Source of the DNA: Acidobacteriota bacterium
Lineage (GTDB): Bacteria > Acidobacteriota > Terriglobia > Bryobacterales > UBA6623
Assembly (NCBI GenBank): GCA_016125275.1
Contig: WGMB01000002.1
Span: 503,231-567,230, forward strand
Length of the DNA: 64,000 nt
Direction of reading: 5' to 3'
The notes under the pieces were generated by a model that saw only the letters and a program-made list of their open reading frames with translations, made no database searches and had not been told where the DNA came from. The translations under genes were made by a program, and so were the position numbers. Positions 1-64,000 of the stretch are shown piece by piece (position 1 is the stretch's first letter; each line of letters opens with the position of its first letter).

Positions 1-369
1 CTTGGCGCCGGTCAGCGCCGCCTCCATCTGCTGCTGCATCTGCGAGGCGAACATCTGGGCTTTGTCCTTGTCGCCGGGCAGCGGCTCGTTCACCGTCTTG
101 GCGGCCAGCGCTTCGGCGTCTTGGAGCGAATGCACCAGCGCGTTCACGTCATGCTCGTAGGTCTCCGCCCCGGCTAGGTCTTCCACGGCTGCGTCGTCGC
201 GCAGCAGCGTGGCTTGGCTCAGCGCATGGGCGAAGTCCTGCGTGAGCGCGTTGTGGTTGTTGATCACCACTTCATCAACGACTTCCACCGCCCTCGGCGC
301 CGCCGGCTTGCTCGAGCAAGCCGCCAGCAGCGCCGCCAAGGCCATGGCGCAATAGGTCATTCGGTTCAT
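1..369 (-). CDS. Putative lipoprotein, 3' end beyond the window
   Basis: The reading frame starts at ATG 369-367 and is open to the window edge (123 codons seen). The first 20 residues form a lipoprotein signal peptide: a short hydrophobic stretch followed by a LAAC-S lipobox with Cys near residue 18. The protein is therefore predicted to be lipid-anchored after signal peptidase II cleavage. The mature part is acidic and Gln/Ala-rich, probably alpha-helical, with a Met/Gln-rich run near the visible end. I recognise no family. It lies downstream of the ECF sigma gene on the same strand, separated by about 174 bp that contain a long inverted repeat, so co-regulation is possible but not shown. 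Confidence 0.6.
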   Translation of the reverse strand, partial: MNRMTYCAMALAALLAACSSKPAAPRAVEVVDEVVINNHNALTQDFAHALSQATLLRDDAAVEDLAGAETYEHDVNALVHSLQDAEALAAKTVNEPLPGDKDKAQMFASQMQQQMEAALTGAK

Positions 370-480
370 GGGGTTTTCTTTGCCTCCCTGCTCGATTCCA
401 TCGAGCTGTTTCTTGCATCGGACGGCCCCGCGGGGCGCCTCTAGCAAAGAGCTTAGAGACGGCCCCGGCGGGATCGTCCC

Positions 481-526
481 CGGACTTTCCCGGGGATGCG
501 GAAGCGAGGATTCCCGGGAAAGTCCG
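481..526. repeat. 14-bp perfect inverted repeat, 18-nt loop
   Basis: The arms CGGACTTTCCCGGG (481-494) and CCCGGGAAAGTCCG (513-526) are exact reverse complements. The repeat lies between the stop of the sigma factor gene and the start of the lipoprotein gene. No T-run follows on the minus strand, so a simple intrinsic terminator is not obvious. It could be an operator or an RNA hairpin. Confidence 0.6.
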
Positions 527-543
527 AGTCGGCGGCTTCGGGC

Positions 544-1098
544 TCAAGCCGCAACCTGGTCGACTCCTGCCGGCGCGGCGATCCGCGCCCGGCGCGCCGC
601 GACGACGGCGCCGAGCTTCGTCCGCGGATTCACCCGCTCACGCAGCTTCTTCTTCAGCCGGTGCAGCCGCACCCGCACGCCGATCGGGCTCAGCGAGCAG
701 CGCTTGCCGATCTCCTCGCAGGTGAGCCCGTAGACGGCTTGCAGCACCAGCACCTCCTGGTCGCCCGGCGACAGCCTGCCCAACAGCGCCGAGGCGTCCG
801 GGGCGGCGCCGTTCGGCGCGGGAACCGTCGGCAACACGTAGTCCTCCAGCGGCTCCAGCCGGCGCTGCTTGCGGACCTCGGTCAGCAGCAGGTTCAAGGC
901 GATCCGGTTGATCCAAACTTGCAGCGCGTCCAAGGCGTGGAGCTGCTTGCGCCGCTCCCATCCCCGGGCCCAGGCAGCCTGCGCCAGCTCCTCGGCCGTC
1001 GTCCCGCTCACTCCTCGCGAGGTGAGAAACCGCAGGGTCAAGGAATAGCCGCGCCCGTAAGCAGCGGCGAAGGTTTCAGAGTTCAACAGAGCGCTCAT
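544..1098 (-). CDS. ECF-type RNA polymerase sigma factor
   Basis: This is a 184-residue sigma-70-family protein of extracytoplasmic-function size. Residues 10-75 resemble region 2 (EELAQAAWARGWERR followed by a helix with VWINRIALN). Residues 105-155 form region 4, with a helix-turn-helix (EVLVLQAVYGLTCEEIGKRC, then VRVRLHRLKKKLRE). There is no region 3 and no large N-terminal domain. It would direct polymerase to a dedicated set of promoters. ATG 1098 was chosen because region 2 starts right after it; an upstream in-frame extension to 1224 is low-complexity and lacks family features. It is divergent from the histidine kinase gene. No anti-sigma factor gene is adjacent, so control may run through the neighbouring kinase/regulator genes; that link is inference. 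Confidence 0.88.
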   Translation of the reverse strand: MSALLNSETFAAAYGRGYSLTLRFLTSRGVSGTTAEELAQAAWARGWERRKQLHALDALQVWINRIALNLLLTEVRKQRRLEPLEDYVLPTVPAPNGAAPDASALLGRLSPGDQEVLVLQAVYGLTCEEIGKRCSLSPIGVRVRLHRLKKKLRERVNPRTKLGAVVAARRARIAAPAGVDQVAA

Positions 1099-1247
1099 AA
1101 AAGTGCCACCGCTCTCGAAGGTAGCGCCGCGGGGGCCGGTTGAAACCCCGTAGAATCCCGAGGAGCGGCCCACAATCTCACGAGGCCTACGTTTTTTGTA
1201 GCGGCCGTCGGTGTGGTCCCCCACCGTGCTCCCAGGGCGCCGCAGGC

Positions 1248-1253
1248 TATAAT
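1248..1253 (+). promoter_or_regulatory. -10 box TATAAT close to the kinase start
   Basis: A consensus TATAAT ends 12 nt before ATG 1266. The -35 region at 17-18 nt spacing is weak. A transcript starting 6-7 nt after the box would have a leader of only about 6 nt. Confidence 0.45.
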
Positions 1254-1265
1254 TCGGTTTCTCTG

Positions 1266-2738
1266 ATGACTACCGGCAGACCGAGTCGGCCGCCCGCGGT
1301 TCCCCCTCAGACCGCCGCGCCTGATATCGCCGGTTTGTTCGCCTCGTCTCCCTGTTTGTTGGTGGTGCTCGACCCGGCCGGGCGCATCGTCGAGTGGAAC
1401 GAAGCCTGCACGCTGCTCAGCGGCTACGAGCTCGACGAGGTGCGCGGGCGCCCCGTCTGGGACATCCTCGCTCCGGAAGGCCAAGCCGAGCGCTGGCGAG
1501 CCACCAAGCGCCGCATCTTCGAAGCCGGCGAGGAGCCCGCTCGCGACGGCCAGTGGGCCACCCGCTTCGGAGAGCGCCGTTTCGTGCGCTGGGCCGCCGC
1601 CGTCGACCGCACCGGCGCGCCGGAGGAGGCCCGCATGCTGGTCTCCGCGGTCGATCTGACCGACCTGTTCTCCACCCGCCAAGCCCTGGACCACTTGGCG
1701 GACCAGGAGCGCACGATCTTTGACCGCCTGCCCGTGTTGCTTTCGGTGCAGGACCCCGGCGGACGCTTCCTGTTCGGCAACCGGCGCTTTCGCGAGATCT
1801 TCCACTTCGAAGGCCCTCTCGACGGCAAGCTCCCCGCCGAGCTCTTTGGGCCCGAGCTCGCCGCCCGCTTCGAGAACCTGCAGGAGCTGGCCCGCGAGGG
1901 CTCGGCCCGTATCATCGAGGAGTCCTTCGACCTCGCCGGCCGCCGGCTCGAGCTGGTTACCTCGATCCTGCCGCTGTTCGACGACGACGGCCGCTTCGAG
2001 GGGGCCTGCGCGCTCTCCGACGACCGCACCGAGGCCCGCGCGACGGCCCGCCTGCTCGAGCTGCGCAGCCGCGAGGTCGCCGACCTCTCACAACGGCTCA
2101 TCGCCGCCGAGGAGGACGAGCGCCGCCGCATCGCCCGCGAGCTGCACGACGGCATCAACCAGGAGGTCGCCTCGCTGGCCGTCGAGCTGGGCATGCTGGC
2201 CGTCGACGAGTCCCCCCCCTCCGGCTCCGGCGGCTACTCCGTGCGCGAGCTCAGCGAGCGGGCCATGCAGATCTCCGACCAGGTTCGCCAGCTCTCGCAC
2301 CAGCTCCACCCCTCCACGCTCGAGACCCTGGGCCTGTCCGACGCACTGCGCTCCTTCGCCATGAGCGTCCGCAAACGGCCCGACGTCCACTTGGACTACT
2401 ACATCGATGACGTGCCGCCGATCCTTTCGCTGCTCGTCGCCACCTGCATCTACCGCATTGCCCAGGAGGCGGTGCACAACGCCGTCCGCCATGCCGAGGC
2501 CTCCGGCATCCGGCTCAGCCTGCGCCTGGAGGGCCAGGCCTTGCGGCTGGTGGTGGAGGACGACGGCAAGGGCTTCGACCCTGAAACCGTGCAGGCCGGC
2601 CTCGGCTTCGTGGGCATGCGCGAGCGCGCCCGCATGGCCAACGGCGCTCTCAGCATCCGCTCCGCGCCGGGCGGCGGTGCCCGCATCAGCTTCAAGACCT
2701 CTTTGGCGGACCAGCCGCCCACAGGAAACGCCTCATGA
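1266..2738 (+). CDS. PAS-domain sensor histidine kinase, NarL/DesK type
   Basis: This 490-residue soluble kinase has two PAS domains (about residues 18-130 and 145-260). A HisKA_3 dimerisation domain follows, with the motif ARELHDGINQEV and phospho-acceptor His294. It ends in a HATPase_c domain (about 385-480) with N-box YRIAQEAVHNAVRHA and G-box DDGKGFD. No transmembrane segment is visible, so it probably senses a cytoplasmic signal through PAS. ATG 1266 is preferred over an upstream start at 1140 because it directly follows a TATAAT box and the extension is unrelated sequence. Its stop overlaps the start of the response regulator by 4 bp (ATGA), so the two form a cognate pair. Confidence 0.93.
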   Translation: MTTGRPSRPPAVPPQTAAPDIAGLFASSPCLLVVLDPAGRIVEWNEACTLLSGYELDEVRGRPVWDILAPEGQAERWRATKRRIFEAGEEPARDGQWATRFGERRFVRWAAAVDRTGAPEEARMLVSAVDLTDLFSTRQALDHLADQERTIFDRLPVLLSVQDPGGRFLFGNRRFREIFHFEGPLDGKLPAELFGPELAARFENLQELAREGSARIIEESFDLAGRRLELVTSILPLFDDDGRFEGACALSDDRTEARATARLLELRSREVADLSQRLIAAEEDERRRIARELHDGINQEVASLAVELGMLAVDESPPSGSGGYSVRELSERAMQISDQVRQLSHQLHPSTLETLGLSDALRSFAMSVRKRPDVHLDYYIDDVPPILSLLVATCIYRIAQEAVHNAVRHAEASGIRLSLRLEGQALRLVVEDDGKGFDPETVQAGLGFVGMRERARMANGALSIRSAPGGGARISFKTSLADQPPTGNAS

Positions 2739-3370
2739 GCCTGCCCCGCGTCCTCATCGCCGACGATCACGCCATGTTCGCCGACGGCGTCCGTCGCTTG
2801 CTCGAAAAGGACTACGAGGTGGTGGGCTTCGCCGAGGACGGCCGCCAGTTGATGGAGGAGACCAAGCGCCTGCGCCCCGAGGTCGTCGTCGCCGACATCT
2901 CGATGCCCTCGCTCAACGGCATCGAGGCCGCCCGCCAGCTTCGCGCCGCTGACAAGCGCCTCAAGATCATCCTGCTCACCATGCACGAGGACGTCACCTT
3001 CGCCAGCCGCGCCTTCGAGGCAGGGGTGTCGGGCTACCTGCTCAAGCACTGCGCCGCCGACGAGCTGCTCACGGCCATGCGCGAGGTCCTCAACGGCCGC
3101 ACCTACGTCACCCCCCGCATTGCCGGCGACCTGCTGCAGGTGATGCAGCGGCGGGACGGCGAAGCCAAGGAAGTCCAGCTCACGCCCCGCGAGCGTGAGA
3201 TCCTGCAACTGCTCGCCGAGGGCAAGACCATGAAGGAAATCGCCGCCGTCCTCGACGTTTCCACCCGCACCGTCGAATTTCACAAGTACAATCTGATGGA
3301 AAAGACGGGCATGCACACCACCGCCGAGCTGACTCTCTACGCCGCGCGCCACGGATTGGTGGGGCTCTGA
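2735..3370 (+). CDS. NarL/FixJ-family response regulator
   Basis: This 211-residue protein has an N-terminal receiver domain with the acidic pair AD-D at residues 10-11, phospho-acceptor Asp54 (VVVADISMPS) and a conserved Lys in the motif YLLKH. A C-terminal LuxR-type helix-turn-helix follows (about 147-205; LTPREREILQLLAEGKTMKEIA). It should bind DNA as a dimer when phosphorylated by the kinase encoded immediately upstream, with which it overlaps by 4 bp. The length is normal for the family. Confidence 0.95.
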   Translation: MSLPRVLIADDHAMFADGVRRLLEKDYEVVGFAEDGRQLMEETKRLRPEVVVADISMPSLNGIEAARQLRAADKRLKIILLTMHEDVTFASRAFEAGVSGYLLKHCAADELLTAMREVLNGRTYVTPRIAGDLLQVMQRRDGEAKEVQLTPREREILQLLAEGKTMKEIAAVLDVSTRTVEFHKYNLMEKTGMHTTAELTLYAARHGLVGL

Positions 3371-3404
3371 GCCGGAGCCGCGGCGATTTCCCGGCTCAGA
3401 CCTC

Positions 3405-3428
3405 GGAACTTTCCGGGGGGTAATCGTC
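3405..3428 (+). promoter_or_regulatory. Candidate ECF-type promoter
   Basis: GGAAC (3405-3409) followed after 15 nt by CGTC (3425-3428) matches the general form of ECF sigma promoters (GGAAC-N15-17-CGTC). It lies 35 nt upstream of the receiver-only protein start, and the window's only ECF sigma gene is 2.3 kb away. That this sigma recognises it is inference. Confidence 0.35.
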
Positions 3429-3463
3429 GGTCGCCGGGCTCATGATGTGGCCAGGGAACGGGG

Positions 3464-3952
3464 ATGTCGGATGGGAGCTACAGCCCGGGGTCGCAGCAAG
3501 GCCCGGTTCCCCCTGTGAGGTGCGCCACGTCCAAACCCACAGCCGTCATCGCGGACGACCAAGCCTCGTTCAGCTCGATCGTGACCCGGCTCCTGCAAAG
3601 GGAGTTCGACATCCTGGCCGCGACCAGGGACGGCGTGGCCCTGTTGGCCGCCATCGAGCGGCACCATCCCGATCTCGTCGTCGCCGACATCAACATGCCG
3701 TTGATGAACGGCATTGACGCCGTCAGCCGCGCCCGCGCGGTCGGCAGCCTGGAGCGCGAAGCCTGCGAGCCCACCGCCGTGGTCTTTCTAACCAACCATG
3801 ACGACCAGATTCTGCTCGAGCGCGCCATCGCCGCCGGCGGCCTGGGCTACGTGCTCAAGCCGCGCGCGGCGGTGGATCTGCTGGTCGCCGTGGCCGCCGC
3901 GCGGCAGGGTCGCCGGTTCGTCTCGCCGCCGCTCGAAGATCCCGCCGCCTAG
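3464..3952 (+). CDS. Receiver-only response regulator with NarL-like linker
   Basis: This 162-residue protein has about 22 unstructured N-terminal residues and then a CheY-like receiver: ADDQ acidic pair near residue 31, phospho-acceptor Asp75 (VVADINMPLMNGIDAV) and a conserved Lys in YVLKPRAA. After the receiver the sequence continues like a NarL linker (GRRFVSPPL) but stops before any helix-turn-helix. It is therefore either a NarL regulator that lost its output domain or a dedicated phosphate-relay partner. It lies 93 bp downstream of the complete NarL regulator on the same strand. It could buffer phosphoryl groups from the same kinase, or partner the ECF sigma; neither is shown by sequence alone. 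Confidence 0.85.
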   Translation: MSDGSYSPGSQQGPVPPVRCATSKPTAVIADDQASFSSIVTRLLQREFDILAATRDGVALLAAIERHHPDLVVADINMPLMNGIDAVSRARAVGSLEREACEPTAVVFLTNHDDQILLERAIAAGGLGYVLKPRAAVDLLVAVAAARQGRRFVSPPLEDPAA

Positions 3953-4752
3953 CGGCTTTCCGGCGGCGTAGCCGTCCCCATCCAGTCCAGCCCCTCCCGC
4001 AGCGCCCGGAAGAACTCGGGACGCGCGTCGGGAAAGCTGTGGCCGCCCGCGCGCAGCCAGACCATCTTCTTGGGCTCGCGCGCCGCCGCCGCGATCGCCT
4101 GGAAGTCCTGCGGCGTCACCCAGCGGTCTTGATCCGATTGCAGGGCCAACAGCGGCAGCGGCGCGAGCGCGGCCACGTAGGGCTCGACGCTGAAATAGGG
4201 CCCGCCGGCCCGAAAGCCCGGCAGAAACTGCAAGTGATCCCACCAGCGCCAGCCCAGCACCCCCTCCAGCGGCAGCGCCACCGCCACCACGCCGGCCAGC
4301 AGCGGACGCATTCCCTCGCCCGCCCCCGCCAGCGCCGCCAGGGCCGCTCCGGCCGACCAGCCCATGCAGTACAGCGGCAGGCCGTCGCCGGCCTGTACGT
4401 CCAGCGCCAGCGCCCGAAAGTCCTCCTGGGCCTGCTCCGGCGTCAGCTCCGTCTCGCCGGTAAAGCAGCTCAGGTAGTGCTGCGAATCGAGCTGGTAGAC
4501 GTCAAAGCCCCAACCGGCGAGGCGCTCGGCGATGGCGTCGCCGAAGGGATGGAAGCCGCCGTCGCCGGAAGCCAGCAGCGCCTTGCGAGACGGTCCGGCC
4601 CCGACGCTGCCGCCCAGCATCCGCCGCAGCGTCTGCCGCCGGCCGCGGATCGGGATGTGAAACTCCTCGTGCGCAGCCGCCGGCGACAGCCCCCGCGCCG
4701 CCGCGCCCCCGGCCAGCAGGCTCAACGCGCGTCGGCGGGTGACCCTCTTCAC
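3949..4752 (-). CDS. AcvB/VirJ-like alpha/beta hydrolase, Tat-type signal
   Basis: A 267-residue protein from GTG 4752, with GGGGAGGG just upstream as ribosome binding site. The N-terminus (MKRVTRRRALSLLAGG) looks like a twin-arginine signal, giving a periplasmic enzyme. The nucleophile elbow is GWSAG with Ser133; a GDGGF block and a WGFDVYQLDSQHYL block match the VirJ/AcvB family. A C-terminal GGHSF supplies the likely catalytic His. In other bacteria AcvB-type enzymes hydrolyse lysyl-phosphatidylglycerol and are encoded next to the synthase, as here. Its start overlaps the stop of the flippase-like gene by 4 bp (GTGA). It is a divergent paralogue of the hydrolase at 5750-6529; why the operon needs two is unknown. 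Confidence 0.8.
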   Translation of the reverse strand: MKRVTRRRALSLLAGGAAARGLSPAAAHEEFHIPIRGRRQTLRRMLGGSVGAGPSRKALLASGDGGFHPFGDAIAERLAGWGFDVYQLDSQHYLSCFTGETELTPEQAQEDFRALALDVQAGDGLPLYCMGWSAGAALAALAGAGEGMRPLLAGVVAVALPLEGVLGWRWWDHLQFLPGFRAGGPYFSVEPYVAALAPLPLLALQSDQDRWVTPQDFQAIAAAAREPKKMVWLRAGGHSFPDARPEFFRALREGLDWMGTATPPESR

Positions 4753-5774
4753 GCAGCCCTCCCCGCCGCCTCGCCGGCGCGCCAAGCCTCCAGCTCCGCC
4801 CGCACCGTGCTCAGCCGCAACCCCGACCGCGCAAAACAGACCGAGCCGATCGCCCACAGCGGAATCGTCAGCACCAGGAACACCACGATCGAAAAGCCCG
4901 TCGCCGTGGTCTTCTCCACGCCGAAGATCGTCAGTCCCAGCACCGTCACCAACTGGTACGTGCCCAGGTTGCCCGGCCCGCCCGGCACGGCGTTGCCCAC
5001 GTGCTGCACCAGGAACGCGCCGATCACCTGCCAGAACGACAGCGGCAGGCCATACGACCGCGCCGCCCAATAGAACGCCAGCGCCTGAAAGCCCAGCACG
5101 CCCGACGACGCCAGCGCCGCCGGCAGCGCTCCGCGCGAGCCGCCGATGCGCCCCAGGCTCTCCCCCAGCGGCCGCAGCTTGCGCCAGAGCCAGTTCCGCG
5201 ACGGCGGCCGGCGCTCCCGGGCCCGGCGCTGCGACAGCACGGCCAGCCCCACCAGCGCCGCCAACCCGCCGAAAGCGATGCCCGCCAGCGCCGCCTCGGC
5301 GTCCACCAGGTAGCGCGGCAAAGGCGTCGCCAGCACCACCACGCCGAACGCCGCCGCCAGCCAGATCGCGTCGATAAAGCGCTCCACCACCACCGACGAC
5401 ACCACCGCCCCGTAGGCGCCGCCCAATTTTTGGGCGATCAAGTGGATGCGCAGCAGCTCCCCCATCCGCAACGGCAGAATCTCGTTCAGGTACAGCCCGG
5501 CGTAGGTCGCCTTGGTCGTCTCGAGCGGCCCCACATCGCCGGTGGACTCGAGCAGCCGATGCCAGCGCCAGCCCTGCGTCAGGTACGCCAGGATGTCGGT
5601 CAGCACGGCCAGCGCCAGCCACTCGGGCTGCATGCCCCGGACCTCGCTCGACAGGTCGGCCCAGGAGACGTCGTGGAACACCCAGATCAGCGAGCCGGCC
5701 GCCAGCAGGTAGCCGATCCAGGCCCTTCCGCCGGACGACGCGGCGGCCTTCAGCGGCTTTTCGCGAGCGCCCAC
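4749..5774 (-). CDS. Lysylphosphatidylglycerol synthase transmembrane (flippase-like) protein
   Basis: A 341-residue polytopic inner-membrane protein with about seven to eight hydrophobic segments. It belongs to the UPF0104/COG0392 family, the flippase half of MprF. Typical blocks include YLNEILPLRMGELLRIHL, VVSSVVVERFIDAIWLA and the conserved HVGNAVPGGPGNLGTYQ. GTG 5774 is chosen because AGAGGAG lies 7 nt upstream; this makes it overlap the preceding hydrolase gene by 25 bp. A CTG at 5753 is a weaker alternative. In classical MprF this domain is fused to the transferase; here it is a separate gene in the same operon, so it probably flips the aminoacylated lipid made by the 6526-8313 product. 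Confidence 0.85.
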   Translation of the reverse strand: MGAREKPLKAAASSGGRAWIGYLLAAGSLIWVFHDVSWADLSSEVRGMQPEWLALAVLTDILAYLTQGWRWHRLLESTGDVGPLETTKATYAGLYLNEILPLRMGELLRIHLIAQKLGGAYGAVVSSVVVERFIDAIWLAAAFGVVVLATPLPRYLVDAEAALAGIAFGGLAALVGLAVLSQRRARERRPPSRNWLWRKLRPLGESLGRIGGSRGALPAALASSGVLGFQALAFYWAARSYGLPLSFWQVIGAFLVQHVGNAVPGGPGNLGTYQLVTVLGLTIFGVEKTTATGFSIVVFLVLTIPLWAIGSVCFARSGLRLSTVRAELEAWRAGEAAGRAA

Positions 5775-6529
5775 TCGAAGGCTCCTCTCAGCTCCCGGTA
5801 GAAGCCCGCGTCGTTGCCGTCGAAGCGGTGGTTCTGGGCCGCGACCTCCACGAATCGCTTGGGCTCGCGCGCCGCGGCATACAGCTCGTCGGCTTCGGCC
5901 TTGCCCACGTACTGGTCGCCCGTCGAACGCAGAATCGCCAGCGGCGTCGGCGCCACCATCCCCAGGCGGTCCTTGACGGAGAACATCGGCTCCTTGGGCT
6001 CGCTCTGCAGCAGGATCGACAGGTTGTCCTTCATCCGCCAGGCCAGGGCGTTGCGGTCCGCCAGCCCGAACACCACCACGCCCGAGTACTTCGAGTCGCG
6101 CTGCGGGGCCGACGCCGCCAGCGCCGCCAAGCCGGCGCCTTCGGACCAGCCCGTCAGCAAGACCCTGCGACCGGGCGCCACCAGGTTCGAAACCGCCAGC
6201 AGGTCGTCCATGATCTGCTGCTCGGTCAGCGTCGTCGAGCCGGTGAACGAGGTCAGGTAGTTGTTGGTGTCCAGCCCGTATACGTCGTAGCCCCAGCCCG
6301 CCATCGTGCGGCCCATCTCGACGGCCTTGCCGGCCCAGCCGCGGTCGCCCGGCAGGAACAGCACCGCCGGCCGAGCCGCCGATCCCGCTTCCCCGGGGAG
6401 GTAGTAGATCTGTTGCTTGCGGCCCCGCAACTCGGGCTCGTTGCGGCCGGGATGCAGCGGCGCAGCCCCGGCCGCCGCCGCCAGGGCCCAGAGCATCGCC
6501 GCCGACACGCTCATTCGCCACGCACTCAT
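5750..6529 (-). CDS. AcvB/VirJ-like alpha/beta hydrolase, Sec signal
   Basis: A 259-residue periplasmic hydrolase. Residues 1-23 are a Sec signal peptide ending at an AGA-A site. The VirJ-type pattern is clear: PGDRGWAGKAVEMG, WGYDVYGLDTNNYLTSFTG, nucleophile GWSEG (Ser129) and a late QNHRFDG supplying the likely His. Family knowledge (AcvB, Pseudomonas PA0919) suggests hydrolysis of aminoacyl-phosphatidylglycerol, balancing the synthase encoded upstream. Its ATG overlaps the transferase stop by 4 bp (ATGA), so translation is coupled. It aligns block by block with the second hydrolase of the operon, which has a Tat-type rather than a Sec signal. Confidence 0.83.
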   Translation of the reverse strand: MSAWRMSVSAAMLWALAAAAGAAPLHPGRNEPELRGRKQQIYYLPGEAGSAARPAVLFLPGDRGWAGKAVEMGRTMAGWGYDVYGLDTNNYLTSFTGSTTLTEQQIMDDLLAVSNLVAPGRRVLLTGWSEGAGLAALAASAPQRDSKYSGVVVFGLADRNALAWRMKDNLSILLQSEPKEPMFSVKDRLGMVAPTPLAILRSTGDQYVGKAEADELYAAAREPKRFVEVAAQNHRFDGNDAGFYRELRGAFEWALAKSR

Positions 6530-8313
6530 CGCTTCCCCCGGTCGTGGAGCTCCATCACGTCCGCCAGCGCCCGGCCCACCAGGGGCAACCGCGCCAAGTC
6601 CCGGTAGACCAGATAGCGCGGCTCCCAAATCGAGGCGAACTTGGCCTTGTAGTCGCGCAGCCCGCGGTAGCTGAAGATAAAGCCCAGCCGCTGCATCAAG
6701 TAGTGGATCGCCTTCTCCTCCGGCCCCGGCGTTTCGTCGGCCTGAAAGCCGCTCATCGGAGCCATCCCGAGGTTGAAGCGCGTGAAGCCCCGGTCCTTCA
6801 TCGTCAGCATCACCTGCGTGAACAGATAATCCATCGTGCCCGGCGCCGAGTCCTGCCGGTGGCGCATCAGGTCGATGGTCGCCTCGCCGGGAAAATACGA
6901 CGGAATCACGTTCACGAACCCCATCATGCGGCCGTCAGCGGCGATCGCGGCGTAGATCGGCGTGCCCCGTACGTACTCGGCCTCGAACAGCCCCAGCGAG
7001 AAGGTGCGCTCACGGCGGCCGGGCAGGCTCAGCCAACTGTCGGAGACTTCGCGCGCCTGCTCCACCAGCGCGGGCGGCAGCGGCGGCTCGTAGCCCACGA
7101 ACGACACGCCGTCGCGCGTGAACTGGTTGACCTTGCTGCGCAGCTTGCTATGCGTCTTGCCCTGAAGGGAGAACTGCGTCAGGTCCACCACGGCGTCCTC
7201 GCCGACCTTGAGCTTGCGAAAGCCCAGCCGCTCGTACTGCGGCAACGACTCGCCGGGAACCTGGTAGAAGACCACTTCCCAGTCGTTGTCATGGCACATC
7301 GTCTCGAAGGCCGAGATCAGCGGCTCGATCTCCGCCGCGGGCCCCACCGGATCGCCCAGAACCACGGCGTAACCGGCGCCCACCTTGTAGGCCAGAAAGC
7401 TGCTCTGCGAAGGGGAGAAGAACAGCGCCTTGTCCGGCCAATGCTTGAAGAAGTCGAGCGACGAGCGCCCGTGCAGTTCCACGATCTCGGCCGCCAGCTC
7501 GCGCTCATGCGGCAGCGTGCGGTAGCGATAGACGACGGGTCGAAAGATGGCGAAAGCCGAATAGGCGATGGCGACCGCCGACAGCACCGAGAGCGAGTCG
7601 AGAAACCAAACCGCGTAGTGCGTCCGCGGAACCAGCGAGGCGTCGCCGACAAAGGTGAAGAAGCGCAGGCTCTGACGCAACGCTTCGGCCCAGGTGAAGT
7701 CGATCCCGAACTCCCGTCGGTCGAGCAGCCAGAACCCTGCGACGCCGTAAGCCACCGCCGAGCCGAGCGCCAGCGCCAAGCGCTTGGAGCCGCGCCCCAG
7801 GTCCGGCGTGGTGCTGCCCACCGTGAACAGCCCGCGCGAAGACCACAGCACCGCGGCCAGCACGGCGGCCACCAGCGCCTCCTCGTAGTCCAAGCCCTTG
7901 GTCAGGTGGAAGCCCACCGACGCCAGCGCCAGCGCCAAGCCGATCCGGTACGCCCGCCGCTTGCGCCGCCAAACGTTGATCGACAGCACCACCAGCCCCA
8001 GGCCGGCCAGCATCGCCGCGAACCGCGATACGTGCACGAACTCGATCGGAAACACCCTCTCGATCCGCGCCGCGCGTTCCGGCAGAGCCGGCCCGCCCAG
8101 CACCGAGTAGAGATTGACGAAGCCGCTACCCAGGCACAGCATGACCGCCAGCCAGAGCGTCGCCGGACGCCGCGACCGGCGAGGGGAGCGAGGAGGCTCG
8201 CCCGAGGCGGGCTCCGCGGGGGGCTCCGGCGAGGGCGCCTGGTCCTCGAGATGAATCTCGTCAGCGGAAAGAGTTGTGACGGCGACTCCTGTGTCGCCCG
8301 GGCGTTCGTCCAT
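6526..8313 (-). CDS. mprF: MprF-type phosphatidylglycerol aminoacyltransferase
   Basis: A 595-residue protein: a Pro/Arg-rich cytoplasmic N-terminus, about six transmembrane segments between residues 50 and 265, then a C-terminal DUF2156 acyltransferase domain (about 280-590; blocks YAVVLGDPVGP, EVVFYQVPGESLPQYERLGFRKLKVGEDAVVDL, FNLGMAPMSG). This domain transfers an amino acid, usually lysine or alanine, from tRNA to phosphatidylglycerol and so makes the membrane less negative. The long N-terminal flippase domain of canonical MprF is not in this protein but is encoded two genes downstream. ATG 8313 has GGAGAG 7 nt upstream. It is the first gene of a four-gene overlapping operon. The gene symbol rests on family resemblance; substrate amino acid is not known. 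Confidence 0.85.
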   Translation of the reverse strand: MDERPGDTGVAVTTLSADEIHLEDQAPSPEPPAEPASGEPPRSPRRSRRPATLWLAVMLCLGSGFVNLYSVLGGPALPERAARIERVFPIEFVHVSRFAAMLAGLGLVVLSINVWRRKRRAYRIGLALALASVGFHLTKGLDYEEALVAAVLAAVLWSSRGLFTVGSTTPDLGRGSKRLALALGSAVAYGVAGFWLLDRREFGIDFTWAEALRQSLRFFTFVGDASLVPRTHYAVWFLDSLSVLSAVAIAYSAFAIFRPVVYRYRTLPHERELAAEIVELHGRSSLDFFKHWPDKALFFSPSQSSFLAYKVGAGYAVVLGDPVGPAAEIEPLISAFETMCHDNDWEVVFYQVPGESLPQYERLGFRKLKVGEDAVVDLTQFSLQGKTHSKLRSKVNQFTRDGVSFVGYEPPLPPALVEQAREVSDSWLSLPGRRERTFSLGLFEAEYVRGTPIYAAIAADGRMMGFVNVIPSYFPGEATIDLMRHRQDSAPGTMDYLFTQVMLTMKDRGFTRFNLGMAPMSGFQADETPGPEEKAIHYLMQRLGFIFSYRGLRDYKAKFASIWEPRYLVYRDLARLPLVGRALADVMELHDRGKR

Positions 8314-8369
8314 CGAAGGGCTCTCCGATCGATTCCGCTCTCAGAATACAGATCGGCGCGCCCGGAAGG

Positions 8370-8389
8370 TCCTCGGACAGTTCCGAGGA
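8370..8389. repeat. 8-bp perfect inverted repeat upstream of the mprF-like operon
   Basis: TCCTCGGA (8370-8377), spacer CAGT, then TCCGAGGA (8382-8389). It lies about 57 bp upstream of ATG 8313, where an operator for this operon would be expected. The core resembles the CGGA/TCCG arms at 481-526 and 34126-34158. Confidence 0.45.
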
Positions 8390-8451
8390 ACAGCGCCACA
8401 AAGCGCCCGGGAGACGCATCAGCAACCGGAAATAGGAGGGAGGAGAGATGG

Positions 8452-8524
8452 AGCCACGAGTCGGACTCGAACCGACGACCTGCGGTTTACGAAACCGCTG
8501 CTCTACCAACTGAGCTATCGTGGC
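8452..8524 (-). tRNA. tRNA-Thr (anticodon CGU)
   Basis: Read on the minus strand from 8524: acceptor stem GCCACGA/TCGTGGC, D-arm GCTC...GAGC with AGTTGGTA loop, anticodon stem GCGGT/ACCGC with loop TTCGTAA (anticodon CGU, reading ACG), variable AGGTC, T-arm GTCGG/CCGAC with loop TTCGAGT. All stems pair without mismatch. The total is 73 nt including a U discriminator base. CCA is not encoded. Confidence 0.97.
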
Positions 8525-8569
8525 CTGCCAACTTTTGATGATATCACGAGCGGCGCCCTCGAACGTACA

Positions 8570-8605
8570 GGGCGGGACGGGCGCATCGGGCGCCGCGTCC
8601 CGCCC
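8570..8605 (-). terminator. GC-rich hairpin after the BACON-protein gene
   Basis: The ten-base arms at 8570-8579 and 8596-8605 are reverse complements, with an inner GGCGC/GCGCC stem. It lies 12 nt past the stop of the 8617-12459 gene. No clear T-tract follows, so function as an intrinsic terminator is uncertain. Confidence 0.4.
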
Positions 8606-8616
8606 CGTTCAGGCGG

Positions 8617-11600
8617 CTAGAAGACGAACTCCTTCGCCGGCGAACCCGCCGGGCACAGGGGTTCCGCGCCCACCGCCGCGCTCAGGGTGTTGCTGCGGTT
8701 GCCGGCCGGGTCCACCAGCGTGATGCTGACCGTTCCCTGCCCCGTCACCGCCAGATCCTGTTGGAAGGTCGGCACGGGACCCACCTGCAGCGAGCCGCTG
8801 GTTTGGCCGGGGAAGTTGAGCGGCCCGCCGGCCAGCACGAAGCGGCATTCGTTGTTGTTGAAGTTCGACTTCAGCGAGACCTCCAGCTTGGCGCTGGTGG
8901 CCTTGTTGCCCGTCCAGATGATGTTGCCCAGCGGCGCCTCGAAGTCGAAGCCCGCGCCCAGCACCAAGCCGGTGAAGCCTTCCACCCGGGCGTCGGCGAC
9001 GAAGTTCGTGATGCGCAACTGTGCCGCCGGCGGCGGGGCCGGCTCCAGCACTTCGAAGGTGGCGCCGTTGGAGCGGCCCGTCGGGGCCACGGCCGTCACC
9101 GTCCGTACGCCCGGGCTGGCCGTGGCGGCCAGCGTCGCCTCCGCCGTCAGCCGTACGGCTTGCGCGGCACCGCCGGGAGACAGCGAGACGACGCGGTTCA
9201 CCGGCCCGATCATCACGCCCGTCGAGGGGCTCATCTCGAGCGCGGTCACCGTGTCGAGGTTGTCGCCCATCACCTGCAGCGTGAAGGTTTGGCCCGCTCG
9301 CGCCGAGGTTGGCGAGATCGTCGTGATCCGCGGCGTCGCCGCCGGAGGTCCGGCGCCGTCGCCCACCGACACCGTCCGCAGGCTCAGCCCGCTCGCCAGG
9401 ATGAAGCCCCGGTCGAGCCCGCCGGCCGCGAACGTGGGATAGTCCGACAGCGGCAGCGAAGCCAAGCCCAGCAGGCCTCCCGCGCCCTCCAGGCTGGCCT
9501 CGGGACCGATCGACGGCAGGTTGGCCGTGGCCGAGGCGGGAACCGTGAATTGGCCGGCCGTGGCGCGCTCGAAGCAGACGAAGCCGCCGACGGTGTCAGT
9601 CGCAGCATCCGAGGCGGCGCCGGCGATCAGCACGACCTCGTTGGAGCCGCCGCCGCTCCAGGTAAGGGTGATCGGCTCGCCGCGACGAATCGCAGTGATC
9701 TGCTCCCGGTTGAGCCAGCGGATGGGCGGCGCCAGCGTGAAGCCGGTCGCGAAGGCCCCCACGTCCGGGCCGCCCGGGCCGGTGAGGCTGTAGGCTCCGC
9801 CGTCAAGGAACGGCGGCTGGGACTCGAAGCCCTCCAGCGGGAGTTGTCCGCCCAGCAAGCCCAGATACAGCCCGGGGTTGTCCTCGCCGGTCTCCATGGT
9901 CGCCATCCGCCCGCCGGGACCCGTCAACGTGAGAGCCGGGCCGGCGTTGAGGCCGACCGCGGGCAGCTCGCCGCCCGTCACCGAGCCGCCCGGGTTGGTC
10001 AGATCCAGGCTGCCCAACAGACCGGACAGGTCCTGGGTCTGGGCTAGCGACGAGCACGCGCCGATCGGCGGCGGAGCGCTGAGCATGTCGAACAACGGAT
10101 TGCCCACGAACGAGCCGGCCTCGACGAACAAGCCCAGTCCGAGGTCGAGCGTGGCGTCGAGCGGGTCGGACCCCTCGAGCGCGGCGTAGATGTTCGCCCG
10201 CGCCAGCACCACCGCGCCGCTGCGTCCGCCGTCGGCGGCGATGCCGAAGAACGGGACCTCGGTGGTCTCCGAGCAGCTTTGGCGGCCGGGGTCGACGGCG
10301 ATGGTCACGACGTTGCTCCACAGCGAGCCGGCCCGCACCTGCAACGGCACGTGGCAGCCTTGCGGGGTATCGGCGGCGAGCTCCGCGACAATCTCATCCA
10401 CGCCGGCGCAGCAGGGGGCGCGCCCCTTGTAGAGGATTCGGGCGGACTTGCCGCCGATCTGGACCTCCACGTCCACCGGCAGGTCGCCGACCGGCGGCGG
10501 CATGTCGTCGGCCTCGCCGATGGGGCCGAGCCCGGTGCCCCAGATGATGACGGCCTGGGCGGGGCTCGCGCTGGCGGTGGCCGAGTTCAAGGGCGTATCC
10601 GTCTGCGAGACGAAGTTCTGCACCACGCCGGGCCCGCGCCCGCCCTGCAGGCTGAAGACGCCGAAGGCGCTGTCCACCACCCGCGCGGCGATGGCCGCCT
10701 CACGGCCCTGGTAGCGCACCACGATCTCGCCCTCGCCCAGCGGGGCGTTCGACGGCAGAATGGCGTTGATCTGCGCGCTGGATACGAAGTTGAGGATGCA
10801 GGCCGTCTGCGAGCCGCCTTGCCGGATGAACACCTCCACGCCGGCCATGCTCTTCGGCAGCGGGAACGAGGTCGCCTGCTGCCAGGTCTCCGGCCCGATG
10901 CCCGCGCCATAGAGCGAGAAGAACGAGCCGCGCGCCAGACCGCCGCCGGGGGCCGTCTGCGGCAAGCCGCTGGCGGCGTTGAGGGCGCCGCCGAGCGTCG
11001 GCCCGCTCATCGAGGGCGCTCCGGCCTGCGTCACCGGGAAGCTCCGTCCGGCCACGGTCAGCGAACCGTTGCGCGGCGTCTCGGCGACGTTCGCGTCTAC
11101 GGCGTAGCGAACGGTCCCGCTGCCGGTCCCGCTCGCGCCGGAGACGATCGAGATCCACGTGACGTTGCTGACGGCGGTCCAGGCGCAGGAGGCGGAATTG
11201 GCCAGGATGTTGACGCTCAAGGTGGCTCCGGCGGCCGGAACCTCCGCGGAGACCGGCGCCAGCGTGTAGGAGCACGGCGCGCCGGCCGCCTGGGTGACCG
11301 TATGCGTCTGGCCGGCCACGGTGACCGTGCCGGTGCGGGCCGCGCCGGTCATGTTCGCCGCCACGCGGTACCCGACCGTCCCGCTGCCGGTCCCCGAGGC
11401 GCCGCTCTCGATGGTGATCCAGGAGGCGTTGCTGGCGGCCGTCCAGGCACAGGCCGAGGTGGTGTTCACCAGGATCAGCCCGGTTCCGCCGGCGCTGGCG
11501 ACCTCCGCGCTCTGCGGGCTAACGTAGTAGCTGCACGTCGGCGGCGGCTGGACGCCTCCGGCCGACAGCACGACGTTGTCGATCGCCGGACCGGCGTCGC

Positions 11601-12459
11601 CGCTCGTCAGGCTCTCGAACGAGATCGTGGTCGCGGCGCTCACGGCCGTAAAAGTCCACGTCCGGGTCTGCCAGCCCATGGCCGCTGTGGTGGTCGTGGC
11701 GTTGTTGTAGAACTTGAAGTCCTGCACCTGCCCTGCGGCGGAGACGCGCACGCGCTTCTCACCCGCGACGGCCGGGTTGCCGGCCAGGTCGAAGCTCAAG
11801 GTGTAGGTTTGGCCGACGACCGTTGCCGCGGCCTGCGCGATGGTTCCCGAGCGGCCGCCGTTGAGATCGATCGAGTACTGGCCGTCCGACGCCTTCCAGA
11901 CGCCGCCGACATAGTCCACCGCGCCCTGGGTCACCGACCAGCCGACGAGGAAGGGGTCTCCCAGCGAGACCACGCGCGTGGGCGCGAAGTTGCCGGGCTG
12001 CTCGAAGCTGCCGTTGCTGAGCGCGTTGGCTCGCACGGTGAAGCTCGTCTGCATCGGGACGCCGTCGAGCGCGCCCATGTCATTGACGGTGACGCCGACG
12101 CTCCAAACGCCCGGGTAGCCGGCGGCCGGCTGGCCGGCCAAGCCGATCGAGCTGGCAAAGCACCAGCCGCCCCCTTCCGGGACGCCTTCGAAATTGCTGA
12201 CCCGGTAGGTCTGGCCGTCGGGCCGCAGAAAGAGGATGCTGACGCGGTCTCCGGCCAGCAGGTCCTCAAAGATCGCGAAAACCGTGACGCGTGGATCCGT
12301 GCTCTGAAACTCCCGAATTTCGGTTCCGGGATCGCAGGGCGAATCCGTCGTCGCGTCACTGACGACGAGCGTCGTCAGCCGTCTTGCCGAAGCGGCGGTC
12401 GCCAGTACGAACAGCAACACGACGCTCCAGAAGACCGCCCGCAACAGTCTTCCCCGCAT
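8617..12459 (-). CDS. Large secreted protein with anchor, BACON and TIGR03437 domains
   Basis: A 1280-residue exported protein. Residues 1-25 are a Sec signal peptide. About 150-300 is a choice-of-anchor/DUF642-like beta-sandwich starting NGSFEQPGNF. Two BACON domains follow (about 310-395 and 395-480), each with the CAWTA...SWI pattern. A Solibacter-type TIGR03437 region (about 490-740) starts LNAASG and contains SAQINAILP. The remaining 500 residues are beta-rich, with an IPT-like segment (TPRITTISPTSARAGQTFTLQVMG). BACON domains usually bind glycans or mucin-like material, so a cell-surface adhesion or carbohydrate-binding role is likely; no catalytic motif is visible. ATG 12459 is preceded by GGAGG at a 6-nt spacing. 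A single-gene unit ending in a hairpin. Confidence 0.82.
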   Translation of the reverse strand: MRGRLLRAVFWSVVLLFVLATAASARRLTTLVVSDATTDSPCDPGTEIREFQSTDPRVTVFAIFEDLLAGDRVSILFLRPDGQTYRVSNFEGVPEGGGWCFASSIGLAGQPAAGYPGVWSVGVTVNDMGALDGVPMQTSFTVRANALSNGSFEQPGNFAPTRVVSLGDPFLVGWSVTQGAVDYVGGVWKASDGQYSIDLNGGRSGTIAQAAATVVGQTYTLSFDLAGNPAVAGEKRVRVSAAGQVQDFKFYNNATTTTAAMGWQTRTWTFTAVSAATTISFESLTSGDAGPAIDNVVLSAGGVQPPPTCSYYVSPQSAEVASAGGTGLILVNTTSACAWTAASNASWITIESGASGTGSGTVGYRVAANMTGAARTGTVTVAGQTHTVTQAAGAPCSYTLAPVSAEVPAAGATLSVNILANSASCAWTAVSNVTWISIVSGASGTGSGTVRYAVDANVAETPRNGSLTVAGRSFPVTQAGAPSMSGPTLGGALNAASGLPQTAPGGGLARGSFFSLYGAGIGPETWQQATSFPLPKSMAGVEVFIRQGGSQTACILNFVSSAQINAILPSNAPLGEGEIVVRYQGREAAIAARVVDSAFGVFSLQGGRGPGVVQNFVSQTDTPLNSATASASPAQAVIIWGTGLGPIGEADDMPPPVGDLPVDVEVQIGGKSARILYKGRAPCCAGVDEIVAELAADTPQGCHVPLQVRAGSLWSNVVTIAVDPGRQSCSETTEVPFFGIAADGGRSGAVVLARANIYAALEGSDPLDATLDLGLGLFVEAGSFVGNPLFDMLSAPPPIGACSSLAQTQDLSGLLGSLDLTNPGGSVTGGELPAVGLNAGPALTLTGPGGRMATMETGEDNPGLYLGLLGGQLPLEGFESQPPFLDGGAYSLTGPGGPDVGAFATGFTLAPPIRWLNREQITAIRRGEPITLTWSGGGSNEVVLIAGAASDAATDTVGGFVCFERATAGQFTVPASATANLPSIGPEASLEGAGGLLGLASLPLSDYPTFAAGGLDRGFILASGLSLRTVSVGDGAGPPAATPRITTISPTSARAGQTFTLQVMGDNLDTVTALEMSPSTGVMIGPVNRVVSLSPGGAAQAVRLTAEATLAATASPGVRTVTAVAPTGRSNGATFEVLEPAPPPAAQLRITNFVADARVEGFTGLVLGAGFDFEAPLGNIIWTGNKATSAKLEVSLKSNFNNNECRFVLAGGPLNFPGQTSGSLQVGPVPTFQQDLAVTGQGTVSITLVDPAGNRSNTLSAAVGAEPLCPAGSPAKEFVF

Positions 12460-12659
12460 GATGAACCTCCCCCCACGCCGAGGCGATACAGCCTCCCTTG
12501 CCCGGCCTGTTGGTTTGGTTGATCTTCGGTTGGTCTTGGGCCGGGCGCGCGTGTACCGGAAGATTCAGCAAGCGGGGCGCCAACTCGCAGCCCCGGCATT
12601 CGTGCGGAATTCCGGCGGGGGTGGGTGAAGCGACCCAGCCGAGGACGGCCGCGCGGGCG

Positions 12660-13424
12660 TCAGTTGACCCAGCCGCCGCCGTCGCCGCCGTCCCGCTTGC
12701 GCATGTAGACCTCGAACTTGCGGCGGGCCCGGCGCAGTCGCCACTGGCGGTAGGAGCCCTGCCAGTCGATGTTGAAGAATGTGGGCCGGCGGTAGAAGTA
12801 GATCGCCGCGAAAGCCATGCCGCCCAGGTGCGCGATGTGGCTGATGCGGCTGCCGCGCCCGTCAAAGGCTGACAGGAACGCGATGCCGCCGTAGACCGCC
12901 GCGATCACCCAGGCCGGAATCGCCACCGGGATCGGAAACAGGATCACCGGCGCGCGGGGGAACAGCAGAGCAAAGGTGAGGATGATGCCGTACAGGGCGC
13001 CCGAGTTGCCGATGGTCGCCGCGCTGAGGCTGTCGGCGGTGAGAAAGCGCAGCGCCACGTCGCACAGGCCCGCGCCCACGCCGCAGAAGAAGTAGAACTC
13101 GAGATAGCGCCGCGAACCCCAGGTCTGCTCGATCGTCCGGCCGAACATCCAGGTGCCGAGCATATTGAAGATGATGTGGCCGAAACCGAACGGATCGTGG
13201 ATGAACAGATACGTAAACGGCTGCCACAGGGCCCCCAGCGCGACCCAGCTCGGGATCAGGCTCAGCCCGTGGAACAGTCCCGTCAGCAAACCCAAATCGA
13301 GACGGACCGCCAGAGCGTAGACGACGAAGACCGAGAAGTTGATGATCAGCAACCACTTCGTCGCCCAAGGCGTCGCAAGGTCAAAGCCGAAGCCGGAGGG
13401 TCCGTAGCGTCGGGGAAGAGCCAT
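12660..13424 (-). CDS. Rhomboid-family intramembrane serine protease
   Basis: A 254-residue membrane protein with about six hydrophobic segments. The rhomboid catalytic Ser is in GNSGALYG (about residue 139) and the catalytic His in HIAHLGGMAFA (about 198). The L1-loop WR motif region and a GHIIFNMLGTWMFG segment with the conserved HxxxN-type pattern are present. It would cleave transmembrane helices in the inner membrane. The C-terminal 40 residues are a basic cytoplasmic tail ending in a Gly-rich stretch. A TATTCT box ends 8 nt before ATG 13424, suggesting a very short leader. It is divergent from the HELEH protein gene (82 bp apart); substrates are unknown. Confidence 0.93.
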   Translation of the reverse strand: MALPRRYGPSGFGFDLATPWATKWLLIINFSVFVVYALAVRLDLGLLTGLFHGLSLIPSWVALGALWQPFTYLFIHDPFGFGHIIFNMLGTWMFGRTIEQTWGSRRYLEFYFFCGVGAGLCDVALRFLTADSLSAATIGNSGALYGIILTFALLFPRAPVILFPIPVAIPAWVIAAVYGGIAFLSAFDGRGSRISHIAHLGGMAFAAIYFYRRPTFFNIDWQGSYRQWRLRRARRKFEVYMRKRDGGDGGGWVN

Positions 13425-13506
13425 CGGATTTGAGAATAGCAGGCCGGTCCGAGACGACCGCCGGCTGCTGGTATAAGCTAAGCGTCAAAACGGAGGGTCG
13501 GCTGGA

Positions 13507-14181
13507 ATGGTCCATCGTCGACAACACTACCGCCCGCGGAGTCTGTTTCTGGAGCTTCTCGACCGCTTCATCGGCCGGGGGCAGACACTGATCTCCGCCG
13601 GGGAGCGCCTGCCGCTGGTGCTGGCGAGCTACCCGCGCGGCCGCTTCTGGTTCGTGCAGACGCTGCAATCGGCGCTGCAGGTGACCTTTCCCTCGCTGCC
13701 CGCCTCGCTCCGCGCCGCCTATGCCGAAACGCTGGGGATGCTGCCTTCGGTGGTGGTGGCGGACCTGCGGCGCCGTAACGTCTGCTCCTGCCTGGGCCAC
13801 CACCATCCGTCGTTGGCGCTGAGCCCTCTGGCGCGGCGGCTGGCTTCGGAGATGGGCGGACGAGTGGGGGAGATCGACTTGGCCGTGGAGTCGATCCGCG
13901 CTTGGGCGCCGCTGCCGTTGTCGAGTCTGGCGGCCGAGCAGTTCGTGCCGCCGGCCGACGCGGATTCCCGCCGAACCTACGAGCAGGTGCGCTTCCACGC
14001 GGCGCTGCTGTCGGTCTTCCTGCATGAGCTGGAGCACTTGGCCTTCCCGCAGCGGGCCGAGCAGGAGATCCGGCGCCGCAGCGACGAGTTCTATCAGGCG
14101 GCCTTGCGGCATCAGCTCGCCGCCGAGTTCGGAGCCTCGTTCGGCATCAGCGCCTACGAGGATCTCGTCGCACAGGCCTGA
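13507..14181 (+). CDS. Unknown 224-residue protein with HExxH (HELEH) motif
   Basis: I do not recognise this family. It has no signal peptide or transmembrane segment. The notable motif is FLHELEHLAFP near residue 178, a zinc-protease-type HExxH in a predicted helix, followed by acidic residues (EQEIRRRSDEFY) that could supply a third ligand. An internal CSCLGHHHP cluster near residue 97 might also bind metal. The length suits small gluzincin-like or minimal metalloproteases, but the motif could also be structural. ATG 13507 is preceded by GGAGGG at about 9 nt. It is divergent from the rhomboid gene. Confidence 0.7.
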   Translation: MVHRRQHYRPRSLFLELLDRFIGRGQTLISAGERLPLVLASYPRGRFWFVQTLQSALQVTFPSLPASLRAAYAETLGMLPSVVVADLRRRNVCSCLGHHHPSLALSPLARRLASEMGGRVGEIDLAVESIRAWAPLPLSSLAAEQFVPPADADSRRTYEQVRFHAALLSVFLHELEHLAFPQRAEQEIRRRSDEFYQAALRHQLAAEFGASFGISAYEDLVAQA

Positions 14182-14182
14182 A

Positions 14183-14218
14183 CGAAAAAGCCCGGCGGCT
14201 GGGGTCTCAGCCGCCGGG
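14183..14218 (-). terminator. Intrinsic terminator of the first TonB receptor gene
   Basis: An 11-bp perfect stem, CCCGGCGGCTG (14191-14201) and CAGCCGCCGGG (14208-14218), with a 6-nt loop. On the minus strand it is followed by CTTTTTCG. It lies 45 bp past the receptor stop. Confidence 0.8.
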
Positions 14219-14262
14219 TCCAGAGAGTAGGAGACCGCCGAGGAAGCGGCGGATCTCTTACT

Positions 14263-17200
14263 TCAAAACAGGAACTTCAACGCGAACTGGTTGGTCCGCA
14301 TGGTGCGGGCGCCGGTGATGCGTCCGTAGTTGAGTGAGGTGATCCCGGTGTCCGGGAAGCCCAACTGCGGGTGGTTGGCGAAGTTGAACGACTCGAAGCG
14401 GAACTCCACGTGCGAGGTCTCGGTCACGCGGAAGTTCTTGGCCAGCGAGAAGTCCCAGTTGCCCACGCCGGGTCCGATGTACATATTGCGGGCGATGTTG
14501 CCCTGCCGGTAGGTGAGCTCGTTCACGCCCGTCGCGTCCGGCACCGAGCAGGTGATCGCCGCCGGGCCACGGCCGTCGGTTGGGTCCTTGGCGAAGAACT
14601 CGAGGTTGGTCGGATTGTCCAGGAACGGGCTGATCCCGGTGGCGTCGCCGCGGTTGCCCTGCTCGTTGCCGTCGGTGTCGCCGCAGTTGCCGCCGTTCTG
14701 GGGCGTGCCGGTCGAGATGGTGATGATCGAGCCGACCTGCCAGCCGCCGGCGATCGTCTCGGCGATGCGGTTCTCGAACTTCAGCGGGAGCTGATAGAGG
14801 ATCGACGCCGTCAGACGGTGCTTGGTGTGGAACTGCGAGAGCCCGCGCTCGGCGCCGAGGTTGTAGCTCGAGGCCGGGAACAGATTGTCGCCGTTGTTGG
14901 TGCGCAGCGCCGAGCCGTTGTCGATCGCCCGGCCCCAGGTGTAGCCGACCAGATAGGTCATGCCCTGGGTAAAGCGCTTCTGGAACTTGAACGCCAGGGC
15001 GTTGTAGTTCGAGTTCACGACCGGGTTGATCGTCTGGATGCGGCCGTACTGGTCGCCCCACGGGATGCGTTGCAGACGAGTGGTCTGGTCCTGCCCGTTG
15101 GCGCGGTCCAGCGGTGTGTTGTAGCCGTACATGCGCTCGATCTTGTGCCCGACGTTGCCGGAATAGCCGACTTCGATGAGCGTGGAGGGGTCGAGCTGAT
15201 GCTGCACGTTGAGCAGATACTGCTGCACGTAGGGCGTGCGGCGCTTGGGGTCGCCGGCGAAGGTGTACAGGCGGGCGACGCAGACGCCGTCCCAGTTGGA
15301 GCACTGCAACCCGGAGGCGCCGCTGGAGGCCCAGGGGCTGTCGAGGTTGACGGTTTGGCGCACCTCGAGGCCGCGAGCCGACTCGCGGAAGCCGAAGTTG
15401 CGGGCCCGGTCGAAGGTCGGGTTGGTGGTGTCCTGGGTGTAGAAGACGCCGTAGCCGGTGCGGATGGTGGTCTTCTCGTTGAGCTGGTAGGCGATGCCGA
15501 GGCGCGGAGCGAAGTCGTTCTTGTCGCGCCGCTGCATGGCGTGGTTGAAGAGCACGTCGTCGCCGGTGGCGGTCGGCACGTTGTCGGCGAAGCGAACCTG
15601 CAGATCCTCGTAGAAGTCGCCCGAGCCCGAGCGCACCATCACGGGGGTCTGGCAGTTCTCGTCGATGCCGGTGTTGTCCACGCCGGGGCAGAAGAACTGC
15701 ACGTTCATCATGCCGCGGTAGCGGTCCGACCAGGGCGGCGTGTTCTCATACCGCAAGCCGATGTTCATGGTCAGCTTCGGAGTGATCTTCCAGGTGTCCT
15801 CGGCGTAGACGTGGACGGCCGTCTGGCGCAACTGCACGTTGGGAAGGCCCAGCGCACGGGTGGCCTCGTCCATCCAGCCCAGCAGGCCCGAGGCGAAGCG
15901 GTCGCCGGTGCCGGCGACATTGGTCGGCAGAGCCGTGGCACGGCTGTTGAACTGCAGCAGGCCGCGTGGGAACTGGTTGCCGATGATGTTGTAACGGCGG
16001 TTGCCGATCTCGCCGCCGAACTTGAAGGTGTGGTTGCCGCGCACCCAGCTCAAGTTGTCGAAGATCTGGTAGGTGCGGCTGCGGTTGATGAACGGGCCTT
16101 CGGTGGATTCGCCCCAACCGGTGACCGGGCCGTTGCCGGTCATGCCGATCTGCGGCGAGCCCCAGGCGGCCTCCGCCACCGCGGGCATGCCGGGAATGCC
16201 GAGCTCGCCCGAGACGTCGCGAATGCCGTTGTTGGCCGTCTTGAGGTCGTTGTCGAAGATGTTCGCGCCCAGACGCAGCTCGTTCACCAGCGTCGGCGAG
16301 AAGGTCCGGGTATTCGACAGCATGATCTGGTCGACGCGTGTGGCGACGGTGCGGTCCTGGATGGGCAGCGTGGCGCCGATGGCCACCGACTCCGCGCCCC
16401 AGCTATAGCGGCCGAACCACTGCGAGTTCGGGTTTTCGCTGAAGTCAATGCGGGTGGTGATCTGGTCCCAGTCCTTCGGGCTGGGGCTGTTGCGGGTGTA
16501 GTTGACCGGGTCCGCGCCGACGACGGCGCCGGCCAGGGTCGGCATCGGCAGGAACTCGAGCATCTTCACGAACGGCGCCTTGAAGCGCGCGGTGGGGATG
16601 CGCTGGTTCGGGAAGGGATCGGCCGTGTAGGTCCCGCCGGCCGTTTGCCGCACCGTATCGGGATCGTAGATGGTCAGCAGCGCCGGGTTGGAGAAGTCTC
16701 CGTCGCGCATCGCCTGGTCGGCGACGGTGGTCTGCGCAAAGCCCGAAACGCGCTCGCGCAGGGCTTCCCAATTGGCCATGAAGAACAGCTTGTTCTTGAT
16801 GATCGGGCCGGTGGTGGTGAAGCCGAACTGGTTGCGGCGGAACGGCGCCTTGACGCCGGAGTTGCGCCAGGGCCTGGCCTGGATGGCGTCGTTGCGCAGG
16901 AACTCGAACAGCGAGCCGTGGAACTCGTTGGTTCCCGCCCGGGTGGTCACGTTGATCTGCGAAGCCGCCTTGCCGTATTCGGCCGAGTACACGCCGGTCT
17001 GGACCTTGAACTCCTGCAGAGCCTCCACCGAGGGACGCACCACGAAGGTGTTGAAGTCCGAGTCCGTATTGTCAATGCCGTCGAGCGTAAAGCGGTTGAA
17101 CTGCTGCCGCATGCCCGAGATCGACAGCGGCTGATTGGAACGGTCGCCGCCCTGGCGGCCGTCGGCCTGTCCGCCGGCGCCCATCTCAGCCGAAACGTTC

Positions 17201-17679
17201 GGGCTGAGCTTGACCAGCGAGAGGTAGTTGCGGCCGTTGATCGGCAGCTCCACGATGCGCTGCTGATCGACGACCGTACCCAGCGAGCTGTCCGCGGTCT
17301 GCAGCATCTGAGCGCCGGCCTGGACTTCGATCACCTCGCTGACGGCGCCGATCTCCATGGTGAAGTTCACCCGCTGCACGTCGCCCACCTGTACTTGGCG
17401 GTTTTCGACGCGGGCGGTCTTGAAGCCCTCCAGCTCAGCGGTCAGGCTGTAGATGCCGGGATTGAGAAAGGGAACCGAGTAGTTCCCCGCTTCGTTGGTT
17501 TCGACCTCGCGGCTGACGTTGGTCGCCGTATTGGTTACTGTGACTTTCGCGCCGGCGATGACGGCGTTCGACGGGTCCGTCACGGAGCCCGTAATTTCCC
17601 CAAAGGTCTGGGCAGGGAGCTGCAAGGCTCCCAGGGCCAGGGCCATGCACAGCCCCAGCGCACGTACAAGATGCGTCAA
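14263..17679 (-). CDS. Oar-like TonB-dependent receptor, copy 1
   Basis: About 1138 residues: signal peptide (HLVRALGLCMALALGALQLPAQ), a carboxypeptidase-regulatory-like beta-sandwich (ITGSVTDPSNAVIAGAKVTVTN...), a plug domain (VVDQQRIVELPINGRNYLSL, TLDGIDNTDSDFNTF) and a large outer-membrane barrel ending in the aromatic tail FALKFLF. It would take up a large, unknown substrate. The start is TTG 17679, with GGGGG 7 nt upstream; the neighbouring paralogue has ATG one codon further in, where this copy reads ACG. An upstream GTG at 17751 would place the signal peptide internally and is less likely. It is very similar to the 17991-21404 gene over its whole length, so a tandem duplicate. It ends in a strong intrinsic terminator. 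Confidence 0.93.
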   Translation of the reverse strand: MTHLVRALGLCMALALGALQLPAQTFGEITGSVTDPSNAVIAGAKVTVTNTATNVSREVETNEAGNYSVPFLNPGIYSLTAELEGFKTARVENRQVQVGDVQRVNFTMEIGAVSEVIEVQAGAQMLQTADSSLGTVVDQQRIVELPINGRNYLSLVKLSPNVSAEMGAGGQADGRQGGDRSNQPLSISGMRQQFNRFTLDGIDNTDSDFNTFVVRPSVEALQEFKVQTGVYSAEYGKAASQINVTTRAGTNEFHGSLFEFLRNDAIQARPWRNSGVKAPFRRNQFGFTTTGPIIKNKLFFMANWEALRERVSGFAQTTVADQAMRDGDFSNPALLTIYDPDTVRQTAGGTYTADPFPNQRIPTARFKAPFVKMLEFLPMPTLAGAVVGADPVNYTRNSPSPKDWDQITTRIDFSENPNSQWFGRYSWGAESVAIGATLPIQDRTVATRVDQIMLSNTRTFSPTLVNELRLGANIFDNDLKTANNGIRDVSGELGIPGMPAVAEAAWGSPQIGMTGNGPVTGWGESTEGPFINRSRTYQIFDNLSWVRGNHTFKFGGEIGNRRYNIIGNQFPRGLLQFNSRATALPTNVAGTGDRFASGLLGWMDEATRALGLPNVQLRQTAVHVYAEDTWKITPKLTMNIGLRYENTPPWSDRYRGMMNVQFFCPGVDNTGIDENCQTPVMVRSGSGDFYEDLQVRFADNVPTATGDDVLFNHAMQRRDKNDFAPRLGIAYQLNEKTTIRTGYGVFYTQDTTNPTFDRARNFGFRESARGLEVRQTVNLDSPWASSGASGLQCSNWDGVCVARLYTFAGDPKRRTPYVQQYLLNVQHQLDPSTLIEVGYSGNVGHKIERMYGYNTPLDRANGQDQTTRLQRIPWGDQYGRIQTINPVVNSNYNALAFKFQKRFTQGMTYLVGYTWGRAIDNGSALRTNNGDNLFPASSYNLGAERGLSQFHTKHRLTASILYQLPLKFENRIAETIAGGWQVGSIITISTGTPQNGGNCGDTDGNEQGNRGDATGISPFLDNPTNLEFFAKDPTDGRGPAAITCSVPDATGVNELTYRQGNIARNMYIGPGVGNWDFSLAKNFRVTETSHVEFRFESFNFANHPQLGFPDTGITSLNYGRITGARTMRTNQFALKFLF

Positions 17680-17764
17680 TTCGATACCCCCAACTTCGGA
17701 ACTATCTATCGCGTGTTGGGCGCCACCCCTATCGTGGTTCCAAACGCCCACGCGACAGTGTGCT

Positions 17765-17788
17765 GGATACCCCGAGATTCGGGTATCC
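17765..17788. promoter_or_regulatory. Inverted repeat upstream of TonB receptor copy 1
   Basis: GGATACCCCGA (17765-17775) and TCGGGTATCC (17779-17788) form a palindrome with a one-base bulge and a GAT centre, about 86 bp upstream of the TTG start. Its size and dyad symmetry suit an operator. A TonB receptor operator is plausible but unproven; I did not find the same palindrome in front of copy 2. Confidence 0.45.
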
Positions 17789-17926
17789 CGCTGTCACGGG
17801 AACGTCACATACGAATCGATCGCTACTGCTCCAGCAGTGTATTTCACACCCCGAAACGAGGAGATCTTAAGGATTTCGCCCTGGGGAAAGGCAGGCGCGC
17901 GCGGGAGAGCGCGGACGGGGCGGGGC

Positions 17927-17968
17927 GGGAAAAACAGAGCCGGCGGCAGGGGGTTCCCCGCCGCCGGC
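17927..17968 (-). terminator. Intrinsic terminator of the second TonB receptor gene
   Basis: A long GC stem spans 17939-17968 (GCCGGCGGC on both sides, one mismatch in the loop-proximal part). On the minus strand it is followed by TCTGTTTTTC. It lies about 22 bp past the stop at 17991. Confidence 0.8.
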
Positions 17969-17990
17969 TGGTTGGGTCCGTTCCTGGTTC

Positions 17991-20900
17991 CTAGAATAGG
18001 AACTTCAGGGCGAACTGGTTGGTCCGCATGGTGCGGGCCGAAGTGATCACGCCGTAGTTGAGCGAGGTCGTCCCGGTGTCGGGGTTGTTCCACTGCGGGT
18101 GGTTGGCGAAGTTGAAGGACTCAAACCGGAACTCCACGTGCGCCGTTTCGGTGACGCGAAAGTTCTTGGAGAGAGCGAAGTCCCAGTTCCCGAAGCCGGG
18201 TCCGATGTACTGGTTCCGGGCGATGTTGCCCTGACGATAGGTGAGCTCGTTCACGCCGGTGGCGTCGGGCACGTTGCAACTGATCGAAGCCGGGCCGCGG
18301 CCATCGGTGGTGTCCTTGCGGAAGAACTCGAGGTTGGTCGGGTTATCCAGGAAGGCGCTGATGCCGGTGGCGTCGCCGCGGTTGCCTTGCTCGTTGCCGT
18401 CGAGGTCGGTGCAGTCGCCTCCGTTGAAGGGCTGCCCGGTCGCGATGGTGATGATCGAACCCGCCTGCCAACCGCCGGCGACCGTTTCGAGAACGCGATT
18501 CTCGAACTTGAGCGGCAGCTCATAGAGGATCGACGCGGTGAAGCGGTGCTTGGTGTGGAACTGCGAGAGCCCGCGCTCCGCGCCGAGGTTGTAGCTCGTT
18601 TGCGGGAACAGGTTGTCGCCGCTGTTGGTGCGCAGCGCCGAGCCTTGGTCGATCGACTTGCCGAAGGTGTAGCCCACCAGGTAGGTCAGCCCCTGCGTGA
18701 AGCGTTTTTGGAACTTCAGAGCGAGGGCGTTGTAGTTGGTGTTGGTGGCCGGCGCGATGGTCTGGATGCGGCCGTAGACGTCGCCCCAGGGGATGCGTTG
18801 GATGCGGCTGGTCCGGTCGGTCGGGCCGGCCTTGTCCAGCGGCGTGTTGAAGCCGTACATGCGCTCGATCTTGTGCCCCACGTTGCCCGAGTAGCCGATC
18901 TCGATCAGAGTCGAGTCGTCGAGCTGGTGCTGGATGTTGAACATGTACTGCTGCACGTAGGGCGTGCGGCGGCGCGCATCGCCGGCGAAGGTGTAGAGGC
19001 GGGCGACGCAGACGCCGTCCCAGTTGGAGCACTGCAGGCCCGACGCGCCGCTGGAAGCCCAGGGGCTGTCGAGGTTGACGCTCGGGATCACGTCGAGGCC
19101 GCGGGCGGACTCGCGGAAGCCGAAGTTGCGGGCCCGGTCGAACACCGGGTTGGTGGTGTCCTGGGTATAGAACACGCCGTAGCCGGTGCGGATGCTGGTC
19201 TTGTTGTTGAGCTGGTAGGCGATGCCCAGCCGCGGCGCGAAGTCGTTGTTGTCGCGCTGCACCAGGGCGTGGTTGTAGAGCACGTCGTCGCCGGCCGCGA
19301 TCGGCACGTTGTCGGCGAAGCGGACGTTGAGCCCTTCATAGAAGTCGCCCGAACCCGGACGCACCATCACCGGCGTCTGACAGTTCTCGTCGATGCCGGT
19401 GTTGTCCACGCCGGGGCAGAACATCTTCACGTTCATCATGCCGCGATAACGGTCTGACCAAGGCGGCGTGTTCTCGTACCGCATGCCGATGTTCATGGTC
19501 AGCTTCGGGGTGATCTTCCAGGTGTCCTCGGCGTAGACGGAGATGGCCGTCTGGCGCAGTTGCACGTTGGGCAGGCCCAGCGCGCGGGTGGCCTCGTCCA
19601 TCCAACCGAGCAGACCGGAGGCGAAGCTGTCGCCGGAGCCGTTGAGGTTGGTGGGCAGCGCCGTGGAGCGGCTGTGGAACTGGAGGAGGCCGCGCGGGAA
19701 CTGGTTGCCGATGACGTTGTAGCGGCGGTTGCCGATCTCGCCGCCGAACTTGAACGAGTGGTTGCCGTGGACCCAGCTCAGGTTCTCGAAGAGCTGGTAG
19801 GTGCGGCTGCGGTTGATGAACGGGCCTTCGGTGGACTCGCCCCAGCCGGCGACTACGCCGTTGCCGCTCATGCCGATCTGCGGCGAACCCCAGGCGGCCT
19901 CGGCCACCGCGGGCATGCCGGGGATGCCGAGCTCGCCCGAGACGTCACGAATGCCGTTGAAGAACGTCTTGAGATCGTTGTCGAAGATGTTCGCGCCCAG
20001 CCGCAGCTCGTTGACCAGGGTCGGCGAGAACGTCCGCGTGTTCGAGAGCATGATCTGGTCGACGCGGGTGGCCACCGAACGGTCCTGGATCTCGAAAGTG
20101 CCGCCGTTGAGAACCAGCTCGCGGCCCCAGCTGTAGCGGCCGAACCACTGCGAGTTGGGATTCTCGTTGAAGTCGAAACGGGTCGTGATCTGGTCCCAGT
20201 CGATGGGGTTCGGGCGGTTGCGGTAGTAGTTGTTGGGGTCCTTGCCCGTCACCGTCCCGGGCAGGTTCGGCATCGGCAGGAACTCCAGCATCTTCACGAA
20301 CGGCTGCTTGAAGCGCGTGGTCGGAATCTGCTGGTTGGCGAACTGGTCGGCGGTGTACTTGCCGTCGGCGCCGAGGCGGATGGTGTCCGGATCGTAGATC
20401 TTGAGCAGAGCCGGGTTGGAGAAGTCGCCGTTGCGCATCGCCTGGTCGGCGGTGGTGGCCTGCGAGAAGCCGTAGACGCGTTCGCGCAACCCTTCCCAGT
20501 TGGCCATGAAGAACAGCTTGTTCTTGATGATCGGGCCGGTGGTGGTGAAGCCGAATTGGTTGCGGCGGAACGGCGCTTTGACGTTGGAGTTGCGCCAGGG
20601 CCGAGCCTGGATGGCGTCGTTGCGCAGGAACTCGAACAGCGAGCCGTGAAGCTCGTTCGTTCCCGCCCGCGTGGTCACGTTGATCTGCGAGGTGGCCTTG
20701 CCGTACTCGGCCGAATAGACGCCGGTCTGGACCTTGAACTCCTGCAGGGCCTCCACCGAGGGACGCACCACGAAGGTGTTGAAGTCCGAGTCCGTGTTGT
20801 CGATGCCGTCGAGCGTGAAGCGGTTGAACTGCTGCCGCTGGCCGGAGATCGACAAAGGCTGGTTGGCGCGCTCGCCGCCCTGGCGTCCGTCGGCTTGTCC

Positions 20901-21404
20901 GCCGGCGCCCATCTCGGCGGTCACGTTCGGGCTGAGCTTGACCAGCGAGAGGTAGTTGCGGCCGTTGATCGGCAGCTCCACGATGCGCTGCTGGTCGATG
21001 ACCGTACCCAGCGAGCTGTCCGAGGTCTGCAGCATCTGGGCGCCGGCCTGGACTTCGATCACTTCACTGACGGCGCCGATCTCCATTACGAAGTCGACGC
21101 GCTGGACGTCTCCGACCTGCACCAAGCGGTCATTGACGGCAGCCGTCTTGAAGCCTTCGATCTCGGCTTTCAAGTTGTAGACGCCCGGGTTGAGAAACGG
21201 GACCGAGTAGTTGCCCGCTTCGTTGGTTTCGACCTCGCGGGTGACGTTCGTCCCCGCGTTGGTCACTGTCACTTTGGCGCCGGCGATGACCGCGCCCGAC
21301 GAGTCCGTCACGGAGCCCGTAATTTCCCCAAAGGTTTGGGATGAGAGCGGCAAGGCCCCCATAGCCAGGGCTAGACATAGCCCCAGCGCACGTACTGGAT
21401 GCAT
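17991..21404 (-). CDS. Oar-like TonB-dependent receptor, copy 2
   Basis: 1137 residues with the same architecture as copy 1: signal peptide (MHPVRALGLCLALAMGALPL), carboxypeptidase-regulatory-like domain, plug, 22-strand-type barrel and a terminal FALKFLF. ATG 21404 has GGGGG about 9 nt upstream. Most blocks are identical between copies, e.g. the plug GRNYLSLVKLSPNV and barrel GLPNVQLRQTA. Differences cluster in a few loops (for instance after VKMLEFLPMPxL, around the DWDQITTR segment, and in the region preceding SPWASSGASG). Those loops probably line the ligand-binding side, so the copies may have diverged in substrate while sharing the TonB machinery. Each copy has its own terminator, so they are separately ended units. 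Confidence 0.94.
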   Translation of the reverse strand: MHPVRALGLCLALAMGALPLSSQTFGEITGSVTDSSGAVIAGAKVTVTNAGTNVTREVETNEAGNYSVPFLNPGVYNLKAEIEGFKTAAVNDRLVQVGDVQRVDFVMEIGAVSEVIEVQAGAQMLQTSDSSLGTVIDQQRIVELPINGRNYLSLVKLSPNVTAEMGAGGQADGRQGGERANQPLSISGQRQQFNRFTLDGIDNTDSDFNTFVVRPSVEALQEFKVQTGVYSAEYGKATSQINVTTRAGTNELHGSLFEFLRNDAIQARPWRNSNVKAPFRRNQFGFTTTGPIIKNKLFFMANWEGLRERVYGFSQATTADQAMRNGDFSNPALLKIYDPDTIRLGADGKYTADQFANQQIPTTRFKQPFVKMLEFLPMPNLPGTVTGKDPNNYYRNRPNPIDWDQITTRFDFNENPNSQWFGRYSWGRELVLNGGTFEIQDRSVATRVDQIMLSNTRTFSPTLVNELRLGANIFDNDLKTFFNGIRDVSGELGIPGMPAVAEAAWGSPQIGMSGNGVVAGWGESTEGPFINRSRTYQLFENLSWVHGNHSFKFGGEIGNRRYNVIGNQFPRGLLQFHSRSTALPTNLNGSGDSFASGLLGWMDEATRALGLPNVQLRQTAISVYAEDTWKITPKLTMNIGMRYENTPPWSDRYRGMMNVKMFCPGVDNTGIDENCQTPVMVRPGSGDFYEGLNVRFADNVPIAAGDDVLYNHALVQRDNNDFAPRLGIAYQLNNKTSIRTGYGVFYTQDTTNPVFDRARNFGFRESARGLDVIPSVNLDSPWASSGASGLQCSNWDGVCVARLYTFAGDARRRTPYVQQYMFNIQHQLDDSTLIEIGYSGNVGHKIERMYGFNTPLDKAGPTDRTSRIQRIPWGDVYGRIQTIAPATNTNYNALALKFQKRFTQGLTYLVGYTFGKSIDQGSALRTNSGDNLFPQTSYNLGAERGLSQFHTKHRFTASILYELPLKFENRVLETVAGGWQAGSIITIATGQPFNGGDCTDLDGNEQGNRGDATGISAFLDNPTNLEFFRKDTTDGRGPASISCNVPDATGVNELTYRQGNIARNQYIGPGFGNWDFALSKNFRVTETAHVEFRFESFNFANHPQWNNPDTGTTSLNYGVITSARTMRTNQFALKFLF

Positions 21405-21631
21405 TAAATCGATACCCCCAATTTCCACACACTCAGGGGCGCCTACGCCCGCACGGCGCGGACCCCGCCACCCCGTCCGAATAAGGTTGGTGCAACAGAG
21501 GTTGGGGGAAAATACCCCTGGATCGGGATGACGCGGCGCCATTTTCGACGCCGCCCTAACCGACGAAGAACAGGCGAAGAGGCTACCGATCCTGGGAGGC
21601 CCCCGCCCGGGTGGGCGGCGAGGCCGAACGC

Positions 21632-21664
21632 AAAACGGCCGCCCCGGAAGCCCGGGACGGCCGT
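21632..21664 (-). terminator. Terminator of the kinase/regulator operon
   Basis: On the minus strand ACGGCCGTCCCGGG pairs with CCGGGGCGGCCGT across a CTT loop, followed by a short T-run (21632-21635). It lies 30 bp past the response regulator stop. Confidence 0.7.
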
Positions 21665-21693
21665 AAAATCACTGACACCGGAACGGGGGAGGG

Positions 21694-22335
21694 CTAGTCG
21701 ACGATCCCCTTTCGCATGGCAAAACGCACCAGCTCTCCGATCGAGTGCAGGTTGAGCTTCGCCATGATGCGCCCGCGGTGGTCGTCCACCGTATAGACGC
21801 TGATGTTGAGCTGCGAGGCGATCATTTTATTGGTCTGACCTTCGGCGAGCAACTGCAGGATCTCGCGCTCGCGGCTGGAGAGCAAGTCGATGGGGTCTCG
21901 CACGTGACGGGAATAATCGTTGAGGACCATGCCCGAGACCGCCGGCGACAGGTATCCGTCGCCGCGCGCGACCGCCCGGATCGCCGAGATCAGGTCGGCG
22001 TCCGCGCTGTCCTTGAGCAGGTAGCCCTTGGCGCCGGCCTTCAGCATCTCGCGCACGTAGACCTGGTCCTTGTGCATGCTGAGGGCGAGCACCTGGGTGT
22101 GCTGCATCGACTTGAGGATGCGCCGGGTGGCCTCGATGCCGTTGAGGCTCGGCATGGTGACGTCCATCACGACCACCTCCGGCCGCAACTTGGTCGCCTG
22201 GGTGACGGCGTCGCCGCCGTTGGAGGCTTCGCCCGCGACTTCGATGTCCGGCTCCCCCTCGAGAATCCGACGAAAGCCCTGGCGAACCAGGGCGTGGTCG
22301 TCAGCCAGCAAGACTGTAATCTTCCGTTTGTTCAT
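21694..22335 (-). CDS. NarL/FixJ-family response regulator
   Basis: A 213-residue two-domain regulator. The receiver has the acidic pair in LLADDH (about residues 11-12), phospho-acceptor in VVMDVTMPS (about Asp58) and Lys in YLLKDS. The LuxR-type helix-turn-helix (about 150-205) starts LLSSREREILQLLAEGQTNKMIASQL. Its first 35 bp overlap the 3' end of the kinase gene, which indicates translational coupling and a cognate pair. Targets are unknown; the divergent SGNH/oxidoreductase/deacetylase operon and the adjacent TonB receptor are the nearest candidates. Confidence 0.95.
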   Translation of the reverse strand: MNKRKITVLLADDHALVRQGFRRILEGEPDIEVAGEASNGGDAVTQATKLRPEVVVMDVTMPSLNGIEATRRILKSMQHTQVLALSMHKDQVYVREMLKAGAKGYLLKDSADADLISAIRAVARGDGYLSPAVSGMVLNDYSRHVRDPIDLLSSREREILQLLAEGQTNKMIASQLNISVYTVDDHRGRIMAKLNLHSIGELVRFAMRKGIVD

Positions 22336-23671
22336 CCTGGAGAACGGCAGGGGCCGTTACCTCGATTTTGACGCCATCGCTACCATTGGAATCAAGTTTC
22401 AGAACGCCCCCGACCATGAGGGCTCGGGCTCGCATGCCCGCTAACCCCAGGCCGCTTGACGCCATTGACGTTGAAGACAATCCCGTCCCGTTATCGGTTA
22501 CACGTAGGGTGATGATTTTTTTGTCGCCCACCCCTTGTTCGGTAAGAAACAATCCTGCCTTGGTGGCCCCGGAGTGTCGGGCTATGTTTGTCAAGGCCTC
22601 CTGGGCGATCCGAAAGAGCTGGTGACGCAGGCCGGGCGCCAGGCGGTGGGAGATCTGTACGTTCTGCTCGACGCTGATGCCGGTGCGCTCGCTGAAACCT
22701 TCGGCCAGCCATTCCAGCGCCGACGCCAAGCCCAGGTCGTCGAGCACGCGCGGGTGCAGGAGCTGCGACAGATTGCGGGTGGCCGAGATGGTCTGGTCGA
22801 GGATCTCGAGGCAGCGTTGCTTGCGCTCGTCGAACGACTCCTCGGATTCGGTGCGGCTGATCCGCCGTAAATCCGCCTTGAGCGCGGTGAGGTTCTGGCC
22901 CAGCTCGTCGTGCAGCTCCTGCGAGAAGCGCTGGGCGGCCTCCTCCTGTTTTTCCAGCAGCAGGCCGGAGATGCGGGTCATCGCCTCCTTGTTGGACTCC
23001 AGGCGGTGGAACAGCTTGGTCACAAAGCGGGCCGAGACGGCCGAGCCGGCCAAGGTCACGCCGGCGCAGGCGAGCACCAGGATCAAGGCGGCCTGTTGTA
23101 GGCGCAGAGCGCGAGCGGTGATGGCGTCCTCGCGCTCATCGGCCGCACGGTCAGCGGCGTCGGCGGTAGCCCGGAGCTCGTCGGCGGCGCTGTTCATCAG
23201 CTCATCGAGGGCCCGGTGCTGGCGCGCCGTAGTGATCTGGTGAGAGTCGATTCGAGCCTGATCGAGAAAGGCCTTGGTCGCCGCACGAGCCTTCTCCCAC
23301 TGAGCCGCCACGTCGGGGTGTTCGAGCGGCGGAGCGGCAGCCTCGAGCAGATCCTCGGCTCTCTCGAAGCGAGCGGTCAGTTCCTCGGGCGCCGTCTCCT
23401 CGCCTCGGCCGGGCAGTCGCCGGGCGATGCCGTACATGCCGAAGCGAGCTTCCCGCAGCCGCCCGCTCAGGTCCGCGGAGTTAGCCTTCTCCTCCAGCCG
23501 CAGAGCCGCGCGCAGGCCCACCAAGCGGGCGTTTTCGAGCCCTAGAAAGACGACGACCGCCAGCAACAGGGCGACGGCGGCGGTGGCGCCGACGACGAAC
23601 CGCAGGGCCCTGGCGCGCAGCGCCCGGTCGGACGCCTCGGATTCGATGATGGGGGTCGGAGCATTCGACAT
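22301..23671 (-). CDS. Membrane sensor histidine kinase, NarX/DesK type
   Basis: A 456-residue inner-membrane kinase. A transmembrane helix at about residues 25-47 and a second near 215-235 enclose a helical periplasmic sensor domain of about 165 residues. The cytoplasmic part has a HisKA_3 domain with phospho-acceptor His in QELHDELGQNLTAL and a HATPase_c domain (FRIAQEALTNIARHS; DNGTGL; GLGLAGMRARA). ATG 23671 is preceded by GGAGGG and immediately precedes the charged N-terminus and first helix; upstream in-frame sequence lacks family features. It forms a two-component system with the overlapping downstream regulator. Confidence 0.93.
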   Translation of the reverse strand: MSNAPTPIIESEASDRALRARALRFVVGATAAVALLLAVVVFLGLENARLVGLRAALRLEEKANSADLSGRLREARFGMYGIARRLPGRGEETAPEELTARFERAEDLLEAAAPPLEHPDVAAQWEKARAATKAFLDQARIDSHQITTARQHRALDELMNSAADELRATADAADRAADEREDAITARALRLQQAALILVLACAGVTLAGSAVSARFVTKLFHRLESNKEAMTRISGLLLEKQEEAAQRFSQELHDELGQNLTALKADLRRISRTESEESFDERKQRCLEILDQTISATRNLSQLLHPRVLDDLGLASALEWLAEGFSERTGISVEQNVQISHRLAPGLRHQLFRIAQEALTNIARHSGATKAGLFLTEQGVGDKKIITLRVTDNGTGLSSTSMASSGLGLAGMRARALMVGGVLKLDSNGSDGVKIEVTAPAVLQDEQTEDYSLAG

Positions 23672-23740
23672 CGGCGGACCCTCCGGCTTGGAGCGATCAG
23701 CACTGATCCTACCCCAGGGACGCTGTCGGCGGCGTCGGGC

Positions 23741-23746
23741 TAGAAT
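23741..23746 (+). promoter_or_regulatory. -10 box TAGAAT 10 nt before the SGNH hydrolase start
   Basis: TAGAAT is followed by 10 nt and ATG 23757. The -35 region is poor. A transcript from here would have a leader of only 3-4 nt. Confidence 0.35.
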
Positions 23747-23756
23747 ACTCGGAGCC

Positions 23757-24422
23757 ATGCTCCGTCCCCTACTCGCCGCCACCCTCGTCCTGCCCCTGGG
23801 CATCCTTTCCCTGTGGGCTCAGGACAATCCGGCCTACCGCAAGGTGGTCGACAATCCGGCCCTGCCGAGGGTGTTGCTGATCGGGGATTCGATCTCCGTG
23901 GGATACACCGTGCCGACCCAGGACCTGCTCAAGGGCGTGGCCAACGTCCACCGCATTCCCGAGAACGGCGGGCCGACGATCAAGGGCCTCGAAAAGATCG
24001 ACGAGTGGCTGGGCTCCTCGAAGTGGGACGTAATCCACTTCAACTGGGGGCTGCACGACTTGAAGTTCATGGACGACGGCAAGCACCAGGTCGCGCTGGC
24101 CGACTACGAGCGCAATCTGGAGACGCTGACCAAGCGGCTGGAGAAGACCGGCGCCAAGCTGATTTGGGCCTCGACCACGCCGGTTCCCTCCGCCAAGGTT
24201 TCGCCGCCGCGCAAGGACTCCGACGTGGTCGCCTACAACCAAGCCGCCGCGCGGGTGATGCAGCGCCACGGCATCCCAACCGACGACCTCTACGGCCTCG
24301 CCAAGCCGATTCTGGGGATGATTCAGCGGCCGGCCAACGTGCACTACACGCCCGAGGGGTCCAAGGACTTGGCCGAGCAGGTGGTCGCCAGCATCCGCAA
24401 GCAGTTGGAGCCGAAGCGTTGA
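23757..24422 (+). CDS. Secreted SGNH/GDSL hydrolase
   Basis: 221 residues with a Sec signal peptide (1-21, ending SLWAQ). Block I is LLIGDSISVGY with nucleophile Ser45. HFNWGLHDLK corresponds to the Asn-containing block III, and NVHYTPEGSK near the C-terminus carries the catalytic His; the usual Asp of the DxxH motif is replaced by Ala/Asn. Such enzymes are often carbohydrate esterases. Its TGA overlaps the TTG start of the oxidoreductase (TTGA), so all three genes here are translationally coupled. Likely role: periplasmic de-esterification of a sugar or polyol that the next two enzymes process. Confidence 0.9.
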   Translation: MLRPLLAATLVLPLGILSLWAQDNPAYRKVVDNPALPRVLLIGDSISVGYTVPTQDLLKGVANVHRIPENGGPTIKGLEKIDEWLGSSKWDVIHFNWGLHDLKFMDDGKHQVALADYERNLETLTKRLEKTGAKLIWASTTPVPSAKVSPPRKDSDVVAYNQAAARVMQRHGIPTDDLYGLAKPILGMIQRPANVHYTPEGSKDLAEQVVASIRKQLEPKR

Positions 24423-25666
24423 CGAGCGTCGACGCCCTGATGGTAGGGACCGGCGAGTACACCACCGGTTACGTCCACGGAGCCGCCGCGCAGTCCGACA
24501 AGGGCGCCGGGGTGGTGGGGCTGACGCTGTTCGACCTGCGCCGCCAGGGCAAGCTCGGCCGGCTGCTGATGGCCGGAACGAGCGGCACGAAGTTTCCCGG
24601 CGTGCGGGAGCATTTGGAGCGCGTGATCGGCCGTCGCTACGGCCTGGACGCCACCTTCGAGTCCTACCCGGCCGATGATGTGCAGCGCGACCCGCAAGCC
24701 TACGCGGCGGCGCTCGACACGCTCTCCGCCGGAGACGTCGTTACCGTCTTCACTCCCGACGACACGCATTTCGCCATCGCCTTGGCCGCCATCGAGCGCG
24801 GCTGCCACGTGCTGATCGCCAAGCCGCTGGTCAAGACGGTCGCCGAGCACCTGGAGCTGCTGGCCGCCGCCGAGCGCCACGACGTCCTGGTCGCGATGGA
24901 GGTCCACAAGCGCTGGGACCCGATCTACGTGGACGCCCGGGACCGCATCCGGCAGTTCGGCGACTTCAGTTTCTTCCAGTCCTACATGAGCCAGCCCAAG
25001 ACCCAGCTCGAGACCTTTCGAGCCTGGGCCGGCAAGTCCAGCGACATCAGCTACTACCTCAACGCCCACCACATCGACTTCCACCTGTGGGCCGCCGGCG
25101 CCTTTGCGCGCCCGGAGCGGGTGCGCGCCTCCGCCGCCGACGGCTACGCCCGCGCCCAGGGGCTACCGACCGAGGACACGATTACGCTGACGGTCGACTG
25201 GCGCAATTTGAAGAGCGGCAACTGCGGCACAGCCCTCTATACCGCGAGCTGGATCGCGCCCACCGCGGACGTACACTCTCAGCAGCGCTTCTTCTACATG
25301 GGGCACAAGGGCGAGGCGACGGTCGACCAAGCGCACCGCGGCTACACGCTGGCGACCGACGCGGCCGGTTACAAGTCCGCCAATCCGCTGTTCATGAAGT
25401 ACGAGCCCGACGCCGACGGCCGCTTCGCCGGGCAGTCCGGCTACGGCTACCGCTCGATCGAGGATTTCGTGGAAGCGGCCCGAGCCATCCGCGAGGGGCG
25501 CAGCCGGCCGAGCGACTTCGACGGCAAGCTCGCCACCGTGGGCGACACCGTGGCGGCCACGGCCGTGCTCGAAGCCGGCCGGCGCAGCCTCGACGCCGAC
25601 GGAGCCGCCGTCGCCATCCGCTACGACGAAGCCGGCCGCGTCGCCGGTCTGGAGACCGTTCGATGA
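24419..25666 (+). CDS. Gfo/Idh/MocA-family oxidoreductase
   Basis: A 415-residue cytoplasmic enzyme. The N-terminal Rossmann fold begins VDALMVGTGEYTTG (dinucleotide-binding loop). The family signature HVLIAKPLVKTVAEH (E-K-P replaced by A-K-P) is near residue 140, and AMEVHKRWDP and YLNAHHIDFHLW contribute to the substrate site. It would oxidise or reduce a sugar or cyclitol with NAD(P). TTG 24419 is chosen because GGAG lies 8 nt upstream and because the beta-strand before the glycine loop needs these residues; an ATG seven codons later would cut it. It is between the SGNH hydrolase and the PIG-L deacetylase, with 4-bp overlaps on both sides. Confidence 0.9.
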   Translation: MTSVDALMVGTGEYTTGYVHGAAAQSDKGAGVVGLTLFDLRRQGKLGRLLMAGTSGTKFPGVREHLERVIGRRYGLDATFESYPADDVQRDPQAYAAALDTLSAGDVVTVFTPDDTHFAIALAAIERGCHVLIAKPLVKTVAEHLELLAAAERHDVLVAMEVHKRWDPIYVDARDRIRQFGDFSFFQSYMSQPKTQLETFRAWAGKSSDISYYLNAHHIDFHLWAAGAFARPERVRASAADGYARAQGLPTEDTITLTVDWRNLKSGNCGTALYTASWIAPTADVHSQQRFFYMGHKGEATVDQAHRGYTLATDAAGYKSANPLFMKYEPDADGRFAGQSGYGYRSIEDFVEAARAIREGRSRPSDFDGKLATVGDTVAATAVLEAGRRSLDADGAAVAIRYDEAGRVAGLETVR

Positions 25667-26349
25667 CCATCCTCGCCATCGGCTCGCACTACGACGACAT
25701 CGTCTTCGGCATCCCCGGGGTTCTGCTGCAGGCGATCGACCAAGGCCACCGGGTGGTGATTCTGGCGCTGCTGGGCGACTACACCAATTGGCCGCCGGTG
25801 GACGGCCGGGCGCAGAAGCTGGTGGAAGATACGCGCGCGCTGGCCGAGGAGGTCGGCGCGGAGATGCGCTTTCTCCACTACGCCTCCATGCACCTGCGCT
25901 TCGAGCAGGCGGCCATCCAGGCGGCGGCCGAGGTCGTGGTGGAGGTGGCGCCGGAGACGGCCTTCCTGCTGTGGCCCGACGACAGCCACCCCGACCACGA
26001 AGCCGCCTCGCGCATCGCCAAGGTCGCCCTGCACGGCGCGAACCGGCTGATCGGGGCCGACAAGTGGCGTCCGCCGCGGCGGATGTATCAGTTCGACAAC
26101 GGCCCGGGCCATACGATCGGCTTCGAGCCCAACGTGTACGTGGATGTTTCAGAGCAGTGGGACCGGGCGGCCGCCTGGCTCGGCAAGACGATGGCGGCCA
26201 TGCGCGGGGTCCGGTACGACCCGAGCAAGCCGGACGCCGCCATCGACACCAAGCGCATTCTGGCCGAGTACCGCGGCAAGGCCTGCGGGGCGCGCTACGC
26301 CGAGGCGCTGCGCAGCGTCCGCAACTACCCGCAGAAGCTGTTCAGCTAG
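25663..26349 (+). CDS. PIG-L-family zinc deacetylase
   Basis: A 228-residue enzyme of the LmbE/PIG-L family, which removes acetyl groups from N-acetylglucosaminyl compounds. The zinc site is visible as HYDDIVFG near residue 9 (family AHPDD) and WPDDSHPDHEAA near residue 107. There is no signal peptide, so it acts in the cytoplasm. ATG 25663 overlaps the oxidoreductase stop (ATGA). Together with the oxidoreductase and SGNH hydrolase it suggests processing of an acylated amino sugar; the exact substrate cannot be read from sequence. Confidence 0.93.
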   Translation: MTILAIGSHYDDIVFGIPGVLLQAIDQGHRVVILALLGDYTNWPPVDGRAQKLVEDTRALAEEVGAEMRFLHYASMHLRFEQAAIQAAAEVVVEVAPETAFLLWPDDSHPDHEAASRIAKVALHGANRLIGADKWRPPRRMYQFDNGPGHTIGFEPNVYVDVSEQWDRAAAWLGKTMAAMRGVRYDPSKPDAAIDTKRILAEYRGKACGARYAEALRSVRNYPQKLFS

Positions 26350-26357
26350 CGCGAGGC

Positions 26358-28058
26358 TCAGTCCATCCGGCGGTAGACGATCTTGCCGCCCAGGATGGTC
26401 ATGCGCGGCTCGATGGAGCGGATCTGCTCCGCCGGGCACTGCAAAAAGTCTTCGTCGATGACCACCATGTCGGCTAGTTTGCCGACCTCGATCGAGCCGC
26501 GGTCCTTCTCCACGCGCTGCAGCTCGGCCGCCCAGATGGTGTGCATGCGCAGGGCTTCCTCGCGTGAGACGGCCTCTTCTTCCACGTAGAGCGGGGTGGC
26601 GTTCAGGCGCTCGCGGGTGACGGCCATCCACATCTGGAAGAAAGGGTTGTAGGGGTTGACGGCGGTGTTCTTGTCGAAGCCGATCATGTGATCGCTGCCG
26701 CCGGCCACCTTCACGCCCGCGTCCAGGTAGGACCGCAGCGGGATGAAGTAGCGCATCCCCTCCCAGCCCATCACTTGCTCGAGGGCGGCGCCGTCGAAGT
26801 AGAGCCAAGGCATCTGGACGTCGGCCAGCACGCCCAGGTCGGCGGCCTTCTGGATCGCCGCCGGGCTCTGAAAGCTGGCGTGCATCAGGTGGTGGCGCTC
26901 ACCGGAGATGGGCCGGTCCATATTGAGCTCTTCCATCACGTCCAGAAACGTGTCGACCGCGCCGCCGCCCTGGCAGTGGGCGGTGAGCTGCCAGCCCTTC
27001 TCGCGGGCCTTGCGGTAGATCGCCAGCAGCTTTTCCGGGCCGACGAAGCGCATGCCCACGTTGTCGGGGTTGGTCATGCCGTAGAGGCGCTTGCCAAACT
27101 CGCCGTAGGGATGCCGCTGGTAGGCTGTGCCGATGGTCATGCCGCCGTCGAGGGTCACCTTGTAGGCGCCGAAGCGCAGCATGTCGTCGCCGGAGCCGGT
27201 GGTGAAGTCAGCGTCGCGCAGGTCCTTGAGGATCTCGCCGAACGGCTTGGAGGCGCCGGGACGCCAAGTCATCACCACGCGAAGCGGCAGGCGGCCTTGC
27301 TCGTGGAGCTGACGGTAGAGGGCGATCTGGTCCCAGTCCACTGCGCGGTCGCCGACGGCGGTGAGCCCGGCGGCGCGGTAGCGCTCGAGCATCGCCTGCA
27401 AGGCCTCCAACTTCTCCTCGTGGCTGAAACCGGCGCTCTCGCCGACCGGCGGCAGCAGCCCGCGGGCGTTCTTGAGGATGCCGTTGGGCTCGCCGCTGGA
27501 GTCCACGACGATCTCTCCGCCGGGAGGATGCGCGGTGTAGCGCGTGATGTTGGCCAGCTCGAGCGCCTTGGAGTTGACGACCACGGTATAGCTGGCGTCG
27601 AACAGCACCGGGTGGTCGGCGGTCACGTCGAGCACGTCCTTGGTCGGCATCTGCATCTCGGCCAGGCGGGTGGGGAAGGTGCGCGGGACGACGATCCACT
27701 CGCCCTTCGGCGTCTTCTCGGCCTGGGCCCGGATGTAGCTCTGGATGGCGGCGAAGGAATCCAGCGGCGGCAAGGGCTCGCGAAACTCGCTCAACCCGGC
27801 CGACAGAGCGTGGACGTGGGAATCGACCAACCCCGGCAGAACCGTCTTGCCCTCCAGGTCGAACAGAGCGGCGCCGTCGGCCTGGGCCTGCTGGACCAGC
27901 TTGGCCGAGGCGCCGACGGCTACGATGCGCCCGTCGCGGACGGCCACCGCCTCGGCGACGCTCATCGCCGGGTCGGCCGTGACGACTTTACCGTTGTGAA
28001 ATGTGATGTCCTGCCCGAGCAGGGCGACGGGCAGTAAAACCCACAGAAATCGCAACAT
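26358..28058 (-). CDS. Exported amidohydrolase, YtcJ-like
   Basis: 566 residues starting with a short signal peptide (MLRFLWVLLPVALLGQ). The metal-dependent hydrolase fold shows the PGLVDSHVH motif (about residue 70), the AHCQGGGAVD block, GERHHLMHASF and GGSDHMIGFDKN with the catalytic Asp. Members of the YtcJ/exoenzyme-regulatory AepA group hydrolyse amide-type bonds of poorly known substrates. A TACAAT box ends 10 nt before ATG 28058, so a very short leader is likely. It is convergent with the PIG-L operon, leaving 8 bp between stops. Confidence 0.92.
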   Translation of the reverse strand: MLRFLWVLLPVALLGQDITFHNGKVVTADPAMSVAEAVAVRDGRIVAVGASAKLVQQAQADGAALFDLEGKTVLPGLVDSHVHALSAGLSEFREPLPPLDSFAAIQSYIRAQAEKTPKGEWIVVPRTFPTRLAEMQMPTKDVLDVTADHPVLFDASYTVVVNSKALELANITRYTAHPPGGEIVVDSSGEPNGILKNARGLLPPVGESAGFSHEEKLEALQAMLERYRAAGLTAVGDRAVDWDQIALYRQLHEQGRLPLRVVMTWRPGASKPFGEILKDLRDADFTTGSGDDMLRFGAYKVTLDGGMTIGTAYQRHPYGEFGKRLYGMTNPDNVGMRFVGPEKLLAIYRKAREKGWQLTAHCQGGGAVDTFLDVMEELNMDRPISGERHHLMHASFQSPAAIQKAADLGVLADVQMPWLYFDGAALEQVMGWEGMRYFIPLRSYLDAGVKVAGGSDHMIGFDKNTAVNPYNPFFQMWMAVTRERLNATPLYVEEEAVSREEALRMHTIWAAELQRVEKDRGSIEVGKLADMVVIDEDFLQCPAEQIRSIEPRMTILGGKIVYRRMD

Positions 28059-28068
28059 AGCTACGCGA

Positions 28069-28074
28069 ATTGTA
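28069..28074 (-). promoter_or_regulatory. -10 box TACAAT 10 nt before the amidohydrolase start
   Basis: Read on the minus strand, TACAAT is followed by 10 nt and ATG 28058. No good -35 was found. Confidence 0.35.
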
Positions 28075-28175
28075 GCGTGCGCCGGCGCGGCGGGAACGGC
28101 GGCGGGCTCGTGGCGGCTCTCATTTTCAGGGATCTCTCGTCCACGAGCTACGTACCGATTCAGGAGAACCCGCCG

Positions 28176-28889
28176 ATGCCCTCCAAGCTGCAAACCTCGC
28201 CATCCTCCGTCTTCGTCGTGCTGACCGCCGCGCTCTGCCTGTGGGGCGTAGTGACGAGCGACGCCGCCGACCCCGTCTTGAACGTCCGCGTCTACGACTA
28301 CGCCGACGTGGAACCCAATCTGGTGCGCAAAGCCCAGAGGGTGGCCGCGGAGGTACTTGCAAAGGCCGGCGTCACGACGGCTTGGGCGCAGTGCCGCACG
28401 GCGGTTTCCGAGGTGCACGACGCCTCCTGCCGCCGGCCGGCCGACGCCCTGGTGCTGCAGATGCGCCTGCACAACGAGACGCAGCGCAAGGCCCTGCAGC
28501 AGGGCCCGCGGGATTTCGGCTACGCGGCGGCGTCTGCGACGGGGCTGGGCGTGGTGGCGGGCGTGTTCTTCGACCGCGCCAAGACGTTGTCTGAGAACCA
28601 CCGCCGCGACCTGGGGACGGTGCTGGGCCATCTGGTGGCGCACGAGCTCGGCCATCTGCTGCTGGGGGCGAACAGCCACGCCCGAGACGGGTTGATGGCG
28701 GCGGTGTGGCGGGGCGACCACTTGCAGCGCGCCGCCATGGGCGGGCTGCGGTTCGATGAGAGCCAGGGGATGGCGATGCAGCGGCAGATCGGCCTGCGCG
28801 CGGTGGAGAGCGAACGGACGGCCGTGACGCTGGCCGCGGCGTCGGATCGGGCCGTCGATTGGCCGCCCTGCCTGCGTCCGGGGGACTGA
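28176..28889 (+). CDS. Secreted zincin-like protein
   Basis: 237 residues with a signal peptide (about 1-30, ending DAA-D). The motif HELGHLLLGANSH near residue 157 is a zinc HExxH with a later His; the spacing to the third His is two residues longer than in classical metzincins (HExxHxxGxxH). It is followed by DGLM, a possible Met-turn. This pattern suggests a secreted metallopeptidase of unknown substrate. CAGGAG lies about 9 nt upstream of ATG 28176. The gene is followed 130 bp later by two more genes of the same orientation, one a clear metzincin. Confidence 0.78.
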   Translation: MPSKLQTSPSSVFVVLTAALCLWGVVTSDAADPVLNVRVYDYADVEPNLVRKAQRVAAEVLAKAGVTTAWAQCRTAVSEVHDASCRRPADALVLQMRLHNETQRKALQQGPRDFGYAAASATGLGVVAGVFFDRAKTLSENHRRDLGTVLGHLVAHELGHLLLGANSHARDGLMAAVWRGDHLQRAAMGGLRFDESQGMAMQRQIGLRAVESERTAVTLAAASDRAVDWPPCLRPGD

Positions 28890-29019
28890 AGACGCCGCGG
28901 GAATGATGTTGGAGCGACGCGCCGCCGATAGAGCGGAGAGGGCCGCTCGGCCGCGCGCCGGGCCGCCCGATTGCGCCCGCGCACTAGGCGTGAGGACCGC
29001 GATCCAGGAAACTGTCCTC

Positions 29020-29586
29020 ATGAAACGTCTCCCCCTCCTCGCTCTCGCGCCCCTTGCTGTGGCGGCGGCCGGCTGGCTGGAAGCCGCCTCGGTCCCTCGC
29101 CTGGAGCTGTCCGAGATCGTCGCGCGCTCGCCGCGCATCGTGCAGGGCCGCGTGGTGCGCACCTGGTCCGGATGGGACGCCGGGCATCGCGCGATCTGGA
29201 CGCACGCCGAGGTCGCCGTCAGCCGAGACCTGCGCGGCGGCGCCGGGTCGAGGGTCGTCATCAGCGAGCTCGGCGGCGTGGCGGACGGCTTGGAGATGCA
29301 CGCGCCGGGAGCGCCGCGGCTGCGCGCCGGCGACGAGGCGGTGCTGTTCGCCTATCCCACGGCCACCGGCCTGTGGCGGCTGCGCGGCTGGAGCCAAGGC
29401 CTGCGGCGCATCGAGCGGGACGCCTCCGGCCGGGCGCTGGTGCGCACGGCGGAGCCCGGCGTGGTCGGTTTGGAGAAGGTGGGGCCGACGGCGGCCGCGT
29501 CCCTTCCGCGTACGGTCGCCTCGGAGCCGCTGGAGGCCTTCCTGACGCGGGTGGAGGCGCTGCTGGCGCGGGAGGCGGGGCGATGA
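29020..29586 (+). CDS. Unknown secreted protein paired with a metzincin
   Basis: 188 residues with a signal peptide (MKRLPLLALAPLAVAAAGWLE). The mature protein is predicted beta-rich (IVQGRVVRTWSGWD, SRVVISELGGVADG, GDEAVLFAYPT) with no cysteine and no catalytic motif I know. Its stop overlaps the ATG of the metzincin gene by 4 bp (ATGA). The tight coupling suggests an accessory role, such as an inhibitor, chaperone or substrate-presenting partner; this is inference. Confidence 0.7.
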   Translation: MKRLPLLALAPLAVAAAGWLEAASVPRLELSEIVARSPRIVQGRVVRTWSGWDAGHRAIWTHAEVAVSRDLRGGAGSRVVISELGGVADGLEMHAPGAPRLRAGDEAVLFAYPTATGLWRLRGWSQGLRRIERDASGRALVRTAEPGVVGLEKVGPTAAASLPRTVASEPLEAFLTRVEALLAREAGR

Positions 29587-31676
29587 ACCGCAAGGCCCTG
29601 ATCGCGCTGCTGGGCGCGGCCGTCGCCGTCGCGCTGCCGGGCTACGTGCGCGAGACCAACTCCCGCGGCGCCTTGGTGTCGCGGTCGGACGTCACCGAGC
29701 TGCGCTTCGAGATCAACGACCGCACCGCCGCCGGCATGACCAACGCCGACGGTGACGTGATTATCACCCCGAGCAGCGATCCCCTGACCGCGCTGCGCAC
29801 GGCGACCGAACGCTGGAACGCCATCTCGCAGTCGCGGGTCTTCTTTCAGCCGCTCACGCTCACGCCGGACGGGCCCAACGGCGGCGATCGGCGCCACATC
29901 ATCACCTTCGTCGACACGCCCGAGGCGCGCGACATCGTGGGCGACGCCACCGCCGTCACGCTCTTCTTCTCCACCGCCGACGGCAGCATCGTCGATAGCG
30001 ACATCTACTTCAGCCCCAAGATCCTGGACGCGGACGGCAACCTCGAGCCGTTCGCCACCAACGGCGCGCCGGGCACGCACGACATTCTCTCCAACGCCAT
30101 CCATGAGCTGGGCCACTGCTTCGGTATGAACCACACGAATGTTCTGGGCGCGACGATGTTCCAGTTCGGTCGCGTGGGCGAGACCTTCGCCGGCACGCTC
30201 AGCGCCGACGATGTCGCCTTTACGGCCGACGTCTACCCGACCCCGGACGGCCAGAGCGGCTATGGGCGCATCCGCGGCACGGCGTTGCTCGACGGCGGCC
30301 AGCCGATCCGCGGCGGGATGGTGGCGGCGTCGGACGCTTGGACGGGGGTGGTGATCGGGGCTCTGACGGACCTGACGACGGGCCAGTATGAGCTGCTGGC
30401 GCCGCCGGGGAACTATGTGGTGTACGTCGAGCCGCTCGACGGCCCGGTGACGCCCCGCAACCTGAGCCTGGAGGACGCGGCGGTGACGCTGCCCTTCCAG
30501 CCAGCGCGATTCGGCGGGGCCGACGGCGGCCAAACCGTGACGGTGAGCGCCGGCGGGGTGGCCGTAGCCGATCTCACCGCGCAGGCCGGAGAGCCTGCTC
30601 TCAGCGTGGAGCTGCTGGGGCTGACGGTGGGATCGAAGATCCTGCTGGGGCAAGGGCCGCGCCTCCTCTCCAGCGGGCAGGAGACGATCTCGCTGTGGGG
30701 TCCGGGCCTGGAGAACGTCGCGGCGGACGGCGTGGAGGTGTTGGGGCCGGACGTGGCGCTGGTGCCGGGCAGCGTGCTGTTCGAGCCGCGGCTGGCGACC
30801 CAGGGCTACCCGGGGGCGCTGCGCTTCAAGGTCAATGTCGAGGAGCCGGCGGCGCCGTCGCAGGCCGTACCGGGCGGCTCGCTGTCGACGATTCTGATCC
30901 GCTCCGGGGGGCGCACGGCCGCCTACACGGCAGCGCTCGTGGTGGAGCCGATCACGGTGTCGCCGCCGACGTTCTCGGCCGACGGCGTGGCCAACGCGGC
31001 CAGCTTTCTGGCGGGGCCGGTGGCGCCGGGCGAGCTGGTTTCGATTTTCGGGCTCGATCTGGGGCCGGAGACGCCGCTCTCGGCCAACGGCTTCGACCCC
31101 GACACGGGCCTGCTGGCGACCACGCTCGGCGGCGTGGAGGTGAGCTTCGACGGCGTGCCCGCTCCGCTGGTGTTCGTCTCCCAGCAGCAGATCAACTTGC
31201 AGGTCCCCTACGAGACGGCCGGACGGTCGTCGACGAACGTGGCGATCCGCAACGGCGGCGTCGCCGGCGCGACGGTCTCGGTTCCGGTGGCCGCCACCGC
31301 CCCGGGAATCTTCGTGATCCAGGGGACGGCGGGAGCCATCCTCAATCAGAACGGCTCGCTGAACTCGGCCGCCAGCCCCGAACAGCGCGGGCATGTGGTG
31401 GTGGTCTACGGCGTCGGCCAAGGGCTGGTGAACCCTTCGATCGCCACCGGCGCCCCGGCGACGGGCGAATTGCGGCGGCGCGACGACGTGACGGCTGTGG
31501 TCGGCGACCGGCCGGCGACGGTGCTGTTTGCGGGCCTGGCGCCGGGATTCGTCGGGCTGCTGCAGGTGAACCTGATGCTGCCGGCGGACGCTCCCACCGG
31601 TGACGCGGTTCCGATCCGCATTGCGGTGGACGGCAAGGCGAGCCAAACCGGCGTGACGGTTTCGATCGCGCCGTAG
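29583..31676 (+). CDS. Metzincin-like protease with C-terminal TIGR03437 domain
   Basis: 697 residues. An N-terminal signal peptide is followed by a matrixin-like domain (about 35-215) with the full metzincin zinc site HELGHCFGMNH (about residues 176-186) and a Met-turn in GATMFQF. A carboxypeptidase-regulatory-like segment (GYGRIRGTALLDG...) follows. The C-terminal 230 residues are the Solibacter-type TIGR03437 domain (GVANAASFLAGPVAPGELVSIFG, QINLQVPYE). The same C-terminal domain sits on two other secreted proteins in this window, so it is probably a shared sorting or surface module. Likely role: extracellular proteolysis. Confidence 0.88.
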   Translation: MNRKALIALLGAAVAVALPGYVRETNSRGALVSRSDVTELRFEINDRTAAGMTNADGDVIITPSSDPLTALRTATERWNAISQSRVFFQPLTLTPDGPNGGDRRHIITFVDTPEARDIVGDATAVTLFFSTADGSIVDSDIYFSPKILDADGNLEPFATNGAPGTHDILSNAIHELGHCFGMNHTNVLGATMFQFGRVGETFAGTLSADDVAFTADVYPTPDGQSGYGRIRGTALLDGGQPIRGGMVAASDAWTGVVIGALTDLTTGQYELLAPPGNYVVYVEPLDGPVTPRNLSLEDAAVTLPFQPARFGGADGGQTVTVSAGGVAVADLTAQAGEPALSVELLGLTVGSKILLGQGPRLLSSGQETISLWGPGLENVAADGVEVLGPDVALVPGSVLFEPRLATQGYPGALRFKVNVEEPAAPSQAVPGGSLSTILIRSGGRTAAYTAALVVEPITVSPPTFSADGVANAASFLAGPVAPGELVSIFGLDLGPETPLSANGFDPDTGLLATTLGGVEVSFDGVPAPLVFVSQQQINLQVPYETAGRSSTNVAIRNGGVAGATVSVPVAATAPGIFVIQGTAGAILNQNGSLNSAASPEQRGHVVVVYGVGQGLVNPSIATGAPATGELRRRDDVTAVVGDRPATVLFAGLAPGFVGLLQVNLMLPADAPTGDAVPIRIAVDGKASQTGVTVSIAP

Positions 31677-31733
31677 GGCGGTTGGCCAAGGGCGCCGTTG
31701 GGCGGCTTGCGGCGGTGCGGAACGCGCAGTAGC

Positions 31734-34115
31734 ATGGAGGCCGTCGTGCCTCGCCTGCTGCGCTACGCCCTCCTTCTGGCCGCCTCGTCCCTCGCCCTGG
31801 CGGCGGACTACGGCGACGAGATCCGCCCGTTGGTGGAGCGCTACTGCCTGAGCTGCCACAACGCCCAGCTCGTGACCGGCGGCGTCGACCTGAGCCCCTA
31901 CGCCTCCAAGCAAGACGTGCTGGCCGGACGCAGGACTTGGGAGCGCGTGTTGCGGGTGCTGCGCGAGAACGAGATGCCTCCGGCCGACCCGCAGCCGAGC
32001 CCCCAGGAGCGGCAGGCGCTGGTCGACTGGGTGGACGAAACGATTCACCACGTCGACTGGGACGACGTGAAGCGGCCGGGCCGGGTGACCATCCCGCGGC
32101 TGAGCTCCACCGAGTACAACAACTCGATTCGCGACCTCACCGGGCTGGACCTGCGGCCGGCGGAGCAGTTTCCGGCCGACGGCGAGGGCGAGTCCGGCTT
32201 CACCAACGATCGCGACGGCCTTTTCGTTCCGCCGTTGCTGATCGAGCGCTACTTTGCCGCGGCCGAGTCCGTGGTGGATGAGCTCATCGCGGCCCGCCGC
32301 GGCCCAAAATCCTTCGACCAGACCCTCGAAGTCGAGTCGATGCGGATTACCGAGACGAATACGCCGCTCAAGCCCTGGGGCTACGACCTGTGGAAGTACC
32401 AAGACACCCTGTATAGCTACGTGCGCTTCCCGCAGTCGGGCCGCTACCTGTTCGAGGCGAGCGCCTGGGGCCAATCCGACCGGGAGGGCGAGCTGCCCGG
32501 CGTGACGGTCCAGATTGACGGCAAGATCATCGGTCAATCGCCCACGCTCGCCAGCCAAGACGCTCCCGGGCTCTACGGCTTCGAGGTCTTCGTCCCGCGC
32601 GGCAACCACAGGGTTTCTCTGCACTGGTACAAGGAGGAGACCGCCGAGACCAACGATCTGAACCGCGGCCTCGCGGCGGCCTTCGCGGCGAAGGTGGAGG
32701 CGGCCAAGGCGGCCGGCGAGGAGCCGCCCGCGCCCAACGGCAAGGGCGTGCTGCTGTCGCTCGACTCGCTCCGCATCCGCCTGGCGCCCGGCGCGGAGCA
32801 GGACGGTTCGCGGGTCTTCGTGGCTGAGCCGGGTCCCGGCGTCTCGAAAGAAGAGGCCGCCCGCCGCATCCTGGCGCGCTTCGCGGCCCGCGCTTGGCGG
32901 CGGCCCTTGGAGCGGCAAGAGGAGGATTCGCTGGTGGCGCTGTTCCGCCGGGCGGACGCCCGGGGCGACGCCTTCGAGGAAGCCGTGGGGTTGGGCTTGC
33001 GCGCGGCGCTGGTCTCGCCGAACTTCCTGTTCCGGGTGGAGCAGACCCCGGCGGGCGAAGCCGAGCGGCGCCTGAACGACTGGGAGCTGGCCTCGCGGCT
33101 GAGCTACTTCTTGTGGCTGACGATGCCGGACGAACGGCTCTTCGAGCTGGCTGCCGCCGGCAAGCTGCAAGAGCCGGAGACGCTGCGAGCCGAGGTGGCC
33201 CGGATGCTCGCCGACCCCAAAGCGACGACCTTCACGCACACGTTCGCCGCCGAGTGGCTGGGCTACGAGGGCTTGGGCCAAGCCGTGAAGCCCGACGACG
33301 TAGAGTTCCCAACATTCACGCCGGCGCTGGGCCGGGCGATGGCCGCCGAGGCCGACAGGACCTTCGACGCCGTGCTGCGCGAGGACCGCAGCCTGCTGGA
33401 GCTGATCGATTCCGACTCCGCCTGGCTCAACGAGGCCTTGGCGCGGCACTACGCGGTGGAAGGCGTGGTCGGGCGGGAGCTGCGGCGGGTGCGGCTGGCC
33501 GACGATTCGCCGCGCGGAGGCGTGCTGGGCCTGGGGGCAACGCTGACGGCCACGTCCTTGCCGCTGCGCACCAGCCCGGTAGTGCGGGGCAAGTGGATCC
33601 TCGAGACGCTGCTCGGCGAGGAGCTGCCTCCTCCGCCGCCCAACGTGGGTGAGCTGCCGAGCGACGAGGAGTCCGCCAAGACGCTGACGGTGCGCCAGAT
33701 GTATGAGCAGCATCGCCGCGCGCCGCAGTGCGCGAGCTGTCACCAGCGCATCGACCCGCTGGGCTTTGGGCTGGAGAGCTTCGACGGCATCGGCCGCTGG
33801 CGCGAGACCGAGAAGAACGGGCAGCCGATCGACGCCAGCGGCGTGCTGCCTGACGGAGAGGCGTTCAGCGGCCCGCGGGAGCTCAAGCGCATCCTGCTGC
33901 GGGACCGCGACCGCTTCGTGCGCACTTTGGCCGAGCGGATGCTGGCCTTCGCGCTGGGCCGCCGGTTGGAATACTACGACGAACCCACCTTGGCCGACCT
34001 GACCCAGCGCATCGCCGCCGCCGACTACCGCGCCGGAGAGCTCATGGCGGGGGTGGTGGAGAGCTACCCCTTCCGCTATCAGGAAGGCCCGCGGGGCGGC
34101 GGCTCGAGCGAGTAG
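31734..34115 (+). CDS. DUF1587/DUF1592/DUF1588 cytochrome c-type secreted protein
   Basis: 793 residues. After a signal peptide comes a Planctomycete-type cytochrome c domain (PSCyt1) with haem motif CLSCH near residue 38. Then follow the DUF1587 (LSSTEYNNSIRDLTGLDL), carbohydrate-binding-like, DUF1592 (RLSYFLWLTMPDE), DUF1588 (CASCHQRIDPLGFGLESFDGIG, a second CxxCH) and DUF1585 C-terminal blocks in the usual order. These large haem proteins are typical of Planctomycetes and Solibacter-type Acidobacteria and are usually encoded next to a DUF1552 protein; here that partner is two genes downstream. They are thought to act in periplasmic or surface redox reactions on polymers, but the reaction is not established. 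Confidence 0.9.
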   Translation: MEAVVPRLLRYALLLAASSLALAADYGDEIRPLVERYCLSCHNAQLVTGGVDLSPYASKQDVLAGRRTWERVLRVLRENEMPPADPQPSPQERQALVDWVDETIHHVDWDDVKRPGRVTIPRLSSTEYNNSIRDLTGLDLRPAEQFPADGEGESGFTNDRDGLFVPPLLIERYFAAAESVVDELIAARRGPKSFDQTLEVESMRITETNTPLKPWGYDLWKYQDTLYSYVRFPQSGRYLFEASAWGQSDREGELPGVTVQIDGKIIGQSPTLASQDAPGLYGFEVFVPRGNHRVSLHWYKEETAETNDLNRGLAAAFAAKVEAAKAAGEEPPAPNGKGVLLSLDSLRIRLAPGAEQDGSRVFVAEPGPGVSKEEAARRILARFAARAWRRPLERQEEDSLVALFRRADARGDAFEEAVGLGLRAALVSPNFLFRVEQTPAGEAERRLNDWELASRLSYFLWLTMPDERLFELAAAGKLQEPETLRAEVARMLADPKATTFTHTFAAEWLGYEGLGQAVKPDDVEFPTFTPALGRAMAAEADRTFDAVLREDRSLLELIDSDSAWLNEALARHYAVEGVVGRELRRVRLADDSPRGGVLGLGATLTATSLPLRTSPVVRGKWILETLLGEELPPPPPNVGELPSDEESAKTLTVRQMYEQHRRAPQCASCHQRIDPLGFGLESFDGIGRWRETEKNGQPIDASGVLPDGEAFSGPRELKRILLRDRDRFVRTLAERMLAFALGRRLEYYDEPTLADLTQRIAAADYRAGELMAGVVESYPFRYQEGPRGGGSSE

Positions 34116-34125
34116 GCCGTCGGCT

Positions 34126-34158
34126 CCCGGAAAGCCCCTCGACCCCGGAGTTTCCGGG
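34126..34158. repeat. Inverted repeat CCCGGAAA / TTTCCGGG
   Basis: Perfect 8-bp arms at 34126-34133 and 34151-34158 with a 17-nt spacer, upstream of the TonB receptor promoter. The arms resemble the CTTTCCCGGG arms at 481-526. Confidence 0.45.
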
Positions 34159-34196
34159 ACCGCCCATCCAAATTCCCCCGGACTTTTCAAATTTCG

Positions 34197-34225
34197 TTGA
34201 CCTATTCTCCGCGCCGCAATAAAAT
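34197..34225 (+). promoter_or_regulatory. Sigma-70-type promoter of the TonB receptor gene
   Basis: TTGACC (34197-34202), a 17-nt spacer and TAAAAT (34220-34225). A start near 34232 gives a leader of about 19 nt containing GGAGG (34234-34238) ahead of ATG 34251. Confidence 0.65.
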
Positions 34226-34250
34226 CGGCCCCCGGAGGTTAGGATTCTGG

Positions 34251-37200
34251 ATGATCCCCCTTAGATTTTCCTCGCTGAAGAACTGTTTTCTTGTTGGTTT
34301 CACGATCCTCGTCGCCCTTGCCGCCTTGCCTGCAAGGGCTCAGACGACTTTTGCAACGATAACGGGAACGATCACGGACCAATCCGGCGCTGCTATTCCG
34401 GGCGCCGAGATCGAAATCACCCAAATCGAAACGAACTACGTCTATTCCACGGTCTCGAACGAGTCCGGACAGTACACGGTCGCCAACCTGCGCGATGGCT
34501 CTTTCCGACTGAACGCTCGTTCGCCGGGCTTTCAGGACTTCCAGGTGGACGACATCGTGCTGACGGGCCGCCAGACGCGACGCATCGACGTGTCGCTGGT
34601 GGTGGGCGCAGTGGATACTGTGATCGAGGTGACCGCCGGCGCGAGCCTGCTGGAAACCGAGAGCGCCGCCATCGCCGACACCAAGGACCGCGAGGTTCTG
34701 CGCGCGTTGCCGCTGACCCTGCGCCGCGCCTGGGACTACTTTACGCTCACGCCCACCGTGGAGCGGACCAGCAGTTGGCACATCAGCATCGCCGGCTCGC
34801 ACAACAACCAGTCCGTGGCGGCCATCGACGGAACGCCCATCAACGCCGCCGACGGCGGAACCGGCATCGGACCGCTGATGGACCGCACCGAGAGCCTCAA
34901 GGAGATGCGCATCGACATGGCGCAGGGCTCGGCCGACCAGGCCACGCCGGGCCAGGTGACCTTGATCAGCCGCGCCGGCAGCAACGATTTTCACGGCGCC
35001 TTGTCGGACTACTATTCGACGCCGGCCTTCCGCGCCCGCAACACGTTCCAGAACACCCGCTCGACCGTGCGCTCGCATTTGCTGACGCTTTCGGCCGGCG
35101 GCCCGATCCTGATTCCCAAGATCTACAACGGCCGCGACAAGACCTTCTTCTTCTTTACCTACGAAGGCAACTTCGGCAGCGCCGGCCAGGCCGCGTTCAA
35201 CAACGGCGTGCCGTTGCAGTCTTGGCGCAACGGCGACTTCTCGAACGTGGGGCAAGCCATCACCGACCCCTTCAACGGCGGGGCGACGTTTGCCAACAAC
35301 ATGATCCCGTCTTCCCGGCTCAACCCGGTGGCCAAGGCCATCCAGGACCAGTTCTATCCGCTGCCGAACTTCGGCGACGGCCAGAGCTTCACCACCAACA
35401 ACTACCGGGAGCTGCGCAACACGATCCGGCCGCCGAACCCGCAGATCACTTCCCGGTTCGACCATCGCATCTCCAACAGCGACTTCTTCTATGTGCGCTG
35501 GACGGCGGTGCGCTGGAACCTCAATACGTTTGACACGACCGCGCCGACGATCACCGAGATGCGTCCGCGGAGCCGCAACATGGACGCCATTACGGCGGCC
35601 CACACACATACCTTCTCGCCGTCGGTGATGAACGAGTTCCGTTACGGCTTTACGCGCCAGGACTTTCCGCAGGAGGCCATCATCAACGGCCCTGACGTCG
35701 TCAACTCGCTGGGTCTGCAGGGGCTGGCGCCGGATCTGCCCGATGTGGGCGGCATCCACCGGGTGGCATTTCAGGGCCTGGGCATCACGGAGCTGTCGGT
35801 GACGGACGCCTGCAAGCCGTGCAGCCGCCACCGCATCCACAACTTCACCAACAACGTGAACTGGTATCGCGGCGACCACAGCTTCCGGTTCGGCTGGTTC
35901 GGCTCCTACTCGCAGAACTCGGACCTGCGGCAGGCGGCGACGATCTTCGGGCGTACGACGTACTCGAACCGCTTCACCGGCTTCGCCTACTCGGACTTCC
36001 TGCTGGGGACGCCGACGACGATGGAGCGCGCTTTCACCTCGATCGGGCGCGACAATAGCCGCTGGTCGCACGCGGCCTACTTCACCGACGAGTGGAAGGT
36101 GCTGCCGAAGCTGACGGTCACGATGGGCTTGCGGTGGGACATGTACCTGCCCTGGACCGAATCGAACAACCAGATGGCGATCTTCGACATCGACGCCGGA
36201 GACGTGGTGGTTCCCGACGGAGCCCTCGCCAAGGTCAGCCCGGCGCTGCCGACCGGCTTCGTGCCGATCGTGGAGGCCGGCCAGGCGGGACGCCCCAACA
36301 CGCTGGTGAAGACCGACTGGGACAATCTGGCGCCGCGCTTCGGCGTGGCTTGGCGGCCGTTCGGCGAGAAGACGGTGCTGCGCGGCGGCTTCGGCGTGTA
36401 CTACGACACGGCCCCTTGGCAACCCAGCTCCGGCGCCGCGCCGTTCGTGCTCAACGAGCCGGCTTTCACCAACCCGCAGGATTCGCCGCTGGTGCTGCCG
36501 ACGGTCTTTCCGGCCGGCGGAGGGGGCTCGCAGCGCACCTTTACGCTGCCGGACGGCATCCGTGCGAACCTGCAGATGCCGTACACGCTGCAATACTCGG
36601 CGACGGTGGAGCACCAGCGCTGGGACACCAACTTCCGGCTCAGCTACACCGGCACCGGAACGCGGCAAGGCATCTATCGCTACAACGTCAACCAGCCCGC
36701 CCCCGACGACCAGTTGTTCATCAACAAGGCGCGGCGGTTCACGGCCTACCCGGACATCCTCTATACCGACAACGGCGCGGGGCACCAGTACCACGGCATG
36801 ACGTTCGAGGTGGAGCGCCGCATGAAGAAGGGCCTGCACTTCCAGGGCTACTACACCTGGGCCAAGGACATCGGCGACCTCGAGCGCGGGCAGTCGCCCG
36901 AGAACGCGCTGAACCGGGCCCGGGAGACCACGAACTGGGAGCGGATGGCGAACCACCGGGTCACCTCCAACGTGATCTGGCAGTTGCCGGTCGGCAACGG
37001 CCGCAAGTGGCTGCAGGACATGCATCCCGTCGCCGACGCGGTCTTCGGCGGCTGGGAGCTCTCGGGCATCTACACCTACGAGACGGGCCGCTGGATTCAG
37101 CCGCTGTGGACCGGGCCGGACCCGACGGGGACGCGGTTCACCACCAACGCGACGCGGCCGAACGTGACGCTCCGGCCGGACGCGCTGCGCGACTCTCGGC

Positions 37201-37538
37201 TCGACAACCCGACGCCGGACCAATGGTTCGACCCGAGCGCCTTCGCGGCGCCCGGCATCGGACGGTTCGGCACGGCCGGCAAGTACATCATCCTCGGCCC
37301 CGGCACGAACGTGCTGCACGGCTCGATCGCCAAGCATTTCATGGTCAAGGAGCGCGTGCGCATCCGGCTGGAGATGCTGGCGAGCAATGCTCTCAACCAC
37401 CCCAACTACCAAGACCCGGATACGAACATTTCGCAGCTCGGCAGCGTGGGGCGCATCACCCAAACCGTCGATCGGAACATCAAGCTGGACTCGGCGATCA
37501 CGCGCGAGCTCCAGGCGCAGATCCGCATCGAGTGGTAG
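34251..37538 (+). CDS. Oar-like TonB-dependent receptor, distinct subfamily
   Basis: 1095 residues: signal peptide (MIPLRFSSLKNCFLVGF...LPARAQ), carboxypeptidase-regulatory-like domain (ITGTITDQSGAAIPGAEIEI), plug (VIEVTAGASLLETESAAIADT...; AIDGTPINAADGG) and a large barrel ending RIEW. It is clearly different from the tandem pair at 14.3-21.4 kb: the plug lacks the GRNYLSL block and has LPLTLRRAWDYFTLTP instead. The start at ATG 34251 is supported by the promoter and GGAGG just upstream. It lies between the DUF1592 cytochrome gene and the DUF1552 gene, so all three may serve one substrate. It is followed by a GC hairpin. Confidence 0.92.
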   Translation: MIPLRFSSLKNCFLVGFTILVALAALPARAQTTFATITGTITDQSGAAIPGAEIEITQIETNYVYSTVSNESGQYTVANLRDGSFRLNARSPGFQDFQVDDIVLTGRQTRRIDVSLVVGAVDTVIEVTAGASLLETESAAIADTKDREVLRALPLTLRRAWDYFTLTPTVERTSSWHISIAGSHNNQSVAAIDGTPINAADGGTGIGPLMDRTESLKEMRIDMAQGSADQATPGQVTLISRAGSNDFHGALSDYYSTPAFRARNTFQNTRSTVRSHLLTLSAGGPILIPKIYNGRDKTFFFFTYEGNFGSAGQAAFNNGVPLQSWRNGDFSNVGQAITDPFNGGATFANNMIPSSRLNPVAKAIQDQFYPLPNFGDGQSFTTNNYRELRNTIRPPNPQITSRFDHRISNSDFFYVRWTAVRWNLNTFDTTAPTITEMRPRSRNMDAITAAHTHTFSPSVMNEFRYGFTRQDFPQEAIINGPDVVNSLGLQGLAPDLPDVGGIHRVAFQGLGITELSVTDACKPCSRHRIHNFTNNVNWYRGDHSFRFGWFGSYSQNSDLRQAATIFGRTTYSNRFTGFAYSDFLLGTPTTMERAFTSIGRDNSRWSHAAYFTDEWKVLPKLTVTMGLRWDMYLPWTESNNQMAIFDIDAGDVVVPDGALAKVSPALPTGFVPIVEAGQAGRPNTLVKTDWDNLAPRFGVAWRPFGEKTVLRGGFGVYYDTAPWQPSSGAAPFVLNEPAFTNPQDSPLVLPTVFPAGGGGSQRTFTLPDGIRANLQMPYTLQYSATVEHQRWDTNFRLSYTGTGTRQGIYRYNVNQPAPDDQLFINKARRFTAYPDILYTDNGAGHQYHGMTFEVERRMKKGLHFQGYYTWAKDIGDLERGQSPENALNRARETTNWERMANHRVTSNVIWQLPVGNGRKWLQDMHPVADAVFGGWELSGIYTYETGRWIQPLWTGPDPTGTRFTTNATRPNVTLRPDALRDSRLDNPTPDQWFDPSAFAAPGIGRFGTAGKYIILGPGTNVLHGSIAKHFMVKERVRIRLEMLASNALNHPNYQDPDTNISQLGSVGRITQTVDRNIKLDSAITRELQAQIRIEW

Positions 37539-37547
37539 AAACGACGG

Positions 37548-37578
37548 CGGGGGAGGGAGAGGAGTCTTCCCTCCCCCG
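37548..37578 (+). terminator. Hairpin after the TonB receptor gene
   Basis: A perfect 11-bp stem, CGGGGGAGGGA (37548-37558) and TCCCTCCCCCG (37568-37578), with a 9-nt loop. It ends one base before the -35 box of the next promoter. There is no T-tract, so termination efficiency is uncertain. Confidence 0.55.
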
Positions 37579-37607
37579 TTGACGTCGAAAAACTCAGGGT
37601 TTATTCT
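37579..37607 (+). promoter_or_regulatory. Sigma-70-type promoter of the DUF1552 gene
   Basis: TTGACG (37579-37584), a 17-nt spacer and TATTCT (37602-37607). The box ends 11 nt before ATG 37619, so the predicted transcript has a leader of only about 4-5 nt. Confidence 0.65.
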
Positions 37608-37618
37608 TTTGCACAGTC

Positions 37619-38932
37619 ATGCATAGGATCTCCAGGCGTTCGGTCCTTCGCGGAGCCGGCGTTTCGCTTGCCCTGCCCTTCCTGGAGGCCCTGGCGCCCG
37701 GCGCGTCGCGGCTGAGCCCGGCGGCCCCGCCGGTGCGGCTGGCGGTGCTGTTCCACCCCAACGGCGTGTTTCCGGCCAAGTGGAACCCGACGGGCGAAGG
37801 GCGCGACTATCAGCTCTCCGAGATTCTGGAGCCACTGGCCGCGGTGCGCGATGACGTCTCGGTGCTGTCGAACATCTCCACCGGCGTGCGCGGGCACGTC
37901 GAGGCGACTTCGGCGTTCCTGACCGGCACGCCGCTGCACAAGAAAGCCGCCGACCGCATCAATACGCCGAAGGTCGGCGTCTCGCTGGACCAGTTCGTCG
38001 CCGAGAAGATCGGCGGCCGGACGCGGCTGGCGTCGATCGAGCTCGGCACCGAGCCGCCCCGCTCGGGCGGCGAGAACGGGCTGGCGATCGCCTTCGCCAA
38101 CACGGTTTCTTGGCGCTCGGATCACACCAAGGTGGACCCGGAGATCTCTCCCCAGGCGGCCTTCGACCGGCTCTTCGGCGTGAATGAGAAGACCCGCGAG
38201 GAGCTGCTCGACGACCGCAGCCTGCTGGACCGCGTGATGGCCGACGCCAAGCGGTTGGAGCGCAATGCCAGCGCTACCGACAAAGCCAAGCTCGACCAGT
38301 ACCTGACCTCGGTGCGGGACGTGGAAAAGCGCATTCAGGGCAGCCTCAACCCGCAGGGCGAGAAGCTCGGCTGGAAGCCTCTAGTGACGCCGACGCTGGA
38401 GCGGCCCGAGGATGGGCTGCCGGGGCGGGATCAGCACGTGAAGATGATGCTGGACCTGATGGCGCTGGCGCTGCAAACCGATCAGACGCGGGTGGCGACG
38501 TTCATGATGGCGCACGGCTTCTCGCGGCAGGATTTCTCGTTCCTCGAGGGCGTGAAGGGCGACCATCACACGATGTCGCACCACAAGAATCAGGAAGAGT
38601 GGACGGCGCCCTACACCAAGGTCAGCCGCTGGTACGTCTCGAACTTGGCGTACCTGATGCAGAAGATGAAGGCGGTAGACGAGGGCGGCTCCACGCTGCT
38701 CGACAACACGGTCATCGTCTACGGCTCGGGGCTCAAGGACGGCAACGGCCACGTGACCAACGACCTGCCGCTGCTGCTGGCCGGCCGGGCCGGCGGACGC
38801 CTCAACCCGGGCCGCCGGATCGTCTTCCCGAAGGATACGCCGGTCGAGAATTTGCACCTGACGCTGGCCCAGACGCTCGGGGTGGAGACCGACCGCTTCA
38901 ACGCCGCCGAGCACACGGTCGCGGACCTGTAA
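37619..38932 (+). CDS. Tat-exported DUF1552 protein
   Basis: 437 residues. The N-terminus MHRISRRSVLRGAGVSLALPF is a twin-arginine signal. The rest matches DUF1552, with LFHPNGVFPAKWNP, the GHVEATSAFLTG block, the SHHKNQ motif (DHHTMSHHKNQEEW) and VIYGSGLKDGN-type C-terminus. The family partners DUF1592/DUF1588 cytochrome proteins; its biochemical role is not known, though the His-rich block looks like a metal site related to the alkaline-phosphatase/sulfatase-like fold. It has its own promoter directly upstream. It is convergent with the sulfatase gene, leaving 17 bp. Confidence 0.92.
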   Translation: MHRISRRSVLRGAGVSLALPFLEALAPGASRLSPAAPPVRLAVLFHPNGVFPAKWNPTGEGRDYQLSEILEPLAAVRDDVSVLSNISTGVRGHVEATSAFLTGTPLHKKAADRINTPKVGVSLDQFVAEKIGGRTRLASIELGTEPPRSGGENGLAIAFANTVSWRSDHTKVDPEISPQAAFDRLFGVNEKTREELLDDRSLLDRVMADAKRLERNASATDKAKLDQYLTSVRDVEKRIQGSLNPQGEKLGWKPLVTPTLERPEDGLPGRDQHVKMMLDLMALALQTDQTRVATFMMAHGFSRQDFSFLEGVKGDHHTMSHHKNQEEWTAPYTKVSRWYVSNLAYLMQKMKAVDEGGSTLLDNTVIVYGSGLKDGNGHVTNDLPLLLAGRAGGRLNPGRRIVFPKDTPVENLHLTLAQTLGVETDRFNAAEHTVADL

Positions 38933-38949
38933 CGCAGCGCAACAGCCGC

Positions 38950-40326
38950 TCAGTGCGGCAAAGGAAACTGCGCATCGACTTGCGTGAGCCACTCCTGGAG
39001 CCGCGCCCGCATCGCCTGGGCGCGCTCGGGTTCTTTTTTGGCCAAGTCGCTCTTCTCGCTGGGATCCGCGACTAGGTTGTAGAGCTCCAAGCGGCTGTCT
39101 TCGTAGTACTCCAGCAGCTTCCACTCACCCACCCGCACTGAGCTGACCGGAGATGTCGTCGGATAGTAGTGGGGGTAGTGGAAGAACAGTGCGGCGCGGT
39201 CGAGCCCGGCCCGAGGGTCGCGGAGCAGGGGCGCGAGGCTGAGGCCGTCCCGGACGCCCGCCGGCGCCGCCAAGCCCGCCATCTCGAGGAGAGTGGGGAA
39301 GAAATCGACCGAGCTGACCGGTTCGTCGGAGACCCCGCCGCGGGTGACGCCGGGCCAGCGGATCATCGTAGGCACACGGACGCCCCCCTCATACAGAGAC
39401 CCTTTACCGGACCGCAGCGGGGCGTTGTTGGTGACCGGCAGGCCCTGCCAATCGTTGACGAAGCCGCCGTTGTCAGAGCTGAAGACGACGATGGTGTCGT
39501 CCGCCAGGCCGAGCTCGTCCAGCCGCTTCAGCAGACGTCCAAAGTTCTCGTCCAGGCTCTCCACCATGGCGGCGTAGTGGGCGTTGACGTGGTTCATGCC
39601 TTCGCGGATCTTCTGCTGGTAGCGGGCTGCGACTTCCGGCTTGCCCTCGATGGGCGTGTGGACGGTGTGGTACCAGAGCTGGAGGTAGAGCGGCTCAGCA
39701 CGATGGCGGTCGAGGATCGCGAGCGCTTCATCGGTGAGGCGATCGGTCAGGTACTCGCCGGTCTTACCGTCCTCCAGATGCGGCACGTAGCGTGGCTCGC
39801 GAAAGTAGCGGTCGCCCGAGTAGGGGAAGAAGAACGTCTGGGGAGCGCCCCACAGCGTGCCGCCGACGTTGTAGTCGAAGCCTTGGGTCTGGGGATAGTA
39901 TTCGGCCGTCCCGAGGTGCCACTTGCCGACGTGCGCCGTCTTGTAGCCGGCGGCCCGAAAAACCTCAGCCAGCGTGACCTCCTCGAGCGGCAGGTGGTCC
40001 ATGGCGCGCGGCGGCAGCAGCGGGCGATTGGTGGGCGGATTGTGCGCGGCTTCGCGCCAGATGGTCAGGTGCAGCCGCGCCGGGTGCTTGCCGGTGAGGA
40101 TGGAAGCCCGCGTGGGCGAGCAGACCGGGGAGGCCGTGTAGGACTGCGTGAACCGCACGGCCGAATCGGCGAAGCGGTCCAGGTTCGGCGTTTGGTGCAG
40201 ATCCGCGCCGTAAGCGCCGAGGTCGGACGCGCCGAGATCGTCGGCCAGCACGAACAGGACGTTGGGCTTTTTGGGGGCCTGCGCCAGGCAGGCCGCGGCG
40301 ATCAGAAACAGGGAGAGGAACCGCAC
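38950..40326 (-). CDS. Secreted type I sulfatase
   Basis: 458 residues from GTG 40326: signal peptide MRFLSLFLIAAACLAQ, metal-binding VLADDLGASDLGAYG, and the catalytic CSPTR motif with Cys69, which maturation enzymes convert to formylglycine. Further blocks are GKWHLG, HTVHTP and SSDNGG with metal and sulfate ligands. It would release sulfate from an exported sulfated glycan or similar ester. A TTG at 40335 is possible, but a TATACT box overlaps it and ends 8 nt before the GTG, so GTG is preferred. No formylglycine-generating enzyme or anaerobic maturase is in this window. Confidence 0.92.
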   Translation of the reverse strand: MRFLSLFLIAAACLAQAPKKPNVLFVLADDLGASDLGAYGADLHQTPNLDRFADSAVRFTQSYTASPVCSPTRASILTGKHPARLHLTIWREAAHNPPTNRPLLPPRAMDHLPLEEVTLAEVFRAAGYKTAHVGKWHLGTAEYYPQTQGFDYNVGGTLWGAPQTFFFPYSGDRYFREPRYVPHLEDGKTGEYLTDRLTDEALAILDRHRAEPLYLQLWYHTVHTPIEGKPEVAARYQQKIREGMNHVNAHYAAMVESLDENFGRLLKRLDELGLADDTIVVFSSDNGGFVNDWQGLPVTNNAPLRSGKGSLYEGGVRVPTMIRWPGVTRGGVSDEPVSSVDFFPTLLEMAGLAAPAGVRDGLSLAPLLRDPRAGLDRAALFFHYPHYYPTTSPVSSVRVGEWKLLEYYEDSRLELYNLVADPSEKSDLAKKEPERAQAMRARLQEWLTQVDAQFPLPH

Positions 40327-40334
40327 GGGTCCCA

Positions 40335-40340
40335 AGTATA
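40335..40340 (-). promoter_or_regulatory. -10 box TATACT 8 nt before the sulfatase start
   Basis: On the minus strand TATACT is followed by 8 nt and GTG 40326; CTGCAA at a 17-nt spacing is a fair -35. Confidence 0.4.
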
Positions 40341-40354
40341 CGGAACCCGGCGGG

Positions 40355-41740
40355 CTATTGCAGGACGCGCAGCCCGAGCGCGGCCGAGGGCTTACGCTCG
40401 ATGGAAACCAGCTCGCCGATGAGCGAGTTGGGGCCGGCGGCGGTGATGCGCACCTTGCAGTAGGCGCCGCGCAGGTCCGACGCTCCGGCGACGCCCAGGG
40501 GGTCCGAGAAGTTCAGCACGCGATTCTGCGCCGTGTGGCCGTGCCACTGGTCGAACTTTTCGCGACGGCCCTCCACCAGCACCTCGTCGTCGCGGCCGAT
40601 CCAGCTCTGGTTGCGGCGCAACTGCAGACGCCGCTGAAGCTCTTGCAGGACCTGCAAACGGCGGCTCTTCTCCGCTTCCGGCACCGGATCGGCCATCTCC
40701 ACCGAGTCCGTGCCCCGGCGCGGCGAGTACTTGAAGGAGAACATCTGCGCGTAGTCAACCTGCTCGACCAGGCTGAGGGTCTCTTCGAAGTCGCGCTGGG
40801 TCTCGCCGGGGAAGCCGACGATGATGTCGGTCGAGAGCACGATGTCGCGCTTGGCGGCCTTGATGGCTTCGATCACCCGCAGGTACTCGTCGCGGGTGTA
40901 GGTGCGGCGCATGCCGGCCAGCACGCGGCTGGAGCCGGATTGCACCGGCAGGTGGACCCAGTCGCACAGGGCCGGGTTGCCGTCGATGGCCTCCACGATG
41001 TCCGGCGTGAAGTCCCTGGGGTGGGAGGTGGTGAAGCGGACGCGGCGCACGCCGTCCACGCGGCCGACCTCATCGAGCAGGCGCGCGAAGCTCCAGCCGG
41101 CGCCGGAGGGATCGCGATAGCTGTTGACCGTTTGGCCCAGCAGAGTGATCTCGCCGGTTCCGTTGGCGGCGATCCGGCGGGCCTCCTCCATCACGCTCTC
41201 CGACGACCGGCTGCGCTCGGGCCCGCGCGTGAACGGCACCACGCAGTAGGAGCAGTTCTTGTCGCAGCCTTCGATGATGGTGATGTAGGCCGAGTGCGGG
41301 CTGGAGCGCTCCACCTGCGGCTGGTCAAAGGTTTCGTCGGTGTCCAGGCTGAGCCCGGTCACGCGATTCTCGCCGTTCTCCAGCCGCTCGAGCAGGTGCG
41401 GGAGCTGATTGTAGGACGCCGAGCCGCAGACCAGGTTGACGTGCGGGGCCGACTCGAACAGGGCTTCGCCGTTGTGCTGCGCCACGCAACCCAGGATTCC
41501 GAACTTGCGGCCGTTGGGCTGGTACTTGAAGGTCGCCACGCGCTGCAGCACCTTCTGCTCGGCCTTGTCGCGGATCGAGCAGGTGTTGTAGAGCACCAAG
41601 CCGGCGGCTTCGGGGTCCTCCACCTGCGAGTAGCCCCGCGCGGCCAAGGTCCCGCGGACCTTCTCCGAGTCGTGCACGTTCATCTGGCACCCGAAGGTCT
41701 CCAGATAGTAGGTCTTGGCAATGCTGTCGCTGGCGGCCAC
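40355..41740 (-). CDS. miaB: tRNA-2-methylthio-N6-dimethylallyladenosine synthase
   Basis: 461 residues, normal for the family. The N-terminal UPF0004 domain has three Fe-S Cys (TFGCQMN, NTCSIRD, LGCVAQ). The radical SAM domain has CDKNCSYC near residue 160, and a C-terminal TRAM domain follows (about 385-455). The enzyme adds a methylthio group to i6A37 of tRNAs reading UNN codons. It starts at GTG 41740; a TAGAAT box ends 9 nt before it. It is a single-gene unit between the sulfatase and the MIOX-like gene. Confidence 0.95.
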   Translation of the reverse strand: MAASDSIAKTYYLETFGCQMNVHDSEKVRGTLAARGYSQVEDPEAAGLVLYNTCSIRDKAEQKVLQRVATFKYQPNGRKFGILGCVAQHNGEALFESAPHVNLVCGSASYNQLPHLLERLENGENRVTGLSLDTDETFDQPQVERSSPHSAYITIIEGCDKNCSYCVVPFTRGPERSRSSESVMEEARRIAANGTGEITLLGQTVNSYRDPSGAGWSFARLLDEVGRVDGVRRVRFTTSHPRDFTPDIVEAIDGNPALCDWVHLPVQSGSSRVLAGMRRTYTRDEYLRVIEAIKAAKRDIVLSTDIIVGFPGETQRDFEETLSLVEQVDYAQMFSFKYSPRRGTDSVEMADPVPEAEKSRRLQVLQELQRRLQLRRNQSWIGRDDEVLVEGRREKFDQWHGHTAQNRVLNFSDPLGVAGASDLRGAYCKVRITAAGPNSLIGELVSIERKPSAALGLRVLQ

Positions 41741-41749
41741 TAGCTGTCT

Positions 41750-41755
41750 ATTCTA
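41750..41755 (-). promoter_or_regulatory. -10 box TAGAAT 9 nt before the miaB start
   Basis: On the minus strand TAGAAT is followed by 9 nt and GTG 41740. The -35 region is weak. Confidence 0.35.
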
Positions 41756-41786
41756 GCAGCGTGTTTTCAAGTGGATGCGACGCCCC

Positions 41787-42575
41787 CTAGAACAGGATCG
41801 GCTGGGGGAACCAGCGCTCGACGAAGGCCCGGAAGCGGTCCAAGGTGGGCTGAGCGGGCAAGAAGGCCTTGGACTTGAAACCCAGATCGTAGGCGCGGAA
41901 GCGCGACAGGTACTGCCGCTCGTACTCCCTGTCCTGGGCGCTCATCAGAGGCTCGCACTCGCCCAGCACCATGCTGTGGTTACGGATCATCCAAGCCACG
42001 TGCTCCGGGACGAGGTCTTTGAAGCGCGTGTACGCGATCTCGTCGTGCCCGAACCGGAACAGCGCCTGATCCAGGCCGGCGCCGGGCTCGCAGGCTTCGA
42101 CCGGCTTGGTGAAGCAGACCACATGCTCGGGCGCCTCGCCTTGGAGCATGGCCACCTTGCCCAGGTCGTGCAGCAGAGCCGTCAGCAGCAGGTCGTCGTC
42201 GAGCGCGCCGTCGCGCTCCATGGCCGCCAAGATCTGGTTGACGTGCATGTATTGGCTGGTGCAGCCGAGGTTGGTGTCGGAGGGATCAACGCATAGCGCC
42301 AGCTTCTCGAGCAGGTCCCACACCCGGAACCGGCCCAGGATGGGGCTCTCGAATTTGGCCTTGAGCGCCCGCACGGTCTCAGCGGTCTGCCGCTCCTGCA
42401 GCCAGATCACCTCGGCGGCCCGGCGTTGGAACTCGTACTCCGGGGTTCCCGGAACCCGATGGGGGCGAAGCCCATGCGCCTCGCGCCGGCGGCCGTAGGG
42501 CTCGCCCGCAGCGAAGCCGGCTACGCCGCCGGCCGCTCCCGTCACGCCTAGTCGAAACAAATCGCGGCGCTTCAC
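41787..42575 (-). CDS. Myo-inositol-oxygenase-like protein with Tat-type signal
   Basis: 262 residues from GTG 42575 (GGAGG just upstream). The N-terminus MKRRDLFRLGVTGAAGG is a twin-arginine-type signal. The rest aligns in order with myo-inositol oxygenase: YEFQRRAAE, a VWDLLEKL segment, then the di-iron ligands His (YMHVNQ), His-Asp (HDLGK), His (FGHDE), His (RNHS) and Asp (SAQDREYE), all six retained, and a final FVERWFP. MIOX cleaves inositol to glucuronate with O2 and is normally cytoplasmic, so a Tat signal is unusual. It is 19 bp downstream of the TIM-barrel isomerase gene, which fits cyclitol degradation. A different HD-domain substrate cannot be excluded. Confidence 0.82.
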   Translation of the reverse strand: MKRRDLFRLGVTGAAGGVAGFAAGEPYGRRREAHGLRPHRVPGTPEYEFQRRAAEVIWLQERQTAETVRALKAKFESPILGRFRVWDLLEKLALCVDPSDTNLGCTSQYMHVNQILAAMERDGALDDDLLLTALLHDLGKVAMLQGEAPEHVVCFTKPVEACEPGAGLDQALFRFGHDEIAYTRFKDLVPEHVAWMIRNHSMVLGECEPLMSAQDREYERQYLSRFRAYDLGFKSKAFLPAQPTLDRFRAFVERWFPQPILF

Positions 42576-42594
42576 AAACCTCCGAGGCTTGCGA

Positions 42595-43650
42595 CTAACT
42601 CTGCCAGCCGTGGGCGTCGCGGACGCTCACCATCGCGGCCAGGACGTCGTTCCAGGTTTGTGGCGAGGTCATCACCGCATTGGGGAACATGCACCCGTCC
42701 CAGCAGATGTGATCGAACCGCCGGGTGAGGGTGTCATCGTCATTGCGCAGCCAGAAGCCGGAGTGCTTGACGATGTCGAGCTTGCCGTTGGGGTCGGTCG
42801 CCTGGCAGTGGCGGCCGGTCTTGTCGTGCGAGCCGGAACCGAACACGGTGGCGTCGTTCTGCGCCACATGGAAGTCGATGGTCCAGGGCCGCAGCGCGTC
42901 AGCCACCTGGCGATAGGCGGCGTCGAGCGCAGCTTGGTCTTGGAAGTCGAAGTCGGCCGGCAACAGCGCATCTTCGGGCGCGTTGTAACCCAGCGTGTAG
43001 AGCAGGGTGTGCGCCATGTCGGCCTGGAAACCCAGATTCGGCTTGTCGACCAGCTCGAGCAGGCGCACCATCTTGCGCCAGGAGTGCATGGCGCCCCAGC
43101 AGATCTCGCCTTCGGCCGCGAGCTGTTCGCCAAACTCGGCCGCGATCAAGCAGGCTTCACGAAAGGTCTGCGCGATGGCCTGGGTGTGCTCTTCCTGGTC
43201 GCCCTCGGCCCACTCGCTCACGCCCGTGGCCGAGTCGATGCGCACGACGCCGCTGGGACGCACGCCCCAATCGGTGAGCTTCTGCCCGATGCGGCAGGCC
43301 TTCTCCACGGCCCGCAGAAAGCCCGCACGGCCTTCGCCCGGGTCCATAGCGGAGCCGCCGCCGGCCGGAGGCCACACCGGCGCAACGAGCGAGCCGATGT
43401 TCAGGCCGCGGCTCTGGATCTTGTCCGCCAGGGCTTTGAGGCCGTCGTCGTCGATGTCGATGGACACGTGCGGGTCGCACAAGAACAAGTCGATGCCGTC
43501 GAACCGGACGCCTTCGAACTCTGCATTCGCCGTCATCTCGACCATCGTGTCGAGGTCGATGGGCGGCTCCGAGTCCGGTCCTTTGCCGACAACGCCCGGC
43601 CAGGCGGCGTTGTGGAGCTTCGGATAGTCGTTCGGATGAGATCCATTCAT
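42595..43650 (-). CDS. Sugar phosphate isomerase/epimerase-type TIM barrel protein
   Basis: A 351-residue protein of the xylose-isomerase-like TIM-barrel (AP endonuclease 2) superfamily, as found in inosose dehydratases/isomerases (IolE/IolI). Likely metal ligands are Glu in AAEGEICWG, Asp in [10 protein letters not shown] and His in [10 protein letters not shown]. There is no signal peptide. A promoter sits 11 nt in front of ATG 43650. The downstream MIOX-like gene and the divergent SDR gene suggest a small pathway for an inositol- or sugar-like compound. Confidence 0.82.
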
Positions 43651-43661
43651 CGCTCGCCTAG

Positions 43662-43689
43662 ATTATCTATATTGCCGCGCGTTTGACAA
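43662..43689 (-). promoter_or_regulatory. Sigma-70-type promoter of the TIM-barrel/MIOX-like operon
   Basis: On the minus strand TTGTCA (43689-43684), a 16-nt spacer and GATAAT (43667-43662). It ends 11 nt before ATG 43650. A TAAGAT box for the divergent SDR gene (43697-43702) lies next to it. Confidence 0.55.
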
Positions 43690-43711
43690 GGCCGACTAAG
43701 ATGAAGCCCAG

Positions 43712-44476
43712 ATGCGACTTAAAGGCAAAAAATCGGTGGTTACGGGCGCGGGCAGCGGGATCGGCCGCGCGACCGCCCTGGCGTTCTTACGGGGGGGAGC
43801 CGACGTGATGGCGGGGATCTTCGAGCCGACTGACGAGGCGGAGTTGCGACGGGCGGCCGAAGGGCTGCCCGGGCGTCTCTCGATCCGGCGCGCGGACGTA
43901 TCCGTGGAGGCCCAGGCGCGAGCCTTGGTCGATGGGGCGGCGGAAACCTTCGGCGGCCTGGACATCTTGGCGAACAACGCCGGCGTGGTGGTCTCAGGCG
44001 AAGTCACCGAGGTGGACGACGCGCAGTGGGATTTTGTGATGGGTGTAAACGCCAAGGGCGTGCTGTACTGCTCCAAACACGCCGTGCCGCACCTGTTGGC
44101 GGCCGGCGGGGGCTCGATCGTCAACACGGCGTCGATCAACGCGATCCGCGGCAACCATCGGCTGGTCGCCTACGCCGCCTCCAAAGGGAGCGTGCAGGCG
44201 ATGACGATGGCCATGGCGCTGGACTACGCGGCCCGCAACATTCGCGTGAACTGCGTCTGCCCGGCGACGATCGAGGGCACGCGCATGGTCGACCAGACCT
44301 ACGACGAGGCCGCCGACCGCAACCTCCATCGGGAATACCTGCTGGAGAAGCACCCGATGCGTCGCCTGGGCCGTCCGGAAGAGGTCGCCAACGCCATCCT
44401 GTTCCTGGCGTCCGACGAAGCCTCGTTCATCACCGGGCAGTCGTTGGCGATCGACGGGGGGCGTTCCATTCGCTAG
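43712..44476 (+). CDS. Short-chain dehydrogenase/reductase
   Basis: 254 residues of the classical SDR type: TGAGSGIG cofactor loop near residue 11, NNAG near 89, catalytic Ser in VNTASIN, and YxxxK as YAASK near 152. It would oxidise or reduce a hydroxyl/keto group with NAD(P). The C-terminus GQSLAIDGGRSIR is typical. It is divergent from the TIM-barrel/MIOX-like operon with 61 bp between starts, so the genes may share control and a pathway. Confidence 0.93.
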   Translation: MRLKGKKSVVTGAGSGIGRATALAFLRGGADVMAGIFEPTDEAELRRAAEGLPGRLSIRRADVSVEAQARALVDGAAETFGGLDILANNAGVVVSGEVTEVDDAQWDFVMGVNAKGVLYCSKHAVPHLLAAGGGSIVNTASINAIRGNHRLVAYAASKGSVQAMTMAMALDYAARNIRVNCVCPATIEGTRMVDQTYDEAADRNLHREYLLEKHPMRRLGRPEEVANAILFLASDEASFITGQSLAIDGGRSIR

Positions 44477-44512
44477 GCCGGGAACGTCTATTCTTGGCGG
44501 AGAAGATTCACG

Positions 44513-45070
44513 ATGCGAACCCTCTGGTTGACCCTCCTGCTCGCCGCCGCGGCCTTCGGCCAGCAGGGGCCCCGCGTGCGGATCGAGACGTCCAAAGGCG
44601 CCTTTACGATGGAGCTGTTTCCGGACAAGGCGCCGCAGACGGTCGAGAATTTTCTGCGATATGTCGATTTGCGCTATTACGACGACACAATCTTTCACCG
44701 GGTGATCCCCAAATTCGTAGTGCAAGGCGGCGGATTCACGCCGGAATTGAATCAAAAGCCGACGCTGCCCGCGGTTCCGATCGAGACCAAGAACGGCCTG
44801 ACGAACGACCGCGGGACGGTGGCGATGGCGCGCGACGGGCGCAAGGATTCCGCTACGTCACAATTCTTCATCAACCTGGGCGACAACGAGACCCTGAACC
44901 GCTCAGCGCACGGCTACGGCTACACGGTGTTCGGCAAGGTCATCGAGGGCATGGAGACGGTGGACGCCATCGCCAACGTGCAGACGAGCACGCGCGGGCC
45001 GATGAAGGACGTCCCGATTCTGCCGGTGTTCCTGGATAAGGCCTACCGGGTGAAGGAGCCCAAGGAGTGA
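44513..45070 (+). CDS. Exported cyclophilin-type peptidyl-prolyl isomerase
   Basis: 185 residues with a signal peptide (MRTLWLTLLLAAAAFGQQ) and a complete small cyclophilin domain: FHRVIPKFVVQGG (active-site Arg), SATSQFFINLGDN and YTVFGKVIEGMETVD. It catalyses cis-trans isomerisation of X-Pro bonds in the periplasm. GGAG lies 10 nt upstream and a TATTCT box at 44489-44494. The last 28 bp overlap the convergent methyltransferase gene. Confidence 0.95.
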   Translation: MRTLWLTLLLAAAAFGQQGPRVRIETSKGAFTMELFPDKAPQTVENFLRYVDLRYYDDTIFHRVIPKFVVQGGGFTPELNQKPTLPAVPIETKNGLTNDRGTVAMARDGRKDSATSQFFINLGDNETLNRSAHGYGYTVFGKVIEGMETVDAIANVQTSTRGPMKDVPILPVFLDKAYRVKEPKE

Positions 45071-46167
45071 CCGGCGTCGAGTAGGGGCCGGAGCAACTGC
45101 TCGCCAAGCCATTGCACGACCGGGACCGCCACGCCGTCTCCCATCGCGTGGTAGGCCTGGTTGTAGGCGGTCGGCAATACGAAGGCGTCCGGGACCCCCA
45201 TCAGGCGGGCCGCCTCGCGGGCCGTGAGTAGTCGCATGCGAACCTGCTCGCCGTCGAGCGACAGCAGAGTCTGACGGCTGGAGCCGCCGGCAGGCGTACG
45301 CAGGCAGCCCGCGACGCCGTCGAAGCGGACTTCGGCGCGTTGCCGTCCCTGGCGCGTACGGCGATAGAGAAAGCCGTAGCGGCGCCCTTCTTCGCGAGCC
45401 CGACGCAGCTTCTCCCGGCTCGGTGCGGCCATCATGGCCTGCAATCGCATCGCTTCGTCGCGGGCCAGCCAAGCGTCCTCGGGCGGATCGGCTTCGATGA
45501 GAACCTCCACCGCCGGAGGAGGTTCGGAAGGTTCGGGCAGCCGCCACCACAGCCAGCGGTCCTGCAACGCCTGCGGTAGGGCGTCGGCCGCGCGCACCAG
45601 CGACGCAGGATGCCAGAGGCCGCCGGGGGCCGATTGTACGAGAGGCGGCGGAGACTGCAGCTCGGCCGGGCAAGCGACGACGAAGACGCGGGGTCGCGAC
45701 TGGGGTACGAACCGCTCGGCGTTGATCACCAGAGCGCCAAAGCGTAGATCGAGCGCCGCGAGAGCTTCGCACAGGCCGGAGAAATCGGCCCCATGGAGCA
45801 GGCCCACGACGTTCTCGAGAACGATTAGCGGCGGGCGGCGATCAGCGTCCCGCATCCGGCGCATCAGCCCCCAGAAGGCCCAGAAAGTCCCACTGCGGGA
45901 GGCTCCCAAACCTCTACGCCAGCCGGCTAGCGAGAGATCCTGACAGGGGAAGGAGGCCCAGGCGAGCTCGGCATCCGGCAGAGCGTCCGCCTCGACGGCG
46001 GCCACGTCGTCCAGGAGAAACTCGCCGTCGCCGAAGTTTGCGCGATAGACGGAAGCCTTGTGCGGGCTGACGTCATTGGCCCAGACGCACCGCCAAGCGG
46101 GCTCCAGGGCCAGCCGAACGAGACCGGCGCCTGCGAAGAACTCCAGAAAGCGCGGGCGTTGCGTCAA
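45043..46167 (-). CDS. DNA (cytosine-5) methyltransferase, orphan
   Basis: 374 residues with the m5C methyltransferase motifs in order: I (LEFFAGAGLVRLAL), IV (ASFPCQDLSLAG with catalytic Cys about residue 74), VI (VLENVVGLL), VIII (PQSRPRVFVV), IX in the RLLTAREAARLMGVP region and X (GDGVAVPVVQW). The variable target-recognition region is short. No restriction endonuclease, Vsr or specificity gene is adjacent, so it may be a regulatory or protective solitary methylase. The start is TTG 46167 with AGG 7 nt upstream. It lies 8 bp downstream of the 46176-47582 gene on the same strand and overlaps the cyclophilin gene end-to-end by 28 bp. Confidence 0.9.
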   Translation of the reverse strand: MTQRPRFLEFFAGAGLVRLALEPAWRCVWANDVSPHKASVYRANFGDGEFLLDDVAAVEADALPDAELAWASFPCQDLSLAGWRRGLGASRSGTFWAFWGLMRRMRDADRRPPLIVLENVVGLLHGADFSGLCEALAALDLRFGALVINAERFVPQSRPRVFVVACPAELQSPPPLVQSAPGGLWHPASLVRAADALPQALQDRWLWWRLPEPSEPPPAVEVLIEADPPEDAWLARDEAMRLQAMMAAPSREKLRRAREEGRRYGFLYRRTRQGRQRAEVRFDGVAGCLRTPAGGSSRQTLLSLDGEQVRMRLLTAREAARLMGVPDAFVLPTAYNQAYHAMGDGVAVPVVQWLGEQLLRPLLDAGHSLGSFTR

Positions 46168-46175
46168 GACTTGGC

Positions 46176-47582
46176 CTACACCCCGACCTGGCGCACGATC
46201 TCCATCTTGCGGTCGTCGAGGTAGGCGTAGCGGTTGATCCAGTAGCCGTGCTCGCCGGCGTCGCGGGCCACCTCCAGGCGCTTGCGGAAGTCCTCCAGCG
46301 GGCCGTAGCCGTGCGCCAGCACGTAGACCGGCGTGTCGCCCGCGTCGGCTTGGGCTTGGCGGATCTTGCGGGCTTGGGCCGCCGGTCCCACCGGATGCGG
46401 CGTGTCGGGATCGGGGTACGAGTACTGGGCGAGCGAATCGAAGCCGCCGTCATCGGCGATGTCGAGGGCCCGCACCAGAAACTTCGTCAGCAAGCGGTCG
46501 TCGAGGCCCGGGTTGGCCTCGCGGATCTGGTCGCCGTAGAAGCGCAGCATCATCGGCCAGTGCATGGTGTAGAGCTTGCAGGAGATGGCCGTCGAGACGC
46601 GCGCCACGCGCCGGAAGTCCATGCCCGAGGGGATCGTCCAGGGCGGCGGAAAGGCGTTCGGCAGCATGTCCATGGCCTGGCCGCCGGCGGCGTCCATCGC
46701 CAGCCGGAAGCCCGACAGCATGTCCTCCACCAGGCGGGCCTTGAAGCGCAGCCAATCGCCCACGCCGGGGGAGTCCGACATCAAGCGCAACAGGTGATAG
46801 CGGCCCTGATCCTCGTCTTCGACCCAGGCGCGCAGGTCGGCGTCGGTGAGCCCCCCGTGCAGCTTCTTGTACAGGTCGCCGACGTCGCGGCGCATGCGTT
46901 CGAAGTCGAAGCCCATGCGGTCGGCGGCCTTGTGGGCGTGGTCCGAAAAATCCAGAAAGACCGAATCGAGGAAGTAGGGCGGGTACTCGGGCCAGTCGAA
47001 ACGCAGGCCGTCGAGGTCGGGATAGTTCTTGACCAGGTCGCGGATGAGGGCGTGCTCATAGCCCAGGATCTCCGGGCTGGCGAGGCTGCCGTTCTTGTCG
47101 AGGCGCTTCTCGGGAATGCGTCCATCGGGCAGCAGAGCGCGGTCCTCGTCGACGGGGCCGCCGAACTGCACGCGATACCCGGGCGGAATCGCCGCCTGCA
47201 CCTGGAAGTAGACCTTCATGTGACGAGCCTGGGCGGCCTTGATGAAGTCGTGCAGGATGTGGCCCTGGCGCTCGGTGAGCGGCGTGGGGTCCGACGGCTG
47301 ATAGCGCAGGCCGGCGTACAGCGAGCGGTCGGGGACGAAGCTCGGAGCCGTCTTGACCCAGACTTCGCGCTTGCCGAACAGAGGCCGGTCGAGCAGGCGG
47401 ACCGCGCCGGCCCCGGCGTCGGCCGGAGGCTCGCGCTGTCCGGTCGAGGGGTCAGCCTCCTCCATCAGGTAGGGGGACGTGGCCACGGCGTTGACGCCAG
47501 CGCTCGTGAGATTGTCGAGCAGGCCTTCCACGCCCTCGCTCTGGATGTATTCGGGGAGGACGGTGATACCGAGCAGTTTCAT
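46176..47582 (-). CDS. Unknown 468-residue protein, possible glycosidase-like TIM barrel
   Basis: I do not recognise a defined family. No signal peptide is present. The pattern of alternating beta/alpha segments (VNAVATSPYL, MKVYFQVQAAIPPGY, DGLRFDWPEYPPY, FDSLAQYSYPD, TPVYVLAHGYG) resembles TIM-barrel glycoside-hydrolase-like proteins such as GHL10; the DGLRFDWPEYPP block near residue 190 could carry acidic catalytic residues. ATG 47582 is preceded directly by four copies of a heptanucleotide repeat where a ribosome binding site should be. It is followed 8 bp later by the orphan cytosine methyltransferase gene, probably co-transcribed. Confidence 0.72.
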   Translation of the reverse strand: MKLLGITVLPEYIQSEGVEGLLDNLTSAGVNAVATSPYLMEEADPSTGQREPPADAGAGAVRLLDRPLFGKREVWVKTAPSFVPDRSLYAGLRYQPSDPTPLTERQGHILHDFIKAAQARHMKVYFQVQAAIPPGYRVQFGGPVDEDRALLPDGRIPEKRLDKNGSLASPEILGYEHALIRDLVKNYPDLDGLRFDWPEYPPYFLDSVFLDFSDHAHKAADRMGFDFERMRRDVGDLYKKLHGGLTDADLRAWVEDEDQGRYHLLRLMSDSPGVGDWLRFKARLVEDMLSGFRLAMDAAGGQAMDMLPNAFPPPWTIPSGMDFRRVARVSTAISCKLYTMHWPMMLRFYGDQIREANPGLDDRLLTKFLVRALDIADDGGFDSLAQYSYPDPDTPHPVGPAAQARKIRQAQADAGDTPVYVLAHGYGPLEDFRKRLEVARDAGEHGYWINRYAYLDDRKMEIVRQVGV

Positions 47583-47588
47583 GAGTTC

Positions 47589-47620
47589 GTGAGCCGTGAG
47601 CCGTGAGCCGTGAGCCGTGA
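47589..47620. repeat. Heptanucleotide tandem repeat (GTGAGCC)x4
   Basis: Four exact copies of GTGAGCC (47589-47616), plus a partial copy GTGA to 47620. It begins 7 nt upstream of the ATG of the minus-strand gene at 47582 and ends 6 nt from the stop of the next upstream gene. The unit is not a multiple of three and lies in non-coding DNA. Confidence 0.9.
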
Positions 47621-47625
47621 TTAGT

Positions 47626-48438
47626 CTAGCCGGATCGCTGGCGGCTTCGCAGGAGGGCGTAGGCTCGTTCGTCGGCTTCGGCGCGTACTGGGTCGGAGCC
47701 CTCGCCGTCTCCGACCGTCGTCCACGAGACGATCTCCCAGCCGGTGCGTTGCAGCAGCCGCCGCATGCCGGTTTCGGAAAAGATCCAGTAGTTGGTCACG
47801 TCGTTGTTGGTCTCGCCCTCGCCGAGCAGGTAGGCCATCGGCTGGTCGGCGAAGCGCACCGAGCCGTCCGGCGTGCGGCGCGCCACGCGGGAGCTGACGA
47901 TGGCGTAGTCAGCCTTGGCAGCCAGCTTCTCCATAGCCGAGTAGGGGTTCTTGAGGTGGTAGAGCACGCCTAGGAACAGCGCCAGCCGGTAGCTGTCGCG
48001 CGGCGTCTGGAAGTCGCCGTCAAAGTCCGACTCGAAGATTTCCACGCCGGAGCCGAGCACGGCCTTGAGGGCGCGGACGCCCTGCATGCGGTTGATGTTG
48101 AAGGCCGGATTATCGGCGGCCTCGACGGTCAGTCCGAGCCATTCCAGGAAGAACGCGCCGGCGCCGTCGGCGCAGCCCAGGTCGGCAACCGGTCCGTCCC
48201 CGGCCAGTTTGGCCAGCGAGCGGTACTCCCCCTGGAGCAGGCGCTCGAGCACATAGAAGTTGACGAGCGAGTCGTAGGGGTACCAGTCGAAGCCGGGGTC
48301 GGGGACGGACGCCTTGACCTCAGCGAGCTTCTTCTGGAAGCGCGGGATGCGGTTGACGCAGCGGTCAATCGAGAGATCGCCGTCGGGGCGGTCCGGCCCG
48401 AAGAAGCGATCGAGCAGGTGGTCGGGTCGCAGCCGCAT
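47626..48438 (-). CDS. Class I SAM-dependent methyltransferase, CmoB/DUF1698-like
   Basis: 270 residues. The SAM-binding motif I is VADLGCADGAGAFFLEWLG near residue 85, with an acidic residue at the end of strand 2 (VEAADN). Further blocks (FFLGVLYHL-type LFLGVLYHLKNPYSAMEKL) resemble the DUF1698 family that includes the tRNA carboxymethyltransferase CmoB. No cmoA gene is nearby and the N-terminus is shorter than in CmoB, so a different small-molecule or sugar substrate is possible. It lies 5 bp downstream of murB on the same strand, probably one operon. Confidence 0.8.
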   Translation of the reverse strand: MRLRPDHLLDRFFGPDRPDGDLSIDRCVNRIPRFQKKLAEVKASVPDPGFDWYPYDSLVNFYVLERLLQGEYRSLAKLAGDGPVADLGCADGAGAFFLEWLGLTVEAADNPAFNINRMQGVRALKAVLGSGVEIFESDFDGDFQTPRDSYRLALFLGVLYHLKNPYSAMEKLAAKADYAIVSSRVARRTPDGSVRFADQPMAYLLGEGETNNDVTNYWIFSETGMRRLLQRTGWEIVSWTTVGDGEGSDPVRAEADERAYALLRSRQRSG

Positions 48439-48443
48439 CTTCT

Positions 48444-49424
48444 CTAGAACCCGAGGTACTGCACTTCTTCTTCGAGCTCAAAGCCGAAGCGGTCCAGAAC
48501 GCGGCGCTTGACCTCCGCGATCAGGGTGCGCAGCTCGGCAGCCGTGCCCTGGCCCGGATTGTAGATCAGATTCGCGTGGTAGTGGGCGATCCGCACGCCG
48601 CCTTCGCGGAGCCCCTTGGCGCCGACCTGCTCGAGGAACCAGGCCGCGGCGACTTTGCCTTCGCGCACCACGCTCAACGGGACCTCGTCGGCGGCCCCGG
48701 CGGGCAAGTTCGCAAGGAACAAGTTCTTGAAGATGCTGCCCGCGCAGCGCATGGAGGGCGGAAACTTCTCGTCGCGGACCTTTCGGATTTCGAGCGCCTC
48801 GGCCGCCAGCGCCTCGGGGTCGGCCGCGGGCAACTCCAGCGAGCAGGACAGGATGGCGCGGTCCTTGTGGCGCTTGAAGACGCTCTCGCGGTAGTCGAAT
48901 TCGCAGGCGGCGTTGTCGATCTCCCAAACGCCACGGGCGTCGACGTAGCGGGCCCGCCGCACGAACTGGTGCATGGAATGCCCGTACGCCCCTGCGTTGC
49001 CGTACACGGCGCCGCCGACCGAGCCGGGAATGCGCTCCAGGGTGTGCAGACCTTCTAGGCCCCGCTCGACGGTAAAGCTCACCAGCGATTGCAGGCTCGC
49101 CCCGGTCTGGGCGTGGACGAGTCCGTCAGGCGTCCGCTCGACGGCGGCGGCGCTGAAGCGCAGCAGGGCTCCTCGAAAGCCCTCGTCGGAGGCGATGACG
49201 TTGGAGCCGGCGCCGAGGACGCCGTGCGGAATCCCCAAGGCCCGACACAGCAGCAAGGCGTGCACGAAGGAGGCCTCGTCGCCGGCGTCGATCAGCAGGT
49301 CGGCCGGACCGCCGACCGCGAAGCGCGTGTGGGCCGCGAGGGGCTCGTTCTCGAGGACCGTGACCGAAGGCAACGCCCGCAGCTCGGCGAGCCACTCGGC
49401 GGGTGCGTGTAAAACGTTGGACAA
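48444..49424 (-). CDS. murB: UDP-N-acetylenolpyruvoylglucosamine reductase
   Basis: 326 residues of the FAD enzyme that reduces enolpyruvyl-UDP-GlcNAc to UDP-MurNAc in peptidoglycan synthesis. FAD-binding blocks are HTRFAVGGPADLLI and GVLGAGSNVIASDEGFRG, then RIPGSVGGAVYGNAGAYG with the conserved Arg. The catalytic Ser lies in CAGSIFKNL, and a Glu near the C-terminus follows (RTLIAEVKRRV). The start is TTG 49424; no ATG/GTG lies in frame nearby before the FAD domain. It is divergent from the DUF2461 gene with 41 bp between. Confidence 0.94.
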   Translation of the reverse strand: MSNVLHAPAEWLAELRALPSVTVLENEPLAAHTRFAVGGPADLLIDAGDEASFVHALLLCRALGIPHGVLGAGSNVIASDEGFRGALLRFSAAAVERTPDGLVHAQTGASLQSLVSFTVERGLEGLHTLERIPGSVGGAVYGNAGAYGHSMHQFVRRARYVDARGVWEIDNAACEFDYRESVFKRHKDRAILSCSLELPAADPEALAAEALEIRKVRDEKFPPSMRCAGSIFKNLFLANLPAGAADEVPLSVVREGKVAAAWFLEQVGAKGLREGGVRIAHYHANLIYNPGQGTAAELRTLIAEVKRRVLDRFGFELEEEVQYLGF

Positions 49425-49465
49425 CTGCTCATTGTAAGGATTCCGAACAGGAGTACGATCTACCC

Positions 49466-50149
49466 ATGGCCGCTCGATTCCCCGGTTTTCCGCCCGAGGC
49501 GCTGCAGTTTCTGCGAGACCTGGAGGCGAACAATGATCGCGATTGGTTCCAGCCCCGCAAGGAGATCTACGACGAGAAGGTCAAGAAGCCGCTGTATGAG
49601 CTGGTGACGGCGCTCAACGAAGAGCTCGCGCGCTTCGCGCCGGACTACCGCACGGACCCCTCCAAGGCGGTCTACCGCATCTACCGCGACACACGGTTCA
49701 GCAACGACAAGTCGCCCTACAAGACGCACGCCGCCGCCTCTTTCTACCACCGCACGCTGGGCAAGCACGTGGCGGCGGGCTACTACTTCCACTTCTCGCC
49801 CAAGGAGCTGCTGGTCGGCGGCGGGCTGTGGGCGCCGGGCTCGAAGGAGCTGCTGGCGGTGCGGCGGCGGATCAGCAAGGAGCCGGAGACCCTGCGGGCG
49901 ATTCTGGCCGACAAGACGTTTCGCAAGCTGCTCGGACAGATGAGCGGCGAGACCCTGAAGCGACCGCCCAAGGGCTTCGACGCCGAGGACCCCGCCCTGG
50001 ACCTGTTGCTGTACAAGCAGTTTTTGGCCGGAGCGCAGCTCGAACCGCAATGGCTGGAGACGCCGAAGGCGTTCACCGAGATCGCCAAACGCTTCGAGGC
50101 GATCTCGCCGCTGGTCGAGTTCGTGAACGGCGCGATCGCGGGGCGGTGA
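49466..50149 (+). CDS. DUF2461 family protein
   Basis: 227 residues matching DUF2461 (TIGR02453) over its length: FPPEALQFLRDLEANNDRDWFQPRKEIYD at the N-terminus, YRIYRDTRFSNDKSPYKTH in the middle, and AAGYYFHFSPKELLVGGGLWAP. Family function is unknown; no catalytic site is assigned. There is no signal peptide. ATG 49466 directly precedes the conserved FPGF start of the domain. It is upstream of fabH but separated by 95 bp. Confidence 0.92.
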   Translation: MAARFPGFPPEALQFLRDLEANNDRDWFQPRKEIYDEKVKKPLYELVTALNEELARFAPDYRTDPSKAVYRIYRDTRFSNDKSPYKTHAAASFYHRTLGKHVAAGYYFHFSPKELLVGGGLWAPGSKELLAVRRRISKEPETLRAILADKTFRKLLGQMSGETLKRPPKGFDAEDPALDLLLYKQFLAGAQLEPQWLETPKAFTEIAKRFEAISPLVEFVNGAIAGR

Positions 50150-50244
50150 CCACCGCCGCGGCGCCCGGGATGGTTACAATGGGGATTCTCTGACGAACGA
50201 CGGCCGCCCGGTCGATCGGTCGATTCTGCGGGAGCTCGAACCAC

Positions 50245-51255
50245 TTGCAGCGCTGTCCTGGTATCCGCCGAGCCAAAATTTCGGCTGTGGGGGCCTACAC
50301 GCCTCCGAAGACCCTCACCAACGCCGATCTGGAAAAAATGGTCGAGACCAACGACGAGTGGATCGTCACTCGGACGGGGATCAGGACGCGTCATATCGCC
50401 GGCGACGACCAGGCGACCTCGGATCTGGCGGTGGAAGCCGCGAAAGCGGCGCTGGCGAACCGCGGCATGGACGCCTCGGACGTGGAGACGATCATCGTCT
50501 GCACGGTGACTCCCGACATGTTCTTCCCCTCCACGGCCTGCTTGGTGCAGGACCGGCTGGGCGCCAAGGGAGCCTGGGGGTTCGACTTGGTGGCCGCCTG
50601 CTCGGGGCTGCTCTATGGGCTGACGACGGCTTCGCAGCTCATCGCCAGCGGCTCGCAGAACCGTGTGCTGGTGATCGGCGCGGACACGATGTCGCGCATC
50701 GTGAATTACGACGATCGAGCCACCTGCGTGCTCTTTGGAGACGGCGCCGGGGCGCTGCTGCTGGAACCGGCCGAGGAGGGCGAAGACGCCGGGCTGATCG
50801 ACTTTCAGCATGAGATCGACGGTTCGGGCGGCAACTTCCTCTACATGCCCGGGGGCGGCAGCCGCCGGCCCGCCACGGTGGAGTCGGTCCAGGCCGGGGA
50901 GCACTACGTGCACCAGGAGGGCCGCCAGGTGTACCGTTACGCCGTGAGCAAGATGCACGAGATCTGCGTGCGGCTGCTGGAGCGCAACGGGCTGACGGTG
51001 GATGACGTGGATCTGCTGATCCCGCACCAGGCCAACGCCCGGATCATCTCCGCTGTCGCCGAGCGGCTGAGCCTGCCCCTCGACAAGGCCGTCATCAACA
51101 TCCAGGATTACGGCAACACCACCGGCGGGACGATTCCGCTGGCCACCCAGGACGCGATCACCAGCGGCCGACTCAAAAAGGGCGACTTGGTGCTGATGGC
51201 CGCAGTCGGTGCGGGCCTGACGGCCGGCGGCGCGCTGTGGCGCTGGGGCTGCTGA
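50245..51255 (+). CDS. fabH: 3-oxoacyl-ACP synthase III
   Basis: 336 residues of the thiolase-fold enzyme that condenses acetyl-CoA (or branched acyl-CoA) with malonyl-ACP to start fatty acid synthesis. The catalytic triad is complete: Cys in DLVAACSGLLYG (about residue 114), His in IPHQANARI (about 263) and Asn in DYGNTTGGT (about 293). It starts at TTG 50245 with GGAG about 10 nt upstream; AKISAVGAYTPP is the normal N-terminus. No plsX, fabD, acpP or fabF is adjacent, unlike many fab clusters. Confidence 0.95.
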   Translation: MQRCPGIRRAKISAVGAYTPPKTLTNADLEKMVETNDEWIVTRTGIRTRHIAGDDQATSDLAVEAAKAALANRGMDASDVETIIVCTVTPDMFFPSTACLVQDRLGAKGAWGFDLVAACSGLLYGLTTASQLIASGSQNRVLVIGADTMSRIVNYDDRATCVLFGDGAGALLLEPAEEGEDAGLIDFQHEIDGSGGNFLYMPGGGSRRPATVESVQAGEHYVHQEGRQVYRYAVSKMHEICVRLLERNGLTVDDVDLLIPHQANARIISAVAERLSLPLDKAVINIQDYGNTTGGTIPLATQDAITSGRLKKGDLVLMAAVGAGLTAGGALWRWGC

Positions 51256-51362
51256 GGTCGCGCGGACAAGAATGGCCGCCGTTCGGACGCTTCTCGGCGC
51301 CGTTGGCTGCGCGAATCGCCGTTTCAACCGTTTGCAACTCGCCTGCACTTGAAGGCATCCGA

Positions 51363-51368
51363 TATACT
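51363..51368 (+). promoter_or_regulatory. -10 box TATACT upstream of the A-type Fe-S carrier gene
   Basis: TATACT lies 32 nt before ATG 51401; CAGGAGAAG lies in the leader. The -35 region is weak. Confidence 0.35.
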
Positions 51369-51400
51369 GACTGTGGATTCACCGTCAGGAGAAGAGCCCT

Positions 51401-51727
51401 ATGATTCAGTTGACTGACACCGCGATCAACAAGGTGACCGAGATCATGACCCAGCAGAGCCCGCAGCCTTCGGCCCTGCGGATCTCCGTGGTCGGCGGCG
51501 GTTGCTCCGGCTTCCAGTACTCGATGGCGTTCGAGAACAACAAGATGCCGCTCGACAAGGAGTACACGTTCGGCGACGGCCTGCGCGTGTTCGTCGATCA
51601 GGCCAGCCTGCTGTACCTGGACAACTGCCAGGTGGACTACGTGGAGACGATGGAGGGCGCGGGCTTCAAGTTCGAGAACCCCAACGTCACCTCGACCTGC
51701 GGCTGCGGCAGCTCGTTCAGCGCCTAA
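51401..51727 (+). CDS. A-type iron-sulfur carrier (IscA/ErpA family)
   Basis: 108 residues, normal for the family. The three conserved cysteines are present: Cys35 in VGGGCSGFQY and the pair in STCGCGSSF at the C-terminus. It delivers Fe-S clusters to apo-proteins. AGGAGAAG is 8 nt upstream of the ATG. It ends in a good intrinsic terminator. The cysteine desulfurase that could supply sulfur is encoded about 5 kb downstream, not in the same operon. ErpA is the most likely type. Confidence 0.92.
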   Translation: MIQLTDTAINKVTEIMTQQSPQPSALRISVVGGGCSGFQYSMAFENNKMPLDKEYTFGDGLRVFVDQASLLYLDNCQVDYVETMEGAGFKFENPNVTSTCGCGSSFSA

Positions 51728-51749
51728 GCGCTCCAGACCTCACGAGGAA

Positions 51750-51783
51750 GCGGGCTCCAGCCACGGGCGGAGTCCGCTTTTTT
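51750..51783 (+). terminator. Intrinsic terminator overlapping the next gene's leader
   Basis: GCGGGCTCC (51750-51758) and GGAGTCCGC (51769-51777) form a 9-bp stem (one G-U pair) followed by six Ts (51778-51783). The T-run ends 2 nt before the ATG of the next gene. Confidence 0.85.
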
Positions 51784-51785
51784 GC

Positions 51786-52364
51786 ATGGCATCGGCGGAG
51801 AGTTGGGACGCGCGCTATCGCGACGGCGAGCAAGCCGCGGCGGGGCCGGCGGACATTCTGACCGCCTCGTCGGCCTATTGGGAGTGCGCGCCCTGCCGCG
51901 AGGCGCTGGACGTGGCCTGCGGGGCCGGAGCAAACGCGGTCTACCTAGCCGAGAACGGCTGGCGGGCGCGGGCGGTGGACTTTTCGGCCGAGGCGCTGCG
52001 CGGGGCCACCGCGCTGGCGGCCGAGCGCGGCGTGACGATCGAAACCTCCTGCGAAGACCTGGAAGTCCCCGGCTGGCGCGCGGGCGAAGGCGGCTACGGC
52101 ATGGTCGTGGTCACGCGGTTCCTGCATCGGCCGCTCTTCCCCGCCCTGCGCGACGCCGTGGCCCCCGGCGGGCTGCTGGTCTACCAAGCGCATACCGTCG
52201 ATCAGCTCGGCTTCGCGGGCGGCCCTCGCAACCCGGACCATCTGCTGCGGCCGAACGAGCTGCTGGAGAGGTTCCGCGATTGGCGCGTGCTACGCTACGA
52301 AGAGCAATGGATCGGCCGGGCGACGGCTTCTCTGATCGCACGCAGACCAGCCCCACAGCAGTGA
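51786..52364 (+). CDS. Class I SAM-dependent methyltransferase, TehB-like
   Basis: 192 residues. ALDVACGAGANAVYLAENGW is motif I near residue 45, and VDFSAEALRGA supplies the acidic residue for SAM. The pattern YWECAPCREALDVACG and the short length resemble TehB/thiopurine-type methyltransferases. The ATG lies 2 nt after the T-run of the preceding terminator, with no ribosome binding site visible, so it is translated only from read-through or from a leaderless transcript. nadE starts 3 bp downstream of its stop, so the two are probably co-transcribed. Confidence 0.85.
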   Translation: MASAESWDARYRDGEQAAAGPADILTASSAYWECAPCREALDVACGAGANAVYLAENGWRARAVDFSAEALRGATALAAERGVTIETSCEDLEVPGWRAGEGGYGMVVVTRFLHRPLFPALRDAVAPGGLLVYQAHTVDQLGFAGGPRNPDHLLRPNELLERFRDWRVLRYEEQWIGRATASLIARRPAPQQ

Positions 52365-52367
52365 TCG

Positions 52368-54017
52368 ATGCGGCTCGCCCTCGGACAGATCAATCCGACC
52401 GTCGGGGACTTTGACGGTAATTCCCAGCTCATTCTGGAGCAGGCCCGGCAGGCCGTGGAGAGAGGCGCCGAGCTGGCGCTGTTTCCCGAGCTTTCGCTTT
52501 GCGGCTACCCGCCGCGCGACCTGATCGAGATTCCGGCGTTTCTGGAGCGCAACTGGAAAGCCCTCGATGCGCTGGCGGAGGCGTCGGCGGACCTCGATGC
52601 GGCCTTGATCGTCGGCTTCGTGGGTCCCAGCGACCGGCCCGACGAGCTGCGCGCGGCCAACTGCGCGGCGGTGCTCGAAGGCGGTCAGGTGCGCTTTGTG
52701 CAGCGCAAAATGCTGCTGCCGACCTACGATGTTTTTGACGAGTGGCGGTACTTCGCGCCGGCCGTTAGCCAGCAAGTCTGCGAGATCCGCGGGCGGCGCG
52801 TGGGGCTGACGATCTGCGAGGACTTCTGGAACGACAAGGAGTTCTGGCGCAGCCCGCGCTATCCGGTCGATCCGGTCGAGGAGTTGGCGCGGCAGGGCGC
52901 CGACCTGCTCGTCAATATCGCCTCCTCGCCGTACCACATGGGCAAGCGCAGCTTCCGTGAGGAGATGCTTCGCTCGGCTTCCCTGCGGCATCGCGTGCCG
53001 ACGGCGATGGTCAACCAGGTCGGCGGCAACGACCAGCTCGTCTTCGACGGTTCGAGCTTCGCCATCGGCGCGGACGGGACGCTTCTGGCCCGGGGCCGAT
53101 CATTCGAGCCCGAAGTGGTGCTGGTGGACCTGGAGGCCGGGCGCGGAGACCTCTTCGAACCGTCCCCGGAAGAACCGGAGGCGGTCTACGACGCTCTGGT
53201 GCTGGGCACGCGCGATTACGTGCGCAAGTGCGGCTTTTCGAACGTCGTGATCGGGCTCAGCGGCGGCATCGACTCCTCGCTGACGGCGGCGGTGGCGGTC
53301 GAAGCGCTGGGCGCCGAGAACGTGCTGGGCGTGGCGATGCCCGGCCCCTACTCCTCCGAAGGCAGCCTGGTCGACGCCCGGGCCCTGGCCGCGGCCTGCG
53401 GCATCCGCTTCGAGGTCGTTTCGATCAACCCGGCCTACAAGGTCTTCCTGGAGACGCTGTCGCCGGTATTCGGCCACCGTGGGCCGGACGTGACTGAGGA
53501 GAATCTTCAGGCCCGGCTGCGTGGCGCCACGCTGATGGCGCTATCGAACAAGTTCGGCGCGCTGGTGCTGACCACCGGCAACAAGAGTGAGATCGCCGTG
53601 GGGTACTGCACTCTCTACGGCGACATGGTGGGCGGCCTGGCCGTGATCAGCGATGTGCCGAAGACGCTGGTCTACGAGCTCTGCCGGGTAGCCAATCGTC
53701 GGAAGCCCGGGATCATCCCGCAGACGGTGTTCGACAAGCCGCCTTCGGCCGAGCTGCGCGCCGACCAGAAGGACACCGATTCGCTGCCGCCCTACGAGGT
53801 CCTGGATCCCCTGCTGCGGCTCTACGTGGAAGAGCGCATCGAGCCCGCGACGATCGCCAGGGAGCTGGAGCTGCCTCCGCAGCTAGTCCGCGACATCTGC
53901 CGCATGGTGGATCGCAACGAGTACAAGCGGCAGCAGGCTGCGCCGGGTCTGCGGGTGACGTCGAAGGCTTTCGGCGTGGGCCGCAGGCTGCCGATCGCGC
54001 AGCGCTTCACGCCCTAG
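52368..54017 (+). CDS. nadE: Glutamine-dependent NAD+ synthetase
   Basis: 549 residues in two domains. The N-terminal nitrilase-type glutaminase (about 1-255) has Glu in LFPELSLCGYPPRD, Lys in RKMLLPTYDVFDE and Cys in LTICEDFWND. The C-terminal synthetase (about 275-540) has the PP-loop GLSGGIDSSLTAAV. It makes NAD from deamido-NAD, ATP and glutamine, the last step of NAD synthesis. It follows the methyltransferase by 3 bp and is convergent with fliL, leaving 5 bp. Confidence 0.96.
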   Translation: MRLALGQINPTVGDFDGNSQLILEQARQAVERGAELALFPELSLCGYPPRDLIEIPAFLERNWKALDALAEASADLDAALIVGFVGPSDRPDELRAANCAAVLEGGQVRFVQRKMLLPTYDVFDEWRYFAPAVSQQVCEIRGRRVGLTICEDFWNDKEFWRSPRYPVDPVEELARQGADLLVNIASSPYHMGKRSFREEMLRSASLRHRVPTAMVNQVGGNDQLVFDGSSFAIGADGTLLARGRSFEPEVVLVDLEAGRGDLFEPSPEEPEAVYDALVLGTRDYVRKCGFSNVVIGLSGGIDSSLTAAVAVEALGAENVLGVAMPGPYSSEGSLVDARALAAACGIRFEVVSINPAYKVFLETLSPVFGHRGPDVTEENLQARLRGATLMALSNKFGALVLTTGNKSEIAVGYCTLYGDMVGGLAVISDVPKTLVYELCRVANRRKPGIIPQTVFDKPPSAELRADQKDTDSLPPYEVLDPLLRLYVEERIEPATIARELELPPQLVRDICRMVDRNEYKRQQAAPGLRVTSKAFGVGRRLPIAQRFTP

Positions 54018-54022
54018 CCGGC

Positions 54023-54460
54023 CTACTGCACGACGAAGTCCGAAAAGAGAATCTCGCTGACCTTGCCGGTCTTGATGAGCGGCGCGAGGCGTTCGGTAAT
54101 CTCCTTGCGAAACTGCTCCTTGCCTTCGGATTGGCTGAGCTCCTGGAAGGTCTTGGCCGTCAGCAGCGTCAACACCTGATCGCGCATCCGAGCCATCAGC
54201 AGCGGGTCGGCCTTGATGGTTTCAGCGGCCGACTGCGGCATGACGGCGATCTTGAGCTGCAGACGGGCATGGTGCTTGCCGCTGGGGTCGTTGATGTTGG
54301 TGAGGAAGGTCTCCATCTCCACGAGCCCGATCGAGGTATCCTCGACGGGCTCGGAGTTGGCCTGGGCCTTGTCGCCAAGGAAGTAAACGCCCGCGGCGAC
54401 GCCGGCGCCGAGGAACAGCACGGCGACGCCCGCCACGATGAAGATCATCTTCTTGCTCAT
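54023..54460 (-). CDS. fliL: Flagellar basal-body-associated protein FliL
   Basis: 145 residues: one N-terminal transmembrane helix (IFIVAGVAVLFLGAGVAAGVYF), then a periplasmic FliL domain (VEMETFLTNINDPSG...RLQLKIAV) ending SEILFSDFVVQ. It stabilises the stator near the flagellar motor. It overlaps motB by 4 bp. No other flagellar gene is in the window. Confidence 0.93.
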   Translation of the reverse strand: MSKKMIFIVAGVAVLFLGAGVAAGVYFLGDKAQANSEPVEDTSIGLVEMETFLTNINDPSGKHHARLQLKIAVMPQSAAETIKADPLLMARMRDQVLTLLTAKTFQELSQSEGKEQFRKEITERLAPLIKTGKVSEILFSDFVVQ

Positions 54461-55248
54461 TGCGCATCTCCCGCAGGGGCGGCCGGTTTCTCATCAAGGA
54501 GGTTCTTCTTCTGCGCATCGCTCAAGCGCGTGAGAACGAACTCCACGCGCCGGTTGGCCGCGCGTCCCTCCGGCGTGTCATTGGATTGCAGCGGATTGGT
54601 GTCGGCGCGACCGATGGCTCGCAATCGCTCCGGCGCCACCCCGCGCTCGGTCATATAGCGCACGGCTTGGCCGGCGCGGGCCGCCGAGAGCTCCCAATTG
54701 CTGGGGTACACGGCTGTGGCGATCGGCACGTTGTCGGTGTAGCCCACGATGTCCATCGAGTAGTCGACCGACAGGGTGTACTCGGCCAGCTTTTCGAGCA
54801 GGTCCCGGGCCTCCGGATTGATGGTCGCCGCGCCGGAGTTGAACAGCAGATCGCCGCTGAGCTGCATCACAACGCCGTCGTCAGTCTCCAAGGCGACGCC
54901 CTTGGAGCTTAGATCGGCATCCTTGAGGATCTCCTGCAGTTTCTCGCGCACCTCCTGCGGCGTCGGGTCGGTTTGGCCCGGCCCGACGGCGTCGTTCTGT
55001 CCTTCGCCGGCCTGAGGATTCTCGAACGGCATCATGTCATGGCCGGCCGGCGAGTCCGACAGATCCAGCTCCGACTTGAGCCCCAGCGCGTCGCGCACCG
55101 ACCCCATCATCTGCTGGAACTTGACGACTTCCGTGTTGGAGAACGACAGCAACAACACGAAGAAGGTCAGCAGCAGCGACATCAGGTCGGCAAACGTAAC
55201 CATCCACTCCGGCGCGCCGGCCGGCGGATCATCCGGTTCTTCGATCAT
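54457..55248 (-). CDS. motB: Flagellar motor stator protein MotB
   Basis: 263 residues. The single transmembrane helix WMVTFADLMSLLLTFFVLLLSF carries the ion-binding Asp. A periplasmic plug segment and an OmpA-like peptidoglycan-binding domain follow (about 110-245; SMDIVGYTDNVP, NWELSAARAGQAVRYM, NRRVEFVL). It anchors the stator to the cell wall and conducts the driving ion. ATG 55248 overlaps the motA stop by 4 bp and its own stop overlaps the fliL start by 4 bp. Ion type (H+ or Na+) cannot be told reliably. Confidence 0.94.
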   Translation of the reverse strand: MIEEPDDPPAGAPEWMVTFADLMSLLLTFFVLLLSFSNTEVVKFQQMMGSVRDALGLKSELDLSDSPAGHDMMPFENPQAGEGQNDAVGPGQTDPTPQEVREKLQEILKDADLSSKGVALETDDGVVMQLSGDLLFNSGAATINPEARDLLEKLAEYTLSVDYSMDIVGYTDNVPIATAVYPSNWELSAARAGQAVRYMTERGVAPERLRAIGRADTNPLQSNDTPEGRAANRRVEFVLTRLSDAQKKNLLDEKPAAPAGDAQ

Positions 55249-56012
55249 GCGGCCTTCTTCTCCCCGGTATCGCGCAACTTTGGCGCAAGAAAGGACTTGA
55301 GCTTCTGGTCGATGGCGCCCGGGTTGTCGCCCTGCGACAGACCCACGCAGCCCTCGATGCAAATCGTCATCGCCATCAGCTCCTCTTGGGACCGCACCTT
55401 GAGCTTCTCGGCCATGGGCAGACACACGACGTTGGCCAGTAGGGCTCCGTAAAGCGTCGTCAGCAGTGCGACGGCCATGGCGGGACCGATCGACGAGGGG
55501 TCGTCGAGCGAGGCCAGCATCTGGACCAGGCCGATGAGCGTGCCGATCATGCCGAAGGCGGGCGCGGCCGAAGCCATGCCGAGCAGGATCTGCGCCCCGC
55601 GCTTGTGGCGGACGGAGGTGGCCTGGATGTCGGTGGTCAGGATCTCCCGCATCTGGCCGATCTCCACGCCGTCGACGCACAAAGACACGGCCTTCTTCAG
55701 GAACTCGTAGGAAACCGGCGCGCTCTCCAGGGCCAGCATGCCTTCCTTGCGGGCCCTCCGCGACAGGGTGACGATCTCATCGATCAGCGCGGCCGTCGAA
55801 GGCGTCTTGGCCGAGAAGGCCTTGCCGACGACCTTGGCTGTCGTCAGAACGTCGGCCAGAGGGTTCTGGATCAACGTCGAGCCAATCGTTCCGCCCAAGA
55901 CGATCAGCGCCGAAGGCGGATCGACGAACATGATGGGCGAACCGCCCAAGACAATGGCGGCGATCACGAGGATCGCCGAGACCGCGAGTCCGATGATGGT
56001 AGCTAGATCCAT
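55245..56012 (-). CDS. motA: Flagellar motor stator protein MotA
   Basis: 255 residues with four transmembrane segments (about 2-25, 32-50, 150-170, 180-205). Conserved features are IMFVDPPSALIVLGGTIGSTL and SAAPAFGMIGTLIGLVQML with the conserved Pro, and a cytoplasmic loop with charged residues. It forms the stator channel with MotB. ATG 56012 gives the expected N-terminus MDLATIIGL. It leads the motA-motB-fliL operon. Confidence 0.95.
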   Translation of the reverse strand: MDLATIIGLAVSAILVIAAIVLGGSPIMFVDPPSALIVLGGTIGSTLIQNPLADVLTTAKVVGKAFSAKTPSTAALIDEIVTLSRRARKEGMLALESAPVSYEFLKKAVSLCVDGVEIGQMREILTTDIQATSVRHKRGAQILLGMASAAPAFGMIGTLIGLVQMLASLDDPSSIGPAMAVALLTTLYGALLANVVCLPMAEKLKVRSQEELMAMTICIEGCVGLSQGDNPGAIDQKLKSFLAPKLRDTGEKKAA

Positions 56013-56122
56013 GGATAGTGAACGGGAGCCGGCGCCGCCGACAACAACCTCATCGGCTTCGACTGGGGCGGACTTGAGCCGTCCCAAGGGCTTCAAGTCG
56101 GCGAATTCGAGACAATGAAGAC

Positions 56123-56695
56123 ATGCGCGGCTTTTTCACGCGCCGGACGCCGGAAGCGTCGCGGATTCTGCTGATCGAGAGCGGGCCTCGGCCCCTCGGC
56201 GAGCTGACGATCGAGCGCCTACGGACGGTCTTCGGCAGCGGGACGGAGATCGACGCGGTGCATTGCCAGCTCAGCGGGCCGGCCGGCGCACTGCGCTGCT
56301 GGAGCGTGAACGAAGGCGGACGCTGGGAGCTGCTGCGGGCGTTGCGGCGGGAAGGCCATCCGACGGCGGCCCTGCTGGCCGGCGGCGACCCGATCATGGC
56401 GCCGTGGCGGTGGGCGATGCTGGCGACCCTGCCTGCGAAGTTCCTGGTGGTCAACGAGAACGGCGACTTCTTCTGGCTCGATCGCGGCAACCTCGGCACG
56501 CTGGTGACGTTCTTGCAGCATCGCTCGGGGCTGGGCGGCGAGTCGGCGTTGCGCAGCGCCGCCCGGATCTTTCTGATCCCGCCGGCCTTCTGCTACCTGC
56601 TCGTGTACGCCGCGGCGGTGCACGTGACCCGCTGGACGCGGCTGGCGCTGGGTTTGCGGCGCAGCCCGCAGGTCTCCGCGGAGGCGCGGCGATGA
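56123..56695 (+). CDS. Unknown 190-residue protein upstream of the cysteine desulfurase
   Basis: I do not recognise a family. The start (SRILLIESGPRPLGELTIERL) looks like a nucleotide- or sugar-nucleotide-binding beta-alpha unit, and ALLAGGDPIMAPWRWAM follows mid-sequence. A hydrophobic segment near residues 150-172 (IFLIPPAFCYLLVYAAAVHV) could be a membrane anchor. Its stop overlaps the desulfurase start by 4 bp (ATGA). It may be a glycosyltransferase-like membrane-associated protein, but this is weak. Confidence 0.6.
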   Translation: MRGFFTRRTPEASRILLIESGPRPLGELTIERLRTVFGSGTEIDAVHCQLSGPAGALRCWSVNEGGRWELLRALRREGHPTAALLAGGDPIMAPWRWAMLATLPAKFLVVNENGDFFWLDRGNLGTLVTFLQHRSGLGGESALRSAARIFLIPPAFCYLLVYAAAVHVTRWTRLALGLRRSPQVSAEARR

Positions 56696-57861
56696 AGCGG
56701 CCGATCTACCTGGACCACCACGCCACAACGCCGGTCGATCCGCGCGTCCTGGAGGCGATGTTGCCGTGGTTCAGCGAGTCGTTCGGCAACCCGGCGAGCC
56801 GCAATCACGCCTGGGGCTGGGAAGCGCGCGATGCTGTGGACAAGGCGCGTCGGCAGACGGCCGCGCTGATCGGCGCCAACCCCAGAGAGATCGTCTTCAC
56901 CAGCGGCGCCACCGAGTCCAACAATCTGGCCATCAAGGGTCTGGGGTGGCATGCCCGCCACAACCGCATGGTGACGTGCCAGACCGAGCACAAGGCGGTT
57001 TTGGACCCGGCCGAATGGCTCGAGGAGGAGCTGGGCTTCGAGGTCGAGCGGCTGCACGTGGATCCCGACGGAACGATCGCCCTCGACGAGCTCGAAGAGG
57101 CTCTGCAGCAGCCGAGCGAGATCGTCTCCCTGATGGCGGCCAACAATGAGATCGGCACGCTGCATCCGCTGGACGAGATCAGCCGGATTTGCCGCCGTCA
57201 CGGGGCGCATCTACACGTCGACGCGGCGCAGGCGGCCGGGCGAATCCCGTTGGACGTGAAGGCGCTGGACATCGATCTGCTCTCGATCAGCGGCCACAAG
57301 CTCTACGGTCCCAAGGGCGTCGGAGCCCTGTACGTACGGGCGGGCCTGCGCGAGAAGATGGAGGCCCAGATGCACGGCGGCGGCCACGAGCGAGGTCTGC
57401 GCTCGGGAACGTTGAACGTGCCGGGCGTGGTGGGCCTTGGCGCCGCTTGCGAGATCGCCGCCGCCGAGAGCGACGCGGAGGCCGAGCGGCTCTCCGCGCT
57501 ACGCGACCGGCTCCTCGAGCGCCTGACGGCGGAGCTCGACGGCGTACACGTCAACGGCCTGTTGGCGCCCCGGCTGCCGAACAACCTCAACGTCAGCTTC
57601 GAGGGAGTGGACGGCGAGACGCTGCTGGGCAAGTTGGATGGCGTGGCGGTCTCGTCAGGCTCGGCCTGCACCACGGCCGACCCGCAACCCAGCCACGTGC
57701 TGCGGGCGCTGGGACTTTCGGACAAGTTGGCGCAAGCCTCGCTGCGATTCGGCCTGGGCCGGTCGACGACCGCCGAGGAGATCGAGCAGGCCGCCGATCA
57801 GGTCATCGCGGCCGTGCGGCGGCTGCGCGCCTTGTCCGCGGTGGGATCGGCGAGGACTTGA
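56692..57861 (+). CDS. Cysteine desulfurase, NifS/IscS type
   Basis: 389 residues of the PLP-dependent class V aminotransferase family. YLDHHATTPVDPRVLEAM starts the protein, ISGHKLYGPKGVG carries the PLP Lys (about residue 203), and SSGSACTTADPQPSHVL holds the catalytic Cys (about 325) in a longer loop as in group I enzymes. It removes sulfur from cysteine to form a persulfide for Fe-S cluster or thiolation pathways. No iscU/sufU gene is adjacent. It is translationally coupled to the unknown upstream gene. Confidence 0.94.
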   Translation: MKRPIYLDHHATTPVDPRVLEAMLPWFSESFGNPASRNHAWGWEARDAVDKARRQTAALIGANPREIVFTSGATESNNLAIKGLGWHARHNRMVTCQTEHKAVLDPAEWLEEELGFEVERLHVDPDGTIALDELEEALQQPSEIVSLMAANNEIGTLHPLDEISRICRRHGAHLHVDAAQAAGRIPLDVKALDIDLLSISGHKLYGPKGVGALYVRAGLREKMEAQMHGGGHERGLRSGTLNVPGVVGLGAACEIAAAESDAEAERLSALRDRLLERLTAELDGVHVNGLLAPRLPNNLNVSFEGVDGETLLGKLDGVAVSSGSACTTADPQPSHVLRALGLSDKLAQASLRFGLGRSTTAEEIEQAADQVIAAVRRLRALSAVGSART

Positions 57862-57899
57862 GCGGATTGCATCGACTCAGCTCTGTTAGACTTGCGTCC

Positions 57900-59333
57900 A
57901 TGTTGCGCTGGGTAGCCCCCGCGATGCTGGGCGCTGTTTTGGCCGGTTGCGGAGCGGAGCCGGAGCAGCCGCTGCTGCGACAGGCCACGGGCGTCAAGAT
58001 CGGCGAGGTCAGCGACACGACTGCGATCGTGTGGACGCGGGTGACCGAGCGTTCGGAGCGCTCGAGCGAAGGCCCCGTACGCCGCGGGCGCGCCAATCGC
58101 GATAAGCGGGAGACGGACCTGGATGTCGAGGCGCTGGAAGGCTCGGCGCCGGGCGCTCCGGGTAAGGTGAAGCTGCGCTACGGAACGACGCCGGAGCTCA
58201 CCAACGCCATCGAGACGCACTGGAAATCCGTGCGCGCCGAGGACGACTACACCTACCAGTTCCACCTCAAGGAGCTGCAGCCTGCGACGCAGTACTACTT
58301 CGAGAGCTATACCGCGGACAAAACGGGAGAGCTCGAGCACGGCGCGCTGACGGGGAGCTTTCGGACGGCGCCGCCGCCACAGGAGTACGGTGACGTCACC
58401 TTCACGGTCATCACCGGACAGGCCTACAAGGACGCCGATGACCCGGACGGCTTCCAAGTCTACCCGGCGATGCTGCGGCTCGAGCCGAGCTTCATCGTCC
58501 CCACCGGTGACAGCGTGTACTACGACAGCGACGATCCGCTGGTGACGAACATGGACGTGGCGCGCTACCACTGGCGCCGCATGTACAGCTACCCGAAGCT
58601 GGTGGAGTTCTACCGCTTCGTGCCCGGCTATTGGGAAAAGGACGACCACGACTCCTACGCCAACGACAATTGGCCGGGGCTCGAGAGGCCCTACATGGGC
58701 TCGTTCACCTACAAGCAGGGCTGCAAGGTCTTTCACGAGCAGACGCCCTCGCCGGCCAAGCCCTACCGCACCTACCGATGGGGACGGGGGCTGCAGATCT
58801 GGCTGACCGAGGGGCGCGACTTCCGTTCACCGAACGACATGCCCGACGGCCCCGACAAGACGATTTGGGGCGCCGAGCAGAAAGCGTGGCTGACCTCGAC
58901 GCTCGAAGCCAGCGACGCCGACTGGCGAGTGCTCATCAGCCCCACGCCGATCGTTGGTCCGGACCGGGAGAACAAGGCTGACAATCACGCCAACTCGGCG
59001 TTCCACTTTGAAGGGCAGTGGTTCCGCACGTGGGCCGGCAAGATGCTCGACCAGAACTTCTATATCGCCTGTGGGGATCGTCACTGGCAGTACCACTCGG
59101 TCGACCCGGAGACGGGCGTCGAGGAATATTCGAGCGGACCGGTGAGCGACGCGCACGCCAGCGGGTCGCCGGGCGAGGACCCGAACTACCATCGCTTCCA
59201 CCGCCAGAAAGGCGGCTTCTTCTCAGCAAGAACTTGGGTGGAGGCCGGCGAGAGCAAGATCGCCCTGCGACTGCATGCCGTGGACGGCTCCGTGGTCTAC
59301 GAGCAGATCCACTCCAAGCCGGCCCATCACTAA
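57900..59333 (+). CDS. PhoD-like phosphoesterase lipoprotein
   Basis: 477 residues with a lipobox (LAGC, Cys17), so membrane-anchored in the periplasm or at the surface. An N-terminal fibronectin-like PhoD domain (ATGVKIGEVSDTTAIVWTRV...LQPATQYYFES) precedes a metallophosphatase-like domain (FIVPTGDSVYYDS, PGYWEKDDHDSYANDN, ADWRVLISPTPIVG, IACGDRHWQYHS) with the expected metal-binding Asp, Asn and His residues. It could cleave phosphodiesters or alkyl phosphates. A TAGACT box lies 7 nt before the ATG. It follows the cysteine desulfurase by 38 bp. Confidence 0.88.
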   Translation: MLRWVAPAMLGAVLAGCGAEPEQPLLRQATGVKIGEVSDTTAIVWTRVTERSERSSEGPVRRGRANRDKRETDLDVEALEGSAPGAPGKVKLRYGTTPELTNAIETHWKSVRAEDDYTYQFHLKELQPATQYYFESYTADKTGELEHGALTGSFRTAPPPQEYGDVTFTVITGQAYKDADDPDGFQVYPAMLRLEPSFIVPTGDSVYYDSDDPLVTNMDVARYHWRRMYSYPKLVEFYRFVPGYWEKDDHDSYANDNWPGLERPYMGSFTYKQGCKVFHEQTPSPAKPYRTYRWGRGLQIWLTEGRDFRSPNDMPDGPDKTIWGAEQKAWLTSTLEASDADWRVLISPTPIVGPDRENKADNHANSAFHFEGQWFRTWAGKMLDQNFYIACGDRHWQYHSVDPETGVEEYSSGPVSDAHASGSPGEDPNYHRFHRQKGGFFSARTWVEAGESKIALRLHAVDGSVVYEQIHSKPAHH

Positions 59334-59362
59334 CCGGCCCCGCACCGAACGCCGCTCCCTCG

Positions 59363-59644
59363 TCACGTCCGCGCTGCGAAGTCCTTCTGCATCTCGTGCT
59401 CGTACTCCGGGAAGTATGAACTGATCACCGGGAGCTCGAAACGCCGCAGGATGCTGGTATTCGGTTCGCGCTCGAGCAGGAACTCGAAGGACTTGCGCAC
59501 CAACGTGGCGGCCTTAGCGGCACTGCCGGCCAGCCGAGCCGCATACTGAGGCTCGACGGTGACCTTGTGCGTCGTCGTGGTCCGGCCCACCACGGTCACT
59601 TGAAACGTGGTTTCATTCATGGCTCTAACTTCGATCCGCGCCAT
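59363..59644 (-). CDS. Small conserved protein of unknown function
   Basis: 93 residues, acidic and basic mixed, with a beta-rich N-terminal half (TTFQVTVVGRTTTTHKVTVEPQYA) and a helical C-terminal half (VRKSFEFLLEREPNTSILRRFELPVISSYFPEYE). The C-terminal block looks conserved, which suggests a real gene rather than a chance frame. Start: ATG 59644; an internal ATG at 59620 is also possible. There is no signal peptide. Function is unknown. It is a single gene between convergent/divergent neighbours. Confidence 0.7.
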   Translation of the reverse strand: MARIEVRAMNETTFQVTVVGRTTTTHKVTVEPQYAARLAGSAAKAATLVRKSFEFLLEREPNTSILRRFELPVISSYFPEYEHEMQKDFAART

Positions 59645-59712
59645 GCCTTTATGGTAACCATCTCCCCCCACTGACCGGGTCCTTTGTCCAGGATTCCGTC
59701 CTTCGAGGTCCG

Positions 59713-60636
59713 CTACCAGGTCTTGACGAACGCCACGCCCTTACCGCCGCCGGGCGTGACGATCGGGGTGATGGTAAAGGCGGAGTTGCCGTGCCGGGTG
59801 ACTGTACGTCCAGCAATGGTTCCGACGGCGGCGCCGAAGACCACGTCGCTCAGCGAGTGTACGTTATCGTGCAGACGCGAAGTGGCGACGTAAGTCGCGA
59901 AGACATACAGAGGAATGGACCACTTGAGGCCGTGATGCCGCTGGATGACGGCCGCGGTGGCAAAGGTCATCGCAGAGTGGCCCGAGGGGAAGCCGAAACC
60001 GCCGCTACCGTCCGGGCGCGGCCGGCGCACGGCCTGCTTCATCGACTGCACGATGGACTCGGTGATGATCTGGGACCGCAGCAGGTCCAGGCCCACGTGG
60101 GACAGGCGCGTGCGGCCGGTCAGCCGGCCCAGCCCGTAGACCGTCATCGAGGCGCCAAAGAGCGTAGCGCTGTTACCCATGACGTCTCCGGCCTTGAAGA
60201 AGCTTCCGCTGTTGGCCAGCTTCTGGTTGAAGTCGTCGTCCAAGGGGTGGACCCCGGCGGACAGAGCGCCGCCGGCGCCGGCGATGATCAGCGACTCCCT
60301 GGAGGGTAGATGTTTGAAGTCGCTCGCGAGATCGCGAAACAGCGTATGGAGGCTCTGCGTCTGCTCCGGGGCCGGACTCGAAACCGGCGCTCCAGGGGCG
60401 GCCGGAGCCGGCTCGCCGGGAGCGGGACAAGGGGTCGATGGTTGGGCGGAGTCTTGGGAACCGGACGGCTTCCCCGCCGAGGAGCTCTGCGGCCCCGCCG
60501 CCTCGCCGGGCTGGGCGGTTCGCTCCTGAGCGGGTCCGCAGGCCGGATCGGCCGGTGCTTGCGCCAACGCGGGGGCGCACAGCGCCAGAGCCATCATCAC
60601 CGTCAGCGCCGCGAAGCGCGAGTGCGATCTGTACAT
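59713..60636 (-). CDS. Secreted PAP2-family phosphatase
   Basis: 307 residues: signal peptide (ending PALAQ), a long Pro/Ala/Ser-rich linker (about 27-95), then a PAP2 domain. The three catalytic motifs are present: KQAVRRPRP (motif 1), GFPSGHSA (motif 2, catalytic His) and TSRLHDNVHSLSDV (motif 3). Such enzymes remove phosphate from undecaprenyl pyrophosphate or lipid phosphates. Hydrophobic segments are modest, so it may be peripheral in the periplasm rather than polytopic. It is divergent from the di-haem peroxidase gene (175 bp). Confidence 0.9.
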   Translation of the reverse strand: MYRSHSRFAALTVMMALALCAPALAQAPADPACGPAQERTAQPGEAAGPQSSSAGKPSGSQDSAQPSTPCPAPGEPAPAAPGAPVSSPAPEQTQSLHTLFRDLASDFKHLPSRESLIIAGAGGALSAGVHPLDDDFNQKLANSGSFFKAGDVMGNSATLFGASMTVYGLGRLTGRTRLSHVGLDLLRSQIITESIVQSMKQAVRRPRPDGSGGFGFPSGHSAMTFATAAVIQRHHGLKWSIPLYVFATYVATSRLHDNVHSLSDVVFGAAVGTIAGRTVTRHGNSAFTITPIVTPGGGKGVAFVKTW

Positions 60637-60811
60637 CTTTGAAGCGACCTACGGACTGCGAGGCGCCGAAATGGAAATAGCGGCCGGCGACGACTTCCTC
60701 AGCATAGTCGACGAAACGCCCGCCGAGCGCCGGATCGGGAGCGGAAAGAACCAGCAACCTTCGGCGCCTCTGTGCGTTTGCGATCATAGTAAGTCGCTTG
60801 GGTTTGGTTTG

Positions 60812-63466
60812 ATGCGCAAGTACTTGGCCGCCGTGGTTCTGCTGACGCCTTTGGCGGCTTGGGGGCAACCGCTTTCCGCGCCGACGGGGCTGGTCGCCTC
60901 CGACGGGGCCTACTCCACCAAGGTCGGTTTGGCCTGGGAGCACGTTCGCGACGCCAAGCTCTACCGCATCTTTCGCGCCGAAACCGACGACGCTTCAGCG
61001 GCCCAGCCGATCGGCGTGACACCGTCGATCCTCTTCTACGATCGCGGCACGGCGGCCGGAGCGGTGCGCTACTACTGGGTGCGGGCCGAGAACGGCGAGA
61101 GGGTGAGCGCGAACAGCGCGCCGGACTCAGGCTTCAAGGCCCCCGGCAAGACCAGCAATTTCGGTCCGCTCGCCCCGCTGGAGCCTCCGCCGGCGCCGCT
61201 GGGCAATCCGGTCACGGCGGCGAAAGTCTACCTCGGCAAGACGCTGTTTTGGGACGAGCAGCTCTCCTCCACGCGCACGGTGGCTTGCGGAACCTGCCAC
61301 GCGCCGCGCGCTGGCACGGGAGACCCCCGGGTGGCCGCCGGCTCCCCGCACGTGGCGCATCCGGGCGTGGACGGGACCTTCGGCACCGCGGACGACGGCG
61401 TCGGCTCGCCCGGGGTGCCGCTGAACGGCCCGGACGGCAGCTACATCTGGGAACCCTCGTTCGGCCTGCGCCCGCAGGTCACGCGCCGCAAGGCCCAGTC
61501 CATCAACGAAGCGGCTTTCACTGACCAAGGCTTGTTCTGGGACGGCCGGGCGGGCGACGTCTTTGTGGACCCGGTGACCGGGGAGCCGGCCTTCGCCGAG
61601 GCGGCGCCGCTGGAGAGCCAGGCGCTCGAGACCCAAGCCCTGATGCCGCTGGTGAGCGAGGTGGAGATGGGCAGCCTGGGCGGCGGCATCGACGCGGTGG
61701 TGGCGCGGGTGGAAGAGTCCCAGCCGTTGGCTCTGGCGCCGTCGGTTCCGCCGGCTCTGCTGCGCTGGATCGGCGACCGGAGCTATCCGGAGCTGTTCGA
61801 GGAAGCCTTTGGGACGCCGGAAGTGAGCGCGGTCCGCATCGGCATGGCGATCGCCAGCTATGAGCGCACGTTGTACTCGGACCAGGCCGAGATCGACCTG
61901 TATACGTCGGAGATTCGCGCCGAGCCGGCGTCGGTGACGCGGGCGCGGGACCTGCTCAAGACCAAGTTCTGTGACCAGTGCCACCGAGGCGGCCTGCTGG
62001 GCGACAACCGCTTCCACTTTCTGGGCGTACGGCCCGACGACGAGGACACGGGGCGAGCCGAGGCCTCCGGTCGAGCGCTGGACCGCGGCAAGTTCCGGAC
62101 AGCGAATTTGCGCAACGTGGCGCTGCGGGCGCCGTTCATGCACAACGGTAGCTTGGCCTCGATCGAGGCCGTCGTGGACTTCTACGGGCGTGGCGGAGAC
62201 TTCGACTCGCCCAACAAGGACCGCAACTTCGTGCGAGTGCTGGGCCTGACGGAGCAGGATCGGGCGGACTTGGTGAGCTTTCTGCACTCGTTGACGGACC
62301 CGCGCGTGGCCGGCGAGGCCGCTCCCTTGTTCGACCGCCCGTTGCTCTACGCCGAATCCGCCCGCGCGCCGCTGGTGCTCGACGATGACGCAGCGGAGTT
62401 GGACGTCACGGTCGTGGAACCGCCTCTATTGGGCAACCCCAGCTTTACGGTGGGCGTGGCGGGAGGACCCGCGGGGGCGGAAGCGGTGCTGGTGATCGAC
62501 AGCAGCCAGCCGGCGCGCGGGAGCGCCATTCCGGCCGAGGCTTCGTTCGCCCGCCGCACGGTGCCCTTGAAGGCGTCCGACGGCAGCCCCGGCTACGGCT
62601 CGGTGAGCTTTGCCCTCCCCTCGGACCCGGCGATGGAAGGCATGACCCTGTACGGCCGCTGGTACGTCAACGCCGGCGGACGCATTCAGACCAGCCCGGC
62701 GTTTCGGATGACGCTATTCGCGCCATTGGCGACCGCACCGCCGATGACGTTGCTGTCGACGGTTTCGGCGGCCAGCCTGCGGCTCGGCGTGGTCGCCCCG
62801 GCCTCGATTGTCAGCGGCTTCGGGCAAGAACTGGCGTCGGTGACGGCGATCGCCGAGGAGTTGCCGCTGCCGACGACGCTGGGCGACGTGCGCGTGAGCG
62901 TACGTGACAGCCTGGGCGTGGAGCGGGACGCCGGCCTGTTCTTCGTCTCGCCGGGACAGATCAACTACCAGGTTCCGGCCGGAGCTGCGTCAGGCGAGGC
63001 CGCCGTGACGGTCTTTGTGGCGGGCCGCGCGGCGTCGAGCGGAGCGCTGCAGGTAGCGCCGATCGCGCCGGCGCTGTTCACTGCCAACGCCAACGGCCGT
63101 GGACCGGCGGCGGCGCAGGCGTTGCGCGTGGCCGCGGACGGATCGCAGTCGATCGAGCCCGTGACCGCCTATGACGGAGCGCTGGGCCAGCACGTCGCCG
63201 CGGAGCTCGACCTCGGCCCGGCCGAGGAGCAGCTCTTTCTGCTGCTGTACGGGACCGGCGTTCGCGCGCACGGCGAGACGCCCGTGGCGGCCCGCATCGG
63301 CGGCGAGGAAGCCGAGGTCCTCTTTGCCGGCGAGCAGCCGCAATTCGTGGGCGTGGACCAGATCAACGTCCGCATCCCGCGCTCGCTGCAGAGCCGCGGC
63401 CTGGCGGATGTGGTCGTGCTGGTGGGCGATCAAGCCGCCAACACCGTGCAGATCCGAATCCGCTAG
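60812..63466 (+). CDS. Secreted di-haem cytochrome c peroxidase fused to TIGR03437
   Basis: 884 residues. Signal peptide (1-19), a fibronectin-type III-like segment (about 22-115), then a cytochrome c peroxidase/MauG-like domain (about 130-530) with haem motifs CGTCH and CDQCH and the surrounding blocks GKTLFWDEQLSSTRTVACGTCH and APFMHNGSLASIEAVVDFY. After a beta-rich region the C-terminal 230 residues are the Solibacter-type TIGR03437 domain (SPGQINYQVPAGAASGEAAVTVF). It would be exported and held at the surface, possibly reducing peroxide or oxidising a partner. ATG 60812 is chosen because the signal peptide starts there; an upstream in-frame start at 60671 is unlikely. Confidence 0.9.
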   Translation: MRKYLAAVVLLTPLAAWGQPLSAPTGLVASDGAYSTKVGLAWEHVRDAKLYRIFRAETDDASAAQPIGVTPSILFYDRGTAAGAVRYYWVRAENGERVSANSAPDSGFKAPGKTSNFGPLAPLEPPPAPLGNPVTAAKVYLGKTLFWDEQLSSTRTVACGTCHAPRAGTGDPRVAAGSPHVAHPGVDGTFGTADDGVGSPGVPLNGPDGSYIWEPSFGLRPQVTRRKAQSINEAAFTDQGLFWDGRAGDVFVDPVTGEPAFAEAAPLESQALETQALMPLVSEVEMGSLGGGIDAVVARVEESQPLALAPSVPPALLRWIGDRSYPELFEEAFGTPEVSAVRIGMAIASYERTLYSDQAEIDLYTSEIRAEPASVTRARDLLKTKFCDQCHRGGLLGDNRFHFLGVRPDDEDTGRAEASGRALDRGKFRTANLRNVALRAPFMHNGSLASIEAVVDFYGRGGDFDSPNKDRNFVRVLGLTEQDRADLVSFLHSLTDPRVAGEAAPLFDRPLLYAESARAPLVLDDDAAELDVTVVEPPLLGNPSFTVGVAGGPAGAEAVLVIDSSQPARGSAIPAEASFARRTVPLKASDGSPGYGSVSFALPSDPAMEGMTLYGRWYVNAGGRIQTSPAFRMTLFAPLATAPPMTLLSTVSAASLRLGVVAPASIVSGFGQELASVTAIAEELPLPTTLGDVRVSVRDSLGVERDAGLFFVSPGQINYQVPAGAASGEAAVTVFVAGRAASSGALQVAPIAPALFTANANGRGPAAAQALRVAADGSQSIEPVTAYDGALGQHVAAELDLGPAEEQLFLLLYGTGVRAHGETPVAARIGGEEAEVLFAGEQPQFVGVDQINVRIPRSLQSRGLADVVVLVGDQAANTVQIRIR

Positions 63467-63496
63467 TCTTCCGCTTTCCTCCCTCCCTTCCCTCCT

Positions 63497-63548
63497 GAGC
63501 CGATACCGGCGCGGGCTTCCGGCCCGTGCGGCCGAGGGCTCGGTTTTC
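63497..63548 (+). terminator. Compound terminator of the peroxidase gene
   Basis: GAGCC (63497-63501) pairs with GGCTC (63537-63541), enclosing a GCGCGGGC/GCCCGTGC stem. The perfect CCGAG-GG-CTCGG hairpin (63532-63543) is an alternative. TTTTC follows. Confidence 0.6.
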
Positions 63549-63553
63549 TAACA

Positions 63554-63583
63554 TTTTTATCTTGCAACTGATTTGCATATATT
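63554..63583 (+). promoter_or_regulatory. Candidate promoter of the small membrane protein gene
   Basis: TTTTTA (63554-63559), an 18-nt spacer and TATATT (63578-63583). A transcript from about 63590 would have a leader of about 147 nt including the 63656-63676 hairpin. Confidence 0.3.
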
Positions 63584-63655
63584 GATACGCTGTTCCGAGA
63601 TCGCAGAGACGCCCCGCCTACTTACTTTTATTGGACGGGACGAATGGAGCGAGAG

Positions 63656-63676
63656 CCCTCGGGGCGCAGCCGAGGG
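63656..63676 (+). repeat. Stem-loop CCCTCGG/CCGAGGG in the leader
   Basis: Perfect 7-bp arms at 63656-63662 and 63670-63676 around a 7-nt loop. The CCGAGGG arm recurs at 63532-63538. It may be a leader RNA structure or a short palindromic repeat. Confidence 0.5.
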
Positions 63677-63736
63677 TCAACAATCGCAACGCCGCTGCGC
63701 AATGGCCGTTCGAAGCGAGCTCGGGAGACTTGCCGC

Positions 63737-63895
63737 ATGCGTCGCCATCACGTCCGCTACCTGATCGTTCTCGTCGCATCCTTGCTGGCCCAGACGGCTC
63801 TGTTGATGCATGTATCGGGAGCCTTCGAGAGATCGGGCGGCGCCTCGCGCCCCGCCGTCGGACTGGCTCGAACCCCTTCCAGAGGTGAGCAATGA
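63737..63895 (+). CDS. Small membrane protein (52 residues)
   Basis: MRRHH start, one hydrophobic segment (YLIVLVASLLAQTALLMHV, about residues 8-26), then a polar tail rich in Ser/Arg/Gly. It reads like a single-pass membrane protein or a signal-anchored peptide. GGGAGA lies about 8 nt upstream of ATG 63737. Its stop overlaps the next start by 4 bp (ATGA), which strongly supports translation of both. No family recognised. Confidence 0.55.
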   Translation: MRRHHVRYLIVLVASLLAQTALLMHVSGAFERSGGASRPAVGLARTPSRGEQ

Positions 63896-64000
63896 TAGCA
63901 ACTCAACTGCATGTCGAATGCGCCGAAGACGGCGCCATTTGGCTATTCGGCCCCCGATTCCGCCGCCGACTCGATCTCGGGGAGCTGGCCGTCCTGGCGA
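63892..64000 (+). CDS. Unknown protein, N-terminal part only
   Basis: Open from ATG 63892 to the window edge (36 codons). AGAGGTG lies 4-5 nt upstream. The start MIATQLHVECAEDG followed by AIWLFGPRFRRRLDLGELA is not a signal peptide. Too short to assign. It is coupled to the small membrane protein gene by a 4-bp overlap. Confidence 0.5.
   Translation, partial: MIATQLHVECAEDGAIWLFGPRFRRRLDLGELAVLA

Follow-up and report, generated by a model that had tools for sequence, protein, structure and literature searches.

The four minus-strand genes described here, which overlap one another successively by 4, 25 and 4 bp, are read as a make-flip-erase module for aminoacyl phospholipids with two non-equivalent erasers, and we give this reading a probability of about 0.65. 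The window, a stretch of 64,000 nucleotides from a soil-type member of the Bryobacterales (Acidobacteriota), carries them in the order A, B, C, D. Gene A (6526..8313, minus strand, 595 aa, ATG start) encodes an aminoacyl-phosphatidylglycerol synthase of the MprF type that lacks the N-terminal flippase half, and it would transfer an amino acid from aminoacyl-tRNA onto phosphatidylglycerol in the inner leaflet. Gene C (4749..5774, minus strand, 341 aa, GTG start), a free-standing PF03706 (LPG_synthase_TM / UPF0104-type) membrane protein and a predicted flippase or scramblase, would carry the aminoacyl product to the periplasmic leaflet. There, two alpha/beta hydrolases of the VirJ superfamily would remove the amino acid and regenerate phosphatidylglycerol: gene B (5750..6529, minus strand, 259 aa, ATG start), the predicted exported core eraser, and gene D (3949..4752, minus strand, 267 aa, GTG start), which is probably exported and would serve as an accessory eraser, a paralog of older origin whose active site is charged differently. 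The tight overlaps would keep production and removal in balance. Membrane charge and resistance to acid and peptides are governed by aminoacylated phospholipids, and, to the best of our knowledge, only a handful of hydrolases are known to take the amino acid off again.

The coupling of the genes is visible at each junction. A and B share the 4-bp stop/start overlap ATGA (6526..6529, minus strand), C and D share GTGA (4749..4752, minus strand), and at the 25-bp overlap of B and C (5750..5774, minus strand) AGAGGAG precedes the GTG start of C. A promoter scan found no promoter-like site on the operon strand, a terminator scan gave scores under the shuffled mean, and the only match of an Rfam search over window positions 1-16000 was a tRNA. 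Among the 23 genomes of the order with an MprF-like synthase (G494, which scores 186 bits against PF09924 and 107 bits against the split profile, is not among them), the synthase is fused to a flippase half in none, and A-B is present in all 23, A-B-C in 21 and A-B-C-D in 5; the 43 PF09924 matches above 200 bits were used without G368:C142, G269:C25 and G379:C98. A-B-C is a standing module in the order. Because the same gene order recurs in other genomes, a chance arrangement can be excluded, and the original prediction of four coupled minus-strand genes agrees with the coordinates and overlaps, with the families of A and C and with the survey of relatives that it called for, where the four-gene order is present rather than absent. 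In Acidobacteriota, two hydrolase genes also stand at 12 of the 30 fused-MprF loci read; the A-H-H-C order of L078 reflects a single hydrolase spread over two reading frames, which was not counted as two, and the gene order of L065 (hydrolase upstream) is a coordinate artefact.

The tRNA, a tRNA-Thr(CGT), is encoded on the strand of the operon, 135 bp upstream of A. A dedicated tRNA for the synthase was rejected, as none of 29 related loci carries a tRNA and the same tRNA (93-100% identical) occurs in 16 of 17 other family genomes, where the synthase is absent; G017 gave only weak matches. A search for a genomic island at the tRNA, made with 11 window proteins, found no shared neighbour gene in the 7 of 17 relatives read, and the flanking DNA beyond the tRNA was likewise not shared in these 7, save one 18-bp match, so that an empty site could not be demonstrated; a tRNA 3'-end pattern search found nothing.

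Gene A is the sole PF09924 match in its genome (271 bits, E 1.2e-80, profile search). It aligns to positions 313-838 of the 841 positions of the NCBIfam MprF model, with a score under the model cut-off, and lacks positions 1-312; it is a member of the synthase family, consisting of the PF09924 domain and the preceding membrane segments of the synthase half, and not a flippase-synthase fusion. Its PDB matches are the MprF/LpiA structures 7f47, 6lvf and 4v36, and the motifs DK, KxxE, DLMR and KxK are retained. According to PMC2774229, K547, K621/E624, D731/R734 and K806 are essential in S. aureus MprF; the counterparts in A, equated by motif spacing, are D294-K295, K369/E372, D481/R484 and K556. 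These positions are kept in 25-26 of 26 split-type rows, except position 372, where the window has Glu and 25 of 26 rows have Asp. For the synthase tree, 21 of 115 rows, near-duplicate, short or fragmentary, were removed. The same paper reports that Lys-PG is still produced by S. aureus MprF after removal of the first 8 membrane segments, and that the hydrophobic part functions as a separate protein. The artificially divided pair MprF(-8) and MprF(-C) thus resembles the present locus in having a working synthase half with the hydrophobic part apart, but it is a laboratory construct, whereas here the arrangement is natural and the flippase-like partner is distantly related.

That the flippase-like protein is a separate gene, as originally predicted, is confirmed by the missing flippase half of A and by the match of C to PF03706 (144.8 bits, cut-off 33.4); against the NCBIfam MprF model, C reaches only 33 bits. 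The term split MprF, however, suits A better than C, because in profile-profile comparison C is far nearer to free-standing PF03706 proteins (score 332) than to the MprF flippase half (58). By sequence, C cannot be recognised as the flippase half of MprF itself. True gene fission, in which C would once have been the N-terminal half of this MprF, is consistent with A beginning just past the flippase half, and a tree in which C and the MprF N-domains lie on one side was not rejected by an AU test (p 0.67) and reached a higher likelihood than the quick tree. We nevertheless regard fission as unlikely, as 42 MprF N-domains score a median of 0.6 bits and a maximum of 10.2 with the C profile, which has no PDB match at all and gives 24-142 bits in 30 of 31 free-standing PF03706 loci, a favourable sample from among the best-scoring PF03706 matches (L154 has no match). 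Only similarity, and not the AU test, separated recruitment from fission for C. The closest relatives of C by profile are free-standing UPF0104/COG0392 proteins (AglD C-domain-like), which are predicted flippases (PMC5898192). Unlike these, C and its counterparts in other split operons form a clade of their own (support 100) tied to aminoacyl-PG synthase operons, and C is a predicted aminoacyl-PG flippase.

The VirJ scores of the two hydrolases are marginal. Gene B scores 22.2 bits against PF06057 VirJ (cut-off 22) and 25.7 against Hydrolase_4 (cut-off 27), gene D scores 19.5 and 25.4, both below the same cut-offs, and the two are 36% identical. All 48 rows of the hydrolase alignment, including 10 AcvB-like or V rows that belong to none of B, D and U, have a PF06057 match at E<=1e-3, and AcvB is the best PDB profile match, with E 2.4e-18 even when AcvB-like rows are removed. 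The predicted catalytic residues, Ser129, Asp205 and His234 in B and Ser133, Asp209 and His238 in D, are invariant across the 48 rows. AlphaFold2 models of B and D (pLDDT 93 and 90) match many generic alpha/beta hydrolases; AcvB (9XHM/9XHN) is not among the matches listed from the fold library, which extends to 2026-04-08, and this is uninformative either way. As for export, B has the clear Sec-like hydrophobic N-terminus that was predicted. D does carry the Tat-like RRR stretch, but its N-terminus is weakly hydrophobic (best 13-residue mean 1.22, against 1.89 in B) and a 19-residue scan of window D found no N-terminal segment. In the four closest relatives, D has a plain hydrophobic N-terminus without twin arginine, so the Sec/Tat contrast is not conserved, and we rejected it as a division between the two hydrolases. 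Since B and the relatives' D have export-like N-termini, the suggested action on both leaflets is unlikely, although the signal of window D is weak, which also tells slightly against the make-flip-erase reading.

B and D are AcvB/VirJ-like in superfamily and in nearest structure, but by sequence they fall outside the AcvB-type catalytic clade, an outcome that the original prediction had named as refuting it: in an unrooted tree, a 100/100 branch parts the AcvB-type domains and U2 from B and D. The AcvB-type rows were named by two-domain build and motifs, the reference AcvB sequence itself not being in the tree, and the tree and residue counts used 66 of 116 rows, leaving out AcvB N-domains, group w and redundant rows. 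Counterparts of the catalytic Ser336 and His433 of AcvB are present in 28/28 B and 5/5 D, and that of Asp271, in the GDGGW motif, in 27/28 B and 5/5 D (GDRGW in window B, GDGGF in window D). In AcvB, Asp340 reads the alpha-amino group and Asp370 the lysine side chain (PMC13197417). Each of the two positions, taken singly, is acidic in 0/28 B and 0/5 D; the AcvB-type C-domains (n=10) have an acid at 340 in all 10 and at 370 in 4, which makes position 340 the firmer test. Because both aspartates are missing, lysyl specificity of B and D is not supported, nor is the division into a lysyl and an alanyl hydrolase that had been proposed, and the substrate may be read otherwise than by AcvB. The hydrolases might even have a target different from the lipid that A produces, such as another periplasmic ester or acyl lipid, with the operon merely co-regulating envelope functions. 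The lost aspartates, the generic fold matches and the marginal VirJ scores would fit such a substrate, but we consider it improbable, given that B adjoins the synthase in every one of the 23 genomes, that sister hydrolases adjoin fused MprF in other loci, and that by profile no solved structure is nearer than AcvB.

The two predicted erasers of the make-flip-erase module differ from each other in clade and active site. The B clade (support 98/96) and the D clade (100/99) are separate and old; in the tree, a Bryobacterales genus from a different family supplies the partners of both window genes, its B joining window B (83/89) and its D joining window D (100/99). A recent tandem duplication was thus rejected by the trees, and the hydrolase described earlier as duplicated is indeed present as two VirJ-superfamily genes in one operon, but not newly duplicated here. 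The D clade comprises window D and the D genes of four other Bryobacterales genomes, so that the five D rows amount in effect to two lineages, with four from one genus, and this count leaves out the second hydrolase of L020, which falls in the B clade; in a fifth genome the second hydrolase was gained separately. Three positions separate the clades: the residue after the conserved Asp is acidic in 26/28 B (Gln in window B) and Arg/His in 5/5 D, the Glu of PxEP is kept in 24/28 B and replaced by Gly in 5/5 D, and the residue before His is Asn/Asp in 28/28 B and Gly in 5/5 D. With such consistent differences at active-site positions, it remains plausible that B and D act on different substrates. 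The presence of B with A in every order genome with an MprF-like synthase suggests B as the core eraser, and the differently charged active site makes it most likely that D either takes another aminoacyl lipid as its substrate or is active in other circumstances. D could instead be redundant, raising the amount of a single aminoacyl-PG hydrolase activity, a role considered for VirJ where it accompanies AcvB in octopine Agrobacterium (PMC13135905 section 3.4). Ser, Asp and His are kept in both, and B alone seems enough in 18 of the 23 genomes, where D was not seen beside A-B (the contig ends too early in L015, L028 and L030). We hold redundancy to be possible but the weaker account, as the old clades differ consistently in the active site and unlike hydrolases are paired again in other loci.

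Compared with known systems, the best reading of the whole set is a variant of the LpiA/AcvB make-erase logic that is new in its arrangement, with two erasers for one maker. First, the Lys-PG operon of Agrobacterium and rhizobia (AtvA) likewise has a synthase followed by a VirJ-superfamily hydrolase with the same catalytic Ser and His, and LpiA and AcvB bind each other (PMC13197417). LpiA is fused to its flippase, however, whereas here the synthase has no flippase half and the flippase-like protein has its own gene; AcvB is a single protein of two domains, whereas here there are two single-domain hydrolases of another clade, without Asp340 and Asp370. Second, octopine Ti VirJ, which is single-domain, and chromosomal AcvB also place two hydrolases of this superfamily in one cell, but VirJ is plasmid-borne, separately regulated and probably AcvB-derived (PMC13135905 section 3.4), unlike B and D, which belong to one operon and to old separate clades. 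Third, the Ala-PG synthase of P. aeruginosa and PA0919 are a maker-eraser pair with Thr or Ser in place of Asp at position 370 (PMC13197417); PA0919 retains Asp340, and its partner is a fused MprF. As the predicted maker, mover and two erasers each have a gene of their own here, every step can be deleted or swapped alone. More speculatively, one synthase may work with a recruited UPF0104-type flippase and with two differently specific periplasmic erasers, a new VirJ-sister subfamily for non-lysyl neutral or otherwise modified aminoacyl lipids; since unlike erasers are repeatedly paired with one maker in Acidobacteriota, the phylum might then tune at least two aminoacyl-lipid species independently.

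The U-type hydrolases, sisters of B in other architectures, offer a further comparison (n=11, 9 beside fused MprF and 2 beside intermediate-size synthases). U2 and the AcvB-type hydrolases beside fused MprF carry Ser or mixed residues at AcvB's lysine-reading position, which speaks against a simple rule linking residue and lipid. At this position the U type carries Glu in 10 of 11, and an acid never occurs in B or D of the split operons, which may reflect different aminoacyl lipids and gives a testable prediction.

The four genes form one overlapping minus-strand operon, with overlaps of 4, 25 and 4 bp, as the original prediction had placed them: gene A (6526-8313), which is the sole PF09924 match in the 7.55-Mb genome, gene B (5750-6529) and gene D (3949-4752), both alpha/beta hydrolases, and between these gene C (4749-5774), a PF03706 membrane protein. 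Since A covers positions 313-838 of 841 in the MprF model, it is, by predicted domain content, an MprF without the flippase half. Its DK, KxxE, DLMR and KxK motifs are kept and match, by spacing, residues reported as essential in S. aureus MprF (PMC2774229); in 25 of 26 rows of the split type (synthases without the flippase half), Asp stands in place of the KxxE Glu. The same source reports that Lys-PG is still made by MprF lacking the first eight membrane segments, and that the parts work as separate proteins. Taken together, A-D fit a make-flip-erase cycle. PF03706/UPF0104 proteins are described as predicted flippases (PMC5898192), the R. tropici MprF flippase domain is reported to take both Lys-PG and Ala-PG (PMC8131360), AcvB is reported to bind LpiA (PMC13197417), and VirJ to hydrolyse Lys-PG (PMC13135905). 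The same make, flip and erase steps would run in the window operon, with B as the core eraser and D as an accessory eraser having another preference or use.

This arrangement recurs in the order Bryobacterales, where PF09924 is present in 35 of 257 genomes. In 23 of these, the window counted, the match exceeds 240 bits, and with open frames of 545-720 aa no synthase among them carries a fused flippase half; the remaining twelve were left out of the MprF-like set (11 with a best match of 116-130 bits, G494 with 186). In the 22 non-window neighbourhoods, B comes after A every time (22 of 22), 20 go on to C, and four of these have a second hydrolase after C (L019, L020, L021 and L025). With the window, the totals are 23/23, 21/23 and 5/23; the contigs of L015, L028 and L030 stop too early to exclude D. 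C is absent from L032 and from L026, whose contig stops about 1.2 kb past B, and is cut by the contig end in L015; a further fragment (L035) carries C-D at a contig end.

The origin of C was examined by profiles and trees. A C-gene profile scored a median of 0.6 bits and at most 10.2 against MprF N-domains (42 of 42 scored), versus 24-142 bits in 30 of 31 free-standing PF03706 loci (no match in L154), a favourable sample since these were the better PF03706 matches. Profile-profile scores were 332 for free-standing PF03706 versus 58 for MprF, and C was nested among free-standing PF03706 proteins in a quick tree. A tree with C beside the MprF N-domains was not rejected (p 0.67), its likelihood being above that of the quick tree, so an ancient fission is a possible origin.

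The two hydrolases, 36% identical, are, judging from sequence, old and separate paralogs, since they fall in separate supported clades of the careful 66-row hydrolase tree; D is no recent copy of B. Window D clusters with D from four other genomes (100/99), and window B with B from the genus that those four belong to (83/89). All B genes group with the second hydrolase of L020 and one orphan (98/96), the L020 gene, within the B clade, having been gained separately. The system is of the same kind as LpiA/AcvB, but its hydrolases are best placed in a sister subfamily, within the VirJ superfamily but outside the AcvB-type clade: AcvB-type catalytic domains and hydrolase group U2 split from the rest at 100/100. 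Structure prediction, proposed as a check, gave alpha/beta hydrolase folds for both (AlphaFold2 pLDDT 93 for B, 90 for D); the fold matches were generic. By sequence profile, the best solved relative is AcvB (E 4.2e-26 with all rows, 2.4e-18 without AcvB-like rows).

In AcvB, Ser336 is reported as catalytic, likely in a dyad with His433; a docking model put Asp271 and Asp340 close to the alpha-amino group and Asp370 close to the epsilon-amino one, and activity fell when any of the three was changed (PMC13197417). The Ser, the His and a conserved Asp, which the fold suggests as the third catalytic residue, are kept in all B (28 rows) and D (5 rows), and Asp271 has an equivalent in 27/28 B and 5/5 D. 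The equivalents of Asp340 and Asp370 are acidic in none of the 28 B and 5 D rows, which leaves the suggested lysyl substrate unsupported. In AcvB-type C-domains, position 340 is acidic in 10/10 and 370 in 4/10; U hydrolases, the B-sister group of other architectures, have Gly at 340 in 11/11 and Glu at 370 in 10/11. B and D differ at the Ser269 equivalent (Pro/Cys in 28/28 B, of which 25 Pro; Ser in 5/5 D), after the conserved Asp (acidic in 26/28 B; Arg/His in 5/5 D) and before the His (Asn/Asp in 28/28 B; Gly in 5/5 D), a contrast that represents two lineages on the D side (four of five rows from one genus). Window B carries Gln after the conserved Asp, against the B trend. B and the relatives of D have export-like N-termini, that of window D being weak and Tat-like, so action on the inner leaflet, and with it the proposed action on both leaflets, is unlikely.

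The window set groups with g235, a Bryobacterales genus of another family, for all four genes (A 98 and C 99, each with L061; B 83/89; D 100/99), the A tree keeping one g235 row. L061, from a further family, has C directly after A and no B. The 17 further genomes of the window's family all lack PF09924; together with the history shared across families, this suggests that A-B-C-D was transferred as a unit, the alternative being loss elsewhere.

In the phylum Acidobacteriota, PF09924 is found in 111 of 396 genomes; 40 neighbourhoods were examined among the 43 matches above 200 bits, the window and G019 among these, and 78 loci from named genomes were added (from the best 80 of 113 relatives). 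Synthases from C-type operons fall into a single clade (36 rows; support 85 in a quick tree), in which L026 and L093 show no C in the available stretch. Most C genes come from Acidobacteriota; a few are in MAGs that bear the labels Aminicenantes, Dadabacteria, Krumholzibacteriia and Planctomycetia. Operon variants are A-C alone or joined by a two-domain AcvB-like hydrolase, A-B, and one in which A is doubled. The last (L080, 5914-13777) has two tandem split synthases, then B and C, and about 1 kb further a two-domain AcvB-like gene, giving a doubled maker with two erasers. L072 and L073 have intermediate-size synthases (737-757 aa), one hydrolase and no C, possibly a third architecture. L105 (CALQCC020000008.1) carries A-B-C under a title, Bordetella parapertussis MAG, that looks wrong, and B and C of L149, a MAG titled Planctomycetia, are almost identical to those of G477 (L029), by contamination or very recent transfer.

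Two separate hydrolase genes lie within 4 kb at 12 of 42 fused-MprF loci, all 12 among the 30 from Acidobacteriota. By the hydrolase tree the partners are different paralogs: U with two-domain AcvB (L048), U2 with two-domain AcvB (seven loci), U with group V (L066, L067), or two AcvB-like single domains (L038, L040). In the open-access literature, we found no account of the window operon, of an Acidobacteriota synthase accompanied by a free flippase gene, or of a single operon that pairs one synthase with two hydrolases; this is weak evidence, as subscription papers were mostly outside the search.

Around the operon, genes for a sigma-70-like factor, a PAS histidine kinase, a LuxR-type response regulator and a lone receiver domain adjoin it at 544-3952, the receiver gene (3464-3952, plus strand) overlapping the end of D (3949) tail-to-tail by 4 bp. 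An ordinary tRNA-Thr(CGT) (8449-8524, minus strand), conserved in the family, lies 135 bp upstream of A on the same strand; none of 29 related loci has any tRNA close to the operon. Further along are a protein of 1280 aa that looks secreted and carries DUF642, BACON and TIG domains (8617-12459, minus strand) and two large tandem genes (14263-17751 and 17991-21542, minus strand; 1162 and 1183 aa), much alike on visual inspection, which we take to resemble carboxypeptidase-regulatory/TonB-receptor-like proteins.
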